A stretch of DNA of 64,000 nucleotides from a virus, in the IMG/VR virus record IMGVR_UViG_3300009082_000002, positions 43,407 through 107,406 of that record; one strand, written 5' to 3'. Of the stretch, positions 1 through 64,000 are shown in pieces. The notes below the pieces were generated by a model. It saw only the letters and a list, made by a program, of their open reading frames with translations, had not been told where the DNA came from and searched no databases. A program made the position numbers and the translations under genes. Positions within the stretch are counted from its first letter, which is position 1; every line of letters begins with the position of its first letter.

Positions 1-1
1 T

Positions 2-46
2 CTCTTCGAGTCGTTGAAGAAGCGAACGAAAGGAATCGAGGGGTGA
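2..46 (+). CDS. C-terminal end of a gene cut by the window edge
   Basis: Reading from base 2, the frame stays open to a TGA at 44-46 and encodes a short polar tail, LFESLKKRTKGIEG. The TGA overlaps the ATG of the next gene (TGATG), the coupling used throughout this genome, so this is probably the end of a real upstream gene rather than chance. Nothing can be said about its function. Confidence 0.45.
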   Translation, partial: LFESLKKRTKGIEG

Positions 47-321
47 TGGCAAAGCCAAAGGTGAAGGCGACTATCCTGCCGCTGGTCCAGGTCCGCATCG
101 AGGGCGAGCAGCCGAAGGGGAAGATCGGGTTCCCGGTCATCCGCGACGATGGCGGCCTGGTCCACGAGTTCCTTCTGTGGCAGCTCGACTCCGGCGTGTT
201 CGGTGTGGCGCGGGCCGGCGGGCAAAGCGGCGGCGGTTCCTTCTGCGGGTACTTCTATCCGGAGGATGCGGAAGCTGTCGCCGCGTGGCTGCGCGAGCAC
301 GGCGTCGAGGTGGAAGCGTGA
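46..321 (+). CDS. Hypothetical protein, 91 aa
   Basis: This is a small soluble protein with no family that I recognise. The N-terminus is basic (MAKPKVKATILP), the middle is glycine-rich (residues about 55-70), and the end looks like a small helical segment. I prefer the ATG at 46 because it overlaps the preceding TGA; a GTG at 43 lies in the same frame behind an AAAGGA and is an alternative. The stop overlaps the GTG of the next gene (GTGA), so the two are translationally coupled. Function unknown. Confidence 0.7.
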   Translation: MAKPKVKATILPLVQVRIEGEQPKGKIGFPVIRDDGGLVHEFLLWQLDSGVFGVARAGGQSGGGSFCGYFYPEDAEAVAAWLREHGVEVEA

Positions 322-584
322 CGGAGCTGACCACCTTCGACCTGGTCGTCATCGTCGTCGCGACGTTCGGGACCGGCCTGCTGATAGGCCGACTCTTCGA
401 GCGGACTGGCTGGCGGTACGGCATCGCGCTCAACACCGAAGCGGACGGTTTTTTTCATGTCCTTTTCCTCAAGCTCTGGCGCCGCGAGCTTCATCCTTCA
501 CAAGCCGCGACCGCGCTGGTCGCGTGGAGTCGCGGCGACGCAGCCTTCCGGGTCTGGATCAGTGACCACGTTGACTCTGACTAA
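318..584 (+). CDS. Small membrane-anchored hypothetical protein, 88 aa
   Basis: The GTG start at 318 overlaps the previous stop (GTGA). A single hydrophobic stretch at residues about 7-25 (FDLVVIVVATFGTGLLIG) reads as an N-terminal transmembrane anchor. It is followed by an RLFERTGW positively charged flank and a soluble domain of about 60 residues. The open frame extends upstream in an arginine-rich, non-protein-like stretch, which I treat as out-of-frame read-through. No family recognised. Confidence 0.65.
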   Translation: MTELTTFDLVVIVVATFGTGLLIGRLFERTGWRYGIALNTEADGFFHVLFLKLWRRELHPSQAATALVAWSRGDAAFRVWISDHVDSD

Positions 585-676
585 AGCGCGTTTTTTAGGT
601 CCACGGCCGACCGCTTCCGCGAATCATTGGCTAGGTACGGGCATGGCGCCCGATAGTCGAACCAAGGAGGGCAAAG

Positions 677-1873
677 ATGATCAGGGTCGATCAACGCGAC
701 TTTTCGGCGGCGTTGGAGGCAGCGCGGCAAGCCTGTAGCCGGGTAGGCTCGCTCCCCATCCTGGCGCAGGCGAGCGTTGTCTGCCACGACGGCGAGTTGA
801 AGATCGACTGCACCGATCTCGACGTGCGGCTGGTCTGCACGCTGGCCGCGGCAGGCGAGGGCAAGTTCCTTCTGCCTGCCGCGAAGCTGGCCAAGGTCGT
901 AAAGCCGCAGGGCGCGAAGAAGGCTTCGCGCCAGATCGTGATCGGCGTCGAGGACGAAAAGCCCATCGTCATGATCGACGGCGCGAAGGTGAAGTTCCCG
1001 CTCCAGTGCGCGCCGGAGGACTGGCCTGTCGAGGCCGTCTGTGAGTGGAAGCTCCGCGGCCACTACGCGACGGCCGAGACGCTGCGCGCGTTGAAGTACT
1101 GTCTGCCGGCTGCTTCCACCGACGATATGCGCCCGCACCTGGGCTGTGTGTTCTTCTTCGGCTCGCGGCTCATCTCCACGGACGGGCACCGGCTCCACAT
1201 CGTGCACCTCGGCGGCGAGCCACACGAGAGCACGTGGCTTGCGCGTCAGGGCGTGTGCCACCTCGTCAAGCTCTGTGACGCCGAGTCCTTCGATCTCTTC
1301 GCGGTCGATGGCGAGGATCACATCGGTCGTTGTCGCGTGACGTGGCCAGGTCGTGTGCTCGTCCGCGACACGCCGGTCGGTGCCATCGATCTGAACTTCG
1401 ACCGAGTCATCGGTGACACGCGCGCATCCCGCGGCATCGTCTTCAATCTGACGCGCGTGGATCTGCTCGACCGGTTGAAGAAAGCGAAGGCGATGCTCGA
1501 CAAGAGCGCGGATCTGATCGTGGAGTACGAGTCGGGACGCTGGCTGAAAATGGAGGGGTGCGAGCGTGTCGCGGACAAGACCACGGTGGAGTGGAAGCAA
1601 CCGCACGACGGCGTCGAGGACAATCGCGAGAAGTTCGTCCCAGACTGTCAGCCGAGCGACGTGAGCGACGAGGAGTGGGCCGAGCATGCGCACGCCGAGC
1701 CACAGTCCTGTCACTTCGCGCAGCCGGCCAAGTTCTGCGTTGGGCTCGACTACGCGATTGACGCGCTGGCCGATGGTGACGACCTGGTCGAGCTGAAGTT
1801 CACCGACTCGCTGCTGCCGATCCACTTGCGCAGCGGCGATTATGAATCGATCGTCATGCCGATCAGGATCTAG
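677..1873 (+). CDS. dnaN: DnaN-like DNA polymerase sliding clamp, 398 aa
   Basis: This is a bacterial-type beta-clamp homologue, which would encircle DNA and tether the replicative polymerase. The three-domain clamp pattern is visible. The first domain has LPILAQASVVCHDGELKI and a following DLDV turn. A middle segment reads MRPHLGCVFFF then STDGHRLHIV, matching the clamp 'TDGHRL' signature. The C-terminus is YESIVMPIRI, very close to the VMPMRL end of DnaN. At 398 aa it is slightly longer than E. coli DnaN (366 aa), with an acidic insertion around residues 305-345. An AAGGAGG at 664-670 precedes the ATG. No polymerase lies in this window, so the partner is either encoded elsewhere or is the host enzyme. 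Confidence 0.9.
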   Translation: MIRVDQRDFSAALEAARQACSRVGSLPILAQASVVCHDGELKIDCTDLDVRLVCTLAAAGEGKFLLPAAKLAKVVKPQGAKKASRQIVIGVEDEKPIVMIDGAKVKFPLQCAPEDWPVEAVCEWKLRGHYATAETLRALKYCLPAASTDDMRPHLGCVFFFGSRLISTDGHRLHIVHLGGEPHESTWLARQGVCHLVKLCDAESFDLFAVDGEDHIGRCRVTWPGRVLVRDTPVGAIDLNFDRVIGDTRASRGIVFNLTRVDLLDRLKKAKAMLDKSADLIVEYESGRWLKMEGCERVADKTTVEWKQPHDGVEDNREKFVPDCQPSDVSDEEWAEHAHAEPQSCHFAQPAKFCVGLDYAIDALADGDDLVELKFTDSLLPIHLRSGDYESIVMPIRI

Positions 1874-1891
1874 TTCGGAGGTATGCGAGCG

Positions 1892-2908
1892 ATGAGCAAG
1901 TGTCGGGTGGCGCGAGTTCCGAAGGAGGAAAGCAAGGGCTGGCATGAGTACGGGTGGCTCAAGCCGATCTTGCTCGCTTGTGACAGCCTCATCGGCCATG
2001 GCCGGCTGGAGTACTGGCTCGGCGTCGAGGCCGAGGGCAAGCTGCCGGCCGAACCCATCCCGCAGATCCACTGGCGGCACTCGATGGATACCGAGACCCG
2101 TGAGAACTTGCGCGAGTTGTCGAAGACGGTCGCGGAGCGCGGCGAGTACAAGGGCCCACCGCTCTCGCCCAAGGGTGCGTACCAGCACGTCGGCCAACTG
2201 ATCGACAAGCTCGGCGGCGGGTGGGATGCGCTCACTTACTTCATCCGCTGGCTGGCCTGGGGGCTGGGCGTGAGCGCGGAACGCAACGAGGAACCATACC
2301 AGCCATGGGGCGCGGATGCGGCCTGGGGCGATACGCTCTTTCGTGAGTTCCACCTTCAACGCCTGCTCGCGGCTGACGCGGACGTGCTTGGCTACTGGCT
2401 CGCGGAGCGACGCGGCAAGGGCTGGAATCCTAACGCGTTCTTCCCGACGCCGATGAACGTGTGCGATTGCATGGCGCGGATGACCATGCACGATGTCGGT
2501 TCGACATTGCCGGACGGCCGGGACGCGCGGCTCGCCTCGGTGTGCGATCCATGCGTTGGCACCGGGCGGATGCTCCTGGCTGCGAGTAACTTCTCGCTCA
2601 ACCTCCACGGTATGGACATCGACGGCCTGATGGTCGACGCCTGCTCGGTGAACCTCGCCCTTTTCGCGCCGTGGGCGGTGTACATCGGACCGCGCCAGCG
2701 GGAGATCCTGTCGCGCGACTCGGGCTCCGGCGAAGACGGTGAGCGGCGCGTGGAACAGATCGATGCGCTCCGCGCGGAGCGCGGGATGCCGACACTACCG
2801 AAGACGATCAAGCGCGAGCGGCCGGGATATGTGGTCAGCCGTCACGGCAGCGGCGACATCTTTTCGGCCAAGGTCGTGAAACGTGAGCGACCGAAAGGGA
2901 TCGTATGA
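1892..2908 (+). CDS. N-6 DNA methylase-like protein lacking the catalytic NPPY motif, 338 aa
   Basis: Residues about 185-250 form the SAM-binding core of N6-adenine DNA methylases: FFPTPMNVCDCMARM, then CDPCVGTGRMLLAAS (motif I, DPxxGTGxxL) and a LHGMDIDGLMVDACSVNLAL acidic-strand and helix. The catalytic NPPY/F motif expected about 60-80 residues later is not present; the protein ends with a basic tail. It may therefore be a SAM-binding or DNA-binding derivative rather than an active methylase. I chose the ATG at 1892 because CGGAGGT at 1876-1882 abuts an alternative ATG at 1883. It ends in an ATGA overlap with a frame starting at 2905. Confidence 0.75.
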   Translation: MSKCRVARVPKEESKGWHEYGWLKPILLACDSLIGHGRLEYWLGVEAEGKLPAEPIPQIHWRHSMDTETRENLRELSKTVAERGEYKGPPLSPKGAYQHVGQLIDKLGGGWDALTYFIRWLAWGLGVSAERNEEPYQPWGADAAWGDTLFREFHLQRLLAADADVLGYWLAERRGKGWNPNAFFPTPMNVCDCMARMTMHDVGSTLPDGRDARLASVCDPCVGTGRMLLAASNFSLNLHGMDIDGLMVDACSVNLALFAPWAVYIGPRQREILSRDSGSGEDGERRVEQIDALRAERGMPTLPKTIKRERPGYVVSRHGSGDIFSAKVVKRERPKGIV

Positions 2909-3003
2909 ATGCGTATGAGTGGGGGCGAACACGCAAGCCATACCCGAGCTGCGAGGTCGCGCTGGAGTGGCGGAGTAGGCTTGGGCCGATCAGGAGGTAC
3001 CCC

Positions 3004-3276
3004 GTGAGCGAGTCGCATGCGTTGATGAGTGCAGAGTTGGTGGCTCTGCGTCAGGAGAACGACCGGCTCCGCGAGGAGAAAGACCAGGCTGTGCAGGCGC
3101 TCCGGCAGGAAGTGGAAGCACTGCGCCAGCGGTACTCGGTGCTCATGCAGCAGTATCAGGACGAGGTCGAGTTGCGTCTGGCCGCGGAGTGCGACGCGAA
3201 GACCCTGGAAGAGAAGCTGGCTGTCCTGCGCGAATCGATCACGGTCCTTCCGCAAAGTGGCGGCAGGATGCCTTGA
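3004..3276 (+). CDS. Short coiled-coil protein, 90 aa (paralogue of 4814-5032)
   Basis: Residues about 8-80 are dense in Glu, Leu, Arg and Gln with heptad-like spacing (LRQENDRLREEKDQ), predicting a long coiled coil. The GTG at 3004 sits six bases after a perfect AGGAGGT (2991-2997). It gives an N-terminus (MSESHALMSAELVALRQEN) that lines up with the paralogue at 4814, whose N-terminus reads MATSDAIPIQEIADLRREN. Both share an ELRxAAECDA signature. The same frame is open from an ATG at 2905 that overlaps the previous stop, so a 123-aa version is possible. Function unknown. Confidence 0.75.
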   Translation: MSESHALMSAELVALRQENDRLREEKDQAVQALRQEVEALRQRYSVLMQQYQDEVELRLAAECDAKTLEEKLAVLRESITVLPQSGGRMP

Positions 3277-3326
3277 CGACACGTGGGCTATCATCGACGA
3301 CGAGCGCTGGCTCGGAGGAGGCTGCG

Positions 3327-3551
3327 ATGGGATGGATCGGTGATGCGAGCAGGATCGAAGACGCGCTTAAGGCGCGCGGTGCCGGGAAGGACGAGCAGGG
3401 CCGCTTCCTGATTCGCAGCGGGCGCGTCGTGACTTTCATGGGCGCTGGCGGGGAGGCCGTGGTGGACGACGCTTGCGAGTGCCTGATCAACGGTGAGTGG
3501 ACGCCGCTCATCCCGCTGCTTCACGGCGGGCTGCGCGTGACGGTGATCTGA
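3327..3551 (+). CDS. Hypothetical protein, 74 aa
   Basis: The ATG at 3327 follows CGGAGGAGG (3313-3321). The product is small and soluble, with alternating beta-like stretches (RFLIRSGRVVTFMGAGGEAV and PLIPLLHGGLRVTVI) and one Cys pair region (DDACECL). It ends in a TGATG overlap with the next gene. No recognisable family. Confidence 0.7.
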   Translation: MGWIGDASRIEDALKARGAGKDEQGRFLIRSGRVVTFMGAGGEAVVDDACECLINGEWTPLIPLLHGGLRVTVI

Positions 3552-3871
3552 TGTTGACCAGGACTGCGCGCTTGAGGGTTGTGCTGGAGATGCCGGAGGA
3601 GCACTGCTGGCACGATCCACCGTGCCTGGTTTCGGTTGAGTTCGTGGACCCGACCGCGTGCGAGCCCGGGAGGATGGCGGATACGAAGGCGTTCCGCGAG
3701 GAGTGGGGCGCTGTCGGCGAGGCTCTGTTCTGGGATGTCGAGGATCGCGAGTTTCACGGGTGCAGGATCGAGGTGGTCGGGACTCTCTGGTGGGAGAGCA
3801 CGAGCAGCGCCGATTATGGGATCGACTACGACTGTGGCTTTGATGTCACGGAGAGGAGGATTGTGCCGTGA
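3551..3871 (+). CDS. Hypothetical protein, 106 aa
   Basis: Translation starts at the ATG that overlaps the previous stop (TGATG). The sequence is acidic with an RLRVVLEMPEEHCWHDPPC opening and a later GIDYDCGFDVTERRIV end, which looks like a small beta-rich protein. It has three Cys and several His, so metal binding is conceivable but unsupported. Its TGA overlaps the GTG start of the following methyltransferase-like gene, preceded by AGGAGG at 3854-3859. Confidence 0.65.
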   Translation: MLTRTARLRVVLEMPEEHCWHDPPCLVSVEFVDPTACEPGRMADTKAFREEWGAVGEALFWDVEDREFHGCRIEVVGTLWWESTSSADYGIDYDCGFDVTERRIVP

Positions 3872-4506
3872 ACACGGAGATCCCGTGCATGGCCGATGTG
3901 ATGCCCGAGGGCGAGGTTGGTGCGGCACGGGTGTCGCACTTCGAGCTGAAGGGTGATGCGTTACTGCTCGCCAACGTGCGCGCGATCTGTAGCGGGTTCG
4001 GCATCGGCATGGTGAGTACCGGACGGTACGCGCGCTTGAGCATCGGCAGCGTGCTCTGGATGTCTGACACGCAGTTGGAGCGGCGTTCTTCGGAGGAGTT
4101 CTTGTGCGAGGCGCGGGGGGACGTGCTGATCAGTGGCCTCGGTCTGGGGATGGTCGTCGTCCCGCTGCTGTCCGATTCGAAGGTGCACTCGATCACGGTG
4201 ATCGAGCGCAGCGAGGATGTCGTGCAACTCATCGAGCCCAGGCTCAAGGCGATGCCAGGTGGTGAGAAGCTCACGGTCATCGTAGCCGATGTGTTCGAGT
4301 GGCAGCCGCCCAAGGGGCAGACGTGGGATGTGATCTATCACGATGTCTGGCTGGACATATGCACGGGCAACCTGAAAGAGATTGCGGTGCTGAAGCGAAA
4401 GTTCGCTCGACGGAAGCGCCCTGGCGGCTGGCACGGGGCGTGGTTGCACGGCTGGTTGACCAGGAGGCGGCGTCAGGAGCAGAGACGGTCGGGGAGGATC
4501 TGGTGA
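3868..4506 (+). CDS. Class I SAM-dependent methyltransferase / spermidine-synthase-like protein, 212 aa
   Basis: The core from residue about 85 onward has a Rossmann-type signature: a glycine-rich strand-loop (DVLISGLGLGMVVVPLL), a strand ending in an acidic residue (ITVIERSEDVVQLIEPRL), then VIVADVFEW and WDVIYHDVW. This order matches spermidine-synthase-like and class I methyltransferase folds. The conserved lysine-basic helix and PGGWHGAWL near the C-terminus fit the last part of that fold. The final 30 residues are very arginine-rich. Start is GTG with AGGAGG nine bases upstream. Substrate unknown: polyamine, small-molecule or protein targets are all possible. Confidence 0.65.
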   Translation: MNTEIPCMADVMPEGEVGAARVSHFELKGDALLLANVRAICSGFGIGMVSTGRYARLSIGSVLWMSDTQLERRSSEEFLCEARGDVLISGLGLGMVVVPLLSDSKVHSITVIERSEDVVQLIEPRLKAMPGGEKLTVIVADVFEWQPPKGQTWDVIYHDVWLDICTGNLKEIAVLKRKFARRKRPGGWHGAWLHGWLTRRRRQEQRRSGRIW

Positions 4507-4545
4507 ACACATCGAAGAGATCCAAGAAGTACCGCAAGCGAGACG

Positions 4546-4809
4546 GTGCGGCGCACGAAGGGCCGCGCAGCCTTCCTCACGGAGCACGGCGTGGTCTGCA
4601 TCCACGACGCCGTGAAGCTCGGGCCGTGGCGCGTCGTTGCGTACAGCGAGATCAAGGCTGGCGACGTGATCCGGCTGGCACCGCACGAATCAGGGATCTG
4701 TTCGTGCTGCGGCGAGATTAACCCTGACGCTCACGAGCCAGTCCTGGTGCGGCTCGTGAGGTCCGACGGTTCGCGCGAAGGCGTCTTCGTCCGCGACTTG
4801 AGAAGGTGA
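4546..4809 (+). CDS. Zinc-ribbon hypothetical protein, about 87 aa; start probably disrupted by a frameshift
   Basis: This frame has ordinary protein composition, a beta-rich middle (WRVVAYSEIKAGDVIRLA) and a CSCC cysteine knuckle. Its only in-frame start, GTG 4546, has no convincing ribosome binding site. In contrast a GTG at 4503, overlapping the previous stop and seven bases behind GGGAGG (4492-4496), opens a different frame that starts sensibly (MNTSKRSKKYRKRD) and then turns arginine-rich until 4721. The simplest reading is one gene starting at 4503 with an indel near 4540. The alternative is two overlapping genes. Function unknown. Confidence 0.55.
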   Translation: MRRTKGRAAFLTEHGVVCIHDAVKLGPWRVVAYSEIKAGDVIRLAPHESGICSCCGEINPDAHEPVLVRLVRSDGSREGVFVRDLRR

Positions 4810-4813
4810 AGCG

Positions 4814-5032
4814 ATGGCGACGTCTGATGCAATCCCGATCCAGGAGATCGCGGATCTGCGGCGAGAGAACCGACTGCTCCGCGAGCGGTGCGAGGTGCTG
4901 GCCGACCAGTATCAGCAGGAGGCCGAGCTGCGTTATGCTGCCGAGTGCGACGCAGCCTGGCTGAAGAAGAAGCTGGACGAGGCGCAGGCGAAACAGGTCG
5001 CCTGGGAACGCGACGAGGTGAACTGGCCATGA
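4814..5032 (+). CDS. Short coiled-coil protein, 72 aa (paralogue of 3004-3276)
   Basis: Nearly the whole product is a predicted coiled coil (LRRENRLLRERCEVLADQYQ). It shares the order LRxEN, QYQxExELRxAAECDA and a following KKL helix with the protein at 3004-3276, so the two are recent paralogues of different length. It ends WPter with an ATGA overlap onto the helix-turn-helix gene at 5029. Role unknown; a small oligomeric adaptor is plausible. Confidence 0.7.
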   Translation: MATSDAIPIQEIADLRRENRLLRERCEVLADQYQQEAELRYAAECDAAWLKKKLDEAQAKQVAWERDEVNWP

Positions 5033-5283
5033 AGCAGAGTCGGCGGCGTGGGCGGCAGGAGCGGCGGCGCGGCCCGGACGGGGACATGTGCGCGCTCCGA
5101 ATGATGCGGAAGGATCTTGGTGTGCGCCAGAAGGAACTCGCCTTCGCAGTCGGCTGTTGCCGGCAGTATCTAGCAGGCTGCGAGATCGGCACCAGAGTTC
5201 CGAGCCCAGAGCTGCGAGAGCGAATTCGTGCTGCACTGACGCGGTACGATCTCGGCGGAAGCCTGGAGGCGAGGAAGCCGTGA
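5029..5283 (+). CDS. XRE-family helix-turn-helix protein, 84 aa
   Basis: After a strongly basic N-terminus (residues 1-16) the region LRMMRKDLGVRQKELAFAVG then CCRQYLAGCEIGTRVPSPEL fits a Cro/C1-type helix-turn-helix: the first helix, a 'Q-x-E-L-A' second helix, a recognition helix and the 'E-x-G-xx-x-P' turn. It is therefore probably a DNA-binding regulator. Translation is coupled to the preceding gene by ATGA and its own TGA overlaps the next GTG. Its operator is not identifiable here, and no integrase is present, so calling it a lysogeny repressor would be unsupported. Confidence 0.75.
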   Translation: MKQSRRRGRQERRRGPDGDMCALRMMRKDLGVRQKELAFAVGCCRQYLAGCEIGTRVPSPELRERIRAALTRYDLGGSLEARKP

Positions 5284-5474
5284 AGACCTTGCGCGAGTTC
5301 GAGGTCGGTAGCAGCTTCGAGATCAAGGACAAGACGGACCTCATGATCCGGCTTGTCTGCTTGAAGTGCGGGCACGACTTCGTTGTGGACCTCACCTGGC
5401 TCGACAACGCGGCCTGGAGCTCGCGTCTTGCTTGCTACATGCCGCGCTGCCCGAACTGCGGATCGACCGGATGA
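5280..5474 (+). CDS. Small zinc-ribbon protein, 64 aa
   Basis: Two CxxC knuckles (CLKCGH at about residues 29-34 and CPNCGS at the end) separated by about 25 residues make a compact zinc ribbon. The N-terminal part (TLREFEVGSSFEIKDKTDL) is beta-like. GTG start overlaps the upstream TGA; the gene ends in an ATGA overlap with the next. Role unknown; small zinc ribbons of this kind often bind nucleic acid or protein partners. Confidence 0.7.
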   Translation: MKTLREFEVGSSFEIKDKTDLMIRLVCLKCGHDFVVDLTWLDNAAWSSRLACYMPRCPNCGSTG

Positions 5475-5800
5475 CGGACGAGCTACCGATCCGGCCCTGC
5501 GTCGGCTGCGGGTATTGCTGTCGCAAGGCGCGCTGCGCTGTGTCCTTCATCGCGGAGGGCTGGCCAGTTGGCGTGGACCCGTTTGATGTCGTCGGCGAGT
5601 CGCGGGCTTGTCCGTTCCTGTTGCGGCACGGCGGACTCTATCGCTGCAGCATTGCCGGGCAGTATGCGGCGGCGTTGGCTATCGGAGCCGGCTGTTGTGC
5701 GCCTTTTAACAGCGACCGGCTGGCGATGGTCCGTCGCCTTCGCGAGCAGCGAATCATCGAGCAGACCGCGCAGAGCCGCGGCGAGGAGGACAGCCGATGA
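5471..5800 (+). CDS. Cysteine-rich metal-binding protein, YkgJ-like, 109 aa
   Basis: The N-terminal CVGCGYCCRKARC carries the dense 'CxxCxxCC' cluster typical of the YkgJ/UPF0153 zinc- or iron-chelating family. Further cysteines follow at ACPFL, YRCSI and GAGCC. These spaced Cys are the family's expected additional ligands, so I infer binding of zinc or an iron-sulfur cluster. No enzymatic function can be assigned. The gene is coupled by ATGA overlaps on both sides. Confidence 0.6.
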   Translation: MTDELPIRPCVGCGYCCRKARCAVSFIAEGWPVGVDPFDVVGESRACPFLLRHGGLYRCSIAGQYAAALAIGAGCCAPFNSDRLAMVRRLREQRIIEQTAQSRGEEDSR

Positions 5801-6207
5801 GCGACGAGAAGAAACGGCCGGAGCCGCGCGAGTGGGAAGTGGTGCTCGACGACGTGGGTGACAAGCTCAATGAGGATCTGGCGTCTGGTGCTCTTGGCCG
5901 GCGCGTGGTGGGATACATCCGCGAGGTGGTCCTGCAGTTCTTCGAGACCGAGTTCAAGGCAATGGCCGAGCGTATGGACGCCGACGAGGACAGGATCTCC
6001 GAACTGGAGGAGGAGAAAGAAACCCAGCTCACGGTCGAGTGCGAGGACGTCGAACGCGCGCTCGTCATCGGTGGCTTGCTCTCGCATCGCTTCGAGGCTC
6101 ACGATGCGGCGCGCTTCCTGTCGGAAGTCGCCGACCTGCTGCGCGGGGCGAGTCGCGAGCTGGCAGAAAAGCTCGACGAGGTGGCGCGCGTGATCGGGAG
6201 GTGCTAG
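5797..6207 (+). CDS. Hypothetical acidic helical protein, 136 aa
   Basis: The ATG at 5797 overlaps the previous stop and follows GAGGAGGA. The protein is almost entirely charged helix with a glutamate cluster (ELEEEKETQL) in the middle and a second helical half (ARFLSEVADLLRGASRELAE). No transmembrane segment or recognisable domain. The gene abuts the next start directly (TAG followed by GTG at 6208). Confidence 0.7.
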   Translation: MSDEKKRPEPREWEVVLDDVGDKLNEDLASGALGRRVVGYIREVVLQFFETEFKAMAERMDADEDRISELEEEKETQLTVECEDVERALVIGGLLSHRFEAHDAARFLSEVADLLRGASRELAEKLDEVARVIGRC

Positions 6208-6546
6208 GTGGCGAAGCCAGGGAAGAAGCGGAGCCCAGCGCCGGCTGCGGAGCCAGCGCGGATCACGGCAGTCACAGTCGCGATGCAACGGGTCTATAGC
6301 ATCGGTCGCTTCAAGACGCTGCGCTACGATGTCCAGGCCCAGGGCGAGGTCCAGTCTGGTCACGACGCGTCCGACGCGGTCGATCAACTCACGGCATTCC
6401 TTGACGCGAAGGTCGCGCAGTTTGCAGCGGACCGAGACCTTGACCACTTGGTCCCGAACCGCGACTCGGCCGCAGCGCTCGGCAGCGAGTTTGAGGAAAA
6501 GGAAGAAGACGAGAACGATCCCGATTATGACGACGAGGGCGAGTAG
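6208..6546 (+). CDS. Hypothetical protein with acidic tail, 112 aa
   Basis: It begins with a basic, proline-rich leader (MAKPGKKRSPAPAAEPAR), continues with a folded-looking centre (VAMQRVYSIGRFKTLRYDVQ) and ends in an almost purely acidic tail (EEKEEDENDPDYDDEGE). Such tails are common in DNA-mimicking or charge-interacting phage proteins, but no specific role can be assigned. The GTG directly follows the previous TAG. The perfect inverted repeat at 6549-6597 starts three bases after its stop. Confidence 0.65.
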   Translation: MAKPGKKRSPAPAAEPARITAVTVAMQRVYSIGRFKTLRYDVQAQGEVQSGHDASDAVDQLTAFLDAKVAQFAADRDLDHLVPNRDSAAALGSEFEEKEEDENDPDYDDEGE

Positions 6547-6548
6547 CG

Positions 6549-6597
6549 GGGCGCCTGGCGCGGCAAGTTCCCCTCCGACTTGCCGCGCCAGGCGCCC
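6549..6597 (+). terminator. Perfect 20-bp inverted repeat (terminator-like hairpin)
   Basis: The arms at 6549-6568 and 6578-6597 are perfectly complementary over 20 bases, with a 9-base pyrimidine-rich loop. It lies between the end of the early block and the next regulator gene. No T-run follows, so it is not a textbook Rho-independent terminator. Read-through control, mRNA end protection or a protein-binding site are alternatives. Confidence 0.6.
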
Positions 6598-6621
6598 GGG
6601 GCTCAACGAAAGGAGCACACG

Positions 6622-6927
6622 GTGAAGAAGGAACGAACCGGAAAGGGTCAAGCGCCGAGGCGGCACAGGCGAGACCTCTCCACGCTCGGCGAGTTCGTCG
6701 TGGCGCGGCTGAAGCGGCTCGACGTCGAGAAGCAAGCCGTTGCAGCGCGGCACGGGATCTCTCCGCAGAACTTGAGCGCCATGCTGCGCTCTCACGATCC
6801 GCGTCTTTCAACGATTCGCAAGCTGGCTGCGATTCTCGGCACGACTGCCGCCAAGTTGCTCGGCGACGTGGACCGTATCGCGCATCGGCGCGGAGCCATC
6901 AAAAGGATGCGGCCGTCTTCCACTTGA
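6622..6927 (+). CDS. Cro/C1-type helix-turn-helix protein, 101 aa
   Basis: After a basic leader the segment FVVARLKRLDVEKQAVAARH then ISPQNLSAMLR and STIRKLAAILGTTAAKLL matches the five-helix XRE/Cro fold, including the 'xx-A-x-x-G-I-S' turn and a recognition helix. A DNA-binding regulator is the likely role. The GTG at 6622 is preceded by AAGGAG (6610-6615). A possible promoter begins at its stop codon and would drive the next gene. Confidence 0.75.
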   Translation: MKKERTGKGQAPRRHRRDLSTLGEFVVARLKRLDVEKQAVAARHGISPQNLSAMLRSHDPRLSTIRKLAAILGTTAAKLLGDVDRIAHRRGAIKRMRPSST

Positions 6928-6953
6928 CCATCCGTCTCTTCGTCTGGTAGGCT
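6924..6953 (+). promoter_or_regulatory. Candidate sigma70-type promoter
   Basis: TTGACC (6924-6929), 18 bases, then TAGGCT (6948-6953). The -35 is strong and the -10 weak. It lies just upstream of the 6994 gene, whose ribosome binding site (AGGAGGA, 6981-6987) and codon use suggest high expression. Confidence 0.4.
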
Positions 6954-6993
6954 ATGTCCGTCTTGCAAGGCATTTTTGCCAGGAGGAAGGACA

Positions 6994-7584
6994 ATGGCAA
7001 TCGTAGCTCTCACAGCGGACCAGAAGCTCGCGGAAGCGGACCTCGAAGGAAGCGGGGCATCGACAAGCCACGCGCCGGAACTGAAGGAGAAGTTCAACGA
7101 CGTGGTGGACAAGGTGAACGAGCTGGTGGCCATCGGCTCCGACGACATCGCCAACGACTCGGGCGTGACCGGCACCACGATCAGCGACGCCATCGACCAG
7201 CTCGACACCGATCTCGGCGACCGCATCGAAGGTTCCGTGGCCGCCGTCGATCTCAAGGATGCCGGAGCCACCGACTACACCATCGCGCTCGGCGGCACCA
7301 CGGGCAAGCGCTTCGTCCCCACGAAGGTCGCGGTCCGCTGCAAGACTGCCACGGCTCTCACCGGCGACGCCAAGATCAAGATCGGTACCGCGCTCGGCGG
7401 CGAGCAGGTCGCGGCCGAGATCACGCTCACCGGGCTCAACGTGGTGGACGAGGTGTACGTCGCGACGCCGGCCGATGGCGTCCGCGCCGTGGCCGCCGAC
7501 GCCACGATCCACGTCCAGGTCAGCAGCCCGGACAGCGGCACCAGCGGCACCGCCGACGTGTCGATCATCGGCTTCGAGGTCTAG
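6994..7584 (+). CDS. Hypothetical, possibly virion-associated protein, 196 aa
   Basis: The ATG follows AGGAGGAAGG with good spacing, and codon use is strongly biased as in the structural genes. Residues 1-90 are helical and acidic (DVVDKVNELVAIGSDDIAN, then a TISDAIDQLDTDLGDRI heptad-like stretch). Residues 90-196 are beta-rich with many Thr, Ala and Val. That layout (coiled-coil stem, then beta-sandwich) is typical of phage surface or decoration proteins, but I recognise no family. It stands alone between a regulator and a convergent minus-strand gene, three bases away. Confidence 0.65.
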   Translation: MAIVALTADQKLAEADLEGSGASTSHAPELKEKFNDVVDKVNELVAIGSDDIANDSGVTGTTISDAIDQLDTDLGDRIEGSVAAVDLKDAGATDYTIALGGTTGKRFVPTKVAVRCKTATALTGDAKIKIGTALGGEQVAAEITLTGLNVVDEVYVATPADGVRAVAADATIHVQVSSPDSGTSGTADVSIIGFEV

Positions 7585-7587
7585 CCG

Positions 7588-8175
7588 TCAGCGGTGGCGG
7601 TAAATCGACGCGAGCCTGACCGCGTGGTTCGTCGAGCCGACGACGGCGATGAGTCCGCACTGTAGAAGCTCGCTTTTCCTGTACTGTGGATTGATGGTAT
7701 CGAGCCACACGGCGAAACCGCCGGGCTCCAGCACGCGTGCCACCTCGCGCAGCACAGCGAGTCGGTGCGGTACCTTCGGCACCCCGTAGATCCTCGCATC
7801 CTTGTCGGTGTACGGCGTGTCGGCCAGGACCAGATCGAAGCTCGCTGGTCGGAACGGCAGCGCACGCGCGTCGCCGCGGACGTCGGCCTTGGCCTCTGGG
7901 TTGGGCTGCAAGTCGAGCCGCACGGTCGCGGGCTCGGCTCGGAGCGAGCCGCTGAACAGGTGCAGGGTCCGGCACCGGTCCGGGAACATCGAGCGCACGC
8001 GGGCCAGGTATCTACGCGGGTAGGAGCCATGGTACCCGCTCCCGCGGTAGCAGGCCCCGGTCACCCACACGGCCTGAAGCCAGCGCCCGGTTGCCACCAC
8101 TGGCCAGGAGTCGGGCCACTGCGGGAAGGCCCGGGCGTATTGCTGCGCGCGCCATCGGAGCGGCCTGCGGTCCAC
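7588..8175 (-). CDS. Class I SAM-dependent methyltransferase (Methyltransf_11-like), 195 aa
   Basis: The second half holds the fold: LHLFSGSL (motif I region), VRLDLQP (acidic end of strand 2), DVRGDARALPF then SFDLVLADTPYTDKDARIYG (strand 4) and LREVARVLEPGGFAVWLD (post-motif helix and strand 5), close to the Methyltransf_11 pattern. The 'ADTPY' sequence resembles the DPPY-like motif of amino-methyltransferases, so a nucleic acid base substrate is possible. It reads from a GTG at 8175 with GGAGGT (complement of 8181-8186) five bases upstream. It is one of only two minus-strand genes here and faces the 8440 operon. Confidence 0.8.
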   Translation of the reverse strand: MDRRPLRWRAQQYARAFPQWPDSWPVVATGRWLQAVWVTGACYRGSGYHGSYPRRYLARVRSMFPDRCRTLHLFSGSLRAEPATVRLDLQPNPEAKADVRGDARALPFRPASFDLVLADTPYTDKDARIYGVPKVPHRLAVLREVARVLEPGGFAVWLDTINPQYRKSELLQCGLIAVVGSTNHAVRLASIYRHR

Positions 8176-8369
8176 GCTTCACCTCCGGGTTGATGGTTAG
8201 AAAGAGCAAGAGTTTCCGGAGCTTCCGTGCTAAATTGGGCCTAACTAGCTGGTATTATTAGGGGTTTTTCCAGGGGACACGCCGCCACCAGCGCCGCAAG
8301 AAAAAAACGATTTTTTTTAGCCTCCCTTCTATGCGGTATTCTTACTGATTCTGATTCGCTAAAAAAAAA
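8176..8369. other. Divergent intergenic regulatory region
   Basis: This AT-rich gap separates the minus-strand methyltransferase from the plus-strand accessory operon. It holds A- and T-tracts (A7 near 8302-8308, T8 near 8311-8318, A9 at 8361-8369) and a CCTAA/TTAGG inverted pair around 8240-8262. The A9 tract abuts the -35 at 8372 and could act as an UP element. I could not define a convincing leftward promoter. Confidence 0.45.
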
Positions 8370-8443
8370 CCTTTACAAGCTCCGCGCCCCGTGTATAATG
8401 GGAACCATGGAAAGAAAGAACCGCAAGCGGGAGAAGAAAATGG
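8370..8443 (+). repeat. Promoter-leader repeat, copy 1
   Basis: This 74-base block recurs at 9768-9841 with seven mismatches, six of them clustered in the promoter spacer. It contains the -35, the -10, the whole transcribed leader and the ribosome binding site, and ends at the ATG of the first gene it drives. Confidence 0.9.
8372..8399 (+). promoter_or_regulatory. Strong sigma70-type promoter, copy 1
   Basis: TTTACA (8372-8377), a 16-base spacer and a perfect TATAAT (8394-8399), preceded by an A9 tract. Predicted transcription start is near 8406. It would drive the small-gene operon from 8440. Confidence 0.8.
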
Positions 8444-8631
8444 AAACGAAGAACTGGGAAAGCGCGCACATCGAGATCAACCTGGCTCGTCGCGCAGAGC
8501 GCTTCGGTGAGTACGGGGCTGCCGTGGGCCACTGGTGCAGGGCCGCTCGCATTCACGAAAAGCGCGGCAGCATGCACGCTGCGGCCGAGTGCCGTCGCCA
8601 GGCGGACATCCAGCAGGCGCTCGCGGAATAG
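8440..8631 (+). CDS. Hypothetical protein, 63 aa
   Basis: First gene of the accessory operon. The ATG at 8440 follows GGGAG (8429-8433). An upstream in-frame ATG at 8398 overlaps the -10 box and cannot be on the transcript, so the MGTMERKNRKREKK extension is not coding from that point. The product is a helical protein with TPR-like spacing (YGAAVGHWCRAARIHEKRG, then AAAECRRQADIQQAL), suggestive of a single helix-turn-helix repeat. No family assigned. Confidence 0.65.
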   Translation: METKNWESAHIEINLARRAERFGEYGAAVGHWCRAARIHEKRGSMHAAAECRRQADIQQALAE

Positions 8632-8641
8632 GGAGAAAAAA

Positions 8642-8881
8642 ATGGCAAAGCGCACCAACCTGATCTGGAAGGGCCGTGGCAGCAAGCTCACCAGCGTGGC
8701 CGCCCTGGTTACCTTCCGCGGCACGCGGTACGAGGTCAAGAAAATCCTGCGCTCCAACGGGCGCGAGGAGATTATCTATTCGGAGCTGACTCCGGCCGGG
8801 ATCTGCCAGCTGAAGCTGGCCAGCGTTCCGGCTGCTCTTTACTGGAAGCGGGATCTCGTCGCCCGCTGCTCACTCGGTTAG
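8642..8881 (+). CDS. Hypothetical protein, 79 aa
   Basis: ATG at 8642 follows GGGAG in the same local arrangement as the leader repeats. The product is basic and beta-rich (LTSVAALVTFRGTRYEVKKI, then EEIIYSELTPAGICQLKLA), which would fit a small barrel-type fold, but no family is recognised. It sits second in the operon, 10 bases after the previous stop. Confidence 0.65.
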   Translation: MAKRTNLIWKGRGSKLTSVAALVTFRGTRYEVKKILRSNGREEIIYSELTPAGICQLKLASVPAALYWKRDLVARCSLG

Positions 8882-8892
8882 TGGAGGACACG

Positions 8893-9177
8893 ATGAAGAC
8901 CAAGAAGACCGGCCCCAGCAAGCGCGACGTCGCCTTCGCGCTCACGTCAACCCAGGCCCAGATCGTCCAGACCGCTGGCCGGCTGGCGCGCGCCTTCGAC
9001 CCAGCGCAGCAGGCCGAGCTGGTCGAGGAGCTGGAGTGCCTGAAGCGCGCGGAGCGTGGCTTCCGCGCTGTGCTGCGCAGCTTCCAGCCCGAGCAGGAGC
9101 CCGCGCCGCGCTTCTCCAGCCGGCCCCAGCTGCCCCAGGCGCTCACGGTCATCCGCCGGCCGCTCGCGGCCTGCTAA
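8893..9177 (+). CDS. Hypothetical protein, 94 aa
   Basis: The ATG at 8893 is five bases after GGAGG (8883-8887); an in-frame GTG at 8881 is less well placed. The protein is helical (VAFALTSTQAQIVQTAGRLA and a following acidic helix) with a proline-rich C-terminal tail. No recognisable domain. Confidence 0.65.
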   Translation: MKTKKTGPSKRDVAFALTSTQAQIVQTAGRLARAFDPAQQAELVEELECLKRAERGFRAVLRSFQPEQEPAPRFSSRPQLPQALTVIRRPLAAC

Positions 9178-9189
9178 CAGGAGGAAAAG

Positions 9190-9429
9190 ATGAAGACCAG
9201 CAGTGCACAGCTCGCAGCCCTGCGCAAGATCCGTTCCTGCGGCGGGTGGATAGTCATCGGCCTCGGGATCTCAAGGACCATGGCCCGCGCGTTGGAACGG
9301 CGCGGGCTGGCTGTCGTCACCGGCCAGCCGATGACCCAAGCGGATCTGGAGTGGCGGGCCATCACGGAGCAGATCGGGCGCGTGGCACTGACCAAGGCGG
9401 GTGCGAAGCTCGCAGAGCAGGAGGGCTAA
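9190..9429 (+). CDS. Hypothetical winged-helix-like protein, 79 aa
   Basis: ATG preceded by AGGAGG (9180-9185). The order helix (QLAALRKIRSC), short segment, helix (SRTMARALERRGLAVV) and a terminal LTKAGAKLAEQEG resembles the winged-helix pattern in which a 'LTxxG' turn closes the domain. That makes DNA binding plausible, but this is inference from pattern only. Confidence 0.6.
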   Translation: MKTSSAQLAALRKIRSCGGWIVIGLGISRTMARALERRGLAVVTGQPMTQADLEWRAITEQIGRVALTKAGAKLAEQEG

Positions 9430-9432
9430 CCG

Positions 9433-9663
9433 ATGAAGGACAACCAGACACCGAAGGCAATCCAGAACGCACGTGATGCCCGCGCCGAGTACGATGCCAC
9501 CGAGAAGCGCTGCCGCGCAGTGCTCGACGCGATCCGCCTGCGGCTCGACGCCGAGACCGTGGGCGCGAAGAACTGGGCCGAGGTCGGCAGCCTGGGCCAC
9601 GTTGAGGAACTGCTCGGCGAGGTCGCGGCCTTCCTGGACTGCCCGGGCTACCGTGACCGCTAG
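9433..9663 (+). CDS. Hypothetical helical protein, 76 aa
   Basis: Last gene of the first accessory operon, starting four bases after the previous stop. The sequence is helical and charged (AIQNARDARAEYDATEKRCR), with a single Cys in each half. No family recognised. The roughly 100 bases after it hold A-tracts leading into the second promoter cassette and no clear terminator. Confidence 0.6.
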   Translation: MKDNQTPKAIQNARDARAEYDATEKRCRAVLDAIRLRLDAETVGAKNWAEVGSLGHVEELLGEVAAFLDCPGYRDR

Positions 9664-9767
9664 CTTCCCGCCCCCGCGCCTGATCGCTGGCCCAGCCGCG
9701 CAAAAGCCGAAAATCCCGCTGGTCAACTGCGCGGAATCCTTGCCGAAACAAAAAAACTAAAAAAAAT

Positions 9768-9841
9768 CCTTTACAAGCAATCAGCACCGTGTATAATGGG
9801 AACCATGGAAAGCAAGAACCGCAAGCGGGAGAAGAAAATGG
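9768..9841 (+). repeat. Promoter-leader repeat, copy 2
   Basis: Near-identical to 8370-8443: same -35, -10, leader and ribosome binding site, ending at the ATG of the HNH endonuclease gene. As in copy 1, an A-tract (9762-9766 and upstream) precedes the -35. Confidence 0.9.
9770..9797 (+). promoter_or_regulatory. Strong sigma70-type promoter, copy 2
   Basis: TTTACA (9770-9775), 16-base spacer, TATAAT (9792-9797). It would drive the genes from 9838 to about 13384, which end at a Rho-independent terminator (13437-13463). Confidence 0.8.
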
Positions 9842-10233
9842 CAAAGGCAACGGCCAACGGCAGCCACGGTGCGAAGTGGATAAGACGCGAGAAGCGGCTC
9901 GCGATTTACATCCGCGACGGGCTCTGCTGCTGTTACTGCGGGGCGAGCGTCGAAGACGGCACGGCGCTCACGCTGGACCACATCAAGCCGCGTGGCAAGG
10001 GCGGAAGCCACGACCAGACCAATCTGGTGACTTCCTGCCTGCGCTGCAACTCCGCGCGGGGCGACCGGCCGCTGGCCACCTTCGCCCGCGCGGTCGCAGA
10101 GTACTGCAACGATCGGACCGCGGACCAGATCGTGAAGACGGTAAACCGCCTCCGCCGCCGGGTGCTCGACGTGCCCGCTGCGAAGGCGCTCATCAGCAAG
10201 CGCGGCTCCTACGCTGCCGCGCTCAACAAGTAG
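9838..10233 (+). CDS. HNH endonuclease, 131 aa
   Basis: The complete HNH signature is present. A first zinc knuckle CCYCG sits at about residues 31-35, then LTLDHIKPRGKGG with the catalytic DH at about 47-48, an asparagine in DQTNLVTS at about 61, and a second knuckle CLRCN at about 67-71. This fits a free-standing McrA-like or homing-type HNH nuclease of normal size. In phages such proteins act as homing endonucleases or assist packaging; being far from the terminase and in an accessory operon, the former is likelier. It has its own strong promoter and leader copy. Confidence 0.9.
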   Translation: MAKATANGSHGAKWIRREKRLAIYIRDGLCCCYCGASVEDGTALTLDHIKPRGKGGSHDQTNLVTSCLRCNSARGDRPLATFARAVAEYCNDRTADQIVKTVNRLRRRVLDVPAAKALISKRGSYAAALNK

Positions 10234-10246
10234 GGAGGATGCAAGG

Positions 10247-10717
10247 ATGAAGACCAAGGATCTGGAGCCCGGGATGGTGGTCGCCGTGGGGTCAGTGCAG
10301 GACTTCGAGAACGGATGGTGCCAGCGCGCGATGGTCGTCGAGGTCGGCAACTGGGAGGCGGACGGCCGTTTCCACAGGATCATCCGCCGGCCGGGCGCGA
10401 CCGGCATCGCGCTGGCCATCGCGTACCAGCGGGACGGCAAGCCCACCGAGTGGAACAGAGTCGTCAAGCTCGCGAACCAGATCCGTTGCACCTGGGAAGC
10501 GTACCTGGAGCACGGAGAGCTGGTGGAGGCGCGCAAGGCGCAGGCGCTCAAAGCCAAGGCGCAGGGCGAGGCCAGGCGGGATGAACTGGTCAAGAAGCTC
10601 TCGGAGCTGCTGGGTGTGCCCTGCCGGGTCGCCTTCGAGCGCATCGGCGGAAACTACGTGCCAGGCCACATTGCCATCAACTTCAGCGACGCCGAGTCGC
10701 TGGTCGACACGCTCTAG
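10247..10717 (+). CDS. Hypothetical protein, 156 aa
   Basis: The N-terminal half is beta-rich with an early LEPGMVVAVGSVQ barrel-like turn. The second half has a long charged helix (ARKAQALKAKAQGEARRDEL) followed by a small folded end. No family recognised. It sits between the HNH nuclease and the zinc/OB-fold protein, 13 bases after the former. Confidence 0.65.
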   Translation: MKTKDLEPGMVVAVGSVQDFENGWCQRAMVVEVGNWEADGRFHRIIRRPGATGIALAIAYQRDGKPTEWNRVVKLANQIRCTWEAYLEHGELVEARKAQALKAKAQGEARRDELVKKLSELLGVPCRVAFERIGGNYVPGHIAINFSDAESLVDTL

Positions 10718-10735
10718 GGCGTGGTGGAGGACGTC

Positions 10736-11944
10736 ATGCGCGAGACTTACGAAATCCCGGTGAGCCGCTTGGAAGAGCTGAAGGACCGGATGGCCAAGGT
10801 CAACAAGGTCGCCGACAAGCTCGGCTGCGCGCCGGTCAAGCTCTTCGAGGGCGACGAGATCGTCCGCGACCATCCGGAGGACGGGCACAAGCCCGAGCAC
10901 CTGCGGCGTAAGGTGAAGTTCATCGCGGTCACCATCGAAGGCGAGACGCCGATGATCGCTGGCTACACCTTCCGGGCAACGCTGCTTCACACCTACGGCG
11001 AGGAGGCTGGCACCATCATCCTCGCAGTGCCAGGCTACTCGAAGGATCTGCCGCCGCAATACCGCGAGGCCAGCGCGACCTGCGACCATTGCGGACACGA
11101 CCGCAAGCGCAAGAAGACCTACGTCCTTCAACACGAGGACGGCTCCTGGATTCAAGTCGGCTCGACGTGTATCTCGGACTTCCTCGGCGGCGCTCACGAC
11201 CCGGACCGCGTGGCGAGTCTCTGCGAGGGTCTGGGCAAGCTGGTCGCGTTCTGTCGCACGGCGGCACGGGAGCCGGGCGATACCGCGGAGCCGATCTTCG
11301 ACCTCGTCGCGTACCTTGCGATCGTGATCGCGGTTGTTCGAGAGCACGGCTGGGTCAGCAAGGCGGTCGCGAGGCGCAGCGCGAGCACGGCGACGGTTGC
11401 GCGGGTCGACGCCCGCCTCTTCGGCCTGAACACGGATGCTAGCCCTTCCTTCACGGAAGACGACAAGACGCGGGCCGAAGGCATCGCGGCGTGGATGGAG
11501 AACCTCGGCGAGCGACCGGATCTCAACGACTACATGCACAACCTCTCGGTCATCGGCGCGGCCGGATACGTTGGCCTGAAGACCTCCGCGCTGGCTGCAT
11601 CCGCGCCCGCCGCCTTCGCACGGGAGTCGGACGACAGCAAGCCCGCCGAGATCCCGAGTCGTGGCAACGCTTACTTCGGCACGCTGGGCGAGCGCGAGAC
11701 CTTCACGCTCACGGTCACGCGGATCGGCACATTTGACGGCCGCTATGGTCGCACCTGGGTCGTCGGCTTCGCGGATGCGGATGGCAACGAGGGAGTCTGG
11801 TTCGCGACCAAGGAGCCGGAGATCGCGCGCGGCGACTGCTGCGCGGTCACGGGCACGGTCAAGAAGCACGGCAGCTTCCGGGGCATCAAACAGACCACCC
11901 TGGCGCGCTGCAAGGTCGTCGTCGTCAAACGGTGTGCTGCATAG
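10736..11944 (+). CDS. Zinc-finger protein with OB-fold-like C-terminus, 402 aa
   Basis: Residues about 115-150 carry CDHCGHDRKRKKTYVL then GSWIQVGSTCISDFLGG. This cysteine-bearing module (CxxC, basic run, 'QVGSTCxxDFLG') recurs in phage and plasmid proteins of unknown function. The last 85 residues (FTLTVTRIGTFDGRYGRTW, then CCAVTGTVKKHGSF) look like a five-stranded OB-type barrel with 'G-x-V-K-x-H' near the end. I infer single-stranded or RNA nucleic acid binding, unproven. ATG 10736 follows GGAGG at 10726-10730; a GTG at 10721 is an alternative. Confidence 0.65.
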   Translation: MRETYEIPVSRLEELKDRMAKVNKVADKLGCAPVKLFEGDEIVRDHPEDGHKPEHLRRKVKFIAVTIEGETPMIAGYTFRATLLHTYGEEAGTIILAVPGYSKDLPPQYREASATCDHCGHDRKRKKTYVLQHEDGSWIQVGSTCISDFLGGAHDPDRVASLCEGLGKLVAFCRTAAREPGDTAEPIFDLVAYLAIVIAVVREHGWVSKAVARRSASTATVARVDARLFGLNTDASPSFTEDDKTRAEGIAAWMENLGERPDLNDYMHNLSVIGAAGYVGLKTSALAASAPAAFARESDDSKPAEIPSRGNAYFGTLGERETFTLTVTRIGTFDGRYGRTWVVGFADADGNEGVWFATKEPEIARGDCCAVTGTVKKHGSFRGIKQTTLARCKVVVVKRCAA

Positions 11945-11960
11945 CAGCCGCAGGAAAACA

Positions 11961-11988
11961 GCGGGGCGGGCGGTACCGCCCGCCCCGC
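11961..11988. terminator. Perfect 28-base palindrome (hairpin)
   Basis: The sequence is self-complementary over its full length, giving a 12-13-bp GC stem around a GGTACC centre. It lies between the stop at 11944 and the ribosome binding site of the 12004 gene. Attenuation, mRNA processing or a dimeric protein's site are possible; it lacks a T-run. Confidence 0.5.
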
Positions 11989-12003
11989 GCGGGAGGAGAA
12001 GTC

Positions 12004-12675
12004 ATGCCGAGGATCAACACCGTGAAGAAGGCCAGGAAGGATCAGGGCGCCTGCTCGAAGTGCGGCAAGCAGATCGTTGTCGGAAGCCCGTACCAGTGGA
12101 TCGCTTTTCGCCACGGTGGGCGCCGCGTGATCTGCGACGGCTGCACGTTTCGCGCCAGCGACCTCACGCAGTCGAAGATGAGCGGCGTCTATGCCGCGCA
12201 GGAGAGCGCGGTTGAAAGCATCGGCAGCTGGGACGGCGAGGACGTGGAAGAACTCCGAGACATCCTTCAGGCCTGCGCGGAAGCGATCCGCGAGGTGGCG
12301 CAGGAGTACCAAGACAGCGCGGACGCGATCCACGATAGTTTTTGCGAGTCCGCCACTGCGGACGAGTGCGAGGAGAAGGCGCAGGAGCTGGAGAGCTGGG
12401 CAGACATGATCGAGGGCACCGAGTTCGATGAGTTCGACGAGGATGAGCACCGGAGCAAGTTGACCGAGGAGTTCGAGGGCTTGGAGCCAGATTATGCCTG
12501 CGAGGCGTGCAATGGCGTCGGGCATGACGTGGCCGGCGCGGGGTGCCAGGCGTGCGGCGGTACCGGGAACACCATCGCCGCAGAGATCGAGGACCGGCTG
12601 GAGAAGATGAAAGCCGACTGGGTCCAGGAGCAGTGCGACGAGGCGTCCAGCGTCCTGGAAGATTGCCCCTGCTAG
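12004..12675 (+). CDS. Protein with zinc finger and DnaJ-type CxxCxG motifs, 223 aa
   Basis: The N-terminus has a four-cysteine finger (CSKCGK at about residue 16 and CDGC at about residue 44). A long acidic helical middle (residues 60-155) follows. Near the C-terminus come two DnaJ-like CxxCxGxG repeats, CEACNGVGHD and CQACGGTGN. The combination suggests a zinc-stabilised binding protein; the DnaJ-like repeat in isolation does not make it a chaperone. ATG preceded by GGAGGAG directly after the palindrome. Confidence 0.65.
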   Translation: MPRINTVKKARKDQGACSKCGKQIVVGSPYQWIAFRHGGRRVICDGCTFRASDLTQSKMSGVYAAQESAVESIGSWDGEDVEELRDILQACAEAIREVAQEYQDSADAIHDSFCESATADECEEKAQELESWADMIEGTEFDEFDEDEHRSKLTEEFEGLEPDYACEACNGVGHDVAGAGCQACGGTGNTIAAEIEDRLEKMKADWVQEQCDEASSVLEDCPC

Positions 12676-12701
12676 CGCAGGGCGCGGAAGGAGACTGGAA
12701 G

Positions 12702-12971
12702 TTGACGAGCGGGACAGACAAAGTCATCGAGGCCCTCGCGGACATGGCCAACGGCGCGCGCACTGTGTACACGCCGCAGGCCAAGCAGATCGCTTCAGCA
12801 ATGCGGAGCCTTGTTGGCCGCTGTTGCTGCAGCGGGACGGACCGGGCGCAGCTCGACAAGCTCGCGGACGCGGCCGAGCCGATGATCATCATGCTCGCGC
12901 AGAAGATCGCAGCCGATGCTCTGGCGCTGGCAGAGGCCGTCGTCGAGCGCGGCGAGGTTGAAGAGAACTGA
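12702..12971 (+). CDS. Hypothetical protein with TTG start, 89 aa
   Basis: The TTG at 12702 lies eight bases behind AAGGAG (12688-12693) and gives a clean N-terminus (MTSGTDKVIEALADMANGA). Upstream in-frame sequence is arginine-rich and overlaps the previous gene, so I reject longer starts. It is almost fully helical, with a CCCSG cluster in the middle and an AEAVVERGEVEEN acidic end. It is coupled to the next gene by TGATG. No family recognised. Confidence 0.6.
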   Translation: MTSGTDKVIEALADMANGARTVYTPQAKQIASAMRSLVGRCCCSGTDRAQLDKLADAAEPMIIMLAQKIAADALALAEAVVERGEVEEN

Positions 12972-12997
12972 TGCCGGAAGGCGAGGAGGATGGAAGG

Positions 12998-13384
12998 ATG
13001 ATCACGAGCATCGACAGACGGGCATGCAAATTGATTATGCAGGAGTGTGGCGAAGCGTTGACCGCGGTCGCGGCGCGGCACGGCCTCAACCTCACCAAGC
13101 GTCCCGGTCGCTTCACCAACGCGATGATGACCTTCAAGTGCGAGTTCGTGGTTCAGAACGAGGAAGGCATCCCGGCTGACTTCATCGCGCACGCCAACCG
13201 CTTCGGGCTTCGCGCAACGGACCACGGGCGCGAGTTCAAAATGATGGGTGGTGCAATCGCCATCCTGGTCGGTATCAACCCGCACGCCAAGAAGTATCCG
13301 ATGATCGGCGAGCGGCGCAGCGACGGCCAGCGCTTCCGCTTCTCCGCACACTTCATTCGCGAGCAGTTCGCCAGTCCAGAGTAG
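12998..13384 (+). CDS. Hypothetical protein, 128 aa
   Basis: I place the start at ATG 12998, eight bases after GAGGAGG (12983-12989). An ATG at 12971 overlapping the previous stop would add nine residues. The fold looks mixed: helix (CKLIMQECGEALTAVAARHG), strands (AMMTFKCEFVV) and a basic end. No recognised domain. It is the last gene before the terminator at 13437. Confidence 0.65.
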   Translation: MITSIDRRACKLIMQECGEALTAVAARHGLNLTKRPGRFTNAMMTFKCEFVVQNEEGIPADFIAHANRFGLRATDHGREFKMMGGAIAILVGINPHAKKYPMIGERRSDGQRFRFSAHFIREQFASPE

Positions 13385-13436
13385 CTCACCGGCCCTAGCC
13401 GCTGGTTAGCGTCCTGCCAGCTAGCGGCCCCCACGC

Positions 13437-13463
13437 AGGCCAGCCCTCGGGCTGGCCTTTCTA
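13437..13463 (+). terminator. Rho-independent terminator
   Basis: AGGCCAGCCC and its complement GGGCTGGCCT form a 9-10-bp GC stem with a minimal loop, followed by TTTCT. It closes the rightward accessory operon and separates it from the leftward gene 13511-13900. Confidence 0.8.
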
Positions 13464-13510
13464 TGTGCGGACCAGGCTTGACCAGGGCGCGCCAGGCGCG
13501 CGAACCGGGT

Positions 13511-13900
13511 CTAGGCTGGACGCTTGCGCGTGACGAGGCGTGTGCGCTCCCTGGCGCGCTCCGGTTGGCTGGCTTGTCCTGCGCTGGCGTGAGTGCCCCC
13601 CGCGGCTTCGGTTTTCCGGTGGAGCTTCCGCAAGTACTCCTGCCAGCGGTCATACACGCGCTGGCAGTCGCGGTCGACGAAAGTTGCGAAGGGGACTTTG
13701 ATCTTCTTGCCGGTGCTCGGGTCGCTGACGATGAGATCGTAGGATGTAAGGATGCGGACGTTGAGCATCGCGCCGCTGACCAGCCGCGAGAGGTTGAAGA
13801 AGTACCAGTGCTGGACGTCAGGCGTCAGCCAGCGTCCGTCCGACGTCTGACAGCACTTGGCTTCCTGTACGAGCGGAAGATCGAACCCGAGGTCCTTCAT
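13511..13900 (-). CDS. Hypothetical protein, 129 aa
   Basis: Read leftward from an ATG at 13900, which follows GGAGGGGAGG. The body (LGFDLPLVQEAKCCQ, then VSGAMLNVRILTSYDLIV, then FATFVDRDCQRVYDRWQEYL) looks like a genuine small alpha/beta protein, and the last 40 residues are basic and low in complexity. A longer open frame from 13999 has poorer composition. It is one of two minus-strand genes and lies divergent to the late block. No family recognised. Confidence 0.65.
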   Translation of the reverse strand: MKDLGFDLPLVQEAKCCQTSDGRWLTPDVQHWYFFNLSRLVSGAMLNVRILTSYDLIVSDPSTGKKIKVPFATFVDRDCQRVYDRWQEYLRKLHRKTEAAGGTHASAGQASQPERARERTRLVTRKRPA

Positions 13901-14276
13901 CGCGCCTCCCCTCCGATCAGGTTGCGTGCAAGCCGATCCGCGCCGGGCCCCATTCTCAATTTGCACGTTGACGGCGAGTGCAGCAGGCGCACCAGACATT
14001 CCTTGCGTCTGGTCCGAGCCTGAACTTTCATCGCAGGCCTCCGGCGGATAGTTCGCGAACTGCGAGCCGCACGAACGATAGAAGGGACTTGCGCGGCTCG
14101 GCGCGTCCCGTCTATACTTGCTGGCGAGATGCGCCAGGAGGTTCGGATGTTCTGGTCTGGGTGGGTCGACGTGGTACGGTCGAGATCAGGGACAAGTTCC
14201 CCCCCCTTGGCTTTGGTCGAAGCCGTGTCGGCCCACCCGCTTTCTCACCTAGACAAGAGACGAGGGAGCGTGCTAC
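13901..14276. other. Divergent intergenic region upstream of the late genes
   Basis: This 376-base gap holds a good rightward promoter (14089-14118). It also has a strong AGGAGGT (14136-14142) four bases before an ATG at 14147, which opens a 47-codon frame to 14290 that overlaps the next gene. That small frame (MFWSGWVDVVRSRS...) has no recognisable features and could be a leader peptide or chance. I see no RNA gene here. Confidence 0.5.
14089..14118 (+). promoter_or_regulatory. Candidate late-block promoter
   Basis: TTGCGC (14089-14094), 18-base spacer, TATACT (14113-14118). It is the only clear promoter upstream of the terminase-portal-head genes, with the first well-placed ribosome binding site 18 bases downstream. 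Confidence 0.5.
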
Positions 14277-14693
14277 ATGGGCGAGCGTGAGTACACCGAC
14301 GCTGATCTCGGACTCGATTTCATCACCAGCCGCCGAGGCGCGACTGACCTCCGCGAGCTGGTGGTTGTCGGCTTCACAAAACAGGGTGCCGCAATCAAGC
14401 AACTCGGACGGGACGTCGAGCGCCTGGAGAGCGTGATGGTAACCGACGAGTCCTGCAAGGTGCGCATTCTGCAATTAGCAGCGGATGTCGGCAAAGTGGT
14501 CAAAGCCGAGACGAAGGAAGCGATCCAACAGGCAACCAGAGCAGCGGTCATGGATGCTACCACGGAGGCGGTGCGCAGGTCGAACGGATACAAGCCGTTC
14601 TGGCCGGTCGATGCGCGCGGCTGGTTAGCGCTCGCAGTCATGTTCGTCACCTTCCTCGGCTGGGTCGGTGCCAACGTCCTGCTCCTGAAGTAG
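14277..14693 (+). CDS. Hypothetical tail-anchored membrane protein, 138 aa
   Basis: The first 100 residues are soluble and helical (IKQLGRDVERLESVMV). A single hydrophobic segment at about residues 118-137 (WLALAVMFVTFLGWVGANVL) ends the protein, so it would be tail-anchored. Its position directly before the large terminase is where a small terminase subunit often lies, but a membrane anchor argues against that role and no DNA-binding motif is visible. Confidence 0.65.
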   Translation: MGEREYTDADLGLDFITSRRGATDLRELVVVGFTKQGAAIKQLGRDVERLESVMVTDESCKVRILQLAADVGKVVKAETKEAIQQATRAAVMDATTEAVRRSNGYKPFWPVDARGWLALAVMFVTFLGWVGANVLLLK

Positions 14694-14714
14694 CGCGCGC
14701 CTCGGGGGGTGTCG

Positions 14715-16163
14715 ATGGCCAGTGCGTCAGCTAAAGCGATCCGTGTCGACGAGAAGGAAGAGCTCGTCCGCGCCTTTGGCGAGTATGAGGCCATCTCCAA
14801 TGAGACCCTACGACGCGAGATTCTGCTCAACAGCCGATTCGACCTGCTCGCGGAATACGTGCTTGGCATCGAGCTGGAGCAAGTCCACCGTGAGCTGATC
14901 GCATACGCGCTCGAACACCCGGAGTCTCTGCACCTTGCCTTCCGTGGTTGCGGGAAGACGACTTCCTTCGTCTGCGTGTACATTGTCGGCCGCTTGCTTC
15001 AGAACCCGGAGCTTTGTATCCTGATCGCATCGCGCGCCGGACAGTACGCCAAGGCGATCTTGAAAGAGGTCAAGGGCCACCTAGTCAGCGAGCGGCTGGT
15101 CAGGATCTTCGGCGAGCAGATTGGCGAGAAGTGGGAAGAGACCGAGATCGTCGTCGGGCGAAAGAAGCGAAATACGAAGGAAGCCTCGGTCACGGCGCTC
15201 GGCGCCGAGGGCTCGATGACCGGTCGGCACTTCGACATCATCTTCTTCGACGATGGCGTGGACTTGGCGAACAGCCGCACGCGTGGCCAGCGCGAGAAGA
15301 TCAAGGAATTCTACTACACGACTCTCGACCCGTGCCTGAAGCCGGGTGGAGAGCGCAAGGTCGTCGGCACACGCTACCATCCGCACGACCTCTATGGCTG
15401 GCTCTCCGCTCACGAGTACAAAGGTTGTGCGCAGATCCTTCCGGCCCTGCACGAGGTCCGCGATGGCGGCGGATCGGTCACATACTACTCCAGCGCGCCA
15501 AAGCGCTTCACAGTCGAGTACCTCCTGGGCAAGCGATCCACGATCCCGACCTTCTCGTGGGTCACGCAGTTCCAGTGCACGGCGGAGCGGTTCCAGGGCA
15601 AGGTCTTCAAGCCGGAGTACTTCGAGGCCGAGGGCTTCTTCTTCACCGGCCCATTGCCGACCGGCCCTCTCTTCCAGTCCGTCGACCCTGCCGTGACCGA
15701 GGACACAAAGAATGACTACTTCGCCCACATGACTGGCGTCGCTGATCACGAGGGCCACGTATGGGTCGACGTCTTCCACAACATCCGTATCGAGTTTCCG
15801 AAGCAATCGCAGTTTTGCCACGATGAATTTGAGGCGCGCGATCCGGTGCGACTTGGTATCGAGAGCAACGCATACCAGAAGGCGCTCGGCCAGCAAATTG
15901 TCGCCGACTACCCGGACCTCAAGGGCAAGGTGATCGGCGTTCCGACCGACAAGGACAAGATGACTCGGGCCCTGAAGTTGACAGCCTATTTTGAGGCGGG
16001 CAGAATCCACTTCAGACCGGAGCACAAGGAACTCGTCGAGCAACTGCTGGAGTTCCCGGACGGAGAACACGATGATCTTTTCGACGCCCTGTATCTGCTA
16101 GTCTTGCTCGGGACGCGGATGCGGGTGAAGAAGAAGCGGCGCAAAGAGCCGGGCGTCCTTTGA
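14715..16163 (+). CDS. terL: Terminase large subunit (packaging ATPase/nuclease), 482 aa
   Basis: This is the motor that translocates and cuts phage DNA at the portal. The ATPase half has Walker A FRGCGKTTS (residues about 77-85) and Walker B IIFFDDGVD (about 174-182). The RNase H-like nuclease half shows the three acidic sites in order: QSVDPAV (about 322), IESNAYQ (about 381) and GEHDDLFDAL (about 450). Length and layout are normal for the family. I use the ATG at 14715 behind a G6 run; a GTG at 14709 is possible. No separate small subunit is recognisable nearby. Confidence 0.95.
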   Translation: MASASAKAIRVDEKEELVRAFGEYEAISNETLRREILLNSRFDLLAEYVLGIELEQVHRELIAYALEHPESLHLAFRGCGKTTSFVCVYIVGRLLQNPELCILIASRAGQYAKAILKEVKGHLVSERLVRIFGEQIGEKWEETEIVVGRKKRNTKEASVTALGAEGSMTGRHFDIIFFDDGVDLANSRTRGQREKIKEFYYTTLDPCLKPGGERKVVGTRYHPHDLYGWLSAHEYKGCAQILPALHEVRDGGGSVTYYSSAPKRFTVEYLLGKRSTIPTFSWVTQFQCTAERFQGKVFKPEYFEAEGFFFTGPLPTGPLFQSVDPAVTEDTKNDYFAHMTGVADHEGHVWVDVFHNIRIEFPKQSQFCHDEFEARDPVRLGIESNAYQKALGQQIVADYPDLKGKVIGVPTDKDKMTRALKLTAYFEAGRIHFRPEHKELVEQLLEFPDGEHDDLFDALYLLVLLGTRMRVKKKRRKEPGVL

Positions 16164-16174
16164 AGGGAGCAGGC

Positions 16175-18001
16175 ATGGCAGATCAGAAGGTGGTGAGGAT
16201 GCGACGGCGCCCGGTCGTGGGCTCCGCGAAGTCTTCTCCCAGCGACGCAGTCGAGAGCGGTGCAGTTCACATCGTGGACCACGCGTCTCGAGCTGTCGTC
16301 AAGGCGCTGGTGATCGAGGCCGACGCGGAGAAGGTGCCGGTGCCGACGTCCCAGGTCATGCCCGACGATCCCTTTCAGTCGCTCCTCGACAACCGTCAGA
16401 TCCTCGCGCCGCCACTCGACCCGCGGCTGCTCGCGTCGCTGTGGGAGTACAACTCCCACCTCGGCCCGTGCATCGCGACGATGATGGTCAACTGCGAGAG
16501 CTTCGGCTATCAGTTCGAGCCTCGCATCCGCGTCAACGAGGACACGTCGAAGGCGGTGCGCCAGCGCATCGAAGAGGAGCGCCTCATCCTCGACAACTTC
16601 TTCGGCAACTGCGTGATCGAGGGCGACGACAGCTTCACCGGTCTACGGATGCGGAAGCGGCAAGACGAGGAGGCCATCGGCTTCGCGGCGTGGGAGGTCA
16701 TCGAGGTCAACGGCGACCTTCTCGGCTTCAACTACATGCCAGCTCATACCGTCCGGCTGACGGGGCTCGACGAAAAGCGGGTCCGTATCGGGCGCAAGCT
16801 CCTCGTCCGCGGGGCCAGCGGTGTCTTCTCCTACGTCGAGCGACCGGTCTGGCGGCGGTTCCGCAAGTTCGTCCAGGTGCGCGGGACCAAGATGAGGTGG
16901 TTCAAGGAGTACGGCGACCCGCGCATGATGAACGCGGACTCTGGCGAGTACGTCGACGACCCCGCCAAGCTCCCGGTTCACAAGCGGGCCAACTCCGTCC
17001 TCTTCTTCGCGCTGCCCGCGCCGCGCACGCCATACGGCATCCCGCGCTACATCGGCAATCTTCTCGGGGTCTACGGCTCGCGCGCGACCGACGAGATCAA
17101 CTTCTTCACCTTCGAGAGCAACAACGTGCCGTCGATGGTCGTGATGGTCAGCAACGGGATGCTGACCGAGGGCTCGGTGGATCGGATTCAGAAGTTCGTT
17201 GAAGCGCAGGCCAACGGCCAGCGGAACTACAGCCGCTTTCTCATCCTCGAAGCGGAGACCGACAGCGAAGGTCTCGGCGACCCGGGCCGCGTCGCGCTCC
17301 ATATCGAGCCGCTCACGAATCAGCAGCGGACCGACGCTCTCTTCACCGAGTACAAGAAGCAGTGCAAGTCCGATGTGCGTCAGAGCTTTCGCATCCCGGA
17401 CCTTTTCTTCGGCGAAGCCTCATCGTCTGCCGGAGGCGCGGTCGGCGCGATGGAGATCATGAGAAAGCTCACGGATGAACAGGTCTTCATGCCGGAGCGC
17501 AACGCCTTCGACGACCGCATCAACAAGCTCATCATTCCGGCGCTGGGCGTGGTCTATCTGAAGTTCAAGAGCAACACGCCGGAGACGACGGACAACAAGG
17601 ATCTCATCCGCATTCTCGCAATGGCCGAGAAGTCCGGTGGCGTCACCCCACGGATCGCTCGCGAGGTACTCAACCGCGTGGTCGGGCAGAACCTCGGCGA
17701 CGTCACGGATATCGAGCCCGACGTCCCCTTCTCGCTCCAGGTCGCGGAAGCTGCACGCAGTCAAGGCGATCCGCGCACAGCGCTCTCCGTGCCCGGTACC
17801 AACTCGCTCCGCAGGATGGGCGCGACGACCCGCGCCGAGCTAGGGCTGGAGTCCACGGCCAAGGCGGAGGACGGCGACGAACCGTGGGAAGGCGAGGCCG
17901 TCATCGCAAGCCTCGGCTTGCTCCACAACAAGATCGCCGAGGAGCAAGCTCGCCGCGCTGGCAAGATGGTCAAGCGCGAGCGGCCGAAGCCCGTCGAGTA
18001 G
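16175..18001 (+). CDS. Portal protein, 608 aa
   Basis: It forms the dodecameric ring through which DNA enters the head. The sequence PRTPYGIPRYIGNLLG with the following FFTFESNNVPSMVVM is characteristic of PBSX/HK97-like portals, followed by the long stem helices. The C-terminal 100 residues are charged and probably disordered. Position between the terminase and the MuF-like protein is canonical. ATG 16175 follows AAGGGAG. The length is at the upper end for the family. Confidence 0.85.
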   Translation: MADQKVVRMRRRPVVGSAKSSPSDAVESGAVHIVDHASRAVVKALVIEADAEKVPVPTSQVMPDDPFQSLLDNRQILAPPLDPRLLASLWEYNSHLGPCIATMMVNCESFGYQFEPRIRVNEDTSKAVRQRIEEERLILDNFFGNCVIEGDDSFTGLRMRKRQDEEAIGFAAWEVIEVNGDLLGFNYMPAHTVRLTGLDEKRVRIGRKLLVRGASGVFSYVERPVWRRFRKFVQVRGTKMRWFKEYGDPRMMNADSGEYVDDPAKLPVHKRANSVLFFALPAPRTPYGIPRYIGNLLGVYGSRATDEINFFTFESNNVPSMVVMVSNGMLTEGSVDRIQKFVEAQANGQRNYSRFLILEAETDSEGLGDPGRVALHIEPLTNQQRTDALFTEYKKQCKSDVRQSFRIPDLFFGEASSSAGGAVGAMEIMRKLTDEQVFMPERNAFDDRINKLIIPALGVVYLKFKSNTPETTDNKDLIRILAMAEKSGGVTPRIAREVLNRVVGQNLGDVTDIEPDVPFSLQVAEAARSQGDPRTALSVPGTNSLRRMGATTRAELGLESTAKAEDGDEPWEGEAVIASLGLLHNKIAEEQARRAGKMVKRERPKPVE

Positions 18002-18010
18002 GATCGAAGG

Positions 18011-21000
18011 ATGATCCTCGCAGCGCGCAAGCTAGGTCCGATGGATGCCATCTTCCGGTCGATGACCGACGAGCAACTTGCGACCGCGAAGGCGGTCGCT
18101 CGCGAAGCTCTCCAGTGGTCGGGCGTACTCAAGGCGGCAGATGTCTATCTCGGCGTCGACGAGGATCTCTCCGCGACGCTCCTGCACAAGTGGGATGCCA
18201 AAGCGAAGGAGCAGATTGACAAAGGCGCCAAGGTGCTTGCGAAGGCGCAGAAGGGCGAGGTTGTCCAGTCCACGCTGAAGGGTACGTTGTGGAAGCTCGG
18301 CAAGGTGATGGGCGAGGAGTATGGCGAGGCCGTGTTGCCCGACTTCATCCGCGCGACGCTACTGACCTGGAGTCTGGCAAGCAAGGAAACGATGGGCCGA
18401 CTTCAGCTCAAGTGGTCAACCGAACTTGTCGACCAGAACGCCGCAGCTCGGCTTTCCAAGTTCCACACCTATTGGGTCGGAAAGCACTACGAAACTAGCA
18501 TTGCGAATTCGCTCCAGATCGCCACGCGGCAGACCATCATCGAAGGCGGACTTGCTGGCACGCAGGCAGCCAACGCCTTCCGCGACATCGCCTCGAAGTA
18601 CTTGGCCGGCAAGGGCGAGTCCTTCCCCGAGGTTCCGAAGGGCTGGACTGGCACGACGGACGAGTACTTTGCTGGGCTCGCGAATCACGTCGGCACACAG
18701 GCCCGCGTCTTCAGCCGACTCGAATCCTACGAGCGCGTCGGGATCACGACCTACACCATCGTCGCCGTCCTCGACAACCGGACGAGCGATATTTGCCAGA
18801 TGATGCACGGGCAGACATTCACGGTCGAGCAAGGTCTCGGCGTCGCGGAGACCTGGACGGAGGAGTACACTCCAGAGGCAGTCAAGGAGAAGGCCGGCTG
18901 GATGCGCGCGCAGGACGCAGCCAAGCTCGCCGGGCTGTCGGACTACAAGCCCGGCACGGTCTCACCAAAGATCAGCCCGAAGGGAATGGACGCACTGGCC
19001 GAGGCTGGCATGGCGCTTCCGCCGTACCACTTCCGCTGCCGGACAGACATCGTCGCGGAGCAGGAGGTCATGACCTTCCCGAGCGGCGGCGAGCCGACTT
19101 ACAAGCCGGTGAAGCCGCCGAAGGCCGAATCGCCGAAGCCGCCGCCGGCCGCGCCTACGCCGCCATCCAAGGCGACGGGCGGATTCCCGTGGCAGATGTC
19201 CCAGCTCACGTCGGTTGAGAAGTCCGCGAAGGGAATGCACGCCAAAGCCTTCTTCCACGACCCGGACGGCAACGAGTGGATGTTCAAGCCCGCGCCGGAG
19301 GGGCTGCGTTTTCGTGCAGAGGTCGAGAAGCTGGCTGCCGATGCGGCGCGCGCGCTCGAAGTCGACACGGCCGACGTCTTCATGGTTGAGCACGAAGGAA
19401 AGATCGGGACGATTCAACGCCTCTTCAAAGACATCAAGCACGACGGGCTCACCAAGGTCGGCGTCCAGGGCTTGACGCAGGAGCAGGTCGCACAGCTCCA
19501 GCGCCAGCACATTTTTGACTGGCTCATCGGGAACAACGACGGCCACATCGACAACTTCCTCGTCTTGAAGGACGGCAAGCTCGTCGGCATCGACCGAGGG
19601 CAGGCCTTCCGCTATTTCAAGACAGACAAACTCGCGCTCGACTACAACCCCAATGCGCGCTATGGGATCAAGGTCTTCTACAACGACGTCTTCGCAGCGG
19701 CACGCGACGGCAAGTTGCCGACTGGCGTAGAGATGCTCGGGCTCGACGCGCCGGAGATTGCCAGTCTGGTTAAGAAGGCCGAGTCGCTGTCCGACGAGCA
19801 GTGGCTTACGATCTGGCGGCCGTACATCGACGGCGCGATGAAGAACAAGAGCCTCGCCTACGGCTCGCGCGCCGCCTTTGAACGCGAGCTACTTCGACGG
19901 AAGAACCAGCTAGGGAGTGATCTCGACGAGTTCTATCGCGGCCTCCTCGGAAAAGGACGCGCGGCGCGTCGGACAGCGGAGACGCAGAAGGGTGTCCTGA
20001 CTCCGGTTGACAAGTCCTTCGTGAGTGAGATGCAAGCCGCGAAGAACCGCGGCAAGTCCGTGCTCGTCGCGTCGGAAGAGATCGAAAACGGCAACGTCCT
20101 CGTCTACACCTACGCGGACGGGACGGTCGTGGTCGAAGGCAAGATGCGGAAGCTCGCCGACGAGATGGTGCGGGCGCAGCTTGCTGGCCCGCAGGCTGCG
20201 GGCGCAACGCCGGGGACCGACTCGCTGTGGGACGACGTGCTCTCCTGCATCAAGTCTTTCAATCACCATCTCGGGCCAGGCGGCAGCGGTACGATCCCGG
20301 ACAGCAAGCAACGTCTTTTCGTGCGGACGCTCAACGCGGCAAAAAAACAATGGGCCGAAGGCTGGACCGTACCGGGCGGGACGCAGGCTGGACAGATGGG
20401 TGAATACTACGTCAAGCTCCTCCAGCAGTATGGGACCGAGTCGCTCGGGATGCGGCTGACCACAACGACAAAGAAAATGCTCGGCGTCAAGAACCAGCCG
20501 TTCAAGGTGCCAGGCGTGAAGGCCAAGGCACTCGCTGGTCGCGTGAAGCGGTCGAGCATCGAGAGAATCTACGAGGAGGAGCGCAAGCTGGTCCGCGGAG
20601 TGATCAAGAACAAGCACGGCGAGATTGCGAGTCAGTCCACCTTCGGATGCGGAATGGATGAGACCAAAGAGATGATTGTGGCTGTGCTCGATGACGGCAC
20701 GGAGATCCACTACATCCCACACAACGGATATAGGCAGGGCCAGGCGTACTCGAAGCAAGGCCGCTTCAGGATTAAGGTGCAACCGGCTACCGGCGCGAAG
20801 GACGTCACGCCGAAGCAAGTCCAGAAGGCACTTGACGCCATCGGTGATCTCGGCGTCTCGCCGAAGCTGATGACCGAGGCCGACTTCGAGTTGCTCTACT
20901 TGCAGAAAAACCAGTTCGCGATGGGCTACGCGAACGATGCGGCTTTCGCCAACATCCCGGCCAACGGCTCAACCGAGGAAAAAATCCAGGCGTACCTCGA

Positions 21001-21661
21001 CGCCTTCAGAAAGAAGCTGCGGAAAAATCCGCGTTCGCTGCCCGGCTACGATCCGCGGCCGGTCTACTACAGCGGGGACAACGCGGGCATTCCGCGTTTC
21101 CGGCGTTTCGACATTGACCGGAAGAAGCTAGCAGAGGCGGACCTTGAATTCACACACAGAGTTCAAGGGGGCGCGGATGAAGTGCTTCTTTCGATCATCG
21201 ACGGAGAGTCTGGCGGCTTGATCTCGACGGAGGAGAAGCTCCGTCGCGGAGTTGAAATCAGCGGGATGAGCCCTGGCGAGGACCAGATGACCGGCGGTGC
21301 GCAATACGTTTTCGCGCGGGCGAAGGGGATTGGCCGGGAGCGCAACTGGAACATGATCATCTTTAAGAAGGAACTGGCACTCGACACGAACATGGTCTCC
21401 TATTCGACAGACAAATTCGGGTGTATGGAGCCAGGCAGGAAGGAAGCGACTCGCGCGAAGACGTTTCAGAAGTTGATGGGTTTCCGCAAATTCGACGCTA
21501 ATGAGTCGCTCATCAAAAACGAGATTCCGCTGGACATGTGGGAGCACGTCATCGTCAGGCGGTCCACGCGGGTCAAGCTACTCGATGAACTCGAAAAGCG
21601 TGGCGTGAAGACACTTGGCGGGAAGCCCGTCGAGGAGTTCGTGATCGGGCTCGGGAGGTGA
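18011..21661 (+). CDS. MuF/SPP1-gp7-like head protein fused to a HipA/PI3-4-kinase-like domain and an unknown C-terminal domain, 1216 aa
   Basis: Residues about 1-350 are a minor head (MuF/SPP1 gp7) domain, ending with the signature DNRTSDICQMMHGQTF (about 254) and PPYHFRCRTD (about 336). A proline-rich linker follows (about 364-390). Residues about 395-560 resemble HipA and PI3/4-kinases: EWMFKPAP (nucleotide lysine region, about 421), HIFDWLIGNNDGHIDNFLV (catalytic loop with N, D, H and N, about 501-519) and GIDRGQAF (metal-binding Asp, about 525). Residues about 660-1216 are unknown; a conserved-looking stretch reads ISGMSPGEDQMTGGAQYVFA near 1080-1100. MuF proteins are known carriers of C-terminal effector domains. 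Start could also be ATG 18041. Confidence 0.8.
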   Translation: MILAARKLGPMDAIFRSMTDEQLATAKAVAREALQWSGVLKAADVYLGVDEDLSATLLHKWDAKAKEQIDKGAKVLAKAQKGEVVQSTLKGTLWKLGKVMGEEYGEAVLPDFIRATLLTWSLASKETMGRLQLKWSTELVDQNAAARLSKFHTYWVGKHYETSIANSLQIATRQTIIEGGLAGTQAANAFRDIASKYLAGKGESFPEVPKGWTGTTDEYFAGLANHVGTQARVFSRLESYERVGITTYTIVAVLDNRTSDICQMMHGQTFTVEQGLGVAETWTEEYTPEAVKEKAGWMRAQDAAKLAGLSDYKPGTVSPKISPKGMDALAEAGMALPPYHFRCRTDIVAEQEVMTFPSGGEPTYKPVKPPKAESPKPPPAAPTPPSKATGGFPWQMSQLTSVEKSAKGMHAKAFFHDPDGNEWMFKPAPEGLRFRAEVEKLAADAARALEVDTADVFMVEHEGKIGTIQRLFKDIKHDGLTKVGVQGLTQEQVAQLQRQHIFDWLIGNNDGHIDNFLVLKDGKLVGIDRGQAFRYFKTDKLALDYNPNARYGIKVFYNDVFAAARDGKLPTGVEMLGLDAPEIASLVKKAESLSDEQWLTIWRPYIDGAMKNKSLAYGSRAAFERELLRRKNQLGSDLDEFYRGLLGKGRAARRTAETQKGVLTPVDKSFVSEMQAAKNRGKSVLVASEEIENGNVLVYTYADGTVVVEGKMRKLADEMVRAQLAGPQAAGATPGTDSLWDDVLSCIKSFNHHLGPGGSGTIPDSKQRLFVRTLNAAKKQWAEGWTVPGGTQAGQMGEYYVKLLQQYGTESLGMRLTTTTKKMLGVKNQPFKVPGVKAKALAGRVKRSSIERIYEEERKLVRGVIKNKHGEIASQSTFGCGMDETKEMIVAVLDDGTEIHYIPHNGYRQGQAYSKQGRFRIKVQPATGAKDVTPKQVQKALDAIGDLGVSPKLMTEADFELLYLQKNQFAMGYANDAAFANIPANGSTEEKIQAYLDAFRKKLRKNPRSLPGYDPRPVYYSGDNAGIPRFRRFDIDRKKLAEADLEFTHRVQGGADEVLLSIIDGESGGLISTEEKLRRGVEISGMSPGEDQMTGGAQYVFARAKGIGRERNWNMIIFKKELALDTNMVSYSTDKFGCMEPGRKEATRAKTFQKLMGFRKFDANESLIKNEIPLDMWEHVIVRRSTRVKLLDELEKRGVKTLGGKPVEEFVIGLGR

Positions 21662-21667
21662 GCACCG

Positions 21668-22096
21668 ATGGGTCGGTACTCCACGCGTGGCGACAAGGCA
21701 ACCATGGCCGCGGCGCAGGCGCACTTCAACCAGCTCATCAAACGATACGGCGGGGTCGTCGTCGAGCCGTTCTTCGCTGACGAAGACGGCTCCGAGTTCG
21801 CTGCTGCCGGCTTGCTGCCGACCGACCTCGTGATTTTTGATGAGGACGACCGCCGCTTCGGCTGGAGCTTCGGAACTTGCCCGCACGTCCTTCGGTTCCA
21901 CGAGGCGCGGATCGATGACGTCGATCTGATCTTGCTCGGGTACATGCGCGGCGACGACGAGCAGTTGACGGGCGTGGTCGTCTCTGGCATCCTCTTCGGC
22001 GTCGACGCGGAGACGCTCAAGCAGGGGAAGAAGGACGTCGGCGGGGAGCTGTGGAAGCAAGCGGAGGCTGACTTGCTGGAGGCGATGAGTGGCTGA
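21668..22096 (+). CDS. Hypothetical protein, 142 aa
   Basis: ATG seven bases after the MuF gene's stop, preceded by GGGAGGTGAG. It is a small acidic alpha/beta protein with DDDR-type loops and an LILLGYMRGDDEQLTGVVVS core. The last codons overlap the next gene's GTG start. Nothing identifies its function; position suggests a head-associated or accessory product. Confidence 0.65.
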   Translation: MGRYSTRGDKATMAAAQAHFNQLIKRYGGVVVEPFFADEDGSEFAAAGLLPTDLVIFDEDDRRFGWSFGTCPHVLRFHEARIDDVDLILLGYMRGDDEQLTGVVVSGILFGVDAETLKQGKKDVGGELWKQAEADLLEAMSG

Positions 22097-22448
22097 CCGG
22101 ACCTACACCGCGGTTTTCGTCCAGCGAATGGAAGCCGACGACCTCACTACCATCGCCGCGCTCGCCTTCTGGGAACGTGACGCCTGTGTACTCCCGGTCC
22201 CTGGCTTCGAGCAAGCCGCGCTTCTCTGGCACCATCGCCTTCTCGTGGCCAGACAGCACGGCGTCACGCCCCAGGAATTCTATGAGGAGTGGGACGGGCA
22301 CAACGGCGTGACCTACGGCTTCGGACCGCCGGAGCGGGTGCGCGCCCGAAGCGCGGCTGACGCCTGCCGGAAGGTACTCGCACAGCACCCGAACTTCGGC
22401 GGCACCGTCAATTGGGATTCCGCGCAGGAGTTCGGCCCGCAGCCGTAG
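22089..22448 (+). CDS. Hypothetical protein, 119 aa
   Basis: GTG start at 22089 overlaps the previous gene by eight bases. The protein begins with a strand (RTYTAVFVQRMEADDL) and contains two helices, with ARSAADACRKVLAQHPNF near the end. It has no recognised family. It may be translationally coupled to the gene before it. Confidence 0.6.
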   Translation: MADRTYTAVFVQRMEADDLTTIAALAFWERDACVLPVPGFEQAALLWHHRLLVARQHGVTPQEFYEEWDGHNGVTYGFGPPERVRARSAADACRKVLAQHPNFGGTVNWDSAQEFGPQP

Positions 22449-22458
22449 CGGAGGGGCG

Positions 22459-22632
22459 ATGAGCAGAGATCCGCTTGTTGAGATCGAGCAGCGCTACCGC
22501 GCGAAGAGGCTCTCCGCTCTCGGCCTCGCCAGCATCATCAGACGAGCCTGCGACACCTTTGAGGCATCCGAGCGACTGCGCAAGCGTTGGTCCGCACGCA
22601 AGGCCGTGATCGATCAGGAGGCCGGTCGATGA
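22459..22632 (+). CDS. Small hypothetical protein, 57 aa
   Basis: This short frame begins at ATG 22459 behind GGAGGGG and ends in an ATGA overlap with the giant polyprotein gene, so it is very probably translated. It encodes a basic helical peptide (LVEIEQRYRAKRLSALGLAS, then RLRKRWSARKAVIDQEAG). Its Arg/Lys-rich helices could bind DNA or a partner, but there is no family match. Confidence 0.65.
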   Translation: MSRDPLVEIEQRYRAKRLSALGLASIIRRACDTFEASERLRKRWSARKAVIDQEAGR

Positions 22633-25600
22633 AGATCAAGGACATCTCGCCGACTTCCTTGCGCGGAGTAAAGGACCAGGAGCTTCTCTCGCTCCACCTT
22701 CGGACTCATCAGCTTTACGGCGCGAACTTCGGGCCGGACGCCCCGCCAGAGCGCGGCTACCGCGACGACACGGGAGACACGGCCAAGGACGGCTTGAGGC
22801 TCGACGAGGAGACCGCGCGGAAGATCTGGCGCGGCGAGGTCAAGGCGGTCACCTTCTCCGACGACCCCGGTGACGTTGAGCGCGCTCTGTTCCTGCTGTC
22901 GCCCGGCTTCGCCTACGGCATCATCCGGCTTGACGAGACCGACACCGACGACCACAAGTACAAGGTCGACTACTTCCGCGCTTTCGAGGTGCCGCTCACA
23001 TTCAAGGGCACGGGCGACGGCCTGCTCGTGACGGGAGTCGAGATCACGTCGGAGGAGTCGCCGCTGTCGCTGGAAGACCTGGTCCACGCTCACCAGTTCA
23101 TCCTCGACGAGATGAACCGCCGGAAGATGCGCCACCAGTGGGCCTCGCAGCTCGACGACGAGACCAGCCCGGGCGAGGAGATTGAGAAGGCGACCGGACC
23201 TTTCAAGCGCTGGGGTGGGTCTGCCCAGTACGCAGCAAAAATCGCGAAGTACGTACCAGCGAACGCTGGCGCGTACATCGAGCCCTTCGCTGGTGCGGCC
23301 AGCGTGTTTTTCTCACTGACCGACACGCCGAGGAAGCGCGTGCTGGCCGACCTGGACCCGGAGCTAGTTCACGCCTTCAAGATGATCCAGGGCGCGGCGA
23401 AGAACGGGCTCATCAAGGCGCTCGAAAAAAAGGACCGTGTTGTCAGCGAAAAGCAGTGGCAGAAGTTGCGGCATCGGATTCCGAGCGGCGACGTCGAGCG
23501 CGTTCATCGGTTCCTGTACCTGCTCGGCGGATCGTGGTCCGGCGTGCGGAGTGGCGCGCGCCCGAACAAGAAACGAGTCGGTCAGATTTCCTACGATCCG
23601 AAGCGGCTGGAGAAGTTCATCAAGCCGTTGCAGGGCGTGACGCTCAAGAACCAGAACTGGCAGAAGACGCTGAAGGACAACGACGCGCCGGACGCCTTCT
23701 TCTTCATCGATCCGCCGTACCCGGGCGAGTGGGACAAGAACGCCGACGACACAGGCACGGACGGCAAGCAGTTCGACGTCGAGGCTCTTGTCGAGGCGAT
23801 GAAGGATCTGAAGGGTGGCTGGCTTCTCGTTCTTGGCGACACCAAGACCCAGACGGATGCGCTGGCGAAACTGGAGAAGGAAGCCGGCGCATCTCGCTTC
23901 AAGATCCAGTTGAGCGAGGCTGCGAGTTCTGGTGGGCACAAGGAAGCCTATCGGTACTTCGCGATGCGCCCGCTTCAGTCCCGCGTGCGGAAGGCCGACG
24001 ACGTTGGCGTGAGCCGCGACCAGGTACTCGACCTCATGGAAGAGGCCGGCAGCTTTGTGGTGGTACCGAGTTATGTGTCGCTCGTCGGCTCCGTCGTGAC
24101 CGGCGAGGATGACCAGTCGGCACACGACATTGATCTGCTTGTTCGCGATGACGAGATCGATTCCAAGGTCGGGCTCAAGCTGGACCGCCTCTTTCCCGCG
24201 TCGATGCGCGACAAGGTCCACTACATCCCCGACCCGCAGGGACCGAATTGGGATCACCTGCCGCTGTACGATCTGGTCCTGCGGAAGCGCAGCGCGCTGG
24301 AAGTGGTCGAGGTCGATGAACCGGAGTACCACCCCTTCCTGTCCGGCGATGTGCGCCGCTACGGCGAGCAAGTCGCGAAGGGGAAGTTCACCATCGTCCG
24401 TGGAATCTGGGGCTCGCCCGGCGGCAAGGCTTTTCTCGCAAAGCGCATCGCCACCGTCATCCCGCCTCACAAAATCTACGTCGAGCCGTTCGCTGGCGGT
24501 GGCGCGGTTCTCTTCGCGAAGCCGCCGGTCGAAAAGGAAGTCGTCAACGACCTCGACAGCGAGATCGCCTTCGCGTGGCGGTTCGTCAGCAAGGTCACGG
24601 ACGACCAGCTCGACGCGCTCCGCAAGATGAACTGGGTGGCGAGCGGCAAGCTGTTCGCCAAGCTGCGTGACATGAAGCCGCCGTCCGATCCGGTCGAGCG
24701 ATTTCATCGGTTCATGTACCTCTACCGCTGGAGCATCAACGGCAACCGCGAGAAGACGCACACGATGCCGCCGACCTACGAAGGGCTCCGGCAGCAGGCA
24801 GTCGAAGCGGTCGAGCGGTGTCGCGAGCGCGTGCATGGCCTCATCGTGCGGAGCGCCGACTACGAGAAGGTTATCGACGAGTTCGACAGCAAGGACACCT
24901 TCTTCTTCATCGATCCGCCGTACAAGCATTATGATGCCCAGCTCACCGAGGAGAAGAAGCAAGAGGACTTCGACGAGGAGCGATTCGTCGAGGTGCTGAA
25001 GAAAATCAAGGGCAAGTTCCTTGTGACCTACGGAATCCGCAGCGGCACGGATCTCTTCAAGGGCTTCACGGTCCAGCGGTGGCAGCACCGAGGTCGGCCC
25101 GGGCCGGCCGTGGGCGGCAAGTTCCAGAAGGTCACGACGCTCATGGTCTCAAACTATCCGCTGCCGCAGCGGACGCGCAAGGCGAAGGTGGGGCTCATGC
25201 AGCCCTTCACTCCGCTGAAGGCGAAGGGCGGGTACCATCAGGGCGAGTTCTTCGAGGCCGACCCGCTGTGGGATCTCTGGGCTGGCCCTGCGATCAAGGA
25301 CGGGAAGACCGTCGCCGTCGAAACCAAGTTCGACGGAATTCGGATGGTCATCCACAAGGAAGGCGACAACGTCGCGATCTACACCGAGGATAAGAAGCGC
25401 GACCGCGCGAGCATCCTTCCGGACTTGGCCGACGAGGTTCGCAAGCTGACAGTCGAGAACGTGATCCTTGACGCCGAGGTCGTCTGGTGGAAGGGCAGCA
25501 AGCCGCTGGCCCGTCACGACATGATGGCGCTCGTTGTCGGCAAGGACCCGATCAAGGGCGAGGATATCCGGGCCAACGTGTTCGACGTCCTGTGGTTCGG

Positions 25601-27917
25601 CGGCGAGGGCAGCCTGGCCGATGAGTCGTGGGAGGATCGCCAGTCGTACCTGCGCAAGGTTCTGCCGAAGGATGGGAAGCATCTCATTCGCGTGGTGCCG
25701 CGGCTGGTCAACAACCGGCGCGAGTTCGATGCCGCACTCAAGGCTGCGCGTCGAGCAGTCGGCAGCGAAGGCGCGATGCTGAAGCTCGCCAATGCGCCGT
25801 ACGATCTGGAAGGCCAGACTGGCGCGTGGGCCAAGCTCAAGGACGTGTACGAGATCAAGTGTGTCGTCATCGGTGTCCGCAAGAAGATCCCGAGCGAGCA
25901 GGAGGACCCCGGCTTCAAGAAGGACCCCTCGCGCTGGAACTACGCCGGTATCAAGGAGCCCAGCGCTTTCACCTACCGCTGCGCCGTCCGTGGTGAGGGT
26001 GGCAAGCTCATCCCCATCGAGGGCGAGCGGACGTACACCGGCTCGGATCTCAAGGTGCGGTGGGTCGAGAAGGGCCAGAAGGACCCGGTGACGGGTGAGA
26101 CCGCGAGCGAGAGCGAGTGGCGCGGTACCGACGATCCGAAGCTCTGGAAGATGGGGCTCGGCTTCAACAACCGCGACGTCGGCGACACCGAGTACGGCAC
26201 GACCTACGGCACCGGAGTCGAGGCGAAGATCGGTGACGTCATCACGGTCTCTCCGGTCTTGGTCCGAGAGTGGGTCGGGGACAGCGGCCGGCGTCACTAC
26301 TCGTGGACCTTCCCCATCGTGCGCGAATCCGACCCGACACGCGACGAGCCTGACCGCGTCGAAGACCTGCGGCGCATCGCAGCGGCGAGCCGGCAGCGCG
26401 CACCGGAGAAGATGCCGAGCGAGGAAGCCGTCGAAACCGCGGCGGTGTCGAAGTCCGTCGCGAGGATCGCCCACCTGCAGAAACAGCGGCGCGGCGACCT
26501 GGACCCCGACGAGACCAAGCTCAATCGCGAGGAGGAACGCGAACGGCAGGAGAAGATCACGGGCGACCCGTACATGGTCGAGCAGAAGGCCAAGGCCAAG
26601 GCACGGTTCGTCTTGCAACAACACTATCGCGGGTTCTGGTCGCCGGACGAGCGGAAGCAACTGCGAGACGGAATCACGCGGGCTCGCGAGCTGGCCGAGT
26701 CCGACAAGAAAGATGAGGCCAAGGATCTGCTCAAGGGTCTCTGGCAGGAGTACCAACCGCTCATGCTCAAGGCCAGCATCGCAGAGATCCGCGAGGCAGC
26801 CGAGGCCGCAGACAACGCAGGCGAAGGCGAGGTCAGTCCGGCGGTTGCGCGCCGTCTATCGGAAGCGGTGCCGATGTTCGATGAGCTCGAAGGGGTCGAA
26901 GATCGGATCGTCAACCGGGGCAACGTCCACACCGACCTTCGGATGGAGTCGCCGTCCGGCGACTGGCTGATCGGCTGGACGCTGGATACGCCGAAGCTGG
27001 CCCTGCAGACGCTCGACGGGAAGGCGCATGACCTCCTCCGGTCCTACGTGATTGACAACAAGCCGGACGACAACGCGCTCGCCCAGCGCAAGCTGGTCCA
27101 GCCCGAGAACTGGCTGGCCATCGTCAACGAGAAGAAGCCGATCTACCAGACCGCTCCGGGCGACGTCGGCTCAACGCGCGGCACCGCTGGCGAGTACCAC
27201 TACATTGACTCGGGCGTTGTGATCTTCGGCGTGCAGAAGTCCGACTATCACGAGTACTTCTTCTTCCCCGAGAAGCACAAGGGCTGGGCCGGTCGGTGGG
27301 GGCTGCAGCTCATCGAGGGGAGCCCGAGCTACGCCCGCGCGCCGAGCGAGTTCTGGATGGCCAACCGGCCGAAGGAAACGCAGACCCCCTACATCCAGAC
27401 GCACGACCTCGACGAGGAGGAGAAGAAGGCCAAGACCGACAAGATCGACCTCGTGTGGAACCCCGACACGGTCGAGGCACTGAAGGCGGTCGGGTACGAA
27501 TCGCTCGCCGACGTGTCGAAGTCCGCTGGCGGCGAGCTTGAACCGATCAGCGTCAACGTCCGAATCGTGAAGGCGGCGAAGGAGGAGCGGTACGTTCTCG
27601 GCGTTGTGATGAAACCGGATGACGTCGACGCCCACGGAGAGATTACCACGGCAGCCGAGATCAGGAAGGCTGCCCACAATTTTCTTGTCAATGGTCCGAA
27701 GATCGGCTATCAACATGAAGAGACACCTGGAGGTCTGATCTTGATCGAGAGCTTCCTGGCCCCCGCAGAGTTCAAGCTCGGTGGCGAGACGATCACTGTT
27801 GGCACCTGGCTCATCGCGGTTCGCGTGAACAACGACAAGGTGTGGAAGGCCGTCAAGGAAGGGAAGATCACCGGCTTCAGCATCGAAGGTTACGCAAAGA
27901 AAGTGCCGCTCGAATAG
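22629..27917 (+). CDS. Giant head polyprotein: two D12 adenine methylase domains, nucleotidyltransferase-like domain, ATP-dependent DNA ligase, LigD-type phosphoesterase-like region and XkdF prohead protease; 1762 aa
   Basis: Visible domains in order: a conserved-looking N-terminal region (about 1-190); a D12-class adenine methylase (YIEPFAGAASVFF near 215, FFFIDPPYPG near 358-367); a polymerase-beta-type nucleotidyltransferase-like motif (LVGSVVTG then HDIDLLV, about 484-504); a second D12 methylase (YVEPFAGGGAVLF near 616, FFFIDPPYKH near 757-766); an ATP-dependent DNA ligase (KFDGIR adenylation lysine near 900, EGAMLKL near 1046, WAKLKD near 1066, then an OB-like region); a helical linker; a 3'-phosphoesterase-like segment with HTDLRME (about 1432); and a C-terminal XkdF/S78_2-like protease (about 1640-1762) with DVDAHGE, IGYQHEE and GFSIEG. 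Both methylase active motifs and the ligase lysine are intact. The protease end and location before scaffold and capsid genes imply incorporation into the prohead. ATG 22629 overlaps the previous stop. Confidence 0.85.
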   Translation: MKIKDISPTSLRGVKDQELLSLHLRTHQLYGANFGPDAPPERGYRDDTGDTAKDGLRLDEETARKIWRGEVKAVTFSDDPGDVERALFLLSPGFAYGIIRLDETDTDDHKYKVDYFRAFEVPLTFKGTGDGLLVTGVEITSEESPLSLEDLVHAHQFILDEMNRRKMRHQWASQLDDETSPGEEIEKATGPFKRWGGSAQYAAKIAKYVPANAGAYIEPFAGAASVFFSLTDTPRKRVLADLDPELVHAFKMIQGAAKNGLIKALEKKDRVVSEKQWQKLRHRIPSGDVERVHRFLYLLGGSWSGVRSGARPNKKRVGQISYDPKRLEKFIKPLQGVTLKNQNWQKTLKDNDAPDAFFFIDPPYPGEWDKNADDTGTDGKQFDVEALVEAMKDLKGGWLLVLGDTKTQTDALAKLEKEAGASRFKIQLSEAASSGGHKEAYRYFAMRPLQSRVRKADDVGVSRDQVLDLMEEAGSFVVVPSYVSLVGSVVTGEDDQSAHDIDLLVRDDEIDSKVGLKLDRLFPASMRDKVHYIPDPQGPNWDHLPLYDLVLRKRSALEVVEVDEPEYHPFLSGDVRRYGEQVAKGKFTIVRGIWGSPGGKAFLAKRIATVIPPHKIYVEPFAGGGAVLFAKPPVEKEVVNDLDSEIAFAWRFVSKVTDDQLDALRKMNWVASGKLFAKLRDMKPPSDPVERFHRFMYLYRWSINGNREKTHTMPPTYEGLRQQAVEAVERCRERVHGLIVRSADYEKVIDEFDSKDTFFFIDPPYKHYDAQLTEEKKQEDFDEERFVEVLKKIKGKFLVTYGIRSGTDLFKGFTVQRWQHRGRPGPAVGGKFQKVTTLMVSNYPLPQRTRKAKVGLMQPFTPLKAKGGYHQGEFFEADPLWDLWAGPAIKDGKTVAVETKFDGIRMVIHKEGDNVAIYTEDKKRDRASILPDLADEVRKLTVENVILDAEVVWWKGSKPLARHDMMALVVGKDPIKGEDIRANVFDVLWFGGEGSLADESWEDRQSYLRKVLPKDGKHLIRVVPRLVNNRREFDAALKAARRAVGSEGAMLKLANAPYDLEGQTGAWAKLKDVYEIKCVVIGVRKKIPSEQEDPGFKKDPSRWNYAGIKEPSAFTYRCAVRGEGGKLIPIEGERTYTGSDLKVRWVEKGQKDPVTGETASESEWRGTDDPKLWKMGLGFNNRDVGDTEYGTTYGTGVEAKIGDVITVSPVLVREWVGDSGRRHYSWTFPIVRESDPTRDEPDRVEDLRRIAAASRQRAPEKMPSEEAVETAAVSKSVARIAHLQKQRRGDLDPDETKLNREEERERQEKITGDPYMVEQKAKAKARFVLQQHYRGFWSPDERKQLRDGITRARELAESDKKDEAKDLLKGLWQEYQPLMLKASIAEIREAAEAADNAGEGEVSPAVARRLSEAVPMFDELEGVEDRIVNRGNVHTDLRMESPSGDWLIGWTLDTPKLALQTLDGKAHDLLRSYVIDNKPDDNALAQRKLVQPENWLAIVNEKKPIYQTAPGDVGSTRGTAGEYHYIDSGVVIFGVQKSDYHEYFFFPEKHKGWAGRWGLQLIEGSPSYARAPSEFWMANRPKETQTPYIQTHDLDEEEKKAKTDKIDLVWNPDTVEALKAVGYESLADVSKSAGGELEPISVNVRIVKAAKEERYVLGVVMKPDDVDAHGEITTAAEIRKAAHNFLVNGPKIGYQHEETPGGLILIESFLAPAEFKLGGETITVGTWLIAVRVNNDKVWKAVKEGKITGFSIEGYAKKVPLE

Positions 27918-27932
27918 CGGTCGGGATGGGCG

Positions 27933-28946
27933 ATGTCGAAGAAGGCCGAGCGCGAACTCAAGGACATCGTGGTCACGAATGTGGACCTTGTGGACCGCGC
28001 CGCGAACGAGGAACAATTCGCAGTCGTGAAACGGAAGGAGGGCCGAGGGATGGCCGACAAGACCAAGGTGAAGAAGGACGAAGAGACCGAGGAGGAGAAG
28101 GTGGCCGGCGAGGTGGCAGGCGCCGCCGAGACCGAGACCGACACGGAGGCCAGCACCGATGAAGGCGGCGACGACAAGAGCGCGGTCGCCAAGACGGCCG
28201 AGGCCGTCACGGGCCTGACCGCGCGGCTCGACTCGCTCCTCGACCACCTGGAGAAGAAGGGCAAGACCTCGAAGCAGGACGAGGACGAGGAGGACGTCAC
28301 GAAGGCGGACGGGATCAAGATGGCCAAGGACGCGCTCGCTGCGGCCCTCGTCGTCAAGAACCTGCCGGCCGACGCGAAGGCCAAGATCGAGTCGGCAATC
28401 GCCCTGCTCGACAAGATGAAGGCCAACGGCTACGGCTACCCGAAGCCGACCGAGGCCAAGAAGTCCGAGAGCGTCGTCGGCGACGCCGAGGCCGTGGCCA
28501 AGGCCGGTCGCATCCTGTCGAAGGCCAACCTCGGCAAGCTCCAGACCGCGGCCAAGGCCATGAACGACGCGACCGAGACGATCACATCCATGCTCAAGCA
28601 GGCGATGGGCACGACCGACGAGGAGGAGGACGAGGAGGCCAAGTCGAAGACGAAGAAGGCCAAGGCCAAGAAGCAGGACGACGAGGAGGACGAGACCGAC
28701 GTCGAGGCCAAGAAGGCCAAGGGCAAGAAGGCCGAGAAGGCCGAGGACGAGGACGAGGAGGTCAAGAAGTCGCTACTCGCGATCTCCGACAGCCTCACCA
28801 AGATCAGCAAGCGGCTCGACGACGCCGAGGCCGCCGTGGGGATCACCAAGTCCCTCGGCGACGGCGAGGATGCTCCCGAAGGCGAGACGGTCAAGAAGTC
28901 GCAAGGCGGCCTGTGGGCCGGACTCGGCCTGGTGCCGGGGCGCTAG
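27933..28946 (+). CDS. Scaffold-like head protein, 337 aa
   Basis: Between the protease and the capsid gene, it has the scaffold-like composition expected there: more than half Lys, Glu, Asp and Ala, with long predicted helices and acidic runs (DEDEEDVTK, EEEDEEAKSK). The N-terminal ELKDIVVTNVDLVDRAAN resembles the short conserved start of proteins next to XkdF-type proteases. The end is a hydrophobic GGLWAGLGLVPGR peptide that might bind the capsid protein. It is inferred to template prohead assembly and then be degraded by the protease. Confidence 0.7.
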   Translation: MSKKAERELKDIVVTNVDLVDRAANEEQFAVVKRKEGRGMADKTKVKKDEETEEEKVAGEVAGAAETETDTEASTDEGGDDKSAVAKTAEAVTGLTARLDSLLDHLEKKGKTSKQDEDEEDVTKADGIKMAKDALAAALVVKNLPADAKAKIESAIALLDKMKANGYGYPKPTEAKKSESVVGDAEAVAKAGRILSKANLGKLQTAAKAMNDATETITSMLKQAMGTTDEEEDEEAKSKTKKAKAKKQDDEEDETDVEAKKAKGKKAEKAEDEDEEVKKSLLAISDSLTKISKRLDDAEAAVGITKSLGDGEDAPEGETVKKSQGGLWAGLGLVPGR

Positions 28947-29021
28947 CAGCAAGGACAACCGACGCGTTGACCGCGTAGGAAGAACCGGGTGAAGGAACCC
29001 ACGAGAGAAGGAGGCAGGAAT

Positions 29022-30230
29022 ATGCCGGCAGTGACCAACAGAGAGGCGCTCAAGAAGGCGGTCATCACGACGGACTCGATCACGACCGCCGGGAAGCTCA
29101 ACCCCCTCCAGGCGGATCGGTTCATCGACTTCGTCTGGGACGTGACCAAGCTCAAGGGGCACGTGCGGACCGTCAAGTTCCGCAACGACGAGATGTACAT
29201 CGACAAGGTCGGGGTCGGCACTCGCGTCGCGGTGCCGAAGGTCGAGGCCGTGGACCCGGGTGTCCGGCGCGGCATCACGACCTCGCGCGTGACGCTGAAG
29301 CCGTCCGAGGTCATGTGCCCCTTCGAGATCAGCTACGAGATGCTCGACGAGAACCTGGAAGGCGAGGCCTTCGCCGAGCACCTGGTCAAGATGTTCGCCA
29401 CGCAGTTCGGCAACGACATGGAGGAGCTGTGCATCAACGGCGATGCGCTGGGCCCGGCAGTCCTCCAGTCCGAGTACGTGGCCGGCGGCAGCGCGACCAA
29501 GTACGTCAAGGACGCGTACCTCGCGCTTCACGACGGCTGGCTGACCCTCGCGCGGCAGGGGCACGGTGTCGACTTCGCCGGGGCCAACGTGAGCAACCGC
29601 CTCTTCAGCCGACTGATCAACGCCCTGCCCGAGAAGTTCAAGAAGGACCGGACCAAGCTCCGCTTCTTCTGCTCCACGGACTTCGAGCAGAACTACCGCG
29701 AGAAGGTGGCCGCCCGGGCGACCGGCAAGGGTGACGTGGCGCTGATGAGCGAGATGCCGCTGACGCCCTTCGGCGTGCCGCTCATCGCGGTGCCGCTGCT
29801 GCCCTTCCAGCCGAAGGTGGTCCAGCACATCGTCCTGACCGGCACCACGGCGACCGCGCTCCTCTTCAAGGATGTGACCAGCGTGGTCGTGACGACCTCG
29901 ACCCTGGACGCCACCCCCGAGGATGCGTACACCGAGGGCGCGGGTGGTGACTACGTGCTGGATGCGGTCAACGGCACCATCGCTCGGACCGCCGGCTCGA
30001 CCATCGGTTCCGGCGCGACCGTGAAGGTGACCTACAACGCCGAGGCCCAGGTCATCTGCACGCACGAGAGCAACTTCATCATGGCGCTCGGCCGTGACTC
30101 GATCCGGCTGGAGACGGACCGGGACATCTTCAAGTCCACGCTCCAGTACTCGCTGACCGCCAAGATCGACTGCGAGTTCGAAGAGGCCGATGCGATCAGC
30201 TTCGGCTACAACATCGGGCTCGACGTCTAG
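29022..30230 (+). CDS. Major capsid protein (HK97-fold), 402 aa
   Basis: This is the main shell protein, inferred from its place after the scaffold, its strong ribosome binding site (GAAGGAGG) and highly biased codon use. The N-arm runs into a helix and an E-loop-like segment, and a P-domain helix (ALHDGWLTLARQG) is visible. Residues about 270-345 (TTSTLDATPEDAYTEGAGGD, then VTYNAEAQ) form an Ig-like insertion often seen in capsid proteins of this type. The C-terminal DAISFGYNIGLDV resembles the closing strand of the A-domain. A terminator-like hairpin follows. Confidence 0.85.
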   Translation: MPAVTNREALKKAVITTDSITTAGKLNPLQADRFIDFVWDVTKLKGHVRTVKFRNDEMYIDKVGVGTRVAVPKVEAVDPGVRRGITTSRVTLKPSEVMCPFEISYEMLDENLEGEAFAEHLVKMFATQFGNDMEELCINGDALGPAVLQSEYVAGGSATKYVKDAYLALHDGWLTLARQGHGVDFAGANVSNRLFSRLINALPEKFKKDRTKLRFFCSTDFEQNYREKVAARATGKGDVALMSEMPLTPFGVPLIAVPLLPFQPKVVQHIVLTGTTATALLFKDVTSVVVTTSTLDATPEDAYTEGAGGDYVLDAVNGTIARTAGSTIGSGATVKVTYNAEAQVICTHESNFIMALGRDSIRLETDRDIFKSTLQYSLTAKIDCEFEEADAISFGYNIGLDV

Positions 30231-30263
30231 TCGGCCAGTGCTGCTCGACTGCTAGTGCTCGAC

Positions 30264-30295
30264 GCGGGAGCGGCCTGGTGACGGGCCGCTCCCGC
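30264..30295 (+). terminator. Terminator-like hairpin after the capsid gene
   Basis: A 12-bp GC stem (30264-30275 with 30284-30295) and 8-base loop, followed by a T-rich TCTGCTCTTT. It probably gives partial termination, reducing transcription of downstream genes relative to capsid. Confidence 0.65.
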
Positions 30296-30333
30296 TCTGC
30301 TCTTTCAACTGCCAGACGAGGAGGAGGAACCTC

Positions 30334-30837
30334 ATGGCCACGCGCAAGCCCAAGTCAGGGGCAAAGAAGAAGCCTGCTGCCAAGGCGAGCAAGCCCGAGA
30401 AGCCCGAGTGCTACGGCGACGCCGAGAAGCTGGACCCGTCCGATCTTGACTGTCTGGAATGCGACACCTTCGAGGCCTGCTCGGACGCGGTTTCGCTTTC
30501 ACAGGTTCCAGAGCCCGAGTCCGAGCCCGAGCCCGAGCTCGAGGACGAAACCCAGGCCGAGCCGGAGCCGAAGCCAGAGCCGAAGCCGAGCGCGATCACC
30601 ACGAGCGATCTTCCGCCGAAGCCGGGTGCACCGCGCCGCGCACGCCCGCCGGTTGATCCGATGTCGGGCGTGAAGCCGCCGGAGCATGGCGCCGTCGTCA
30701 TGCTCCTCGTCGGCGCCAGCGATTCTCTGGCCGGAGGCCAGCGGTTCGTCAGGAACAAGCCGGTCACGATCTATGACCAGCGGCTCATCGCCTGCCTCGA
30801 AGGTAACCCGCGGTACTCCGTCGTGACGAAGAAGTAG
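30334..30837 (+). CDS. Hypothetical EP/KP-repeat protein, 167 aa
   Basis: A basic, lysine-rich N-terminus leads to a four-cysteine motif (ECYGD..., LDCLECDTFEAC). A low-complexity stretch of alternating Glu-Pro and Lys-Pro (residues about 60-90) and a folded C-terminal part (VVMLLVGASDSLAGG, ending RYSVVTKK) follow. It lies just after the capsid gene, where decoration or head-completion proteins are common; function not recognised. Confidence 0.65.
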   Translation: MATRKPKSGAKKKPAAKASKPEKPECYGDAEKLDPSDLDCLECDTFEACSDAVSLSQVPEPESEPEPELEDETQAEPEPKPEPKPSAITTSDLPPKPGAPRRARPPVDPMSGVKPPEHGAVVMLLVGASDSLAGGQRFVRNKPVTIYDQRLIACLEGNPRYSVVTKK

Positions 30838-30847
30838 GGAGGCGGCC

Positions 30848-31270
30848 ATGACCATGACCTGGAAAGTCCGCACGAAGAAGCGCGGTCTGCACATGGTCGA
30901 GATCGGCAAGCGCAAGCTGCCGCTCGTCGGTGGTCGCTGGGTCCGCGTCTCCGAGGACGATCTGACGGAGCTGCGCGAGCATCCCGACTCCGCGAGCTTC
31001 GAGTTCAAGAAGCTGGCCAGCCCGCCGCAGGTCAAGCCGCAGGCGAAGCCGCAGCGGCCGACGCCCAAGCCCGCGCTCAAGGTCAAGCCCGCGCCCGAGC
31101 CGCCGCAGAGCCCGTCGCCAGAGGATTCCGCAGAGGCGAAGGCCGTAGACCAGGAGCGCAGACAGTCGCACCTGCATGACGACGGCGCGAAGGAGTCGCG
31201 GAAGAAGCGCGGCCGGAAGCCAACGTCAGATAGCGGCGACGAGGGTGCCGAGAGCTGCGAGGGCGAGTAG
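30848..31270 (+). CDS. Hypothetical protein with basic low-complexity tail, 140 aa
   Basis: A small folded N-terminal part (WKVRTKKRGLHMVEIGKRKL then WVRVSEDDL) is followed from residue 60 by a long disordered, Pro/Lys/Gln-rich tail with an acidic end. ATG 30848 follows GGGAGGCGG. Its N-terminal end resembles the folded end of the preceding protein's tail in context only. No family recognised. Confidence 0.6.
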   Translation: MTMTWKVRTKKRGLHMVEIGKRKLPLVGGRWVRVSEDDLTELREHPDSASFEFKKLASPPQVKPQAKPQRPTPKPALKVKPAPEPPQSPSPEDSAEAKAVDQERRQSHLHDDGAKESRKKRGRKPTSDSGDEGAESCEGE

Positions 31271-31295
31271 CTCGCCGCTCGCCCCGGGGGCGGCC

Positions 31296-31694
31296 GTGCT
31301 GAAGGTTAACTGTCGCGACGGCCGGACGCTCACCTTCGATCTCCTCGATGATCGTGGGCACGAGGACTGGCTGCGCTACCAGCGCGATCTCAATTTCCAG
31401 TCGCAGATCACAGCGGCAGGGATTCTCCACGATGGCACGCTTCACGCGCTGCCGCTTCCGGCTGGCTTCCGGCATCCCGTCTTCGAGGCCGACGTCCTCA
31501 CTCGGGCGAACGGAGGTGGAGAGCAGAGAGTTGCAGGCGAGTGGCTCGCCTGCTACGCTGATCAGGTGAAGTTCACGCTGACGGTCTACTACGGAACGCG
31601 GCCGAAGGTGGTGAGGTTCAGTGGTGCGAAGGTGGGGAAGATGCGCTACAATCCGGCCATCCATGGCCCGGTGAAGGAAGGAGACAGACAATGA
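31296..31694 (+). CDS. Hypothetical protein, 132 aa
   Basis: I place the start at GTG 31296, behind a GGGGG run; longer in-frame sequence is arginine/serine-rich and overlaps the previous gene. The product has a beta-rich start (VNCRDGRTLTFDLLDDRG) and end (VKFTLTVYYGTRPKVVRFSG). It ends in an ATGA overlap with the next gene. No family recognised. Confidence 0.6.
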   Translation: MLKVNCRDGRTLTFDLLDDRGHEDWLRYQRDLNFQSQITAAGILHDGTLHALPLPAGFRHPVFEADVLTRANGGGEQRVAGEWLACYADQVKFTLTVYYGTRPKVVRFSGAKVGKMRYNPAIHGPVKEGDRQ

Positions 31695-32167
31695 CCGTTT
31701 ACAGATACGAGGGCGGCACGCCCCACCTCGACGACCCGCGCCAGCTCGAACCGGACGCAGGATCTGCCGAGGGGCATCCCATCCAGGCGCCGAAGATCAA
31801 GACCAAGCAGGGCCAGCTCTCGGGCGTGCTCGTCACGGTCGGCGCTGTGCTGGAGCTGAACCCGCTGGAGTTCAGGGGCAAGATCGTCAGGCTCCAGGTC
31901 GAGCAGACTGCCGGCAGCGCGGCGAACTACACGGTTGCTCTGTTCACGCAGGACCCGGCCGCGACCACGTTCCACGACTTCGACACTGCGTATCCGGCCA
32001 CGTCCTTCGCGGTTGCCAGCGATCCGGTCGACGTGCCCGTGGACAAGGTGTACGAGAATCAGGATGCTCCGACGATGAAGCGTTCACTCTACGTTCAGAT
32101 CATCCCTGACGACAGCGCCACGCCGAACGACTACGACATCCGCGTGACCGTCGAACAGCGGGTCTGA
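31691..32167 (+). CDS. Hypothetical structural protein, 158 aa
   Basis: The first 40 residues are polar and loop-like; the rest is a beta-sandwich-like domain (GVLVTVGAVLELNPLEF, then YTVALFTQDPAATTFHDF). Small Thr/Ala/Val-rich proteins in this location are commonly capsid decoration or head-surface proteins, which is my inference. SD GAAGGAG precedes the coupled ATG. Confidence 0.65.
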   Translation: MTVYRYEGGTPHLDDPRQLEPDAGSAEGHPIQAPKIKTKQGQLSGVLVTVGAVLELNPLEFRGKIVRLQVEQTAGSAANYTVALFTQDPAATTFHDFDTAYPATSFAVASDPVDVPVDKVYENQDAPTMKRSLYVQIIPDDSATPNDYDIRVTVEQRV

Positions 32168-32173
32168 TGATCG

Positions 32174-32677
32174 ATGCGCCTTGCACTCGCGACCGATGGC
32201 CGCTCACACGATGGTCTCGTGGTCGGGGTTCATGATCACCACGCACAGCCAGCAATGTTCTCATTCTCGAACACCTCGCAGAGTCTTCCGCCCGGCACAA
32301 CTTACGATCTGGACGTTGCGCTCGGCCGTGACGACTACCAGCTCGCGACGATCCACATGATCGGGGCGCGACGCTATCCATCGACGACGAACTGGTACGA
32401 GACGGCTTGTGTGTACGCCACGAGAGTCGCCGCCGAGGCTATTGCTCGGAGTGCACGAGGCGTCGGCTACAGGCAGAGCTACGTCTCCCAGTACTCAAAG
32501 TTCGCTGGAGACGCGTATCTCACGCACAAGATTTTTGACTCGAATACTACCGAGGCGAACATCTACATCGCGCTCCAGGACGCGGTGCTCACGGGCTCCG
32601 TGCTGCGGCTGACGTTCAAGAACTTCTACGGAGGGAGCGCGACCCTCTGGGTGAAGGGCGAGGCGCTGCTGCGATGA
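32174..32677 (+). CDS. Tandem-family protein A (paralogue of the next two), 167 aa
   Basis: First of three adjacent related genes. All begin with MRL, have a His-rich motif (here VHDHHAQPA), a central beta-rich segment and a GDAYLTHKIF motif followed by a barrel-like end closing with TLWVKGEALL. The shared layout suggests surface-exposed virion proteins that diverged after duplication. No known family recognised; a decoration or hinge role is inference only. Confidence 0.65.
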   Translation: MRLALATDGRSHDGLVVGVHDHHAQPAMFSFSNTSQSLPPGTTYDLDVALGRDDYQLATIHMIGARRYPSTTNWYETACVYATRVAAEAIARSARGVGYRQSYVSQYSKFAGDAYLTHKIFDSNTTEANIYIALQDAVLTGSVLRLTFKNFYGGSATLWVKGEALLR

Positions 32678-33162
32678 GACTTAACGGACGCCAGATCGTG
32701 ACCGACCACGACCTGATGCTGAATCAGGGGCCGGATGACCACCACAACCAGGCCACGAGCTACACGATCCTCGTCAACTCTCTATCGATCGCTCCGGGCG
32801 CGTACCAGTACCGGGTGTCAGTTGGCCTCGGGTTCAAGTGCGTCGAGACGAGTCTGCGAGGCCCCGAACTCGTGGACATCCAGGGCGCCGTTGGATTCTG
32901 GGGCGTGGCGACGGACACGGCCGGTCAGAGCGGCGGCGAGAGCATCCGACCCTACGGAGGCGGCTACTACACGTCGTACATGGGCGCATATTCCCGGCTC
33001 CACGGCGACAGCTACCTGACTCACGCCGGTCAGTTCGGGACGGGGATCTCACTGCGGGATCTCTGGTACGACTCTGCGACGGGCGAAGTGGTTCACGAGT
33101 TCTACAATCATGCCCTAGTGAATCGCAACTTGACCGTTCACGGCACTGGTCTGGTGAAGTAG
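32674..33162 (+). CDS. Tandem-family protein B, 162 aa
   Basis: Second copy, coupled by ATGA to the first. It has the same order: MRLNGRQ start, DDHHNQATSYTILVNSL motif, strands, GDSYLTHAGQF, and a C-terminal LTVHGTGLV closing strand. The HHNQ signature is well preserved. Its stop is immediately followed by the start of copy C, so all three are made from one mRNA. Confidence 0.65.
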   Translation: MRLNGRQIVTDHDLMLNQGPDDHHNQATSYTILVNSLSIAPGAYQYRVSVGLGFKCVETSLRGPELVDIQGAVGFWGVATDTAGQSGGESIRPYGGGYYTSYMGAYSRLHGDSYLTHAGQFGTGISLRDLWYDSATGEVVHEFYNHALVNRNLTVHGTGLVK

Positions 33163-33684
33163 ATGCGCCTCGCGGACCCGCGCCAGCATCCGGCAGTTCA
33201 CGCGGCGTTGACGGGCGTGCTGCCCGAGCAGCACCACATCCGTCCGAGCAACGTGGAGACGTCGAACACGTCGCTGGTCGTGCCGCCGCTTCCGGGCGGC
33301 CCTGGCGTCTGGGACATCTCTGTGCCCTATGACGCTCTCGTAGTCGCATTCTACTTCCGGTCTGCGCTCACCGTGGACGACGGCGGGGGCAAGGCGGGTG
33401 TCAGTGGTATTGCGACTCGAAGCCAGCTCCAGACGACAGCGCTCTCGCATGGTGGTGACTCGACGACGGCGATGACTGCGCGCAACGCCTGGTATAGCAA
33501 GGTCGCCGCTGCACTGAACCTTTCACACAAGGTCTTCAGCTCGGTGGGCGACGCCATCGCGTTGACCGACGCCTGGCTCTACGCGACTGGGCCGAGTACG
33601 CGAGTGCTTCGGACCTACTGGACGAACTACGGCGTGGCACTGAAGACGCTGAACTGCTGGGCTGAAATCGCGGTGCTCGGATGA
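33163..33684 (+). CDS. Tandem-family protein C, 173 aa
   Basis: Third copy. MRLADPRQ start, PEQHHIRPSNVET motif, beta-rich body, LNLSHKVFSS in place of the YLTH motif, and a C-terminal CWAEIAVLG closing strand. More diverged than A and B. The start directly abuts the previous stop, and its TGA overlaps the ATG of the 26-aa frame at 33681. Confidence 0.65.
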   Translation: MRLADPRQHPAVHAALTGVLPEQHHIRPSNVETSNTSLVVPPLPGGPGVWDISVPYDALVVAFYFRSALTVDDGGGKAGVSGIATRSQLQTTALSHGGDSTTAMTARNAWYSKVAAALNLSHKVFSSVGDAIALTDAWLYATGPSTRVLRTYWTNYGVALKTLNCWAEIAVLG

Positions 33685-33761
33685 GAGGGAACTTGACAGA
33701 GCAATTTTATGTTACGAGCGACGGTCTGGAATTGTACGCCTGTCTGTGGGTAAGCGGATGA
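33681..33761 (+). CDS. Possible 26-aa peptide / family remnant between coupled genes
   Basis: The ATG at 33681 overlaps protein C's stop, and its TGA (33759-33761) overlaps the ATG of the glycosyltransferase gene, so ATGA coupling is intact on both sides. The peptide ends GLELYACLWVSG, like the closing strand of the upstream family, so it may be the tail of a fourth, deleted copy. Alternatively it is a linker that lets ribosomes reinitiate on the glycosyltransferase. Confidence 0.45.
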   Translation: MRGNLTEQFYVTSDGLELYACLWVSG

Positions 33762-34981
33762 GTGACAAGCTCCGCGTCCTGGCCGTCTGCCACGAAGACC
33801 CGGCGAACATCCTCGGCGGCATGGGGATGCACGTCCGAGAACTGTACCGGGCTCTCGGAACACGGGGCGACGTAGAGATCGATCTGCTAACCAGCGGACC
33901 GGGCGAGGGCTCACAGCTCTACTCGCCGGGGTTCACGCGGCACTTGTCGGACAAGCTCATCTGCTTCAAGCCGCGCGAAGCAAACCTGGCCGCGCTGCTC
34001 TCGGCGGACATCCAGTTGATCAAGACGTTCACACGGCTGCTCGCGGAGGGCAAGTGCTGGGATGTGCTGCACGTCCACGAGTGGAACTCGCTTCAGGTGG
34101 CGCGGCTGATCCGTGACACGCTCGATCTTCCGATGGTCGGCACCATGCACTTGTGCATGAGCAAGCTAGCCGAGGAAGATCCGATCGAGCGGTTCACAGA
34201 GGGCCACCTCTACATGCTCCAGCAGGAGGGAGCCCTTGTCTGCGGATCGGACGAGCTGATCCTCTGCTCGCAAGCCTACGAACGCATCGCTCGCGAGAAG
34301 TTCATGACTGACCGCAAGATCAACGTGATCTACAACGGCATCCGCTGTGACGAGTGGAGCAGGGAGCGTGGAGTCGGTGTGCGGGCGCGAGCGAAGCACA
34401 ACCTGCCCCCGAGGGACATCGCGCTCTTCGTCGGGCGTATCGCCGACATGAAGGGCATTCGAGTCCTGCTCGATGCAATCGAGGCCGACGAGAGCGGGCG
34501 CTACTGCTACGTAGTCGCCGGTTCCGTCAACGCGGACACGCCCGAGCAAGGAGAGCACTGGGACGTGACGCAGAGGTTGCGTCAGATCGAACGCGAGCAT
34601 CCGAGCCGGCTGCGCTGGGTTGATTTCGTTCACGGGCAGGACTTGCTCGACCTCTACGCCTGCGCCAGCGTCGGGCTCATGCCGTCGCTACATGAGCCCT
34701 TCGGCATCGCTGCGCTGGAGCACATGGCAATGGGCGTGCCTCTCGTCGCCACCGAGGTCGACGGCCTCGGCGAGATCGTCTGCGACGGTCTCGGCGGCGA
34801 GTACGCGATGATCATCCCGGCTGGGTGTCCGGTTGCGATTTTATCGGCGCTGGCCGAGCTTGACGTGGAGAAGCGGCAGGCGCTCTCGGCCCTCGGTCGG
34901 GCGCGAGCGGCTGCATTCGACTGGACCGAGGTTGCAGCGCAGACGCTCTCGGTGTACAAGAGGGCGGTAGGGAGGCTATGA
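33758..34981 (+). CDS. GT-B glycosyltransferase, family GT4-like, 407 aa
   Basis: It has the two-Rossmann layout of GT4 enzymes: an N-terminal acceptor domain with GGMGMHVRELYRAL, and a C-terminal nucleotide-sugar domain with LFVGRIADMKGIRVLLDAI. A final EPFGIAALEHMAMGVPLVAT carries the E-x7-E motif that contacts the sugar nucleotide. It would transfer a sugar to an unknown acceptor. Sitting among head and neck genes, it may decorate a virion protein, but host-surface modification is also possible. ATG 33758 overlaps the upstream 26-aa frame; GTG 33746 is an alternative. Confidence 0.85.
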   Translation: MSDKLRVLAVCHEDPANILGGMGMHVRELYRALGTRGDVEIDLLTSGPGEGSQLYSPGFTRHLSDKLICFKPREANLAALLSADIQLIKTFTRLLAEGKCWDVLHVHEWNSLQVARLIRDTLDLPMVGTMHLCMSKLAEEDPIERFTEGHLYMLQQEGALVCGSDELILCSQAYERIAREKFMTDRKINVIYNGIRCDEWSRERGVGVRARAKHNLPPRDIALFVGRIADMKGIRVLLDAIEADESGRYCYVVAGSVNADTPEQGEHWDVTQRLRQIEREHPSRLRWVDFVHGQDLLDLYACASVGLMPSLHEPFGIAALEHMAMGVPLVATEVDGLGEIVCDGLGGEYAMIIPAGCPVAILSALAELDVEKRQALSALGRARAAAFDWTEVAAQTLSVYKRAVGRL

Positions 34982-35484
34982 TGCTCGCGACCATCATCAA
35001 CCCAGACCCGAACTCCCCGCTGGACAAGGCGAGAGTTGCAGCGTTCAAGCCGGAATTGAACAAGTACCAAGGAAGACTCTGGTTGGAAGTCTGGGTCGTG
35101 ATCGGGAAGCTGCTCGACCCCGAGGATGAGGACAGCTTCGTGGAGTACCCGGTCCCCGGCACCGGGAAGGCCGCCCTGGAGTTCAAGATCGAAGACGGCG
35201 TGCATCCACTTCGGCCGGGCACCGCGCTTGGAAAGTGCCGGACTTGCGGAGCGTGGCACCCTAGGACGGCTGGGGTGTGCGGCGATGACGGCTGCGAGGG
35301 AACAGTCGTCATGTACGACGGATTCACCCGGGTTCGCCAGGTGCCGGAAGTGATCGAGGGCGACTGCTGCTTCTCGATCCAGGCTGACAAGATCCTGGAG
35401 TTCCTGGTCACGGAAGAAGTACCGGACCCAGACACCTGGGAGATCGTTAAGGTGTTCAACGCCACGCTGAACGGAGGGGAGTGA
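34981..35484 (+). CDS. Hypothetical zinc-ribbon protein, 167 aa
   Basis: An internal zinc ribbon (CRTCGAWHPRTAGVCGDDGC, about residues 82-101) lies inside a beta-rich protein. The N-terminus (MLATIINPDPNSPLDKARVA) is uncharacterised. The start is ATG 34981, six bases behind GGAGG, overlapping the glycosyltransferase stop; ATG 34978 is an alternative. Role unknown, though its location suggests a virion-associated or assembly function. Confidence 0.65.
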   Translation: MLATIINPDPNSPLDKARVAAFKPELNKYQGRLWLEVWVVIGKLLDPEDEDSFVEYPVPGTGKAALEFKIEDGVHPLRPGTALGKCRTCGAWHPRTAGVCGDDGCEGTVVMYDGFTRVRQVPEVIEGDCCFSIQADKILEFLVTEEVPDPDTWEIVKVFNATLNGGE

Positions 35485-35485
35485 C

Positions 35486-37678
35486 GTGCCTTCCGTCGTC
35501 CGCATCCAGACCGGGGCGACCGAGCGCATCGAGGCCCTGATCCTCGACGGCTCGCTGGTTCCGCTCGCGGGTAAGACCGACATCCTGGTATCGATCCGTC
35601 GGTGGAGCGACGGCTACTTCCTCGACTGGAACGACGACACGTTCAAGGCGAGCGGGTGGACCACGCGCCAGGTCGCCATGACCGAGGTGTCGGCAACGAA
35701 CGCTCCCGGCGAGTACTATCGCGCGCTGGATACCTCGGCGATCACGAACCAGACCGCCGACGACACCTACGAGATCAGGGTGGACCAGAGCCCCGGGACT
35801 GACGCGAAGAACTTGCCGCAGGTTGGCGAGATCAAGGTCGGGCAGTTCGTTGATGAGCTGGACGCGGCCGTATCAAGCCGGGCCGCGCCGGGCGACGAGA
35901 TGGCGCTGGTGGATGACGCTATCGAGGCTGGGAAGTTCGACGAGAGCACGGCGTTCCCGCTGAAGGACGACGACAGCGGCGCAACACAGGTCGCGCGTAC
36001 TGGGGCAGACGGGGACACGCTGGAGACTCTGTCGGATCAGCTCGACGTTGCCCAAGCTGATCTCGACAACCCGAACCAGTACAAAGCCGATGTGTCTGCC
36101 TTGGCCTTGGAAGCGAACGTCGAGGGCCATGCAGCGGACGCGTTAACGACCTATGATCCTCCGACCAGAGCAGAGGCTACGTCGGATAAGAACGAGATCC
36201 TTGCCGCGATCCCAACGGCAAGCTCCGTTGCGGATGCGGTCTGGGACGAGCCGATGGCCGGACACACGACTGGCGGCACGGCTGGCGAGCAGCAGAATCA
36301 CCTCGACGCGGATATCAGCTCGCGTGCCACGCAAGCCGACATCCTTGCCGACGCGACCCCCTTCAACGGGGCAGACATCGACGCAGCTATCAGCAGCCGA
36401 AGCTCCCACTCGGCAGCGGACGTGGACACCGTCCTCACGGCTGCGCACGGTGCAGGCTCCTGGCAGACTGCTGATCTCTCGACGATCCCGGCCCTAGTTG
36501 CGGATGCGGTCTGGGACGAGGCGCTAGCTGGTCACGTCACCGGAGGGTCTGCCGGCGAGGCCGTTGGCCGCGTCGACGTCCAGGTGAGCACGCGGTCCAG
36601 CCACACACCAGCCGACGTTGACGCGGCTCTTTCCGCTTCGCACGGCGCCGGCTCTTGGCAACCGGCGTCGCTGGCCTCGATTGCGAGCGCGGTCTGGGAG
36701 GAACTTCTCGCCGCGCACACCACACCAGGCACGACCGGCTTGGCACAGAACAGGATCGACGTCGCGGTCAGCAGCCGCAGCTCACACACGCCGGCAGATG
36801 TGGACACCCAGCTCTCGGGGAGCCACGGCGCGGGGTCGTGGCAAAGCGATTCGAGCGCTGTTGCTGACGCGGTCTGGGATGAGCTGTTGGCAGGGCATAC
36901 CGCGGCGGGCAGCGCGGGCCAGGCGATGGCCAGAGTGGATGCGACGGTCAGTAGTCGGGCTGTGCCGGGCGACGCGATGGATCTGATTGCGAACGCAGTT
37001 GACTCCGCGAGTCTGGCGGCCAGTGGCGTCAATGAGATTCGCGATGGCATCCTCTCGGACTCGACGCCTTTTGCTGGTGCCAGGATCGACGCGGCGATTA
37101 GCTCGCGCAGCTCGCACACGCCAGCCGACGTCGACGCGCAGCTCTCCGGTAACCACGGTGCCGGGTCGTGGGAGAGCGGCCCGACGACCTCGCAGATCGC
37201 GGACGCCGTCTGGGATGAGGCCCTCGCTGGTCACGTCGTCGCAGGGAGCGCGGGCCAAGCGCAGGCCCGTGTTGACGTCGCGGTCAGCAGCCGCAGCTCA
37301 CACACGCCGGCCGACGTGGACACGGAGCTGACGGCAACGCACGGAGCTGGAGCCTGGAACACTGGCGACCCGGGGGCCATTGCGGATGCGGTCTGGGATG
37401 AGGCGCTCGCTGGTCACGTCGTCGCAGGTAGCGCCGGCCAGGCGATGGGACGTGTTGACGTCGCGGTCAGCTCGCGCAGCTCGCACTCCGCAACCGACGT
37501 TGATACGGTACTGACAGCCGCACACGGCGCCGGGTCGTGGCAAGCTGCGAGCGTCGACCCGTCTGTCATTGCGGACGCCGTCTGGGATGAGGCCTCGGCA
37601 GACCACATGACCGAGAACACGATGGGCGGGCTGCAGAACAGGCGCGACGTCGGATCGCCCTGGGGTACCGGACTCTAG
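35486..37678 (+). CDS. Repeat-containing structural protein, 730 aa
   Basis: The N-terminal region (about 1-240) starts as a small domain (GATERIEALILDGSLVPL) and then becomes Ala/Asp-rich. The rest consists of seven imperfect repeats, 45-110 residues apart, each holding (V)ADAVWDEALAGH, a G-x-AGxA turn and most also a SSRSSHTPADVD motif. Such 'AVWDE' repeats occur in phage fibre or spacer proteins; a role as an extended fibre or collar element is inferred. GTG start follows GGAGGGG. Internal repeats make copy-number change likely. Confidence 0.75.
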   Translation: MPSVVRIQTGATERIEALILDGSLVPLAGKTDILVSIRRWSDGYFLDWNDDTFKASGWTTRQVAMTEVSATNAPGEYYRALDTSAITNQTADDTYEIRVDQSPGTDAKNLPQVGEIKVGQFVDELDAAVSSRAAPGDEMALVDDAIEAGKFDESTAFPLKDDDSGATQVARTGADGDTLETLSDQLDVAQADLDNPNQYKADVSALALEANVEGHAADALTTYDPPTRAEATSDKNEILAAIPTASSVADAVWDEPMAGHTTGGTAGEQQNHLDADISSRATQADILADATPFNGADIDAAISSRSSHSAADVDTVLTAAHGAGSWQTADLSTIPALVADAVWDEALAGHVTGGSAGEAVGRVDVQVSTRSSHTPADVDAALSASHGAGSWQPASLASIASAVWEELLAAHTTPGTTGLAQNRIDVAVSSRSSHTPADVDTQLSGSHGAGSWQSDSSAVADAVWDELLAGHTAAGSAGQAMARVDATVSSRAVPGDAMDLIANAVDSASLAASGVNEIRDGILSDSTPFAGARIDAAISSRSSHTPADVDAQLSGNHGAGSWESGPTTSQIADAVWDEALAGHVVAGSAGQAQARVDVAVSSRSSHTPADVDTELTATHGAGAWNTGDPGAIADAVWDEALAGHVVAGSAGQAMGRVDVAVSSRSSHSATDVDTVLTAAHGAGSWQAASVDPSVIADAVWDEASADHMTENTMGGLQNRRDVGSPWGTGL
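36230..37660 (+). repeat. Seven in-gene AVWDE repeats
   Basis: Codon-level repeats with anchors at about 36236, 36506, 36691, 36869, 37206, 37387 and 37575. They are diverged at the DNA level, so this is coding repetition and not a CRISPR array or tandem DNA repeat. Confidence 0.8.
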
Positions 37679-37687
37679 GAGGACGTC

Positions 37688-38866
37688 ATGCCGAGCCTCG
37701 CACGCGGCGAAGAGAACACCACCTCGATTCTCAACTGGTTCATCCGGCAGAGCGGGGTCTTGGTGGATGTACACGAGATCGGTTACCAGGTCTGGGACAT
37801 CTCTGGCGGCGCGCCCGGAACGCTGCGCTTTCCGAATCCGGCGGACCCGAGCGAGTGGGAGGACGTGACCAGCGGCGACGGCCACTTTGGGACCGGCTCG
37901 TACTACGCCTTCGACAACGACAACGCCAGCGGCTTCACGCCGGACCTCGGCGAACCGCTCGGCGAGCACTGGATCAAGTGGCGTTGGAAGTTCGCGTCTG
38001 GCTCCCCCTACGTCGAGGATCAGGAAGCCTTCACCGTCCTCACGCAGAGCAGCGGCTCCGTCTCGGATGAGTACTGTACCGTCGACGAAATCCACGACGA
38101 GGGTGTGCCGCTCGAAGTTGATGGCGGGCCGAGTGACACCGAGATTCTTGCGATCATCCAGCTCTATTCCTCGGCCATCGACAAGGTCACGCGTTCCTTC
38201 TTCGCTCCGCGGACCATGACGTTCTACCTCGACGGCAGCGGACACAACACGCTTTTCTTGCCGTACCCGATCATCAATATCACCGAAGTGGAGGCCAACC
38301 TCCTGCCGGGGCCGAGCCCGCGGTCCGGCACCGTCCTCGCAGAGGACGAGTTCTCGGTCTATAACCGGGACATCCCCAACGATAAACGCAACCCGCGGAT
38401 CGAGCTGGTCCGTGGCGGCGGGTCGATCTACGCCGGCACCTTCAACGGGATCTTCCGCGCGTCCTCGCTCAACCAGAAGATCACCGGGACATTCGGCTGG
38501 CTCGAAGGCGGCGACACCCCCAAGCTCATCAAGCAGGCGTGCAAGCGGCTCGTCATCCGCAACCTCGGCAAGCTCGCGACCGGGGCCGGAGGGCCTGCGA
38601 CTTGGGGTGGCGGCGGGTCTGCGGTCTCGGCGTGGGGCGTCGAGAAGGAGACCACTGACCGGCACTCGATTGACTACACCGACGCACGAGCAGGCGCCGG
38701 GCTTGGCGCCGATGCGACCGCGCTTCAGCTCATCAACGACTCGGTCGCCTACGCGATGATCATGCAGTACCGCGCTGCGACGCCGGCCATCGCCTGGTCG
38801 AGCAGGCCGACCGAGCGCCAGATGATGAGCGACGATTCCGACGAGCGGAGCGGTGGCGAATGGTAG
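37688..38866 (+). CDS. Head-tail connector / adaptor-like protein, 392 aa
   Basis: The centre (about 125-270) has the pattern of neck adaptor proteins: CTVDEIHDEGVPL, then a helix, an SFFAPRTMTFYLDGSG strand pair and LFLPYPIINITEVEAN ('P-I-I-x-I-xx-V'). The N-terminal 100 residues look like an added beta domain and the C-terminus is helical. It would bridge the portal and the tail. ATG 37688 follows AGGAGG. It overlaps the next gene. Confidence 0.65.
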   Translation: MPSLARGEENTTSILNWFIRQSGVLVDVHEIGYQVWDISGGAPGTLRFPNPADPSEWEDVTSGDGHFGTGSYYAFDNDNASGFTPDLGEPLGEHWIKWRWKFASGSPYVEDQEAFTVLTQSSGSVSDEYCTVDEIHDEGVPLEVDGGPSDTEILAIIQLYSSAIDKVTRSFFAPRTMTFYLDGSGHNTLFLPYPIINITEVEANLLPGPSPRSGTVLAEDEFSVYNRDIPNDKRNPRIELVRGGGSIYAGTFNGIFRASSLNQKITGTFGWLEGGDTPKLIKQACKRLVIRNLGKLATGAGGPATWGGGGSAVSAWGVEKETTDRHSIDYTDARAGAGLGADATALQLINDSVAYAMIMQYRAATPAIAWSSRPTERQMMSDDSDERSGGEW

Positions 38867-39264
38867 CACCGAACCTCATCCACCAGATACCTGTCGTCAT
38901 CGAGCAGATCGACAAGGACGCCACGCTTTACGACGAAGACGCAGAGGAGCCTATTGGCCGCGCCGAGTACAACCAGGTCAGGATCTCCGCGCAGGTCAAG
39001 TGGCGATCGATCGACGACCCGGACTGGATGTGGAGCGGGCGTCGGGAGAACTGGAAGGGGTACCTTCTTTTCCTTCGCTCGACGCTGGTCGCTCGTGGGC
39101 TCACCATCGCCAAGGGCGACCTGATCACGAGCATCGGTCATCGTGCCTGCCGCGTCTACGTCGAGAGCTTTGAAGATGCGGGCCACTACCCGGACATCGG
39201 CGGCAACGGACTCATGCTCGCGTTCTTCTCCGACCGAAGTCCGGCAGAGCCGCAGGAGGTCTGA
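38860..39264 (+). CDS. Putative neck protein (head closure), 134 aa
   Basis: ATG overlaps the previous stop by seven bases. A small beta-rich protein (IPVVIEQIDKDATLYDEDAE, then ACRVYVESFEDAGHYPDIGG) lying between the adaptor-like gene and the gp10-like gene, where head-closure proteins of the gp16/gp10 type usually occur. The function is assigned from order only. Confidence 0.45.
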   Translation: MVAPNLIHQIPVVIEQIDKDATLYDEDAEEPIGRAEYNQVRISAQVKWRSIDDPDWMWSGRRENWKGYLLFLRSTLVARGLTIAKGDLITSIGHRACRVYVESFEDAGHYPDIGGNGLMLAFFSDRSPAEPQEV

Positions 39265-39265
39265 C

Positions 39266-39901
39266 GTGGCCACGGTCGAAGGCTTCTCCGTTAAAGGAGC
39301 TGGGCTCAAGCTCTCTGGCGACTGGAAAAAATACGGCGACACGCTCGACGCCTTCTCGGACAACTTCAGGAAGCTGATCGAAAGAGCCACGGAGCGGAAC
39401 GCAATCCTCGCCCGCGACGAGATGCGGTTGCGGGTCAACGCGCGGAAGTACACGGCCAACGCACCGCGCACCGTGATCCTCAAGGGCGGCGACCTGCCGC
39501 TCGCGGGGAAGACCGGCTCGCCGGAGTCGGCAGCGGGGGCCTCTGGTGGTGGTACCGGGGCCGCGCTGCTCAAGTCTCTCGCGTATCAGATGGAAGGTCC
39601 TCTCTCGGCCATCGTCGGTGTGAACCGCTGGGCCAATTATCGCGGCCGGAAGAACATCGGCAAGATCGTCCACGATGGGGTCACCATCCCCGTCACGGAG
39701 CGGATGCGAAAGTACTTCTACTTCCTCGCCTTCAAGTACGGCAGCAAGGGCTTCAAGCCGCTCCACCCGCGGACGAAGAAGATTGTCATCCCGCCGCGAC
39801 CGTTCATCAAGAACGTGATTGACGACCCGACGGTACAAGCTAGAATGAGGGCCCAGTGGGAAGCGGCGGTCGACGCAGCCTTCGGAGGTAAGAAGGTCTA
39901 A
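39266..39901 (+). CDS. HK97-gp10 / Mu gpG-like tail completion protein, 211 aa
   Basis: Start GTG 39266 is five bases after a perfect AGGAGGT. The helical N-terminus (FSDNFRKLIERATERNAILA) and the C-terminal IPPRPFIKNVID, preceded by FLAFKYGSKGF, fit virion morphogenesis proteins of the gp10/gpG type that terminate the tail and join it to the head. A basic middle region follows. Its TAA overlaps the next ATG. Confidence 0.7.
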   Translation: MATVEGFSVKGAGLKLSGDWKKYGDTLDAFSDNFRKLIERATERNAILARDEMRLRVNARKYTANAPRTVILKGGDLPLAGKTGSPESAAGASGGGTGAALLKSLAYQMEGPLSAIVGVNRWANYRGRKNIGKIVHDGVTIPVTERMRKYFYFLAFKYGSKGFKPLHPRTKKIVIPPRPFIKNVIDDPTVQARMRAQWEAAVDAAFGGKKV

Positions 39902-41151
39902 TGCAGGAGCGCGACCTCATCAAGGCCTTCAAGTACGGCGAGGAATGGCGCGACGACCTCGTCTTCTCTGGCACGGACATTTACCTCGAAAGCACGAACA
40001 GCGAACGCGGCGTGATGCTGCGCAAGGACAGCGACGGCGACTACCCGGTCACTGGCGAGCAGTACGTCAGGCACCGCGTCACGGAGCCACTCGCGCTCCA
40101 GTCCTGGGAAGGCTTCGACTATGAGGCCGTGGAGCCGACCGGGACCGCGCTCGCCTTCAGGATCTCGGACGGCACGGACGACTACTGGTGGGACGGCGGT
40201 ACGTGGGTCGTGGTCACGCCGGACCCCGCGGAGTGGAACACCAGGCAGGAGATCCACGACCACATCGCGGGCTTCCGCGCCGCTGTCAGCTCGCGCAAGC
40301 TCCAGGTCGTGACTCGTCTGACTACGACAGATCCGAGCTTGACTCCGCGGCTGACCACGACTAAACTCCTGTATCGAGCTTGGATCAACTTCACGGAGGA
40401 TCTGATCTTGCGCTCCTTCGTCCCGACGCTGAAGGCGCAGATCCGGCCCTGGAAAGATTCGTCCTTCAAGGCCAAGTCTGCGACCGATACTTTCGCGCTC
40501 GGCGAAGGTGGCGCTTACACGCTCCGGCCGTACCGCGTGGAAGAGATCGTCGGTGTCTGGGACCACGACAACGACCCGCAGCACCTCGTCAGCTTGTTCG
40601 ACTCTTACGACACCGGCACCGAGATCATGACGCTGACCAGCGCCGTCGCGAGCGGCACGCGTCTCTTCATGACCTTCAAGTACGCGCCGCGCGTGTCCGT
40701 CGCCAAGCACCCGGACTACATCGAGGTCGAAGACGACATCCCATCGCTGACGCTGGAAGGCCTGCGCGCTGTGCTCAAGATGCGCGGCAGCCCGGCGCGG
40801 AGAGATGCCATCATCAACCGAGCTGACTTTTCGGCGAAGGTCGTGGCCAGCGTAGACGCGACGACCTTCGATCTTGACATCTTGGTTTCGGCCGACCGCA
40901 ACACCGACCGCTTCCGGCTCTCGGACGCGGTCCGCGACTTCCTCGAAGACAACCCGCTCCTCAACCTGGTGGGCGTCGACGAGGACACGCCAGTTCGGCT
41001 TTTGCAGGACCCGTCGTTCAGCGGGCGACCAGAGAACAGCGGACTCTTGCAAGAGACGATCACAGTTCGCTTCGACCGTGTACACTACTTCCCGCAAGCG
41101 AAGGACAGGTACTCGGTCAATGAAATGAATGTGGCACTGACGCAAGCCTAG
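39901..41151 (+). CDS. Putative neck/tail structural protein, 416 aa
   Basis: A large, mostly beta protein with no motif I recognise. A Trp-rich segment lies at about residues 95-110 (DDYWWDGGTWVVVTP) and helices follow near the end (DAVRDFLEDNPLLNLV). It sits directly before the sheath gene, overlapping the previous stop by one base. Neck, terminator or sheath-adjacent roles are possible. Confidence 0.55.
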   Translation: MQERDLIKAFKYGEEWRDDLVFSGTDIYLESTNSERGVMLRKDSDGDYPVTGEQYVRHRVTEPLALQSWEGFDYEAVEPTGTALAFRISDGTDDYWWDGGTWVVVTPDPAEWNTRQEIHDHIAGFRAAVSSRKLQVVTRLTTTDPSLTPRLTTTKLLYRAWINFTEDLILRSFVPTLKAQIRPWKDSSFKAKSATDTFALGEGGAYTLRPYRVEEIVGVWDHDNDPQHLVSLFDSYDTGTEIMTLTSAVASGTRLFMTFKYAPRVSVAKHPDYIEVEDDIPSLTLEGLRAVLKMRGSPARRDAIINRADFSAKVVASVDATTFDLDILVSADRNTDRFRLSDAVRDFLEDNPLLNLVGVDEDTPVRLLQDPSFSGRPENSGLLQETITVRFDRVHYFPQAKDRYSVNEMNVALTQA

Positions 41152-41207
41152 CAACCCGGCTCGCGCGCAGGCCGCTCGAACAGAACGGGAAGGACGAAAG
41201 GTGGACC

Positions 41208-43625
41208 ATGGCGCAGCGTAGGTTCGGACCTGTCCTCGGGGCTGGCACGGCGGTCGTCGAGAAGGAGTCACAAAAACAGATCGTTCCGGGCTCGCTCGGG
41301 AATATCGGTTACATCGGCATCCTGGAAAAGGGTCCGGTAGGCGAGCTGATCGGCTGCCTCAAGCGCGGCGACTTCGACAACAAGTGCGGCGGTCGAATCG
41401 ACGAGTCGCTGGTACCCGACGCGGCCCAGGACTTCTGGAGCCTCGGCGACGGAGCCGGCGAGCTGTGGTGCATTCGAGTCACGGACGGAGAGGAGCAGGA
41501 CGCGAGCGCCACCTTCTGGACCCGCCACGACGACGCCCACACCGGGAGCGGGACCTTCTTCAACGGCGCCGTGGCGTCGCTGAAGGTCGAGGGCAAGTCC
41601 GCTGGCATGTGGGCCGGCGGCGCCTTCCGCCACGAGCAGTCGGTTCTCGTGGCCGACGTGACCGCGACCACCATCGACCTCGATCTGGCACTCACGCCGA
41701 TCCCGGTCGACATCATGATCGACGCCGAGATCTACGTCGAGGAGCCCTACGGTGCGGGGCGTGCCGGACCCTACAAGGTCACGGGCAACACGGCTGCGGG
41801 TCTGGTCTCCGTCGAGTCGCACAACGACATGGCGGCCGACTGGCCGACCTCCGGTGCCAATCCGAGCATCGTGATCATCGAGCGTGGAAACGTGGACCGC
41901 AAGGGCGACCCGCGGCACGTCTCCGTGATGTTCGGTGACGGCGTCGAGAACCCGCTGACCGAGTTCTCGATGACCGTCTACGTGAACGGCAACGAGGTTC
42001 GGACCTACGAGAACCTTTCGATGGACCCCTCTTCCGGTCGGTACGTCGAGAACGTGGTCAACAACGACACTGGCAACCACTGGGTCGAGGTGACGAACCA
42101 GTGGACCGGCGGCGTGACCGCGCTCGCTCGCCCGACCAACTGCTGGCGTGGCGAGTCCTCGGCCCTCACGGACCCCAGCGACGCCGACCCGGATCTGCTC
42201 ACGGCCATCGTGACGGCCGTGACGCTTGGCGGCACCAACGTCGGAAACGGCACCGGCAGCGTCACGGCGTACAGCTCCGACTACCTGGAGGATTCGCTCG
42301 TCTTCACGTGCACCACGCTCGGCGGCGCAGGGGTCGGGAAGTTCAAGTGCGTCTCGACGATCTACGGCACCAGCGCGAACGATGCCGTGACGGACGGAAC
42401 AGCCTTCTCGACCGGTGACCGTGGCGTGAGCGTGACGCTGGTGTCCGGGGCGACGCCGTGGGCGGTCGGCGATATCGTGACGATCAAGGTGTACCGCCTG
42501 GCCAAGAACGATGCGTTGGTCGGCGGGTACCTCTGGCCGGATGCGGATGGCAATCCCAATGACTCCTACCGCATCATCGAGAACACCGGGCACACGATCC
42601 GCGTGAGCGTCGGCAGCGACCTGACCTCCGTCGCCACCATCGGCGACACCTTCAAGGTGCAGGCGCCGCAGCAGCTCATCGAAGGCTGGGACGGCTTCGG
42701 CGGGCTCAAGGCCAACCTCAACCCCTGGCTGGTCGCGCTCGACCCGGTGACCTGTCCCTGGAACGGGCTGCGTGGCCAGGGTAAGGGCCTCGTGAAGCTG
42801 GCCTCGCCTGGCATCGCCTGGTGGGGCGAGGAGCACACGCTCCTTTCCGAGCTGGTCGAGAAGGCCGGCGAGGACTACGCGGAGAGTCGCGGGTACCAGT
42901 GGCACGTCGAGGTGCCGCCGTCCACGACCGACGAGATCAACGCGGACGCCTACGTCAACGGCACGGTCGGCAAGAATGACTTTGCCGTGACCATGATGCC
43001 GGGCTACTGCTACGTCCTCGACCCCGACTCGACGGATGGCGCGCTCAAGCTGGTCTCGATGGTCGGCATGAAGCACGGTCGCGAGGCCGGCGTCGCACGC
43101 GACTACAAGGGCTATCACAAGGCCGCTGCCGGAATCGAGGTCTCGCTGCCGCGCGTGGTGAAGCTGACCACGGACGGCCAGACGCTCAACGAGGAGTACC
43201 TCAACCCACGCGGCCTGAACGTGGTCAAGAAGGTCGGCGGCAACTATGTGATCTGGGGCGACCGCACCATCGCGCAGGACCCGACCTGGAAGTGGAAGCA
43301 CCAACGCGAGCAGATGAGCCACTACGAGCTGTCGCTCATGGAGAGCTTCGACTGGATCATCTGGGCCATCAACGACCAGGCGACCTGGCAGCTCGCACTG
43401 ACCGCGCTGTACAGCTTCTTCCTGCCAGAGTACCGGAAGCGCGCGCTGCAGGGCGACACCTTTGAGGAGGCCGCACGCATCAAGGTCGACGGCGACATCA
43501 ACGACGCAGCCGAGCGTGCGGCCGGGAACCTCAACGCGCAGGTCACGCTCTGGCTCGCCGACACCGTCGAGCGGTTCGTGATCATGATGGGCAAGCGAGG
43601 GATTTTCGAGGAGGTCGCGGCCTAG
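41208..43625 (+). CDS. Contractile tail sheath protein, 805 aa
   Basis: The most direct evidence for a myovirus-type tail. The N-terminus (GYIGILEKGPVGELI) and the C-terminal domain, with AGVARDYKGYHKAAAG, LNPRGLNVVKKVGGNYVIWG and an arginine-bearing final section ending AAERAAGNLNAQVTLWLADT, match the sheath core that interlocks the subunits. An insertion in the middle (about 330-450) makes it longer than usual (roughly 400-660 aa in many phages). ATG 41208 follows a GAAAGGTGG. Confidence 0.85.
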   Translation: MAQRRFGPVLGAGTAVVEKESQKQIVPGSLGNIGYIGILEKGPVGELIGCLKRGDFDNKCGGRIDESLVPDAAQDFWSLGDGAGELWCIRVTDGEEQDASATFWTRHDDAHTGSGTFFNGAVASLKVEGKSAGMWAGGAFRHEQSVLVADVTATTIDLDLALTPIPVDIMIDAEIYVEEPYGAGRAGPYKVTGNTAAGLVSVESHNDMAADWPTSGANPSIVIIERGNVDRKGDPRHVSVMFGDGVENPLTEFSMTVYVNGNEVRTYENLSMDPSSGRYVENVVNNDTGNHWVEVTNQWTGGVTALARPTNCWRGESSALTDPSDADPDLLTAIVTAVTLGGTNVGNGTGSVTAYSSDYLEDSLVFTCTTLGGAGVGKFKCVSTIYGTSANDAVTDGTAFSTGDRGVSVTLVSGATPWAVGDIVTIKVYRLAKNDALVGGYLWPDADGNPNDSYRIIENTGHTIRVSVGSDLTSVATIGDTFKVQAPQQLIEGWDGFGGLKANLNPWLVALDPVTCPWNGLRGQGKGLVKLASPGIAWWGEEHTLLSELVEKAGEDYAESRGYQWHVEVPPSTTDEINADAYVNGTVGKNDFAVTMMPGYCYVLDPDSTDGALKLVSMVGMKHGREAGVARDYKGYHKAAAGIEVSLPRVVKLTTDGQTLNEEYLNPRGLNVVKKVGGNYVIWGDRTIAQDPTWKWKHQREQMSHYELSLMESFDWIIWAINDQATWQLALTALYSFFLPEYRKRALQGDTFEEAARIKVDGDINDAAERAAGNLNAQVTLWLADTVERFVIMMGKRGIFEEVAA

Positions 43626-43650
43626 TCGGTCGCGTGCCGTAGTGACCAAC

Positions 43651-43671
43651 GCCTCGCAAAAGAAGCGAGGC
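43651..43671 (+). terminator. Hairpin between sheath and next gene
   Basis: Perfect 7-bp stem (GCCTCGC/GCGAGGC) with an A-rich 7-base loop, 8 bases before the ribosome binding site. No T-run follows, so partial attenuation or mRNA processing is more likely than full termination. Confidence 0.45.
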
Positions 43672-43687
43672 CGAGAGGAGGAACGAG

Positions 43688-43996
43688 ATGGCAAGCGGTG
43701 GCAGCAGGTGCGTGACAGGGTCCTTCGTCGGGACGGGTGCGGCGCAGGACGTGCCGGTCGGGTTCCGGCCGCGGGCGGTCGAGATCATCAACCGGTCCGG
43801 CAACTGCCGGGCCGACTGGTGCGAGACCATGCCCGTCGCCTCGATGGCGAAGATCGTGGACAGCGGTGCGGGCGCGACCGACCTGTCCTTCGTCACCAGC
43901 GGCGGCGTGACGCCGGCCGACGATGGCTTCGCGCTGGGGACCGACACGGATCTCAACGTGAGCGGCGAGGTCTGCTACTTCAAGGCCTGGGACTAG
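43688..43996 (+). CDS. Small virion-associated hypothetical protein, 102 aa
   Basis: It lies between sheath and tube genes, with AGGAGG upstream and structural-type codon use. The sequence is beta-rich and has a Cys-containing loop (NRSGNCRADWCETM). It resembles small phage capping or decoration folds in composition, but there is no family match. Confidence 0.6.
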   Translation: MASGGSRCVTGSFVGTGAAQDVPVGFRPRAVEIINRSGNCRADWCETMPVASMAKIVDSGAGATDLSFVTSGGVTPADDGFALGTDTDLNVSGEVCYFKAWD

Positions 43997-44077
43997 CCTG
44001 CGAGCCTGGCCTTCCTTTCCTTCCTTGGGGTCCGTTCACCGGGAAGGTCGGAGAGACGCGAACGGAGGAGGTGACGT

Positions 44078-44527
44078 ATGCTCGGCAAGGCGACTCTGGA
44101 ACCGGACCACCTGCCGGTCTCCAGGTTCGATCTTCTCGTGGTCGGCGTTCCCGTCCCGATCCACTTCGTGACCCTGTCGGGCATCGAGGAGGAGGGCGAG
44201 GTCGTCGAGCTGCCGGACCGGACGAAGGCGACCGGCGGACGCACGCGGGCCGTCGAGTTCACGGCGTCGATTCCGCTGCACCACACCGCGGAGTACCTGG
44301 CGTTGGAGCAGTGGTACGCGTCGGCGCACGACAAGGTCTTGCCCGACTACAAGCGGGCCGCGACCCTGTTGATCTGGAACCTCTCGCAGGGGCTCCCGCG
44401 GAGCTTCCTGCTGGAGGGCGTCTGGATCTCCCGGCGTGCGCTGCCGGACCTCGACGCCAACAACGATGGCGAGATGGCCGTGGTCGAGTACACGTTCCAG
44501 GCCGACAACGTGGCTATCGGGACGTGA
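44078..44527 (+). CDS. Tail tube protein (T4 gp19-like), 149 aa
   Basis: Short protein immediately after the sheath region, with the gp19/Hcp-like pattern: early FDLLVVGVPVPIHFVT strand, GRTRAVEFTASIPLHHTAEY, and a closing RSFLLEGVWISRRALPDL followed by a NDGEMAVVEYTFQAD strand. It would form the rigid tube inside the sheath. SD AGGAGG upstream. Confidence 0.75.
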   Translation: MLGKATLEPDHLPVSRFDLLVVGVPVPIHFVTLSGIEEEGEVVELPDRTKATGGRTRAVEFTASIPLHHTAEYLALEQWYASAHDKVLPDYKRAATLLIWNLSQGLPRSFLLEGVWISRRALPDLDANNDGEMAVVEYTFQADNVAIGT

Positions 44528-44603
44528 GCTAGGCAACGGCACTCACGGTTGACCCAGGCTGACCTCACAACCGCTCGCCACGCGAGCTGACTTGGAGGGT
44601 GCC

Positions 44604-45455
44604 ATGACCCAGGATCAGGAACAGACCTCGGGGAGCGAGAGCGAACGCGCTCCCGCTTTCACTTTCAAGACCGTTGCGAAGCAGGGCTTTCAGCTCCCCA
44701 TCGGCGCGCTCGAAGGCGATGCGCTTGACAAGGCCTTCGCCTTTCGTCCGTACACCATGGCCGAAGACAAGGCCATCGCCAGAGACATCGCGCACGACCC
44801 GCAGGCCACGGAGTCGGCAAAGGTCACGGCTGCCCTCAAGCACACGCTGATCACGCTGGGCTCGCGCGACCTGTCAGAGGCCAAGCCCGAGCAAGTTGAA
44901 GCGGCAGTCAAGGGCATGTTCTTCGGCGATGTGATGTACGCGTACCTCCTCCTCCGCATCGTGTCGGTCGGCAAGGAGGTCAAGTTCCCCTACTCCTGCC
45001 CGTTCTGCCGGACGCCGTTTATCTTCACGGGCGACCTCAACACCGTGAGGGTGACGTGCTTCGATGACCCATCGCGGTTGGAGGACGTGGTCATGCTGCC
45101 GATGCCGTGGCGTGTCCGCGGGATCGACGCGCGGCGCGTTCTGCTGCGACCCTCGCCGTGGGGGATGATCGAGGGCCGGATGCCGACGCCGGTTCACTAT
45201 CAAGCCGCGATCATGCAGGGCGCCATCGCTGGTATCGACGACAAGAGCGAAGGCCCCTTCGCTGGCGAGCGCATCCGCCTCGCACCGACCGAGGTCGACA
45301 CGATGCCAAAGCGCGTGGTGAACCTGCTCAACGACGCGGTCGCCATCGCCAACGGTGGCCCGCGGTTGAACGTGACGACGGCTTGCCCGTCGCCGCAGTG
45401 CAAGGCCGATCTCGACGAGCCGCTGAACTGGAGCTTTGACAATTTTTTCGGCTGA
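44604..45455 (+). CDS. Tail assembly chaperone, zero-frame product, 283 aa
   Basis: Between the tube and tape measure genes, this is the G-type tail assembly chaperone. It is unusually long for the class (commonly 100-200 aa) and carries two zinc knuckles (CPFCRTPF at about 135 and CPSPQCKADL near the end) that are not typical of lambda gpG. A slippery heptamer lies a few codons before the stop. It is expected to bind the tape measure protein and recruit tube subunits. ATG 44604 follows GGAGGG. Confidence 0.75.
   Translation: MTQDQEQTSGSESERAPAFTFKTVAKQGFQLPIGALEGDALDKAFAFRPYTMAEDKAIARDIAHDPQATESAKVTAALKHTLITLGSRDLSEAKPEQVEAAVKGMFFGDVMYAYLLLRIVSVGKEVKFPYSCPFCRTPFIFTGDLNTVRVTCFDDPSRLEDVVMLPMPWRVRGIDARRVLLRPSPWGMIEGRMPTPVHYQAAIMQGAIAGIDDKSEGPFAGERIRLAPTEVDTMPKRVVNLLNDAVAIANGGPRLNVTTACPSPQCKADLDEPLNWSFDNFFG
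45443..45449 (+). promoter_or_regulatory. -1 programmed ribosomal frameshift site T-TTT-TTC
   Basis: In the chaperone's frame the codons AAT-TTT-TTC-GGC-TGA contain the perfect X-XXY-YYZ heptamer TTTTTTC. A -1 slip lets reading resume at 45449 and continue to the stop at 45650-45652. The stop codon one codon after the site and the position between tube and tape measure genes match the lambda G/GT arrangement. Confidence 0.85.
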
Positions 45456-45652
45456 TACGGCCGGGCCTGGGGCTAACCCTTGACGAGCTGGTCGAGACCA
45501 CGTTCCAGATCTCGTATCACACCAAGGGCGGTGTGCCTGCGCAGTACATCGACTCGCTGCCGCCGGCCGAGGTCGGCCTCTATATGGAGCACCTCATCGC
45601 GCAGCGCAAGCGGGAGAACAAGGAAGCGAAGCGGCTCGCGGGGAAGAAGTAG
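45449..45652 (+). CDS. Tail assembly chaperone, -1 frameshift extension (T part), 67 aa
   Basis: This frame has no start codon or ribosome binding site of its own but has normal coding composition and would join after FDNFF to give RLIRPGLGLTLDELVET and on to a basic KRLAGKK tail. The resulting fusion is about 349 aa, the GT-like form. By analogy with lambda gpGT the extension binds the tape measure protein or tube subunits. It ends 10 bases before the tape measure ATG. Confidence 0.8.
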   Translation, partial: RLIRPGLGLTLDELVETTFQISYHTKGGVPAQYIDSLPPAEVGLYMEHLIAQRKRENKEAKRLAGKK

Positions 45653-45662
45653 GAGCTAGGCC

Positions 45663-48266
45663 ATGCCAACGCAGATGGGCCTTTTCGCTCGACTTCAGTT
45701 TGACGGCGGCAAGGCCGTCAGCGGGATGCGCTCGGCAAGTGGGGCCTTCAAGGGCCTCGCTGTCTCTGCGCGCGGTGCACAGCAGGCCACAGCCGGCGTC
45801 AAGCAGGCAATGGGAAGCCTCACCATCGCGTCGGCCGCGATTGCTGGCGTCCTCGGGATCGGGCTGAAGAAGGCAGCCAGCTTCGAGTCACAGATGGCCA
45901 CGGTCAACGGACTCATCAAGCTCAACGCGAAAATCTCTGGCCAGTCGGCAGAGTCAGCGGAAAAGGATTTTCAGGATCTCTCGAACCTCGCCAAGAAGCT
46001 GGGAGCTTCAACGCGGTACTCTGCGACGCAAGCCGCCGAGGGAATTGAAATTATGTCGAAGGCCGGCTTCGGCGTGCAAGACGTCATTGCTGGCTTGCCG
46101 GGAATTTTGAACACTGCTGCGGCAGAAAATATGAATCTTGCGGATGCGACTGATATCGTTTCCGGCGTGCTTCGTCAATTCCGCTGGGATACGGGCAAGG
46201 CGGGAAAGATTGCGGACATCCTTGCGGCAGCAAGCGCAGCGACCAGCACAGACATGCGGGATCTTGGCGAAGCCTTCAGGTATGGAGGCTTACAAGCGGC
46301 CAACCTTGGGTTGAGCGTTCAGGAAACGGCGGCCCTCTTCGGTATTTTTTCGAACTCGACTCTTAAGGCTTCAGTCGGCGGCACCTCGTTGATGAACATG
46401 CTCCTCGGCTTCGTAAAGGGTGTGAAAGGAAAGGGTGGAGCCGCCGAGACACTTAAAAAGTGGGGCGTTCAAGTCAAAGACCAGCAAGGCAATCTTCGCA
46501 ATATCGGTTTGATCTTTCGTGATCTTGCTGAAGTGATCAACAAGACCAGCGGCAATCTGACGAAAGCATCGGAACTCGAAACAGTCTTTGGAGTCCGTGG
46601 CGTGAAGGGCGTAATGGCCCTGATCAACGCACAAGGAGAAGCGAAGGACGCCTTTGGTAAGACTGCTAACGCCGTCGCTCTTTTGTCTGAACGACTCGAC
46701 GTTGACGGCGCAGCCGCGATCCTTGCAGAATCCAAGCTCGACTCCTTGAGCGGGCAGCTTATCATCCTCGGTAGCGCGCTCGAAGGATTCGCGATCGAAG
46801 CAATGGAGCCGTTCCTCAAGGGGATGACTGGTGGCGTGAAGGGCTTTGCCGCAAGTATCGGTGACGCTGCGTCCGCGTTGCGTTTTCTCAATACGGATTC
46901 GAGCCAGCGTTCTGAAGACTTGCTCAAGACGTGGGATGCCCTGCCCGAGTCGACCAAGGAATTCGCGCAGGGCGTGATGGAGGGGATCACCGGGATCAAG
47001 GAAGGTTTCGCATCGTTGAAGCAGACCTTCAGCGGTGTGCTTGATATGTTCGGCGTCGGCGGTTCGCCACGCGAAGCCGCGAAGCTGATGACCCAAGTCA
47101 TCGGTCTCGCACCTGCGATTCTCGGCCTTGCGGCTGCACTCAAGGTTCTTTCGCTTGGCTTCGGCGTCGCGGCCGGCGGCGTGAAAACACTTGTCGGCGC
47201 GACGAAAATGGGGGTTGGCGTTGGCCGTGCCGGGTATGGTGCGGGCAAGGGAATCTTTGGTGCGCTCGCACGCTTTGGCGCAGGTCGCATTCCAGGTGGT
47301 GCTCTTGCGGCAGCTGGCGTTGAAGCGGCGATGGCGCAAGGAACTCCGGTCTATGTCACGAATTTTCAAGAGCTGGCCGCGATGGGTATAGGCGGCGGCC
47401 CACTGTCGAGCAAGCTCGGGGGAGCTGCCGCTCCTGCCGGTGCAACTGCTCTAGGTGCAGCCAGCAGCAAGGCCGCTGCCGCGGCCGGTCTCGGACTTGG
47501 ATCGAAGGCTGCGATGGCAGCCGGGCCGCTCGCGATCCTCACTGGTGGTCTGGCGTTGTTCGGGAACGCTGTCTATCAGTCGATCAATTCGATTGGCGAC
47601 TTCGAGGCGCTCGTTGCGAAGTCCCCGCTTCGCGGAATGTACGAACAGGAGAAGAAGGCGCAAGAGGCTAGAGAAGAAGCCTTGCGGCAGCGTGCAAGAG
47701 CGGATGCGGCGAAACGTCAGGAAGAATTCGGCGGCAAGATGTCATTCGAGACACTTGCAATCGCCAAGCGCATGGGCGGAAAGTATCTCGAACGTGCTCG
47801 CACCGGGTTGCTCGGACAGGCAGAACAGCTCGCAGCACAAGGTGACGTCAGCAAGTCCACGCGTATCCTTCGAGAACTGGACATGCCTTTTCAGGTCAAG
47901 CAGGGCGAGCAAGGGCCGTCAATCGCAATGACGGCGCAAGCTAGAGGCCGGCTTGAACAACTCCGCAAGACGAAGACGATGACGTCACAGGAGCGTGGTG
48001 AGTACGAGCAGTTGAAAGAGATGCAGGCGCAGTTGCACATGATTGGGATCGCGCTTGCGTCACGAGGCGCGGCGGCAGAGCCGCTTGAGGCAACGGCTAC
48101 GCTTCAAGTGAATGTACAAATGGAAGCGGAACCGGTAGCGCGCGCCCTGCAGAAAGCGAAGATGAGGTTCGACAAGAGTCGTGGCGTGGTTCATGAACCA
48201 GAGACGCAGCGCACGATGGAATATACCGGCTTTGAACCCGCGCCAATAGAGGCGAGTGTGCCGTAG
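45663..48266 (+). CDS. Tape measure protein (TP901-like), 867 aa
   Basis: This protein sets tail length and is ejected with the DNA. The N-terminal 100 residues are followed by the TP901-type core (LGASTRYSATQAAEGIEIMS), then by glycine/alanine-rich hydrophobic helices around 480-560 and a helical C-terminal part (EQEKKAQEAREEALRQRARA). At 867 aa the tail would be medium length. Codon use is noticeably more AT-rich in the first half than in neighbouring genes. Confidence 0.85.
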   Translation: MPTQMGLFARLQFDGGKAVSGMRSASGAFKGLAVSARGAQQATAGVKQAMGSLTIASAAIAGVLGIGLKKAASFESQMATVNGLIKLNAKISGQSAESAEKDFQDLSNLAKKLGASTRYSATQAAEGIEIMSKAGFGVQDVIAGLPGILNTAAAENMNLADATDIVSGVLRQFRWDTGKAGKIADILAAASAATSTDMRDLGEAFRYGGLQAANLGLSVQETAALFGIFSNSTLKASVGGTSLMNMLLGFVKGVKGKGGAAETLKKWGVQVKDQQGNLRNIGLIFRDLAEVINKTSGNLTKASELETVFGVRGVKGVMALINAQGEAKDAFGKTANAVALLSERLDVDGAAAILAESKLDSLSGQLIILGSALEGFAIEAMEPFLKGMTGGVKGFAASIGDAASALRFLNTDSSQRSEDLLKTWDALPESTKEFAQGVMEGITGIKEGFASLKQTFSGVLDMFGVGGSPREAAKLMTQVIGLAPAILGLAAALKVLSLGFGVAAGGVKTLVGATKMGVGVGRAGYGAGKGIFGALARFGAGRIPGGALAAAGVEAAMAQGTPVYVTNFQELAAMGIGGGPLSSKLGGAAAPAGATALGAASSKAAAAAGLGLGSKAAMAAGPLAILTGGLALFGNAVYQSINSIGDFEALVAKSPLRGMYEQEKKAQEAREEALRQRARADAAKRQEEFGGKMSFETLAIAKRMGGKYLERARTGLLGQAEQLAAQGDVSKSTRILRELDMPFQVKQGEQGPSIAMTAQARGRLEQLRKTKTMTSQERGEYEQLKEMQAQLHMIGIALASRGAAAEPLEATATLQVNVQMEAEPVARALQKAKMRFDKSRGVVHEPETQRTMEYTGFEPAPIEASVP

Positions 48267-48278
48267 AGGAGGACCGCC

Positions 48279-49121
48279 GTGGCGGGATATAGCTTCTTTC
48301 GACGGCCGACGACCTGGCGGCTCTGGAATACGGATACCTGGGAAAGCATTGAGTCCGGGCACGAGATCGACGGCGACATCACCGAAGCCTTTGGCGGCAA
48401 CTGGGTCGAGGCAGAGGCGCCCGGGATGAACGATCCGCTCCAGCAGTGGACAGCCGGTCGGCAAAAAACCGTCACGCTCGACCTCTTCTTCTTTGCGGAA
48501 TTCTTCTTCAGTGACATCGTCGGCAAGATCAACTTGCTGAAGCGGTGGGCCGAGCTGGACCTGCATCTCTCCCCACCGCGCGTGCCACGTCTGTTGCTCG
48601 ACTACGGTGAGGCGTTTCAGATCCCGTGCAAGCTGGAAGCGGTCGGCGCGCTCCGGTGGGAAGGTCGGCTGCGTGACGATGGCACACCGCGGATCGCTCG
48701 TGTCTCGCTCACGTTGCGGAGATGGATCGACTCGATCCAGTACGAACCGACTGACCCGACTGCGCAGCCGCACTCCACGATCTATCACACCGTCCAGTCG
48801 GGTCAGACCTTCGAGCACATCGCGGCTCGTCGGTACGGATCGGAGAACGCGATCCTCGGCGTGCTCCTGCGGCAGGATAACCCGGCCAGTGTGCACCTCG
48901 TCGAGGGCGAGCAGATCGAAGTCACCGACCTGGACAAGGTCTCTGACCGCGTCATTGCTGGCACCTTCCCGCTCTTCGCAGACAGCGCTCTCGCGGATGC
49001 GGCTCTGAAGTCCCACTGGGATCTCCGCAGCGGCCAGGCGCAGACGGCTGATGGCCGTGGCGTTGCCGCGACAGACGCAGGTCTCTCCGTGTTGCCGATT
49101 CTGTTCGGCGTCGGAGGATAG
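48279..49121 (+). CDS. LysM-containing baseplate protein (gp53-like), 280 aa
   Basis: A LysM domain spans about residues 169-220: IYHTVQSGQTFEHIAARRYG, then the 'NP' region DNPASVHLVEG and 'EGEQIEV' close. In T4 the LysM-bearing protein gp53 clamps baseplate wedges together, and in other phages tail proteins with LysM bind the hub. The N-terminal part is beta-rich. A GTG start follows AGGAGG. It lies in the usual place, after the tape measure gene. Confidence 0.75.
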   Translation: MAGYSFFRRPTTWRLWNTDTWESIESGHEIDGDITEAFGGNWVEAEAPGMNDPLQQWTAGRQKTVTLDLFFFAEFFFSDIVGKINLLKRWAELDLHLSPPRVPRLLLDYGEAFQIPCKLEAVGALRWEGRLRDDGTPRIARVSLTLRRWIDSIQYEPTDPTAQPHSTIYHTVQSGQTFEHIAARRYGSENAILGVLLRQDNPASVHLVEGEQIEVTDLDKVSDRVIAGTFPLFADSALADAALKSHWDLRSGQAQTADGRGVAATDAGLSVLPILFGVGG

Positions 49122-49123
49122 TG

Positions 49124-49606
49124 ATGGCCGAGACATTCGCCAGCGTCGTCTTCGAGCGGCTGGACGGGAGCACCTGGTCTAGAACTTCTGTTCAAGACCT
49201 CGGTTCGCTCATCGCCGGGACGCCCGGTGCTGCGGTCGATCTTCGCGTGCGGAACATCGGGAAGGATCGCGAGGACGTGTTCCTTTACTTGGCCTCCGAA
49301 TCTGGCAGTCTCGAAGCCGCAGACTTGGCGACCATGCTCGCCTGGGGTGACGGCGGAGACGGCTTCCAGGTTCAGCAAAAGAACGGACCACTCGCCGGGG
49401 ACTGGGGCGCGTGGACCAGCTTCAGCAACGCTGTCTCCTCGATGCTTCTCTCACGCTACGGTGTGGACCCGGTTCAAGCAAGCGACGGCTTGCTACCGAA
49501 GGCCAAGGCTTGCCGCTTCCGTTGTCGGCTCGCTGTGCCGAGTGGTACGGCGAGCAGGAGCAGGCGGTACAAACCGCGCCTCGGCGTGCGCTACGTTGCG
49601 GCGTGA
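49124..49606 (+). CDS. Hypothetical baseplate-region protein, 160 aa
   Basis: ATG 49124 is six bases after GGAGG; a GTG at 49121 in the same frame is less well spaced. A beta-rich protein with an acidic, Gly-rich centre (LAWGDGGDGFQVQQKNGPLA) and a basic C-terminal half. Its position between the LysM protein and the hub suggests a baseplate component, with no family match. Confidence 0.6.
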   Translation: MAETFASVVFERLDGSTWSRTSVQDLGSLIAGTPGAAVDLRVRNIGKDREDVFLYLASESGSLEAADLATMLAWGDGGDGFQVQQKNGPLAGDWGAWTSFSNAVSSMLLSRYGVDPVQASDGLLPKAKACRFRCRLAVPSGTASRSRRYKPRLGVRYVAA

Positions 49607-49614
49607 GGTGAGTC

Positions 49615-50850
49615 GTGCCCGACTTCTGGGACGTGCAAGGGACTCCGACCTTCGCATTGAAGGTGAACAACATCCGCATCAATCAGGATATGGCTCGTTT
49701 GATCGAATCAGTGTCGTGCCAGTACTCCAACGACGCGGCGGATAGCATCAGCCTCACCATCAAAGACCCGGAATTGCGTTTCGTCGACGAGAAGGTTTTT
49801 GCCGAGGGCAACGTCATTGATCTTTGGATGGGCTACGACCATCGCAATCATTACATGGGCCGCGGGATCTTCTTCGAGCCGCCGAGCGGCTCTGCGCCAG
49901 GTAGTGGCGACTGCCAGATCCATGTGGTCGCGCACAGTGCCGCGCGTCGGATGATGGAACACGGGAAGAAAAAGGGAGGGCGTCGTTTCGGCGGGTATAG
50001 TGACCGGCTGCACGACAAGGAGATCGTGGACACACTGGCGCGCGACTACGCCTTCAAGCCCGCCACTGTCGCGACGATTCAGAAACGAAAATCGTTCAAG
50101 TCGCAGGGGATGAGCGACTGGGAATTCGTCCGGCGGCTGGCGCACCTCAACGGGTACCGTGTCTGGGTCGAGTGGATTCCCGAAAATCTCACGACCGACA
50201 ACCGCGGAGACATCAACCAGGGCCAGTGGAATCTGTGCTTTCTCCCGCCCGGCCTTCAGCCTTGGCGTCCGCGTCACCTCGAACCGAAAGGTTACGAGTT
50301 CGTCTGGGGCACCACGATCCCGAAGCGTGGCAATCGCCTGCTGGACTTCTCGTGGAGCTTTGCGAGCGGCGGCGGTGCGAGCGAGGTCGAGGTGCTGCGC
50401 TTCGACCGCAAGACCTACAACTACGCCAGATATATCGCGCAGCTCGACGTCGAGGGGAAGCCATACGTCTTCAGCGGGCCGGATGCGCGCGAGCTGATCA
50501 AGGACGAGATCAAGACCGGTGCGCGGGTCGTGGCCTCGGTCTTCGGCAAGCAAGTTCACATCATCCGCGACAAGCCGTTCGCGTCGGAGCAAGAAGCGAC
50601 GGAGTTTGCCAAGACCTACCTTGAAAGGATCGCGACGTCCTTCGTCCACCTGCAAGGCACGCTCCCCGGCTTGCCAGACGTGCGCAAGTACTCGCGGCAC
50701 ACGTTCAAAGGCATCCCGGCGCGGCTGAAAGGCGAGTACGAGTTCATGGACGTCGAGCACACGATGAGCCGCAGCAGCGGCTACATGATCCGCTTCTCCG
50801 CGCGTCGCGCACCGGAAGGCCTGCTCGACATGAGCGTGGATCGGGTATAG
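49615..50850 (+). CDS. Baseplate hub protein, gpD-like, 411 aa
   Basis: Long beta-rich protein with the GPD-type layout: an N-terminal domain (QDMARLIESVSCQYSNDAAD, then ISLTIKDPEL), a helical MSDWEFVRRLAHLNGYRVWV segment typical of the hub family, and a C-terminal barrel. It would trimerise and carry the spike protein encoded next. GTG start. Confidence 0.75.
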   Translation: MPDFWDVQGTPTFALKVNNIRINQDMARLIESVSCQYSNDAADSISLTIKDPELRFVDEKVFAEGNVIDLWMGYDHRNHYMGRGIFFEPPSGSAPGSGDCQIHVVAHSAARRMMEHGKKKGGRRFGGYSDRLHDKEIVDTLARDYAFKPATVATIQKRKSFKSQGMSDWEFVRRLAHLNGYRVWVEWIPENLTTDNRGDINQGQWNLCFLPPGLQPWRPRHLEPKGYEFVWGTTIPKRGNRLLDFSWSFASGGGASEVEVLRFDRKTYNYARYIAQLDVEGKPYVFSGPDARELIKDEIKTGARVVASVFGKQVHIIRDKPFASEQEATEFAKTYLERIATSFVHLQGTLPGLPDVRKYSRHTFKGIPARLKGEYEFMDVEHTMSRSSGYMIRFSARRAPEGLLDMSVDRV

Positions 50851-50852
50851 CA

Positions 50853-51836
50853 ATGGCGGGCGTCAAGAGATTTCAGGCCGAGGTTACCAGCATCAAGGAC
50901 CCCGAGCGGCGCGGTAGGATCAAGGTGCGCTGCGAGTCGTTGCTCGACCGCGATGCAGAGGCGGGAGAGACCGAGGCGCCGGAGTTGCCAGACTGGCTGG
51001 AGCCGATGTTCCAGACGGCGGGCAACCCGGACAGGAACGGTGGGCGTGCCTATGGTCACTTCTTTGTTCCACGAGTCGGAGACATCGTCGAGATTTTCGT
51101 GGACGAGGATGCTGGTATAGAAACAGAGGATGGCTTGCGCTGGCTCTGTGCTGTGTACCCGAACGCAGCCGCGTTGCCCCTGGTCTTCAAGGGTGAGGCG
51201 GCGGATCTGGCGGGATGGGGTACCCCGGATGAACTCTATCCGCTGATCCAAGGGTACATCTCTCCGCTCGGCAGCGGGTGGCTCGTAGCCGATCTTCCAG
51301 ACAAGGACGGCAAGACCTACTCGTTCATGTCCCTGTTCCACCGTGCTGGCAGCTCTGGGCCGTGGCACGTCATCACGATGGGGGCGCAGAACGGTTTTAG
51401 CGGTCCCGTCATCTTCCTGGCTGACGGCCGTTTGAACAGCATCAGCATCGAGTACGACGAAGATCGGATCACCGTTCAAACTACAGACGGCCATCGCATC
51501 ATGCTCCAGCCCGATGGGATCGAAGTCGAGCACAGCTCCGGAGCCAAGCTCTCGGTTCAGCAGACCTTCATCGAAGTTCTTTCTGGCGGTGGCGAGGCTG
51601 TCAAGATCGACGACGCAGGTGGCATCACCATTGGAACTGGTGCGACGGAGCCGCTCGTTCTCGGTACCTCGTTCACGAACTTGCTGCTACTCGCGCTCGG
51701 TGAAATTTTGAATCATACTCATGCCGGTGGGGCGATCCCGTCTATGGACCCGCCCTTCAGCTCGAACCTTGCAGCGGTCATCAATACGCTAGCTCTGAAC
51801 GTCCACCTTTCCGACTTGGCGAAGACGAAGAAGTGA
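50853..51836 (+). CDS. Baseplate spike protein, gpV/gp5-like, 327 aa
   Basis: The OB-fold opening (FQAEVTSIKDPERRGRIKVR) and GHFFVPRVGDIVEIFVDEDA match the gpV/gp5 N-terminal domain. The mid-part reads like a repeating triple-stranded beta-helix (DRITVQTTDGHRIMLQPDGI). The end, LNHTHAGGAIP, contains the histidine-rich tip region seen in spike proteins that bind a metal. It pierces the host envelope during contraction. Confidence 0.8.
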   Translation: MAGVKRFQAEVTSIKDPERRGRIKVRCESLLDRDAEAGETEAPELPDWLEPMFQTAGNPDRNGGRAYGHFFVPRVGDIVEIFVDEDAGIETEDGLRWLCAVYPNAAALPLVFKGEAADLAGWGTPDELYPLIQGYISPLGSGWLVADLPDKDGKTYSFMSLFHRAGSSGPWHVITMGAQNGFSGPVIFLADGRLNSISIEYDEDRITVQTTDGHRIMLQPDGIEVEHSSGAKLSVQQTFIEVLSGGGEAVKIDDAGGITIGTGATEPLVLGTSFTNLLLLALGEILNHTHAGGAIPSMDPPFSSNLAAVINTLALNVHLSDLAKTKK

Positions 51837-51844
51837 TCTAGGAT
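51816..51844 (+). promoter_or_regulatory. Candidate internal promoter
   Basis: TTGGCG (51816-51821), 17-base spacer, TAGGAT (51839-51844), four of six matches in each box. It straddles the spike gene stop and precedes AGGAGGAGG. Position suits separate expression of the 51888-52902 genes, but it is a weak match. Confidence 0.3.
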
Positions 51845-51887
51845 AGGCCGACACAGTCGAGCCTTTGAAGGAGGAGGAAGAAAGAAG

Positions 51888-52463
51888 ATGGCCAACAAGA
51901 ACGTGACATTCGGAGACATCGAGAAGATCGCGAAGTCCGCAGTGACCGAGGACAAGGAGAGCGTGGACCAGTTCTGCGACCGTGTGCAGGCGGCGTTCCG
52001 GCGGGTCTGCGACGACATCCGCACGGCCAACAAGACCGACACCGTCTTCGGCAAGTTGCAGATGAGCGAGAAGTACCAGACCAACGACATCCCGCGCGTG
52101 CAGACCTGGTCGCTCTGGCTCAATCGGTTCTATGCCGGCTTCGCCGTGGTGAAGAACTCGCACGTCGCCAAGTTCTACAAGGTGCCGATCAGCGACGACG
52201 GCAGCGACATCAAGTTCGATCTCGCCAAGGTCGCGGAGGTCCGCGAGGACTGGATCGCCAAGGCCGAGGGGTTCTGCATCGAATTCGAGCCCGCGCTCTG
52301 GTCGCCGCTCCTCTTCGGCACGACCGAGAAGGCGGTCGGCCCTGGTGGTCATGTGCCGGACGGAACCGGCCCACATGGTCGCGGCGTGGGCCCCGGCAAG
52401 GGCAAGCGCGACGGTTCGGGCATGGCCAAGGAAGAGGACGAGGACAAGGGCAAGGGCAAGTAG
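51888..52463 (+). CDS. Hypothetical protein with Gly/Lys-rich tail, 191 aa
   Basis: Folded helical body (DQFCDRVQAAFRRVCDDIRT, then TWSLWLNRFYAGFAVV) followed from residue 150 by a low-complexity GPGGHVPDGTGPHGRGVGPG segment and a basic/acidic end. Strong SD (AGGAGGAGGAAG). It lies inside the baseplate cluster but resembles no baseplate component I know. Confidence 0.65.
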   Translation: MANKNVTFGDIEKIAKSAVTEDKESVDQFCDRVQAAFRRVCDDIRTANKTDTVFGKLQMSEKYQTNDIPRVQTWSLWLNRFYAGFAVVKNSHVAKFYKVPISDDGSDIKFDLAKVAEVREDWIAKAEGFCIEFEPALWSPLLFGTTEKAVGPGGHVPDGTGPHGRGVGPGKGKRDGSGMAKEEDEDKGKGK

Positions 52464-52467
52464 AGCA

Positions 52468-52902
52468 GTGACCGAGAAGACCAAGAGCAAGCTAGGGCAG
52501 TGGGCCGCAGTCTTGACCGGGCTTGCTGCCCTCGTCGGCGCGCTGGTCGCGACCTGGGCCACCGTCGTCGCTCCGCATCTCGAAGCGAACACCAAGGTCA
52601 ACCAGGACCAGGGCGCGAAGCTCGACGGCTTCTATGGCTTGTTCAAGACGGTCATCGAGGAGCAACGCCGACAAGTCGACTCGCTCGCGGCTGACCTGCG
52701 CGAGCTGCGCAGGGAGATCGCGGACGACAAGCGTGTGCGAAGTCTGCGCCACGCGATGCGGACGACGGGACACGCGCCCGCCTCTGTCGAGCCTGCTGCA
52801 GAGCTGAAGGCTAGTCACGAGGAGAAGCCGGAGCCCGCGTTGCCCGCAAGCCTTGAGATCTTCGTCCAGAAGGCGTCGGCCCCGTCCGCGCCAGGAGATT
52901 AG
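52468..52902 (+). CDS. Membrane-anchored coiled-coil protein, 144 aa
   Basis: GTG start five bases after the previous stop. One hydrophobic segment at about residues 10-33 (WAAVLTGLAALVGALVATWA) is followed by a coiled-coil helix (FKTVIEEQRRQVDSLAADLR) and a proline-rich tail. It could be a holin- or spanin-like accessory or a virion protein; membrane topology alone cannot decide. Confidence 0.6.
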   Translation: MTEKTKSKLGQWAAVLTGLAALVGALVATWATVVAPHLEANTKVNQDQGAKLDGFYGLFKTVIEEQRRQVDSLAADLRELRREIADDKRVRSLRHAMRTTGHAPASVEPAAELKASHEEKPEPALPASLEIFVQKASAPSAPGD

Positions 52903-52903
52903 A

Positions 52904-53299
52904 ATGGCAGAGCCGCAGGGGGTCTCGCTGCCGGTCCGGCGCACATCACGCGGCGGCTTTGCCATCGCGGTCGGCGACAGCTACATCCGCGAGGTCGTCA
53001 TGCGTGCGGTCTCGCCTAACTTCTCCGAGCACCCCTTCGAGGTGCTCTACATGGAAGAAGACACGGTCTTCGCCAACCAGAGCCCGGCGCTCCGGGCGAA
53101 GGTCGTGGACAGCCTGTACCGCGTCTTCGCGTACCTCGAAGGTCGCGGCATCGCCCGGCTCGCCGACTCCGGCGGGATCTCCTTCGAGAAGGGCGACGCA
53201 GACGGCGAGCTGAAGCTGGTCGTCGAGTACCTCAACCTCAAGACCCAAGACCCGGGTGTCGTGACGCGCACGCTCCGACCGCGGGCGACCGGGGTGTAG
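52904..53299 (+). CDS. Baseplate wedge protein, gp25-position, 131 aa
   Basis: A small protein with a helix (SPALRAKVVDSLYRVFAYLE) and strand-rich end (DGELKLVVEYLNLKT), located immediately before the gpJ-like gene, which is the usual location of the gp25/gpW wedge. The sequence signature of gp25 is weak, so the identity rests on order. SD AGGAG precedes ATG 52904. Confidence 0.55.
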   Translation: MAEPQGVSLPVRRTSRGGFAIAVGDSYIREVVMRAVSPNFSEHPFEVLYMEEDTVFANQSPALRAKVVDSLYRVFAYLEGRGIARLADSGGISFEKGDADGELKLVVEYLNLKTQDPGVVTRTLRPRATGV

Positions 53300-53300
53300 C

Positions 53301-55469
53301 ATGGCGACCGTGACCGTGCCGAGCTTCAAGTTCGCCGTCTTCTTCTACCCGGAGATCCTCGCGGAGCTGCGGTCGTGGGTCCGGCTCAATGTTCCAGAGA
53401 TCACGAGTGAGAACGACTACGAGGTCGCGGTCCAGCTTATCAAGGCTTTCGCTCTGGTCGGTCACCTCAACAGCGTGAACACGGACGCGGCGGCCAACGA
53501 GGCGATCTTCGGGACCGCGAAACTTCTGGAGTCCGTGCGCCAGCACTTCAAACTCATCGGCGTTGAGCCCGACACGGCTTCGCCGTCGACGACGCTCGTC
53601 ATGCTTACGCTATCCAAGCACTTCGACGCCGCGACGGACATCGTCCAGCCTTACGCGCAAGTCGCCACGGAGCCCGCGGAGGGCGAGCCTGGCGTTGTCT
53701 TCGAGTACATCGCCGACGAGCCGCTTGGCGTGACGGTCTCGACGCACTGGCTCGCATACGTCTACGCCGTAGAAGCGTCGGTCTTCTCGGCCAACTTCGC
53801 GGCCGACGCGGAGAGCGGAACACCGTGGACCCCCTTCGCGAGTCTCGCAGCTGGTGACGCGATCTACTTCGGGCACCCCTCGATCTGGTGGCTCGGGATG
53901 GATGTGACCGTGAACACGCCAGGCGCAGACTACTTCGGTGTCTGGGAGTTCTATGCGGGCAACTGGGACCAGGGCGCGCCCGATGCGGTCACGGATCTCG
54001 GGAGTACGCTGCGCTTCGACTTGAACTCAATCCTCGGAGAGAACGATGTCAGCGGCGCGACTGTCCGCGTGATGCACAACCCGACTGGCGTGTACGAGGA
54101 CGTCGTGAGCACCTTCCTCGCCTCGACCAACGTCATCGAGACGGCCACTCTCCTCGGACAGACCTCACCATCCACGGACCCGGCAGACTACACGGTCGGC
54201 GCAGCTTGGCGGCCGTTCTCGGTCATCGACGACGACTCCTCCGACTTCCAAGACGCCGACGTTCACAGCGTCGCCTGGCACGCGCCGTTCCAGGTCGGGC
54301 AGGACTGGCAGCCGGTGACCGTCAACGGCGTCGAGGCGTTCTGGGTTCGCTGGCGCTGTGTCGAGGTTGGAACGCCGACCGAGCCCGTGCTGGAAGAAGT
54401 CACCCTGGAGCGCACACAAGCACACGGACTCCGCTTCCTGGTTACGCAGGGCCAGCTCGTCACCCAGGAGCCACTCGCGACGGGTACTGGCGAAGCTTCG
54501 CAACAGTACACGTTGGCCCGGACCGGATACATCGGGAGCACGCTCACCGTCGATGTTGATGGCGACCAATGGACCGAGGTCGAGAACTTTCTCAACAGCA
54601 GCTCGCTCGACCGGCACTTCACCGTGGAGGTTGGCGCGGACGATCTCGTGCTCGTCACCTTTGGCGACGGAACCAACGGCGCGATCCCGGCCGTGGGCGC
54701 GACCATCAACGCGTACTACCGCATCGGCGCCGACACGGATGGCAACGTGTCCGCGTGGTCCGTGGTGATCAACCGGTCTGGCATCCCCTACGTCAACAGT
54801 CTCGCCAACTACATTGAGGCCACAGGCTGGCGCCAGGCTCGCGGAAAGACCGCGGCAGATCTCGAGCTGCTGAAGGTCGAAGGCCCGGCCGAGATTCGCA
54901 CGCTGGGCCGCGCCTGCACGGACAAGGACTTCGAGACCGTCGCTCTCCTCTACACCGGAACCGGCGGCACTTCGCCAGTCGTCCGCGCCTTCGCCATCAT
55001 CAACGAGCTTGGGCCGAAGACGGTCGGCCTTCACGTCGTCGCTGCTGGCGCCGGTATTCTTTCCGCGGACACGCTGGAGGATCTCGCGGACTGGTTCAAC
55101 GGCGACGAGGACAAAGGATATGACCCGCGCATCCTTTCCAACTACAGCTTGAGCGCGCAGAACTACTCGCGTCGGCACATCACGGTCGAGGCCGTGGTTT
55201 ACGCGAAGGGTGTGACGGAAGGCCAGGTCAAAGCGGCATTGATGACCTTCCTCAACCCGCTCGCGGTCAATGCAGACGGGGTGACCTGGCGCTGGGACTT
55301 CGGCGAGAAGGTACCGCGAAACAAGATCATCTCGGCCATCGACGAAGTCGCACCAGACAAGATCACGGACCTTGTCCTTACGCAGCCGGCCGCCGACGAG
55401 TTCCTCAACCCGGATGAGCTGCCATACTGCGAGGCCGCGGACTTGCTGATCACGGTGGTGGAGGGCTAG
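53301..55469 (+). CDS. Baseplate J-like / wedge protein (gp6-like), 722 aa
   Basis: The N-terminal helices and the C-terminal domain (VVRAFAIINELGPKTVGLHV, then a helix LEDLADWFNG and a beta-rich end with ITVEAVVYAKGVTEGQ) match the gpJ/gp6 wedge fold. The ~350-residue middle insertion of beta-sandwich type is unusual for P2 gpJ (about 300 aa) and makes the protein more than twice as long. It would connect hub, wedges and fibres. Confidence 0.75.
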   Translation: MATVTVPSFKFAVFFYPEILAELRSWVRLNVPEITSENDYEVAVQLIKAFALVGHLNSVNTDAAANEAIFGTAKLLESVRQHFKLIGVEPDTASPSTTLVMLTLSKHFDAATDIVQPYAQVATEPAEGEPGVVFEYIADEPLGVTVSTHWLAYVYAVEASVFSANFAADAESGTPWTPFASLAAGDAIYFGHPSIWWLGMDVTVNTPGADYFGVWEFYAGNWDQGAPDAVTDLGSTLRFDLNSILGENDVSGATVRVMHNPTGVYEDVVSTFLASTNVIETATLLGQTSPSTDPADYTVGAAWRPFSVIDDDSSDFQDADVHSVAWHAPFQVGQDWQPVTVNGVEAFWVRWRCVEVGTPTEPVLEEVTLERTQAHGLRFLVTQGQLVTQEPLATGTGEASQQYTLARTGYIGSTLTVDVDGDQWTEVENFLNSSSLDRHFTVEVGADDLVLVTFGDGTNGAIPAVGATINAYYRIGADTDGNVSAWSVVINRSGIPYVNSLANYIEATGWRQARGKTAADLELLKVEGPAEIRTLGRACTDKDFETVALLYTGTGGTSPVVRAFAIINELGPKTVGLHVVAAGAGILSADTLEDLADWFNGDEDKGYDPRILSNYSLSAQNYSRRHITVEAVVYAKGVTEGQVKAALMTFLNPLAVNADGVTWRWDFGEKVPRNKIISAIDEVAPDKITDLVLTQPAADEFLNPDELPYCEAADLLITVVEG

Positions 55470-55472
55470 AGC

Positions 55473-56930
55473 GTGGCGACCACGACGACGGGCGAGACTG
55501 CCTTCGTCCGCGACATCTACAAGCTCCTCCCGCAGTTCACGCGGATGGTGGATCAAGAGCAGGGGCTCAAGCTCCTGGAGCGGTACCTCCAGGGGATGAC
55601 CAACATCTGGGATTCCATGGCCGAGCGGATCGAGGATCTGCGCGGGTTGATGAACCCGCTCAACATCCCGGACGCAGTGCTTCGTCACGTCTTCCCGCTG
55701 CTCGGCTTCGGCGGGGATCTCTCGTACGTCTGGAACGCGCTCTCACCGACCGACCAGCGGCGGCTCATCTTCGCGGCCATCCCGCTCTGGCGTGCAAGCT
55801 CGACCGAGGCGGCGATTCGGATCGCTGCGCGGTTTCTGTCCGGCAAGCCTTTCTTCGTCCGCGGCGTCCACGACTTCTTGCCGGTTGCGGATGACCTCCT
55901 GATCGGCGTGAGCTACAACAGCAAGGCGATCTGGGTCGTGGGCGAGGACCCCTCTCCGTTCAATATGGACAGCATCGACCTACACATCGTCGACGAGGGT
56001 GACATTGATCACACCCTGCTGCGAAACTTGCTCGACATCACGCGGCCGGCTGGCGAGAAAATCGTGATCGTGTACGCAGACTTCCTCGACCGCTTCCGCG
56101 ATGACACGCTCTCGCAGTGGACAGAGTTGTCTGGCTCGACCATCACCTGCGATGGCGATGGCCAGGTGACGCTCGGTCCCGGACCGGCTGCGTTGATCAC
56201 GAACTCTGTCAACTCGCCTTTCGCCGATCTCTGCCTGCTCTGGACCGCAACGACGCGCGACACCGATCCGGCGTCGAATTATAGGATGGCCTTCGTCCGC
56301 GGCTCTGACATCGGCGGCGCGGCGATGGTAGGGTACATGTTCGCCTGGCTGCCGTACCCGGTCGCAGGAGCAGGGATTGGAACGTGGGGCGTCGCTCGCT
56401 TCGCAGCCGGTGTACCGACGATGCTGATGGGCGGTTCTTTCGCACTGGCTGACGACCATGAGTTCCACTTCTCGCTCTACTGCTACGAAACCACTGGCGG
56501 CACGCTTCTCCGCGCGACCATTGACGGTGAGATGGTGGGCCAGCACATCGACGCCACGCCAGGGCGGCCGCTCTCCGGGGACGTCGCCTTCGCGAACGAG
56601 ATGAGCGGTGGCCCTGGCTCTGTCGAGATCGGTGCCGTCGAGGTGCTGCCGCAGCCTCCGGTCCTGGAGCTGGTCGCGCGCAAGCTCCAGGTCGCTCCGA
56701 CACGCGTCACGCTCAACGGCGGCGAGACCCTCACGCTCACCGGCCGCGGCGGCGCGGAAGACTACTTCTGGTCAATTCCGATCAACAACTCCGGTGCGAG
56801 CGTCGTGAAGCTGGACAACGACGAGGCGGAATACTCCGCTGGCTTCCCGGGCTCGACCGTGGTAGATACGGTCCGAGCGACTGACGCGTTCGGAAACTCG
56901 GCCGAGATTCAAGTCACGGTCGAGCCGTAG
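55473..56930 (+). CDS. gpI-like tail protein with lectin-like and Ig-like domains, 485 aa
   Basis: The first 190 residues fit P2 gpI: IYKLLPQFTRMVDQEQGL, then ALSPTDQRRLIFAAIPLWRA and TEAAIRIAARFLSG. A beta-sandwich of lectin/laminin-G character (about 205-400) follows, then a C-terminal Ig-like module (about 405-485; VTLNGGETLTLTGRGGA). The added domains suggest that this wedge protein also contacts host glycans. GTG start, coupled to gpJ in spacing. Confidence 0.7.
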   Translation: MATTTTGETAFVRDIYKLLPQFTRMVDQEQGLKLLERYLQGMTNIWDSMAERIEDLRGLMNPLNIPDAVLRHVFPLLGFGGDLSYVWNALSPTDQRRLIFAAIPLWRASSTEAAIRIAARFLSGKPFFVRGVHDFLPVADDLLIGVSYNSKAIWVVGEDPSPFNMDSIDLHIVDEGDIDHTLLRNLLDITRPAGEKIVIVYADFLDRFRDDTLSQWTELSGSTITCDGDGQVTLGPGPAALITNSVNSPFADLCLLWTATTRDTDPASNYRMAFVRGSDIGGAAMVGYMFAWLPYPVAGAGIGTWGVARFAAGVPTMLMGGSFALADDHEFHFSLYCYETTGGTLLRATIDGEMVGQHIDATPGRPLSGDVAFANEMSGGPGSVEIGAVEVLPQPPVLELVARKLQVAPTRVTLNGGETLTLTGRGGAEDYFWSIPINNSGASVVKLDNDEAEYSAGFPGSTVVDTVRATDAFGNSAEIQVTVEP

Positions 56931-56940
56931 GGAGGACGAC

Positions 56941-59900
56941 ATGGCGACGGGCGAGAAGCTCATCAACATGTACAACAAGAAGGTGACCACGGGGTCGCAG
57001 CTCCGTGAGAACTGGATCGAGTACTTCGAGCAACTCATCGAGGACAACCTCGCGGCTCTGTACCCGGCCAGCGGCTTCTTCTCCGCGCCGACGCTCTCAT
57101 ACCCGGGCGCTGGCACCTTCCAGATCAGCAGCTATGCCGGTCTCCAGTCAAGCGGCGTGGAACCCATCCGCCGATATGACTACGCGGGCGGCGACTCCGT
57201 CGTCTTTGAGGATGCGAACGGGACCGACTACTGGGTCCAGAGCTGGCTGTCGTTCTGCCCGGAGTTCGCCGCGGCTGGACTCGAAGGCTCGCCCGCGTTC
57301 GCGAATTATCACTACACGCACCTTGAAGAAAAGGTCGGCTTGCTGGACGAGCCGGACAGCGTGAGCGACCTCGGACCGGGTGTGCGGTTCATCATCGACG
57401 GCGTGCTGACCGCTGGCGAGGGCACGGCCTTCGATCAGTCCGGTCGTGAAGTCACGGTCATGCTCTGGCCCGATCCGAAGTCCCTCGATCCTGCTGTGGC
57501 CTTCCAGACGCTCACGGTTCAGTGGAGCGGCACGCAGAACTATGTTGACGCGCCCGACTACATGGGCGACGCGGCCATCCGCACCGCGAGCGAGTACCGC
57601 GTCTTCGTCCCGGTCTGCTCGGTCAGCAACGCCGCACCGACTGGCGACGGCAACTGGACCGCGAAGATCACGAGCAACGCGCCCGCCGCTCCGACCTTCG
57701 ACTACAGCAACCAAGTCATCCTCGGCTTCTCGCCATCCACGATCTCCTCGGCGTTCCAGCGCGAGCACGTTCTGGCTGGTGGTGCGGACGACGGTCTTCA
57801 CAAGGACGTCAACGCGCTCAACTACGGAAACCGAAGCGCGGCCGAAGGCGGCAGTGCCGGCATCAAGCTCGACTTTACGGCAGTCGATGCGAATGACTAC
57901 GGCGACCAACAGGTCCAGCGAGACCACATCGGCGACCTTCGCTGGGCAGTGGATAGCTATGGTCGGGCGCAGCAGGTCGGCGACGACGCGGACCTCGCCA
58001 GCACCGACTGGCCGTTCCAGTTCAGTCAGGTCTTTGGCTACTCCGGCGAAGGAAAGAACGTACTGGCGCGTGCGCAACTTCTCGGCGAGGACGACAACTA
58101 TATCCAATCGGACTCGTCGATCGTGCGGTACATCGGCGGCGGGTCGTATCCGGAAGGAATGACCGCAACGACGAAGACCGGCGGGGCCATCGACATCAGC
58201 GGCGTGCCGGACCTCACGACCGATGTGGTTCTTCCTGCCATCGGCGGGTTCGGTTTTCTGGTTCAGGTGGGCAACTGCGTCGATCCGACGCGCGACGGCT
58301 GGTACTCTGCAGAAGTCGCGGATGCAGATACGATCAACGTCTGGAAGCTGGACGGCAGCTCGACCGGGTGGAGCGGTGACCAGGCGGCCGAGGTGACGTT
58401 CTACCTCGCTCGGCGGTCGGTGCTCGCGAGGGAAGATAGCGACGCCACGGAGATGCTTCACCTCCTGACATCACCTCACCCGAGCGTCATGTGCCAGGGA
58501 AATTTCGTCGTCGACAACCCGCTCGATGTCGGTACGAATCAGTTTCTCGGATGGGGCTTCGCCTACTACGACCTCAACCGCGAGCGTTTCCTTTTCGAGG
58601 CACGCGCAAGCGGTGCTGCCGCGGCGATGAGCTTCGCCAGCACGGACGAGGTTCTGGCAGATCCGACGAGTGGTGTCACGGGACCGGACGAGCGATACAG
58701 CGGACTCAAGGCTGGCGGCTACGCGAGCAACGAAGGCGATCTGCTTCTCTTCACGGGCAATGATTCCAGTGGCGCGGTTTACCTGGGCCAGCCGCATGAA
58801 GGTGCGACGTGGAGCTGGCTCACGTTCGATGATCTCTTCATGATGCTCACGTCCGTCGACAACTATTCGATGAAGAACTTGCTGCCGTGGACGGCCAACC
58901 TCAATCTCGGCAGTGTGCTCCAGCCGTGGGATGTCTACGCTCACGACTTGCGCGTTGATGGCACCGTCACTGGTAACCTGGTTCCCTTCGCGGCCAGCAA
59001 CGATCTCGGTGATGGCGCACATCCCTGGGACGCATTCCTGGACAACATCACCATCAGCGGCGAGATCACCGGCAACCTTGTACCGGTCTCGGCCGGAAGC
59101 GATCTCGGTGATGGTGCACATCCCTGGGACGCGTATCTCGACAATATCACTATCAGCGGCGAGCTCACCGGCAACCTGACGCCGAGTATCAACTCGGACG
59201 GCTCGACCGGCTACGACATCGGCGGCACGGCCGCGCGCTGGCGCGACCTCTACGCCTTCGATGGTCGCTTCTATGACGCGCTCGAAGCGGACGGGAACTG
59301 CGACTTCGGTCACTCAAGCCCGGCGACGACTTCGGTCCTCCGCGGGAACTGGAGCCTTGGCGGCAACGTCGCAGACGACTTCACCATCCTCGCGGAGGAC
59401 TTCAACCCGGACGCGGACGACGCAACCCACCTCGGCCTTTACAACACCGAGAGCGGACTCCTGCGGCGGTACGAGTGGATCGTGGCCGTCGAGTGGTGGT
59501 GCGGCGAGAAGATCCACCAGGGCACCGAGTACGACAAGAGCGCCTTCACGACCGGCAGCGCGCTCTCCGGTGGCCGCGCCGAGGTCTACATCATGTCGGC
59601 CTATGATGCGAACTTCAGTTCGGGCGTCTGGGACATTGTCAACGATGCGTTGGATATGCCAGAGAGCACCAGCGGTGTCGCTTTCATTCCTATCGACTTT
59701 CAGGACGACATGATCGCCGAGAAGATCACATATCGGTACTATCGGGACGCATCCGCAACCTTGACCCTGGACTTCGGTTACTGGAGCGGCAGCTCATCGG
59801 CCGATTGGGCCTGGAACTCCGTGCAAGTGCTGACCACGGCTGGCTCTAGCTGGACCGGATACAGCGGCACCACGATGAACAAGTACGTCCGGCGGTCGCT

Positions 59901-60006
59901 CGGACGGTGGGGCGTCCGAATCGACGGCACGACCGGCGCGGGCGAAACCGTGAAACTTTCTTTCCTGCGGATCGACGGGCTGATCGATAACTGCATCACC
60001 CATTAA
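56941..60006 (+). CDS. Tail fibre protein, 1021 aa
   Basis: Very large beta-rich protein with an N-terminal attachment region (about 1-110), a long body, and four related 33-residue units near residues 655-775 (LGDGAHPWDAFLDNITISGE type). A distal domain forms the last 250 residues (LDFGYWSGSSSADWAWNSVQ). The units resemble the 'DLGxxxxRWRDLY' repeats of many fibres. No intramolecular chaperone is evident. It probably determines host range. ATG follows GGGAGGACG. Confidence 0.75.
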   Translation: MATGEKLINMYNKKVTTGSQLRENWIEYFEQLIEDNLAALYPASGFFSAPTLSYPGAGTFQISSYAGLQSSGVEPIRRYDYAGGDSVVFEDANGTDYWVQSWLSFCPEFAAAGLEGSPAFANYHYTHLEEKVGLLDEPDSVSDLGPGVRFIIDGVLTAGEGTAFDQSGREVTVMLWPDPKSLDPAVAFQTLTVQWSGTQNYVDAPDYMGDAAIRTASEYRVFVPVCSVSNAAPTGDGNWTAKITSNAPAAPTFDYSNQVILGFSPSTISSAFQREHVLAGGADDGLHKDVNALNYGNRSAAEGGSAGIKLDFTAVDANDYGDQQVQRDHIGDLRWAVDSYGRAQQVGDDADLASTDWPFQFSQVFGYSGEGKNVLARAQLLGEDDNYIQSDSSIVRYIGGGSYPEGMTATTKTGGAIDISGVPDLTTDVVLPAIGGFGFLVQVGNCVDPTRDGWYSAEVADADTINVWKLDGSSTGWSGDQAAEVTFYLARRSVLAREDSDATEMLHLLTSPHPSVMCQGNFVVDNPLDVGTNQFLGWGFAYYDLNRERFLFEARASGAAAAMSFASTDEVLADPTSGVTGPDERYSGLKAGGYASNEGDLLLFTGNDSSGAVYLGQPHEGATWSWLTFDDLFMMLTSVDNYSMKNLLPWTANLNLGSVLQPWDVYAHDLRVDGTVTGNLVPFAASNDLGDGAHPWDAFLDNITISGEITGNLVPVSAGSDLGDGAHPWDAYLDNITISGELTGNLTPSINSDGSTGYDIGGTAARWRDLYAFDGRFYDALEADGNCDFGHSSPATTSVLRGNWSLGGNVADDFTILAEDFNPDADDATHLGLYNTESGLLRRYEWIVAVEWWCGEKIHQGTEYDKSAFTTGSALSGGRAEVYIMSAYDANFSSGVWDIVNDALDMPESTSGVAFIPIDFQDDMIAEKITYRYYRDASATLTLDFGYWSGSSSADWAWNSVQVLTTAGSSWTGYSGTTMNKYVRRSLGRWGVRIDGTTGAGETVKLSFLRIDGLIDNCITH
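58902..59270 (+). repeat. 33-aa repeats in the tail fibre gene
   Basis: Two near-identical 99-bp units (the shared GATCTCGGTGATGG anchors begin at 59002 and 59101) are flanked by a diverged unit on either side. Recombination between them could change fibre length. Confidence 0.75.
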
Positions 60007-60043
60007 CAGGCCGCGCGAAGCGGTACTGACTGGAGGTGCTCGC

Positions 60044-60553
60044 ATGGGAAATCTGAAGAAGAAGATCGCGGCGCAAGTCGGCGGGGTCAAGGCGCGGCAG
60101 GCGCGGCACGAGCGCGAGCAGCCGCCGGACCCGAAGGCGAAGGTGGTCCCGCTCATGCCTGGCAAGCTGGGCAGCGTGACCAGCTCTGGCGACAAGTCGC
60201 TGGATGACGAGCTGAACCGCCTGCTCGCAGCGCCGCCGGAGAAGGTCGAGGACCCGGTGCTGGCGTACCTGCTCAAGCAATGGCAGCCTGCGGCCATCCT
60301 CTTCGGCGGGTCGCAGGGACAGGTCGAGCGGCTTCAACGGCAGCTCGATCTCGCGCGCCGCGAAGCGACCAAGGCGCACGGCGGCGTGAGCGCGGTCGAG
60401 AAGATGCTCTTCGACCGGCTGCGCGAGAAGCAGTCCGCGGGCGCCATCCGCTGCGAAGGATGCGGCGAGACCAGCGAGACCCTTCACGTCACGGGCCAGG
60501 GCGCGAAGCTCTGCCCGGCGTGCTACGAGAAGCAGGGGGCCGCGCAGCAGTAG
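60044..60553 (+). CDS. Hypothetical zinc-finger protein, 169 aa
   Basis: The N-terminus is basic and helical (NLKKKIAAQVGGVKARQARH), the middle is a long helix (ERLQRQLDLARREATKAHGG), and the C-terminus has a four-cysteine knuckle pair (CEGCGETSETLHVTGQG, then CPACYEKQ). Its SD is GGAGGTG. The location after the fibre gene suggests a fibre assembly or lysis-region accessory, without proof. Confidence 0.6.
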   Translation: MGNLKKKIAAQVGGVKARQARHEREQPPDPKAKVVPLMPGKLGSVTSSGDKSLDDELNRLLAAPPEKVEDPVLAYLLKQWQPAAILFGGSQGQVERLQRQLDLARREATKAHGGVSAVEKMLFDRLREKQSAGAIRCEGCGETSETLHVTGQGAKLCPACYEKQGAAQQ

Positions 60554-60572
60554 CGGCCAGAAGGAGGAGCGG

Positions 60573-60929
60573 ATGGAACAGGCAATCGCAACAGCACTCG
60601 CGCGTCTCTTCGGATGGGACGTGCTCTCGCTCGCGGGCGGGATCTACTTCCTCATGGTCGGGCTCAAGATCATGCTGGGCGAGGAGACCAAAGACGGACC
60701 ACTGATCAACCGGCTCCTGTTCGTCGCGCCCTTCCTGTTCTGCATCGGGCTCGCCTTTCTCCCCGGCATGTTCGAGGACGTGACCGCGGCCGGTGCGAAG
60801 CTACGCATGGGACTATGGACTGGTGGCCTCTCGATGTTCTACCACCTCATCATCAAGTTCATCTTCGGCGACAAGGCCCGCGCCAAGATCCAGGGCAAGG
60901 TTAGCTCGCTGATCGAAAAGGGGAAGTGA
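60573..60929 (+). CDS. Polytopic membrane protein, holin candidate, 118 aa
   Basis: Three hydrophobic segments at about residues 17-34 (VLSLAGGIYFLMVGLKIM), 48-66 (LFVAPFLFCIGLAFLPGM) and 80-95 (GLWTGGLSMFYHLIIK), with a basic C-terminus. The size and topology fit a class I-type holin, but this is topology inference only. AAGGAGGAG ribosome binding site. Confidence 0.6.
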   Translation: MEQAIATALARLFGWDVLSLAGGIYFLMVGLKIMLGEETKDGPLINRLLFVAPFLFCIGLAFLPGMFEDVTAAGAKLRMGLWTGGLSMFYHLIIKFIFGDKARAKIQGKVSSLIEKGK

Positions 60930-60931
60930 GT

Positions 60932-61141
60932 ATGGCCGACGACGCCAAGCGGTGCACCGCGAAGACCGAGGTCTACTCCCGTGTCTGCGGCTTCTACCGC
61001 CCGGTCCAGGAGTGGAACCGCGGCAAGCGATCCGAGTTCGCGGATCGCAAGACCTTCGACGTCGGGCGCGCTCTGCAGGTGGCCAAGGAGGGAAAGGAGG
61101 CCAAGCCGGACGAGGAGCAACCATGCTCAAGCAACGGCTGA
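60932..61141 (+). CDS. Stand-alone glycyl-radical-like domain resembling the C-terminus of anaerobic ribonucleotide reductase (NrdD), 69 aa
   Basis: The segment TEVYSRVCGFYRPVQEWN then GKRSEFADRKTFDV is the characteristic C-terminal end of class III ribonucleotide reductases, where the glycine in 'R-V-C-G-F/Y' carries the radical. The catalytic body of the enzyme is absent here. A similar stand-alone arrangement is known for YfiD/GrcA, which replaces the damaged C-terminus of pyruvate formate-lyase. That analogy is my inference. The ATG at 60932 is chosen over GTG 60926 overlapping the previous stop. It overlaps the next gene by 19 bases. Confidence 0.65.
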   Translation: MADDAKRCTAKTEVYSRVCGFYRPVQEWNRGKRSEFADRKTFDVGRALQVAKEGKEAKPDEEQPCSSNG

Positions 61142-61476
61142 TCAACATCGCGCTGCGCCTGAAGCGCGCGAGCTGGAGGACGTGGCTCGTCGTCGCGGTT
61201 CTCGTGCTCGTGATCTTCGTGATTCTGCGATTCGTCCTCGGCGGCTTCCTGCGGCATCTCTTCTCGACGCCCGAGCAACGGACCCAGGCTGCGGCACTCA
61301 AAGCGGCAGGCCGGCTGGAGACCAGCATCGCCGCCACGCGAGATCGCATCCGCCAGGCCTCGGCCGAGATCGAGGCCCGCGCGGAGGAGCTCGACGAGAT
61401 CAAGGCCTTGCCCGACAAGCAGGCCCGGCTCGCCCGGCTCGCCGCTCTCTCGAACCGCTCCGCTCGCGGGCGTTGA
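61123..61476 (+). CDS. Single-pass membrane coiled-coil protein, spanin-like, 117 aa
   Basis: A transmembrane helix at about residues 21-44 (WLVVAVLVLVIFVILRFVLG) precedes a long periplasmic-type coiled coil (IAATRDRIRQASAEIEARAE). This N-in, C-out layout is that of an inner-membrane spanin (Rz-like). It has its own SD (GAGGAG) inside the previous gene. An outer-membrane partner with a lipobox is not obvious nearby. Confidence 0.6.
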   Translation: MLKQRLINIALRLKRASWRTWLVVAVLVLVIFVILRFVLGGFLRHLFSTPEQRTQAAALKAAGRLETSIAATRDRIRQASAEIEARAEELDEIKALPDKQARLARLAALSNRSARGR

Positions 61477-61524
61477 CCCGCCAGGAGCCACGAACACCGG
61501 CTCTGACCGGTAAGGAGGTCGCAG

Positions 61525-62034
61525 ATGGGGGAGATCGCCTGTCCTGGGCCACGCTGGAGCACCCTGGCCCTGGTCCTGACCGTTGCCTTGCTGGCAGTTC
61601 CGGCTACCGGCCGGGCAGAGGACTTGAACCTGCGTTCAGGTATCCGCGTCGAGCTGAAGGACCTGCCGGAGTTCCAGCTTCCGCAGGACCCGCGGCCGGT
61701 GCCCGCGCACGTCCCGGAGAATGTCCCGCTCGCCGCTGGCCAGGCCGCGCCTTTCGATGGAGTCCTGGTCAGCGAGGAGTGGATGCGCTGGCACCTAGAG
61801 CTTGAAAACCAGCGCGCTCGGCTGAAGGTCCAGGCCGAGGCCGTTATCTACCTTACCTCGCGGCTGCAGGCGCAATGTCTCGAAGGCCTCGCGGAGACTG
61901 CGGAGCAGGCCAAGACCCCGTGGTGGGAGTCGCCGTCGTTGAACCGGTGGGGCGGATTCCTCATCGGCGTGGCCGTCACCATTGGCGTGATTTTCGCCGC
62001 AGACGAGATCAACGACCACATCGACCGAAGCTAG
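61525..62034 (+). CDS. Secreted/membrane hypothetical protein with signal peptide and C-terminal TM segment, 169 aa
   Basis: The N-terminus has a classical signal sequence (WSTLALVLTVALLAVPATG, cleavage expected after about residue 31). A proline-rich stretch, a coiled-coil helix and a C-terminal transmembrane helix (FLIGVAVTIGVIFAAD, about 147-162) follow. The pairing with the spanin-like gene suggests a lysis role, but no known outer spanin or endolysin motif is present. Strong AAGGAGG. Confidence 0.6.
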   Translation: MGEIACPGPRWSTLALVLTVALLAVPATGRAEDLNLRSGIRVELKDLPEFQLPQDPRPVPAHVPENVPLAAGQAAPFDGVLVSEEWMRWHLELENQRARLKVQAEAVIYLTSRLQAQCLEGLAETAEQAKTPWWESPSLNRWGGFLIGVAVTIGVIFAADEINDHIDRS

Positions 62035-62134
62035 CCCGAGCCCGCACCAGGCGCAGCTTGCCGCGCGCTGGTCATCGGCAGCCACCGTTCGCTAACCATC
62101 AGGCCGGAGCGGGCGCGCGCCATCGGAGGTTTTG

Positions 62135-63619
62135 GTGTCCGCAATCAAGCTCATCGTCGGCGACACGAAGACGACCATCCAAGGCGCGGACAAGGCGACG
62201 ATCAAGCTTCTCGACGAGCGGACCTCATACCGGATCGAGGGCGCGCACTTCAGCTCGTCTTTCAAGCGGCGCACCTGGGACGGGAAGGTCCACACGCTCC
62301 GCTATTCCGCACGGTACGGTCTGCGCCTGTACACTGGGCTTGCGCCGCTGGCCGTGCGCTGGCTGGAGAACCACGGACACACCGTCGAGGTCATCGACTC
62401 GCGCCGGCCGCCGACTCGAACTGCGCGGCTGCGCTGGCTCGCGGACGACCTGCAGCTCTACCCACACCAAGCGAAAGCGGTCAAGGCCCTCGTCAACCCG
62501 AGCCGCGCCGTGCCTGGCCGCGGGATGCTCCAGTCCGCGGTGCGCAGCGGAAAGACGGTCATCGCCGCAGGCGTCATTTACACCACGCAGGCGAGGACGA
62601 TCTTCCTCGTCGACCAGGAACGGCAATTCAAGCAGACCGTGAAATTATTTCGACGGATTTTCGGGTATGACGCAGTCGGCGGCGTCGGCAGCGGGCTGTC
62701 CGAGTACGGCCACCCGATCACGGTCGCGATGGTGCAGACCCTCTACCAGCGCCGGAAGTGGGCCGAGATCAAGCGGCTGCTGAGGTCGGTGGACTTGGTC
62801 TTTGCCGACGAGTGTCACCACCTGAAGAACGCAGAGACCTTCAAGCTACCGATGCGCAACTCCGACGCCTACTACAAATTCGGCCTCTCCGCGACGATCT
62901 ACATCTCACACAAGGGCGACGACAACGAGAAGGGCGCGGTCTGGCTACAAGCACTGACTGGCCCGCGGCTGCACTCCGTCAGCACGCGCAAGCTCATCGA
63001 GCTCGGCTTCCTTGTGCCGGCCACGGTGCGGATGCTGAAGGTCAACGGACCCGAGGTCGTCAGCGGCGACTGGCACAAAGTCCAGGACGACGGCATCGTC
63101 CGACACGAGACACGCAACCGGCTCGCGGCGCTCATGGCGCGGCGCCGTCTAGCGTGCGGCCGACGCGTGCTCGTTATTGCGCATCGGCTAGAACATCTCG
63201 ACATCCTCGAGACGCAGTTCGCCATTCAGGGCATTGCTGACCAGGTGGTCCGCGTCGATGGCCGCGTACCTTCCGAAGAACGCGACGAGCGCGTGCGCCG
63301 CTTCGTCAGCGGCGAGCGACCACTTCTGCTGGGCAACGTCTTCAGGGAGGCTGTCGACATCCCAGCTATCGAGGATGTCATCGTCTGCGAGGGTGGAAAG
63401 GATCGCAAGGCCGCGATCCAGAGGATGCGGAACCTCACGCCCAGCGACGGCAAAGCGAAGCGCGTGTATCTTTACGACTTCGCCGACCTGCACAACCCGA
63501 TCCTCGCTGCGCACTCGGCCGCGCGGCTGAAGGCGTACAAGGCCGAAGGGTGTTTTGACTTCCAGGTGGTGGACTTCGAGAAGAAGCGACGCGCGAACGC
63601 GCGTCGTCGGAGACCTTGA
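62135..63619 (+). CDS. SF2 DNA/RNA helicase, UvsW-like, 494 aa
   Basis: Motor motifs are in order: QAKAVKALV then SAVRSGKTVIAAG (Walker A, about residue 134), FADECHHL (DECH, about 224), GLSATIY (motif III, about 251) and NVFREAVDIP with QRMRNLTPSDGK (motifs V/VI region, about 401-435). The first 100 residues (HFSSSFKRRTWDGKVHTL) form an added N-terminal domain like UvsW-type branch-migrating helicases. A basic tail ends the protein. GTG 62135 follows CGGAGGT. Confidence 0.85.
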   Translation: MSAIKLIVGDTKTTIQGADKATIKLLDERTSYRIEGAHFSSSFKRRTWDGKVHTLRYSARYGLRLYTGLAPLAVRWLENHGHTVEVIDSRRPPTRTARLRWLADDLQLYPHQAKAVKALVNPSRAVPGRGMLQSAVRSGKTVIAAGVIYTTQARTIFLVDQERQFKQTVKLFRRIFGYDAVGGVGSGLSEYGHPITVAMVQTLYQRRKWAEIKRLLRSVDLVFADECHHLKNAETFKLPMRNSDAYYKFGLSATIYISHKGDDNEKGAVWLQALTGPRLHSVSTRKLIELGFLVPATVRMLKVNGPEVVSGDWHKVQDDGIVRHETRNRLAALMARRRLACGRRVLVIAHRLEHLDILETQFAIQGIADQVVRVDGRVPSEERDERVRRFVSGERPLLLGNVFREAVDIPAIEDVIVCEGGKDRKAAIQRMRNLTPSDGKAKRVYLYDFADLHNPILAAHSAARLKAYKAEGCFDFQVVDFEKKRRANARRRRP

Positions 63620-63705
63620 CAAGGACGACGGGATATAGTAGTGGACCCGATCACGCTCACGCTGAACCAGAACTGCACGGGAAGCGCGAGCGGCAGGACG
63701 TGTGA

Positions 63706-64000
63706 ATGACCCGACTCGCTCGACGGCGTTCAGCCGTGTCTGGTAAAGACCGCGGCCCAGAAAGGCGGAAGCCTTCTCGCAGCGTCCAGGGCCAAGGCTC
63801 GACCGTGCAGGGCTCGGATGAGTCGCCGTCTTCTGCTAGTGGCCCCGGGGGCGTTCTCCCCCACGCCCCCGGGGCCACCCCGCCGCAACTCGCCCACCAC
63901 ACACACCGCAAGCTCATTGCCGAGCTTGCGCGCCTGTCTGACCGCCCGCTTGACCTGCTGCTCGAAGCACTGAAGCTCGACGCGAGCGAGCGCGCCGCGG
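63706..64000 (+). CDS. Truncated ORF at the right window edge
   Basis: The frame opens at ATG 63706 and remains open past the edge. The first 65 residues are basic, Ser/Pro/Gly-rich and probably disordered. From about residue 68 the sequence is well-formed helix (KLIAELARLSDRPLDLLLEA). A perfect 15-bp inverted repeat lies inside the first part, so the true start may be elsewhere. Function not inferable. Confidence 0.45.
   Translation, partial: MTRLARRRSAVSGKDRGPERRKPSRSVQGQGSTVQGSDESPSSASGPGGVLPHAPGATPPQLAHHTHRKLIAELARLSDRPLDLLLEALKLDASERAA
63839..63878. terminator. Perfect 15-bp inverted repeat
   Basis: Arms 63839-63853 and 63864-63878 with a 10-base loop and high GC content. If the frame at 63706 is coding, this is inside a gene, so it may be a terminator with the real coding sequence starting after it, or simple proline-codon symmetry. 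Confidence 0.4.

Follow-up and report, generated by a model that had tools for sequence, protein, structure and literature searches.

A single gene in a 64,000-nucleotide stretch of viral DNA (here called the window), the right-hand 64 kb of an IMG/VR record of 107,406 bp, encoded a 1762-aa polyprotein in which two adenine methylases, a predicted nucleotidyltransferase (NT), an ATP-dependent DNA ligase, and a phosphoesterase (PE)-like domain preceded a C-terminal XkdF-type prohead protease. The gene occupied the protease slot of a phage head operon, its active sites were intact, its NT-ligase-PE core was conserved in related viruses, and its DNA-modification modules were exchanged for others even among close relatives. 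On balance, we lean toward a polyvalent head polyprotein by which a kit for genome modification and end joining enters the prohead, to be freed there by its own protease; that the kit is packaged, cut loose, and active on entry we infer from gene content and position.

Genomic position and domain organization

The reading frame was uninterrupted by stops, and the ATG at 22629 was taken as its start because it was preceded by a ribosome-binding site (RBS; AGGAGG) and because the N-termini of two related polyproteins, L017 and L028, matched that of the window (M-K/R-I-K-D-I-S-P). The single 1762-aa frame of an original prediction, made from the sequence alone, was thus borne out (Table 1). The same prediction had called the product a capsid-protease polyprotein, and the flanking genes for the terminase large subunit (TerL), portal, MuF, scaffold, and major capsid protein (MCP) agreed with a head-module position, with portal and MuF on one side and scaffold and MCP on the other. 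The MCP was 35% identical to that of Streptomyces phage Moab (E, 8e-38), which has an ordinary 438-aa capsid maturation protease in the same slot. Searches of the 107-kb contig returned no other S78_2 protease, no S78 or ClpP-type protease, and no ATP ligase besides that of the polyprotein.

TABLE 1 Head operon genes and polyprotein domains, in window coordinates
Feature	Position	Strand	Evidence
Terminase large subunit (TerL)	14709..16163	+	phrog_38, E 2.5e-63
Portal protein	16160..18001	+	phrog_12, E 1.9e-22
MuF-type minor head protein fused to HipA/PI3K-like kinase region	18011..21661	+	
Capsid-protease polyprotein, 1762 aa	22629..27917 (stop codon included)	+	ATG start; AGGAGG RBS upstream
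N-terminal domain, fold without assignment	22629..23183	+	No Pfam or PHROG match
D12/Dam-type adenine methylase 1 (FAGAAS, DPPY)	23184..23993	+	Pfam PF02086, E 4e-17 alone
Predicted Pol-beta-type nucleotidyltransferase (GS...DID...DLVL)	23994..24368	+	Motif residues; NTP_transf_2, E 0.07
D12/Dam-type adenine methylase 2 (FAGGG, DPPY)	24384..25193	+	PF02086, E 2.6e-21 alone; TIGR00571 above cutoff
ATP-dependent DNA ligase with C-terminal extension (KFDGIR, SEGAMLK, WAKLK)	25194..26528	+	PF01068, E 1e-21; PDB ligase matches
Linker HLQKQRRGDLDPDE, candidate hinge or site of processing, conserved in L017 and L028	26472..26513	+	
Phosphoesterase (PE)-like beta domain (QxHxRG ... HxDxR ... YHEYF), LigD homology unproven	26571..27548	+	
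XkdF/S78_2 prohead protease, invariant His (YQHEE) and Ser (GFSIEG)	27549..27914	+	PF14550, E 8e-30
Scaffold-like protein, N-terminus similar to positions 1 to 56 of phrog_3017 (a family of head maturation proteases)	27933..28946	+	
Major capsid protein (MCP)	28989..30230	+	phrog_1623; Streptomyces phage Moab MCP

The MuF protein of the window was 1216 aa long, with a further uncharacterized C-terminal part beyond the kinase region, and is possibly a second cargo fusion; that cargo would also be variable, since the MuF protein of L028 has only 354 aa.

Three of the enzyme assignments in the original prediction were confirmed. Each D12 domain was significant by itself in Pfam (E, 4e-17 and 3e-21), and the TIGR00571 Dam model scored 151.9 bits against the polyprotein (cutoff, 114.85). 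DPPY was intact in both methylases as predicted; the FAGxG motif, claimed for both, was found as FAGGG in the second and reads FAGAAS in the first. The GATC ratio was 0.93, showing no strong avoidance, and therefore gave no hint at methylase specificity. The ligase, predicted from K-x-D-G-x-R, had an adenylation domain with KxDGxR (as KFDGIR) and motifs IV and V, identified by Pfam DNA_ligase_A_M, alignment, and PDB matches. Peptidase_S78_2 covered residues 1645 to 1758 of 1762 (103.9 bits; cutoff, 24), in line with the predicted XkdF-type protease, and its H69 and S124 were invariant in the 10 sequences aligned.

The two remaining predicted enzymes stood as motifs. The GS..DID motif of the NT was present, and its glycine and three aspartates were invariant in an alignment of nine relatives; the Pfam match was below threshold, the AF2 model was too poor to use (pLDDT, 57), and a fold search gave no match. 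For the domain predicted to be LigD phosphoesterase-like, the HTDLR motif was present and LigD identity was not established, with zero matches in a profile search of the polyprotein with LigD_N (PF13298). Because of these sub-threshold and null profile results, both identities rest on motifs.

The PE-like domain yielded a good AF2 model (pLDDT, 90; pTM, 0.86), which matched no solved structure in the PDB and, in a fold search, one viral prediction without a name. Its profile scored 24.1 in hhalign against an alignment of genuine LigD phosphoesterases (maximum of 60 shuffles, 19.4; unrelated D12 control, 22.2), and the profile score was still weak after 17 relatives were aligned or after deletion of an insertion of ~95 residues that separates the Q-x-H and H-x-D-x-R motifs. 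The motif order QxH, HxDxR, GRW was the same in the PE-like domain and LigD, and among relatives the H, R, and H-x-D-x-R residues were invariant. A full-length DNA ligase D model scored far under its cutoff on the polyprotein, and Ku was found in 0 of 13 virus records, several of which are fragments. Homology to the LigD phosphoesterase is possible and unproven. The 81.6-kb L014 record carried PE-like and S78 domains and no ATP ligase anywhere in the record, so the PE-like domain may not need one.

Residues 1 to 31 (LHLRTHQLYG) and 148 to 169 (HQFILDEMNRRKMRH) of the polyprotein contained a motif recurring in the family. The patterns LHxxLHxxY and then HxFxxxEMxRR were observed 26 and 14 times, with some loci counted twice, versus 2 and 0 times in shuffled proteins. 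In phage P1 DarB, the N-terminal 30 residues suffice for head targeting (PMC9024508), and by this analogy we propose the N-terminal element as a candidate signal for delivery to the head.

Related viruses and the conserved core

Scans of viral contigs identified ~20 further related virus contigs, with a common core order of NT, ligase, PE-like domain, and (S78). The core lay in one frame in L011, L012, L015, L017, and L028; in L020 and L034, a D12 unit sat between the ligase and the PE-like domain, and in other relatives the core was divided among several genes. The S78 domain was last in every fused relative. Catalytic residues were invariant across 9 to 14 divergent relatives, including ligase motifs I, IV, and V in intact copies. 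The gene order TerL-portal-MuF-polyprotein-scaffold-MCP was kept in L017 and L028 and partly in L011 to L013. Fusion is not obligatory, because eight relatives (ANMV-1, L005, L016, L023 to L025, L035, and L041) do not have the ligase/PE part in a single frame with an S78 protease.

No DNA-level relatives were found in the phage collection, and bacterial and archaeal genomes gave one match, an 86-kb MAG-binned contig identical in length to a virus contig of IMG/VR, with coordinates that also match. Among annotated phage records, only ANMV-1, a virus from methane-seep archaea, combined ligase and PE, under the label "ATP-dependent DNA ligase."

Several relatives had unusual ligase loci. In three, the ligase frame was interrupted at one shared position within motif I (L005:8720-8770, L041:8580-8640, and L035:9640-9720); the broken ligases read KYDC-stop or KFDC-stop (KFDG-stop in L035) and restarted a few codons later, ahead of (G)(V/I)R. 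The break may reflect the remains of an insertion or a split ligase whose parts reassemble, and Rfam returned no RNA family match at the site. In L041 (8601-10880), ligase motif V was also interrupted, by an intein containing a LAGLIDADG endonuclease region. In L005, the first open reading frame began with a metallo-beta-lactamase fold, and the gene after the ligase-D12-PE chain (12312-14771) encoded a C-terminal MCP domain (Phage_capsid_4) preceded by a long N-terminal part, which may be a protease.

A swappable DNA-modification slot

The window methylases are one version of a slot whose DNA-modification module is exchanged among relatives, a point that the original prediction missed. In a ligase tree, the window, L017, and L028 formed one clade (support, 100/99), with ligase identities of 65 to 70% and the same flanking genes, and the modification part was entirely different in each. 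In place of the two D12 adenine methylases of the window, the single frame of L017 (2184-10718; ~2643 aa from ATG) encodes a tandem array of four C5-cytosine methylases, all showing PCEP/PCEA and ENV motifs, together with NT, ligase, PE-like, and S78 domains. No D12 or C5 methylase was found in L028; the N-terminal 371 aa of its polyprotein (4243-8649) matched phrog_887 (phage queuine-transglycosylase; E, 4e-12), a DpdA-like module that is detected by PHROG 887 and missed by the TGT profile PF01702. Just upstream in the L028 head operon were QueD, QueE, FolE, QueC, and a queuosine-precursor transporter, and the N-domain was encoded separately as a 227-aa protein. An additional match, to a Lar-like restriction-alleviation protein, was found in L035. 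Viral DNA modification is the common denominator of the slot contents.

Among 13 virus records, all D12 or C5 methylases found were in this head region, and the ATP ligase, where present, was single and belonged to the head locus.

Proposed function and alternatives

In the mechanism that we favor, co-assembly with the scaffold would bring the chain into the prohead, perhaps via the N-terminal LHxxLHxxY element, and the protease would free the enzymes by cleavage during head maturation. The released enzymes would stay with the genome, modify its DNA, and seal nicks or broken ends, allowing it to survive restriction. They would most likely act as the genome is ejected into its next host, in the manner of P1 DarB.

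The polyprotein may instead be cut in the producing cell, in the style of eukaryotic viruses, the enzymes modifying and sealing progeny DNA before or during packaging and little or nothing being delivered, an account that we take seriously and nonetheless doubt. It fits the usual late expression of head genes, the relatives that encode the parts as separate genes, and L028, which couples its DpdA-like module with preQ0 genes in the head operon, whose preQ0 would be available only where these genes are expressed. Yet it leaves fusion to a prohead protease, rather than free genes elsewhere, without a reason, and the confinement of methylases and ligase to the head region in the 13 records examined also speaks against it. 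For the L028 module, whose operon also encodes preQ0 synthesis, we consider it more plausible that progeny DNA is modified in the producing cell than that modification occurs on entry; action on entry and action in the producing cell may both be true, for different modules.

Delivery with the genome, our preferred reading, also has a more specific form, which is tentative and on the unlikely side, namely a new class of genome-protection machine borne in the head: the NT-ligase-PE core, as a fusion with the head protease, would be injected along with the genome to reseal restriction breaks, and a plug-in slot (m6A, m5C, or 7-deazaguanine) would be refitted against the restriction systems of local hosts.

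It is improbable that the polyprotein serves as part of the packaging machine, with the ligase and PE-like domains mending nicks or ends of DNA as it enters the head and the methylases as secondary passengers. Such a role would suit a core whose conservation far exceeds that of the modification slot and that occurs in L011, L012, and L015 with no methylase detected at the locus; however, the L014 record is without an ATP ligase, and most tailed phages package DNA without such enzymes. An assembly error, which the original prediction had itself raised as misassembly joining separate genes, or a functionless chance fusion of adjacent genes can hardly be credited, for although L002 and L003 came from the same sample and are not independent support, the same type of fusion lies in one frame in L017, L028, L012, L015, L020, and L034, catalytic residues are invariant, and GC3 is similar throughout the 1762-aa frame.

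If loading and release by the prohead protease are true, DNA modification and joining become part of head maturation, with the modification chemistry exchanged like a cartridge. Head assembly would then be linked directly to antirestriction, which would explain such enzymes in a head operon, and these viruses would illustrate in nature how a prohead protease can load and free enzyme cargo. With three alternatives in one clade (adenine methylases, cytosine methylases, and 7-deazaguanine), the antirestriction idea can be tested directly.

Comparison with known systems

Polyvalent proteins with C-terminal prohead peptidases have been known since 2017; the NT-ligase-PE core and swappable slot were not found described in the open-access literature searched, and descriptions could exist outside it. 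Polyvalent proteins of phages and conjugative elements carry several unrelated enzymes per chain and are predicted to be packaged (Iyer et al. 2017, PMC5512222), and some have an assemblin-like prohead peptidase, always C-terminal, N6A methylases, and Pol-beta NTases (PMC5512222). They share with the window polyprotein the disparate enzyme domains in one chain, the portal-terminase/head gene context, and a C-terminal prohead peptidase, which is XkdF/S78_2 here and assemblin-like there. In contrast, zincins are the main peptidases of these proteins, and an SF2 helicase usually accompanies the methylase. A word search of the main text of that study found no DNA ligase, LigD, or XkdF, and no swappable modification slot of this kind was found in it (PMC5512222).

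The resemblance to the P1 Dar system is a functional analogy: DarB, a large adenine methylase packaged in the head, shields the genome from restriction. The Dar proteins are encoded by separate genes rather than as a protease polyprotein, DarB is a methylase-helicase, and there is no ligase. The DpdA-like module of L028, accompanied by FolE, QueD, QueE, and QueC, likewise recalls phage DpdA/preQ0 DNA modification (PMC6884629); the literature searched contained no account of DpdA as part of a head-protease polyprotein.

Phage XkdF/S78_2 proteases (phrog_3017, phrog_1530, and phrog_14859) have the same domain, with His and Ser, in the same portal-MCP slot; the annotated examples examined were ~150 aa alone or 350 to 410 aa and were without such cargo. 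XkdF proteins of only ~150 aa in Otagovirus and Phapecoctavirus records (L052 and L055) were labeled "DNA methyltransferase" and look misannotated, the label having probably spread from a PHROG family in which methylase-XkdF fusions occur.

Bacterial LigD, a nonhomologous end joining (NHEJ) ligase with a 3'-phosphoesterase, shares an ATP ligase beside a Q-x-H, H-x-D-x-R domain in the same order; the window polyprotein differs in the null LigD_N search, the lack of a detected Ku, and the insertion that parts the motifs. The ATP-dependent DNA ligase of ANMV-1 (AJP62006.1) has the same NT-ligase-PE order as the window, in 866 aa without protease or methylase, and the prohead protease of that virus is a separate gene.
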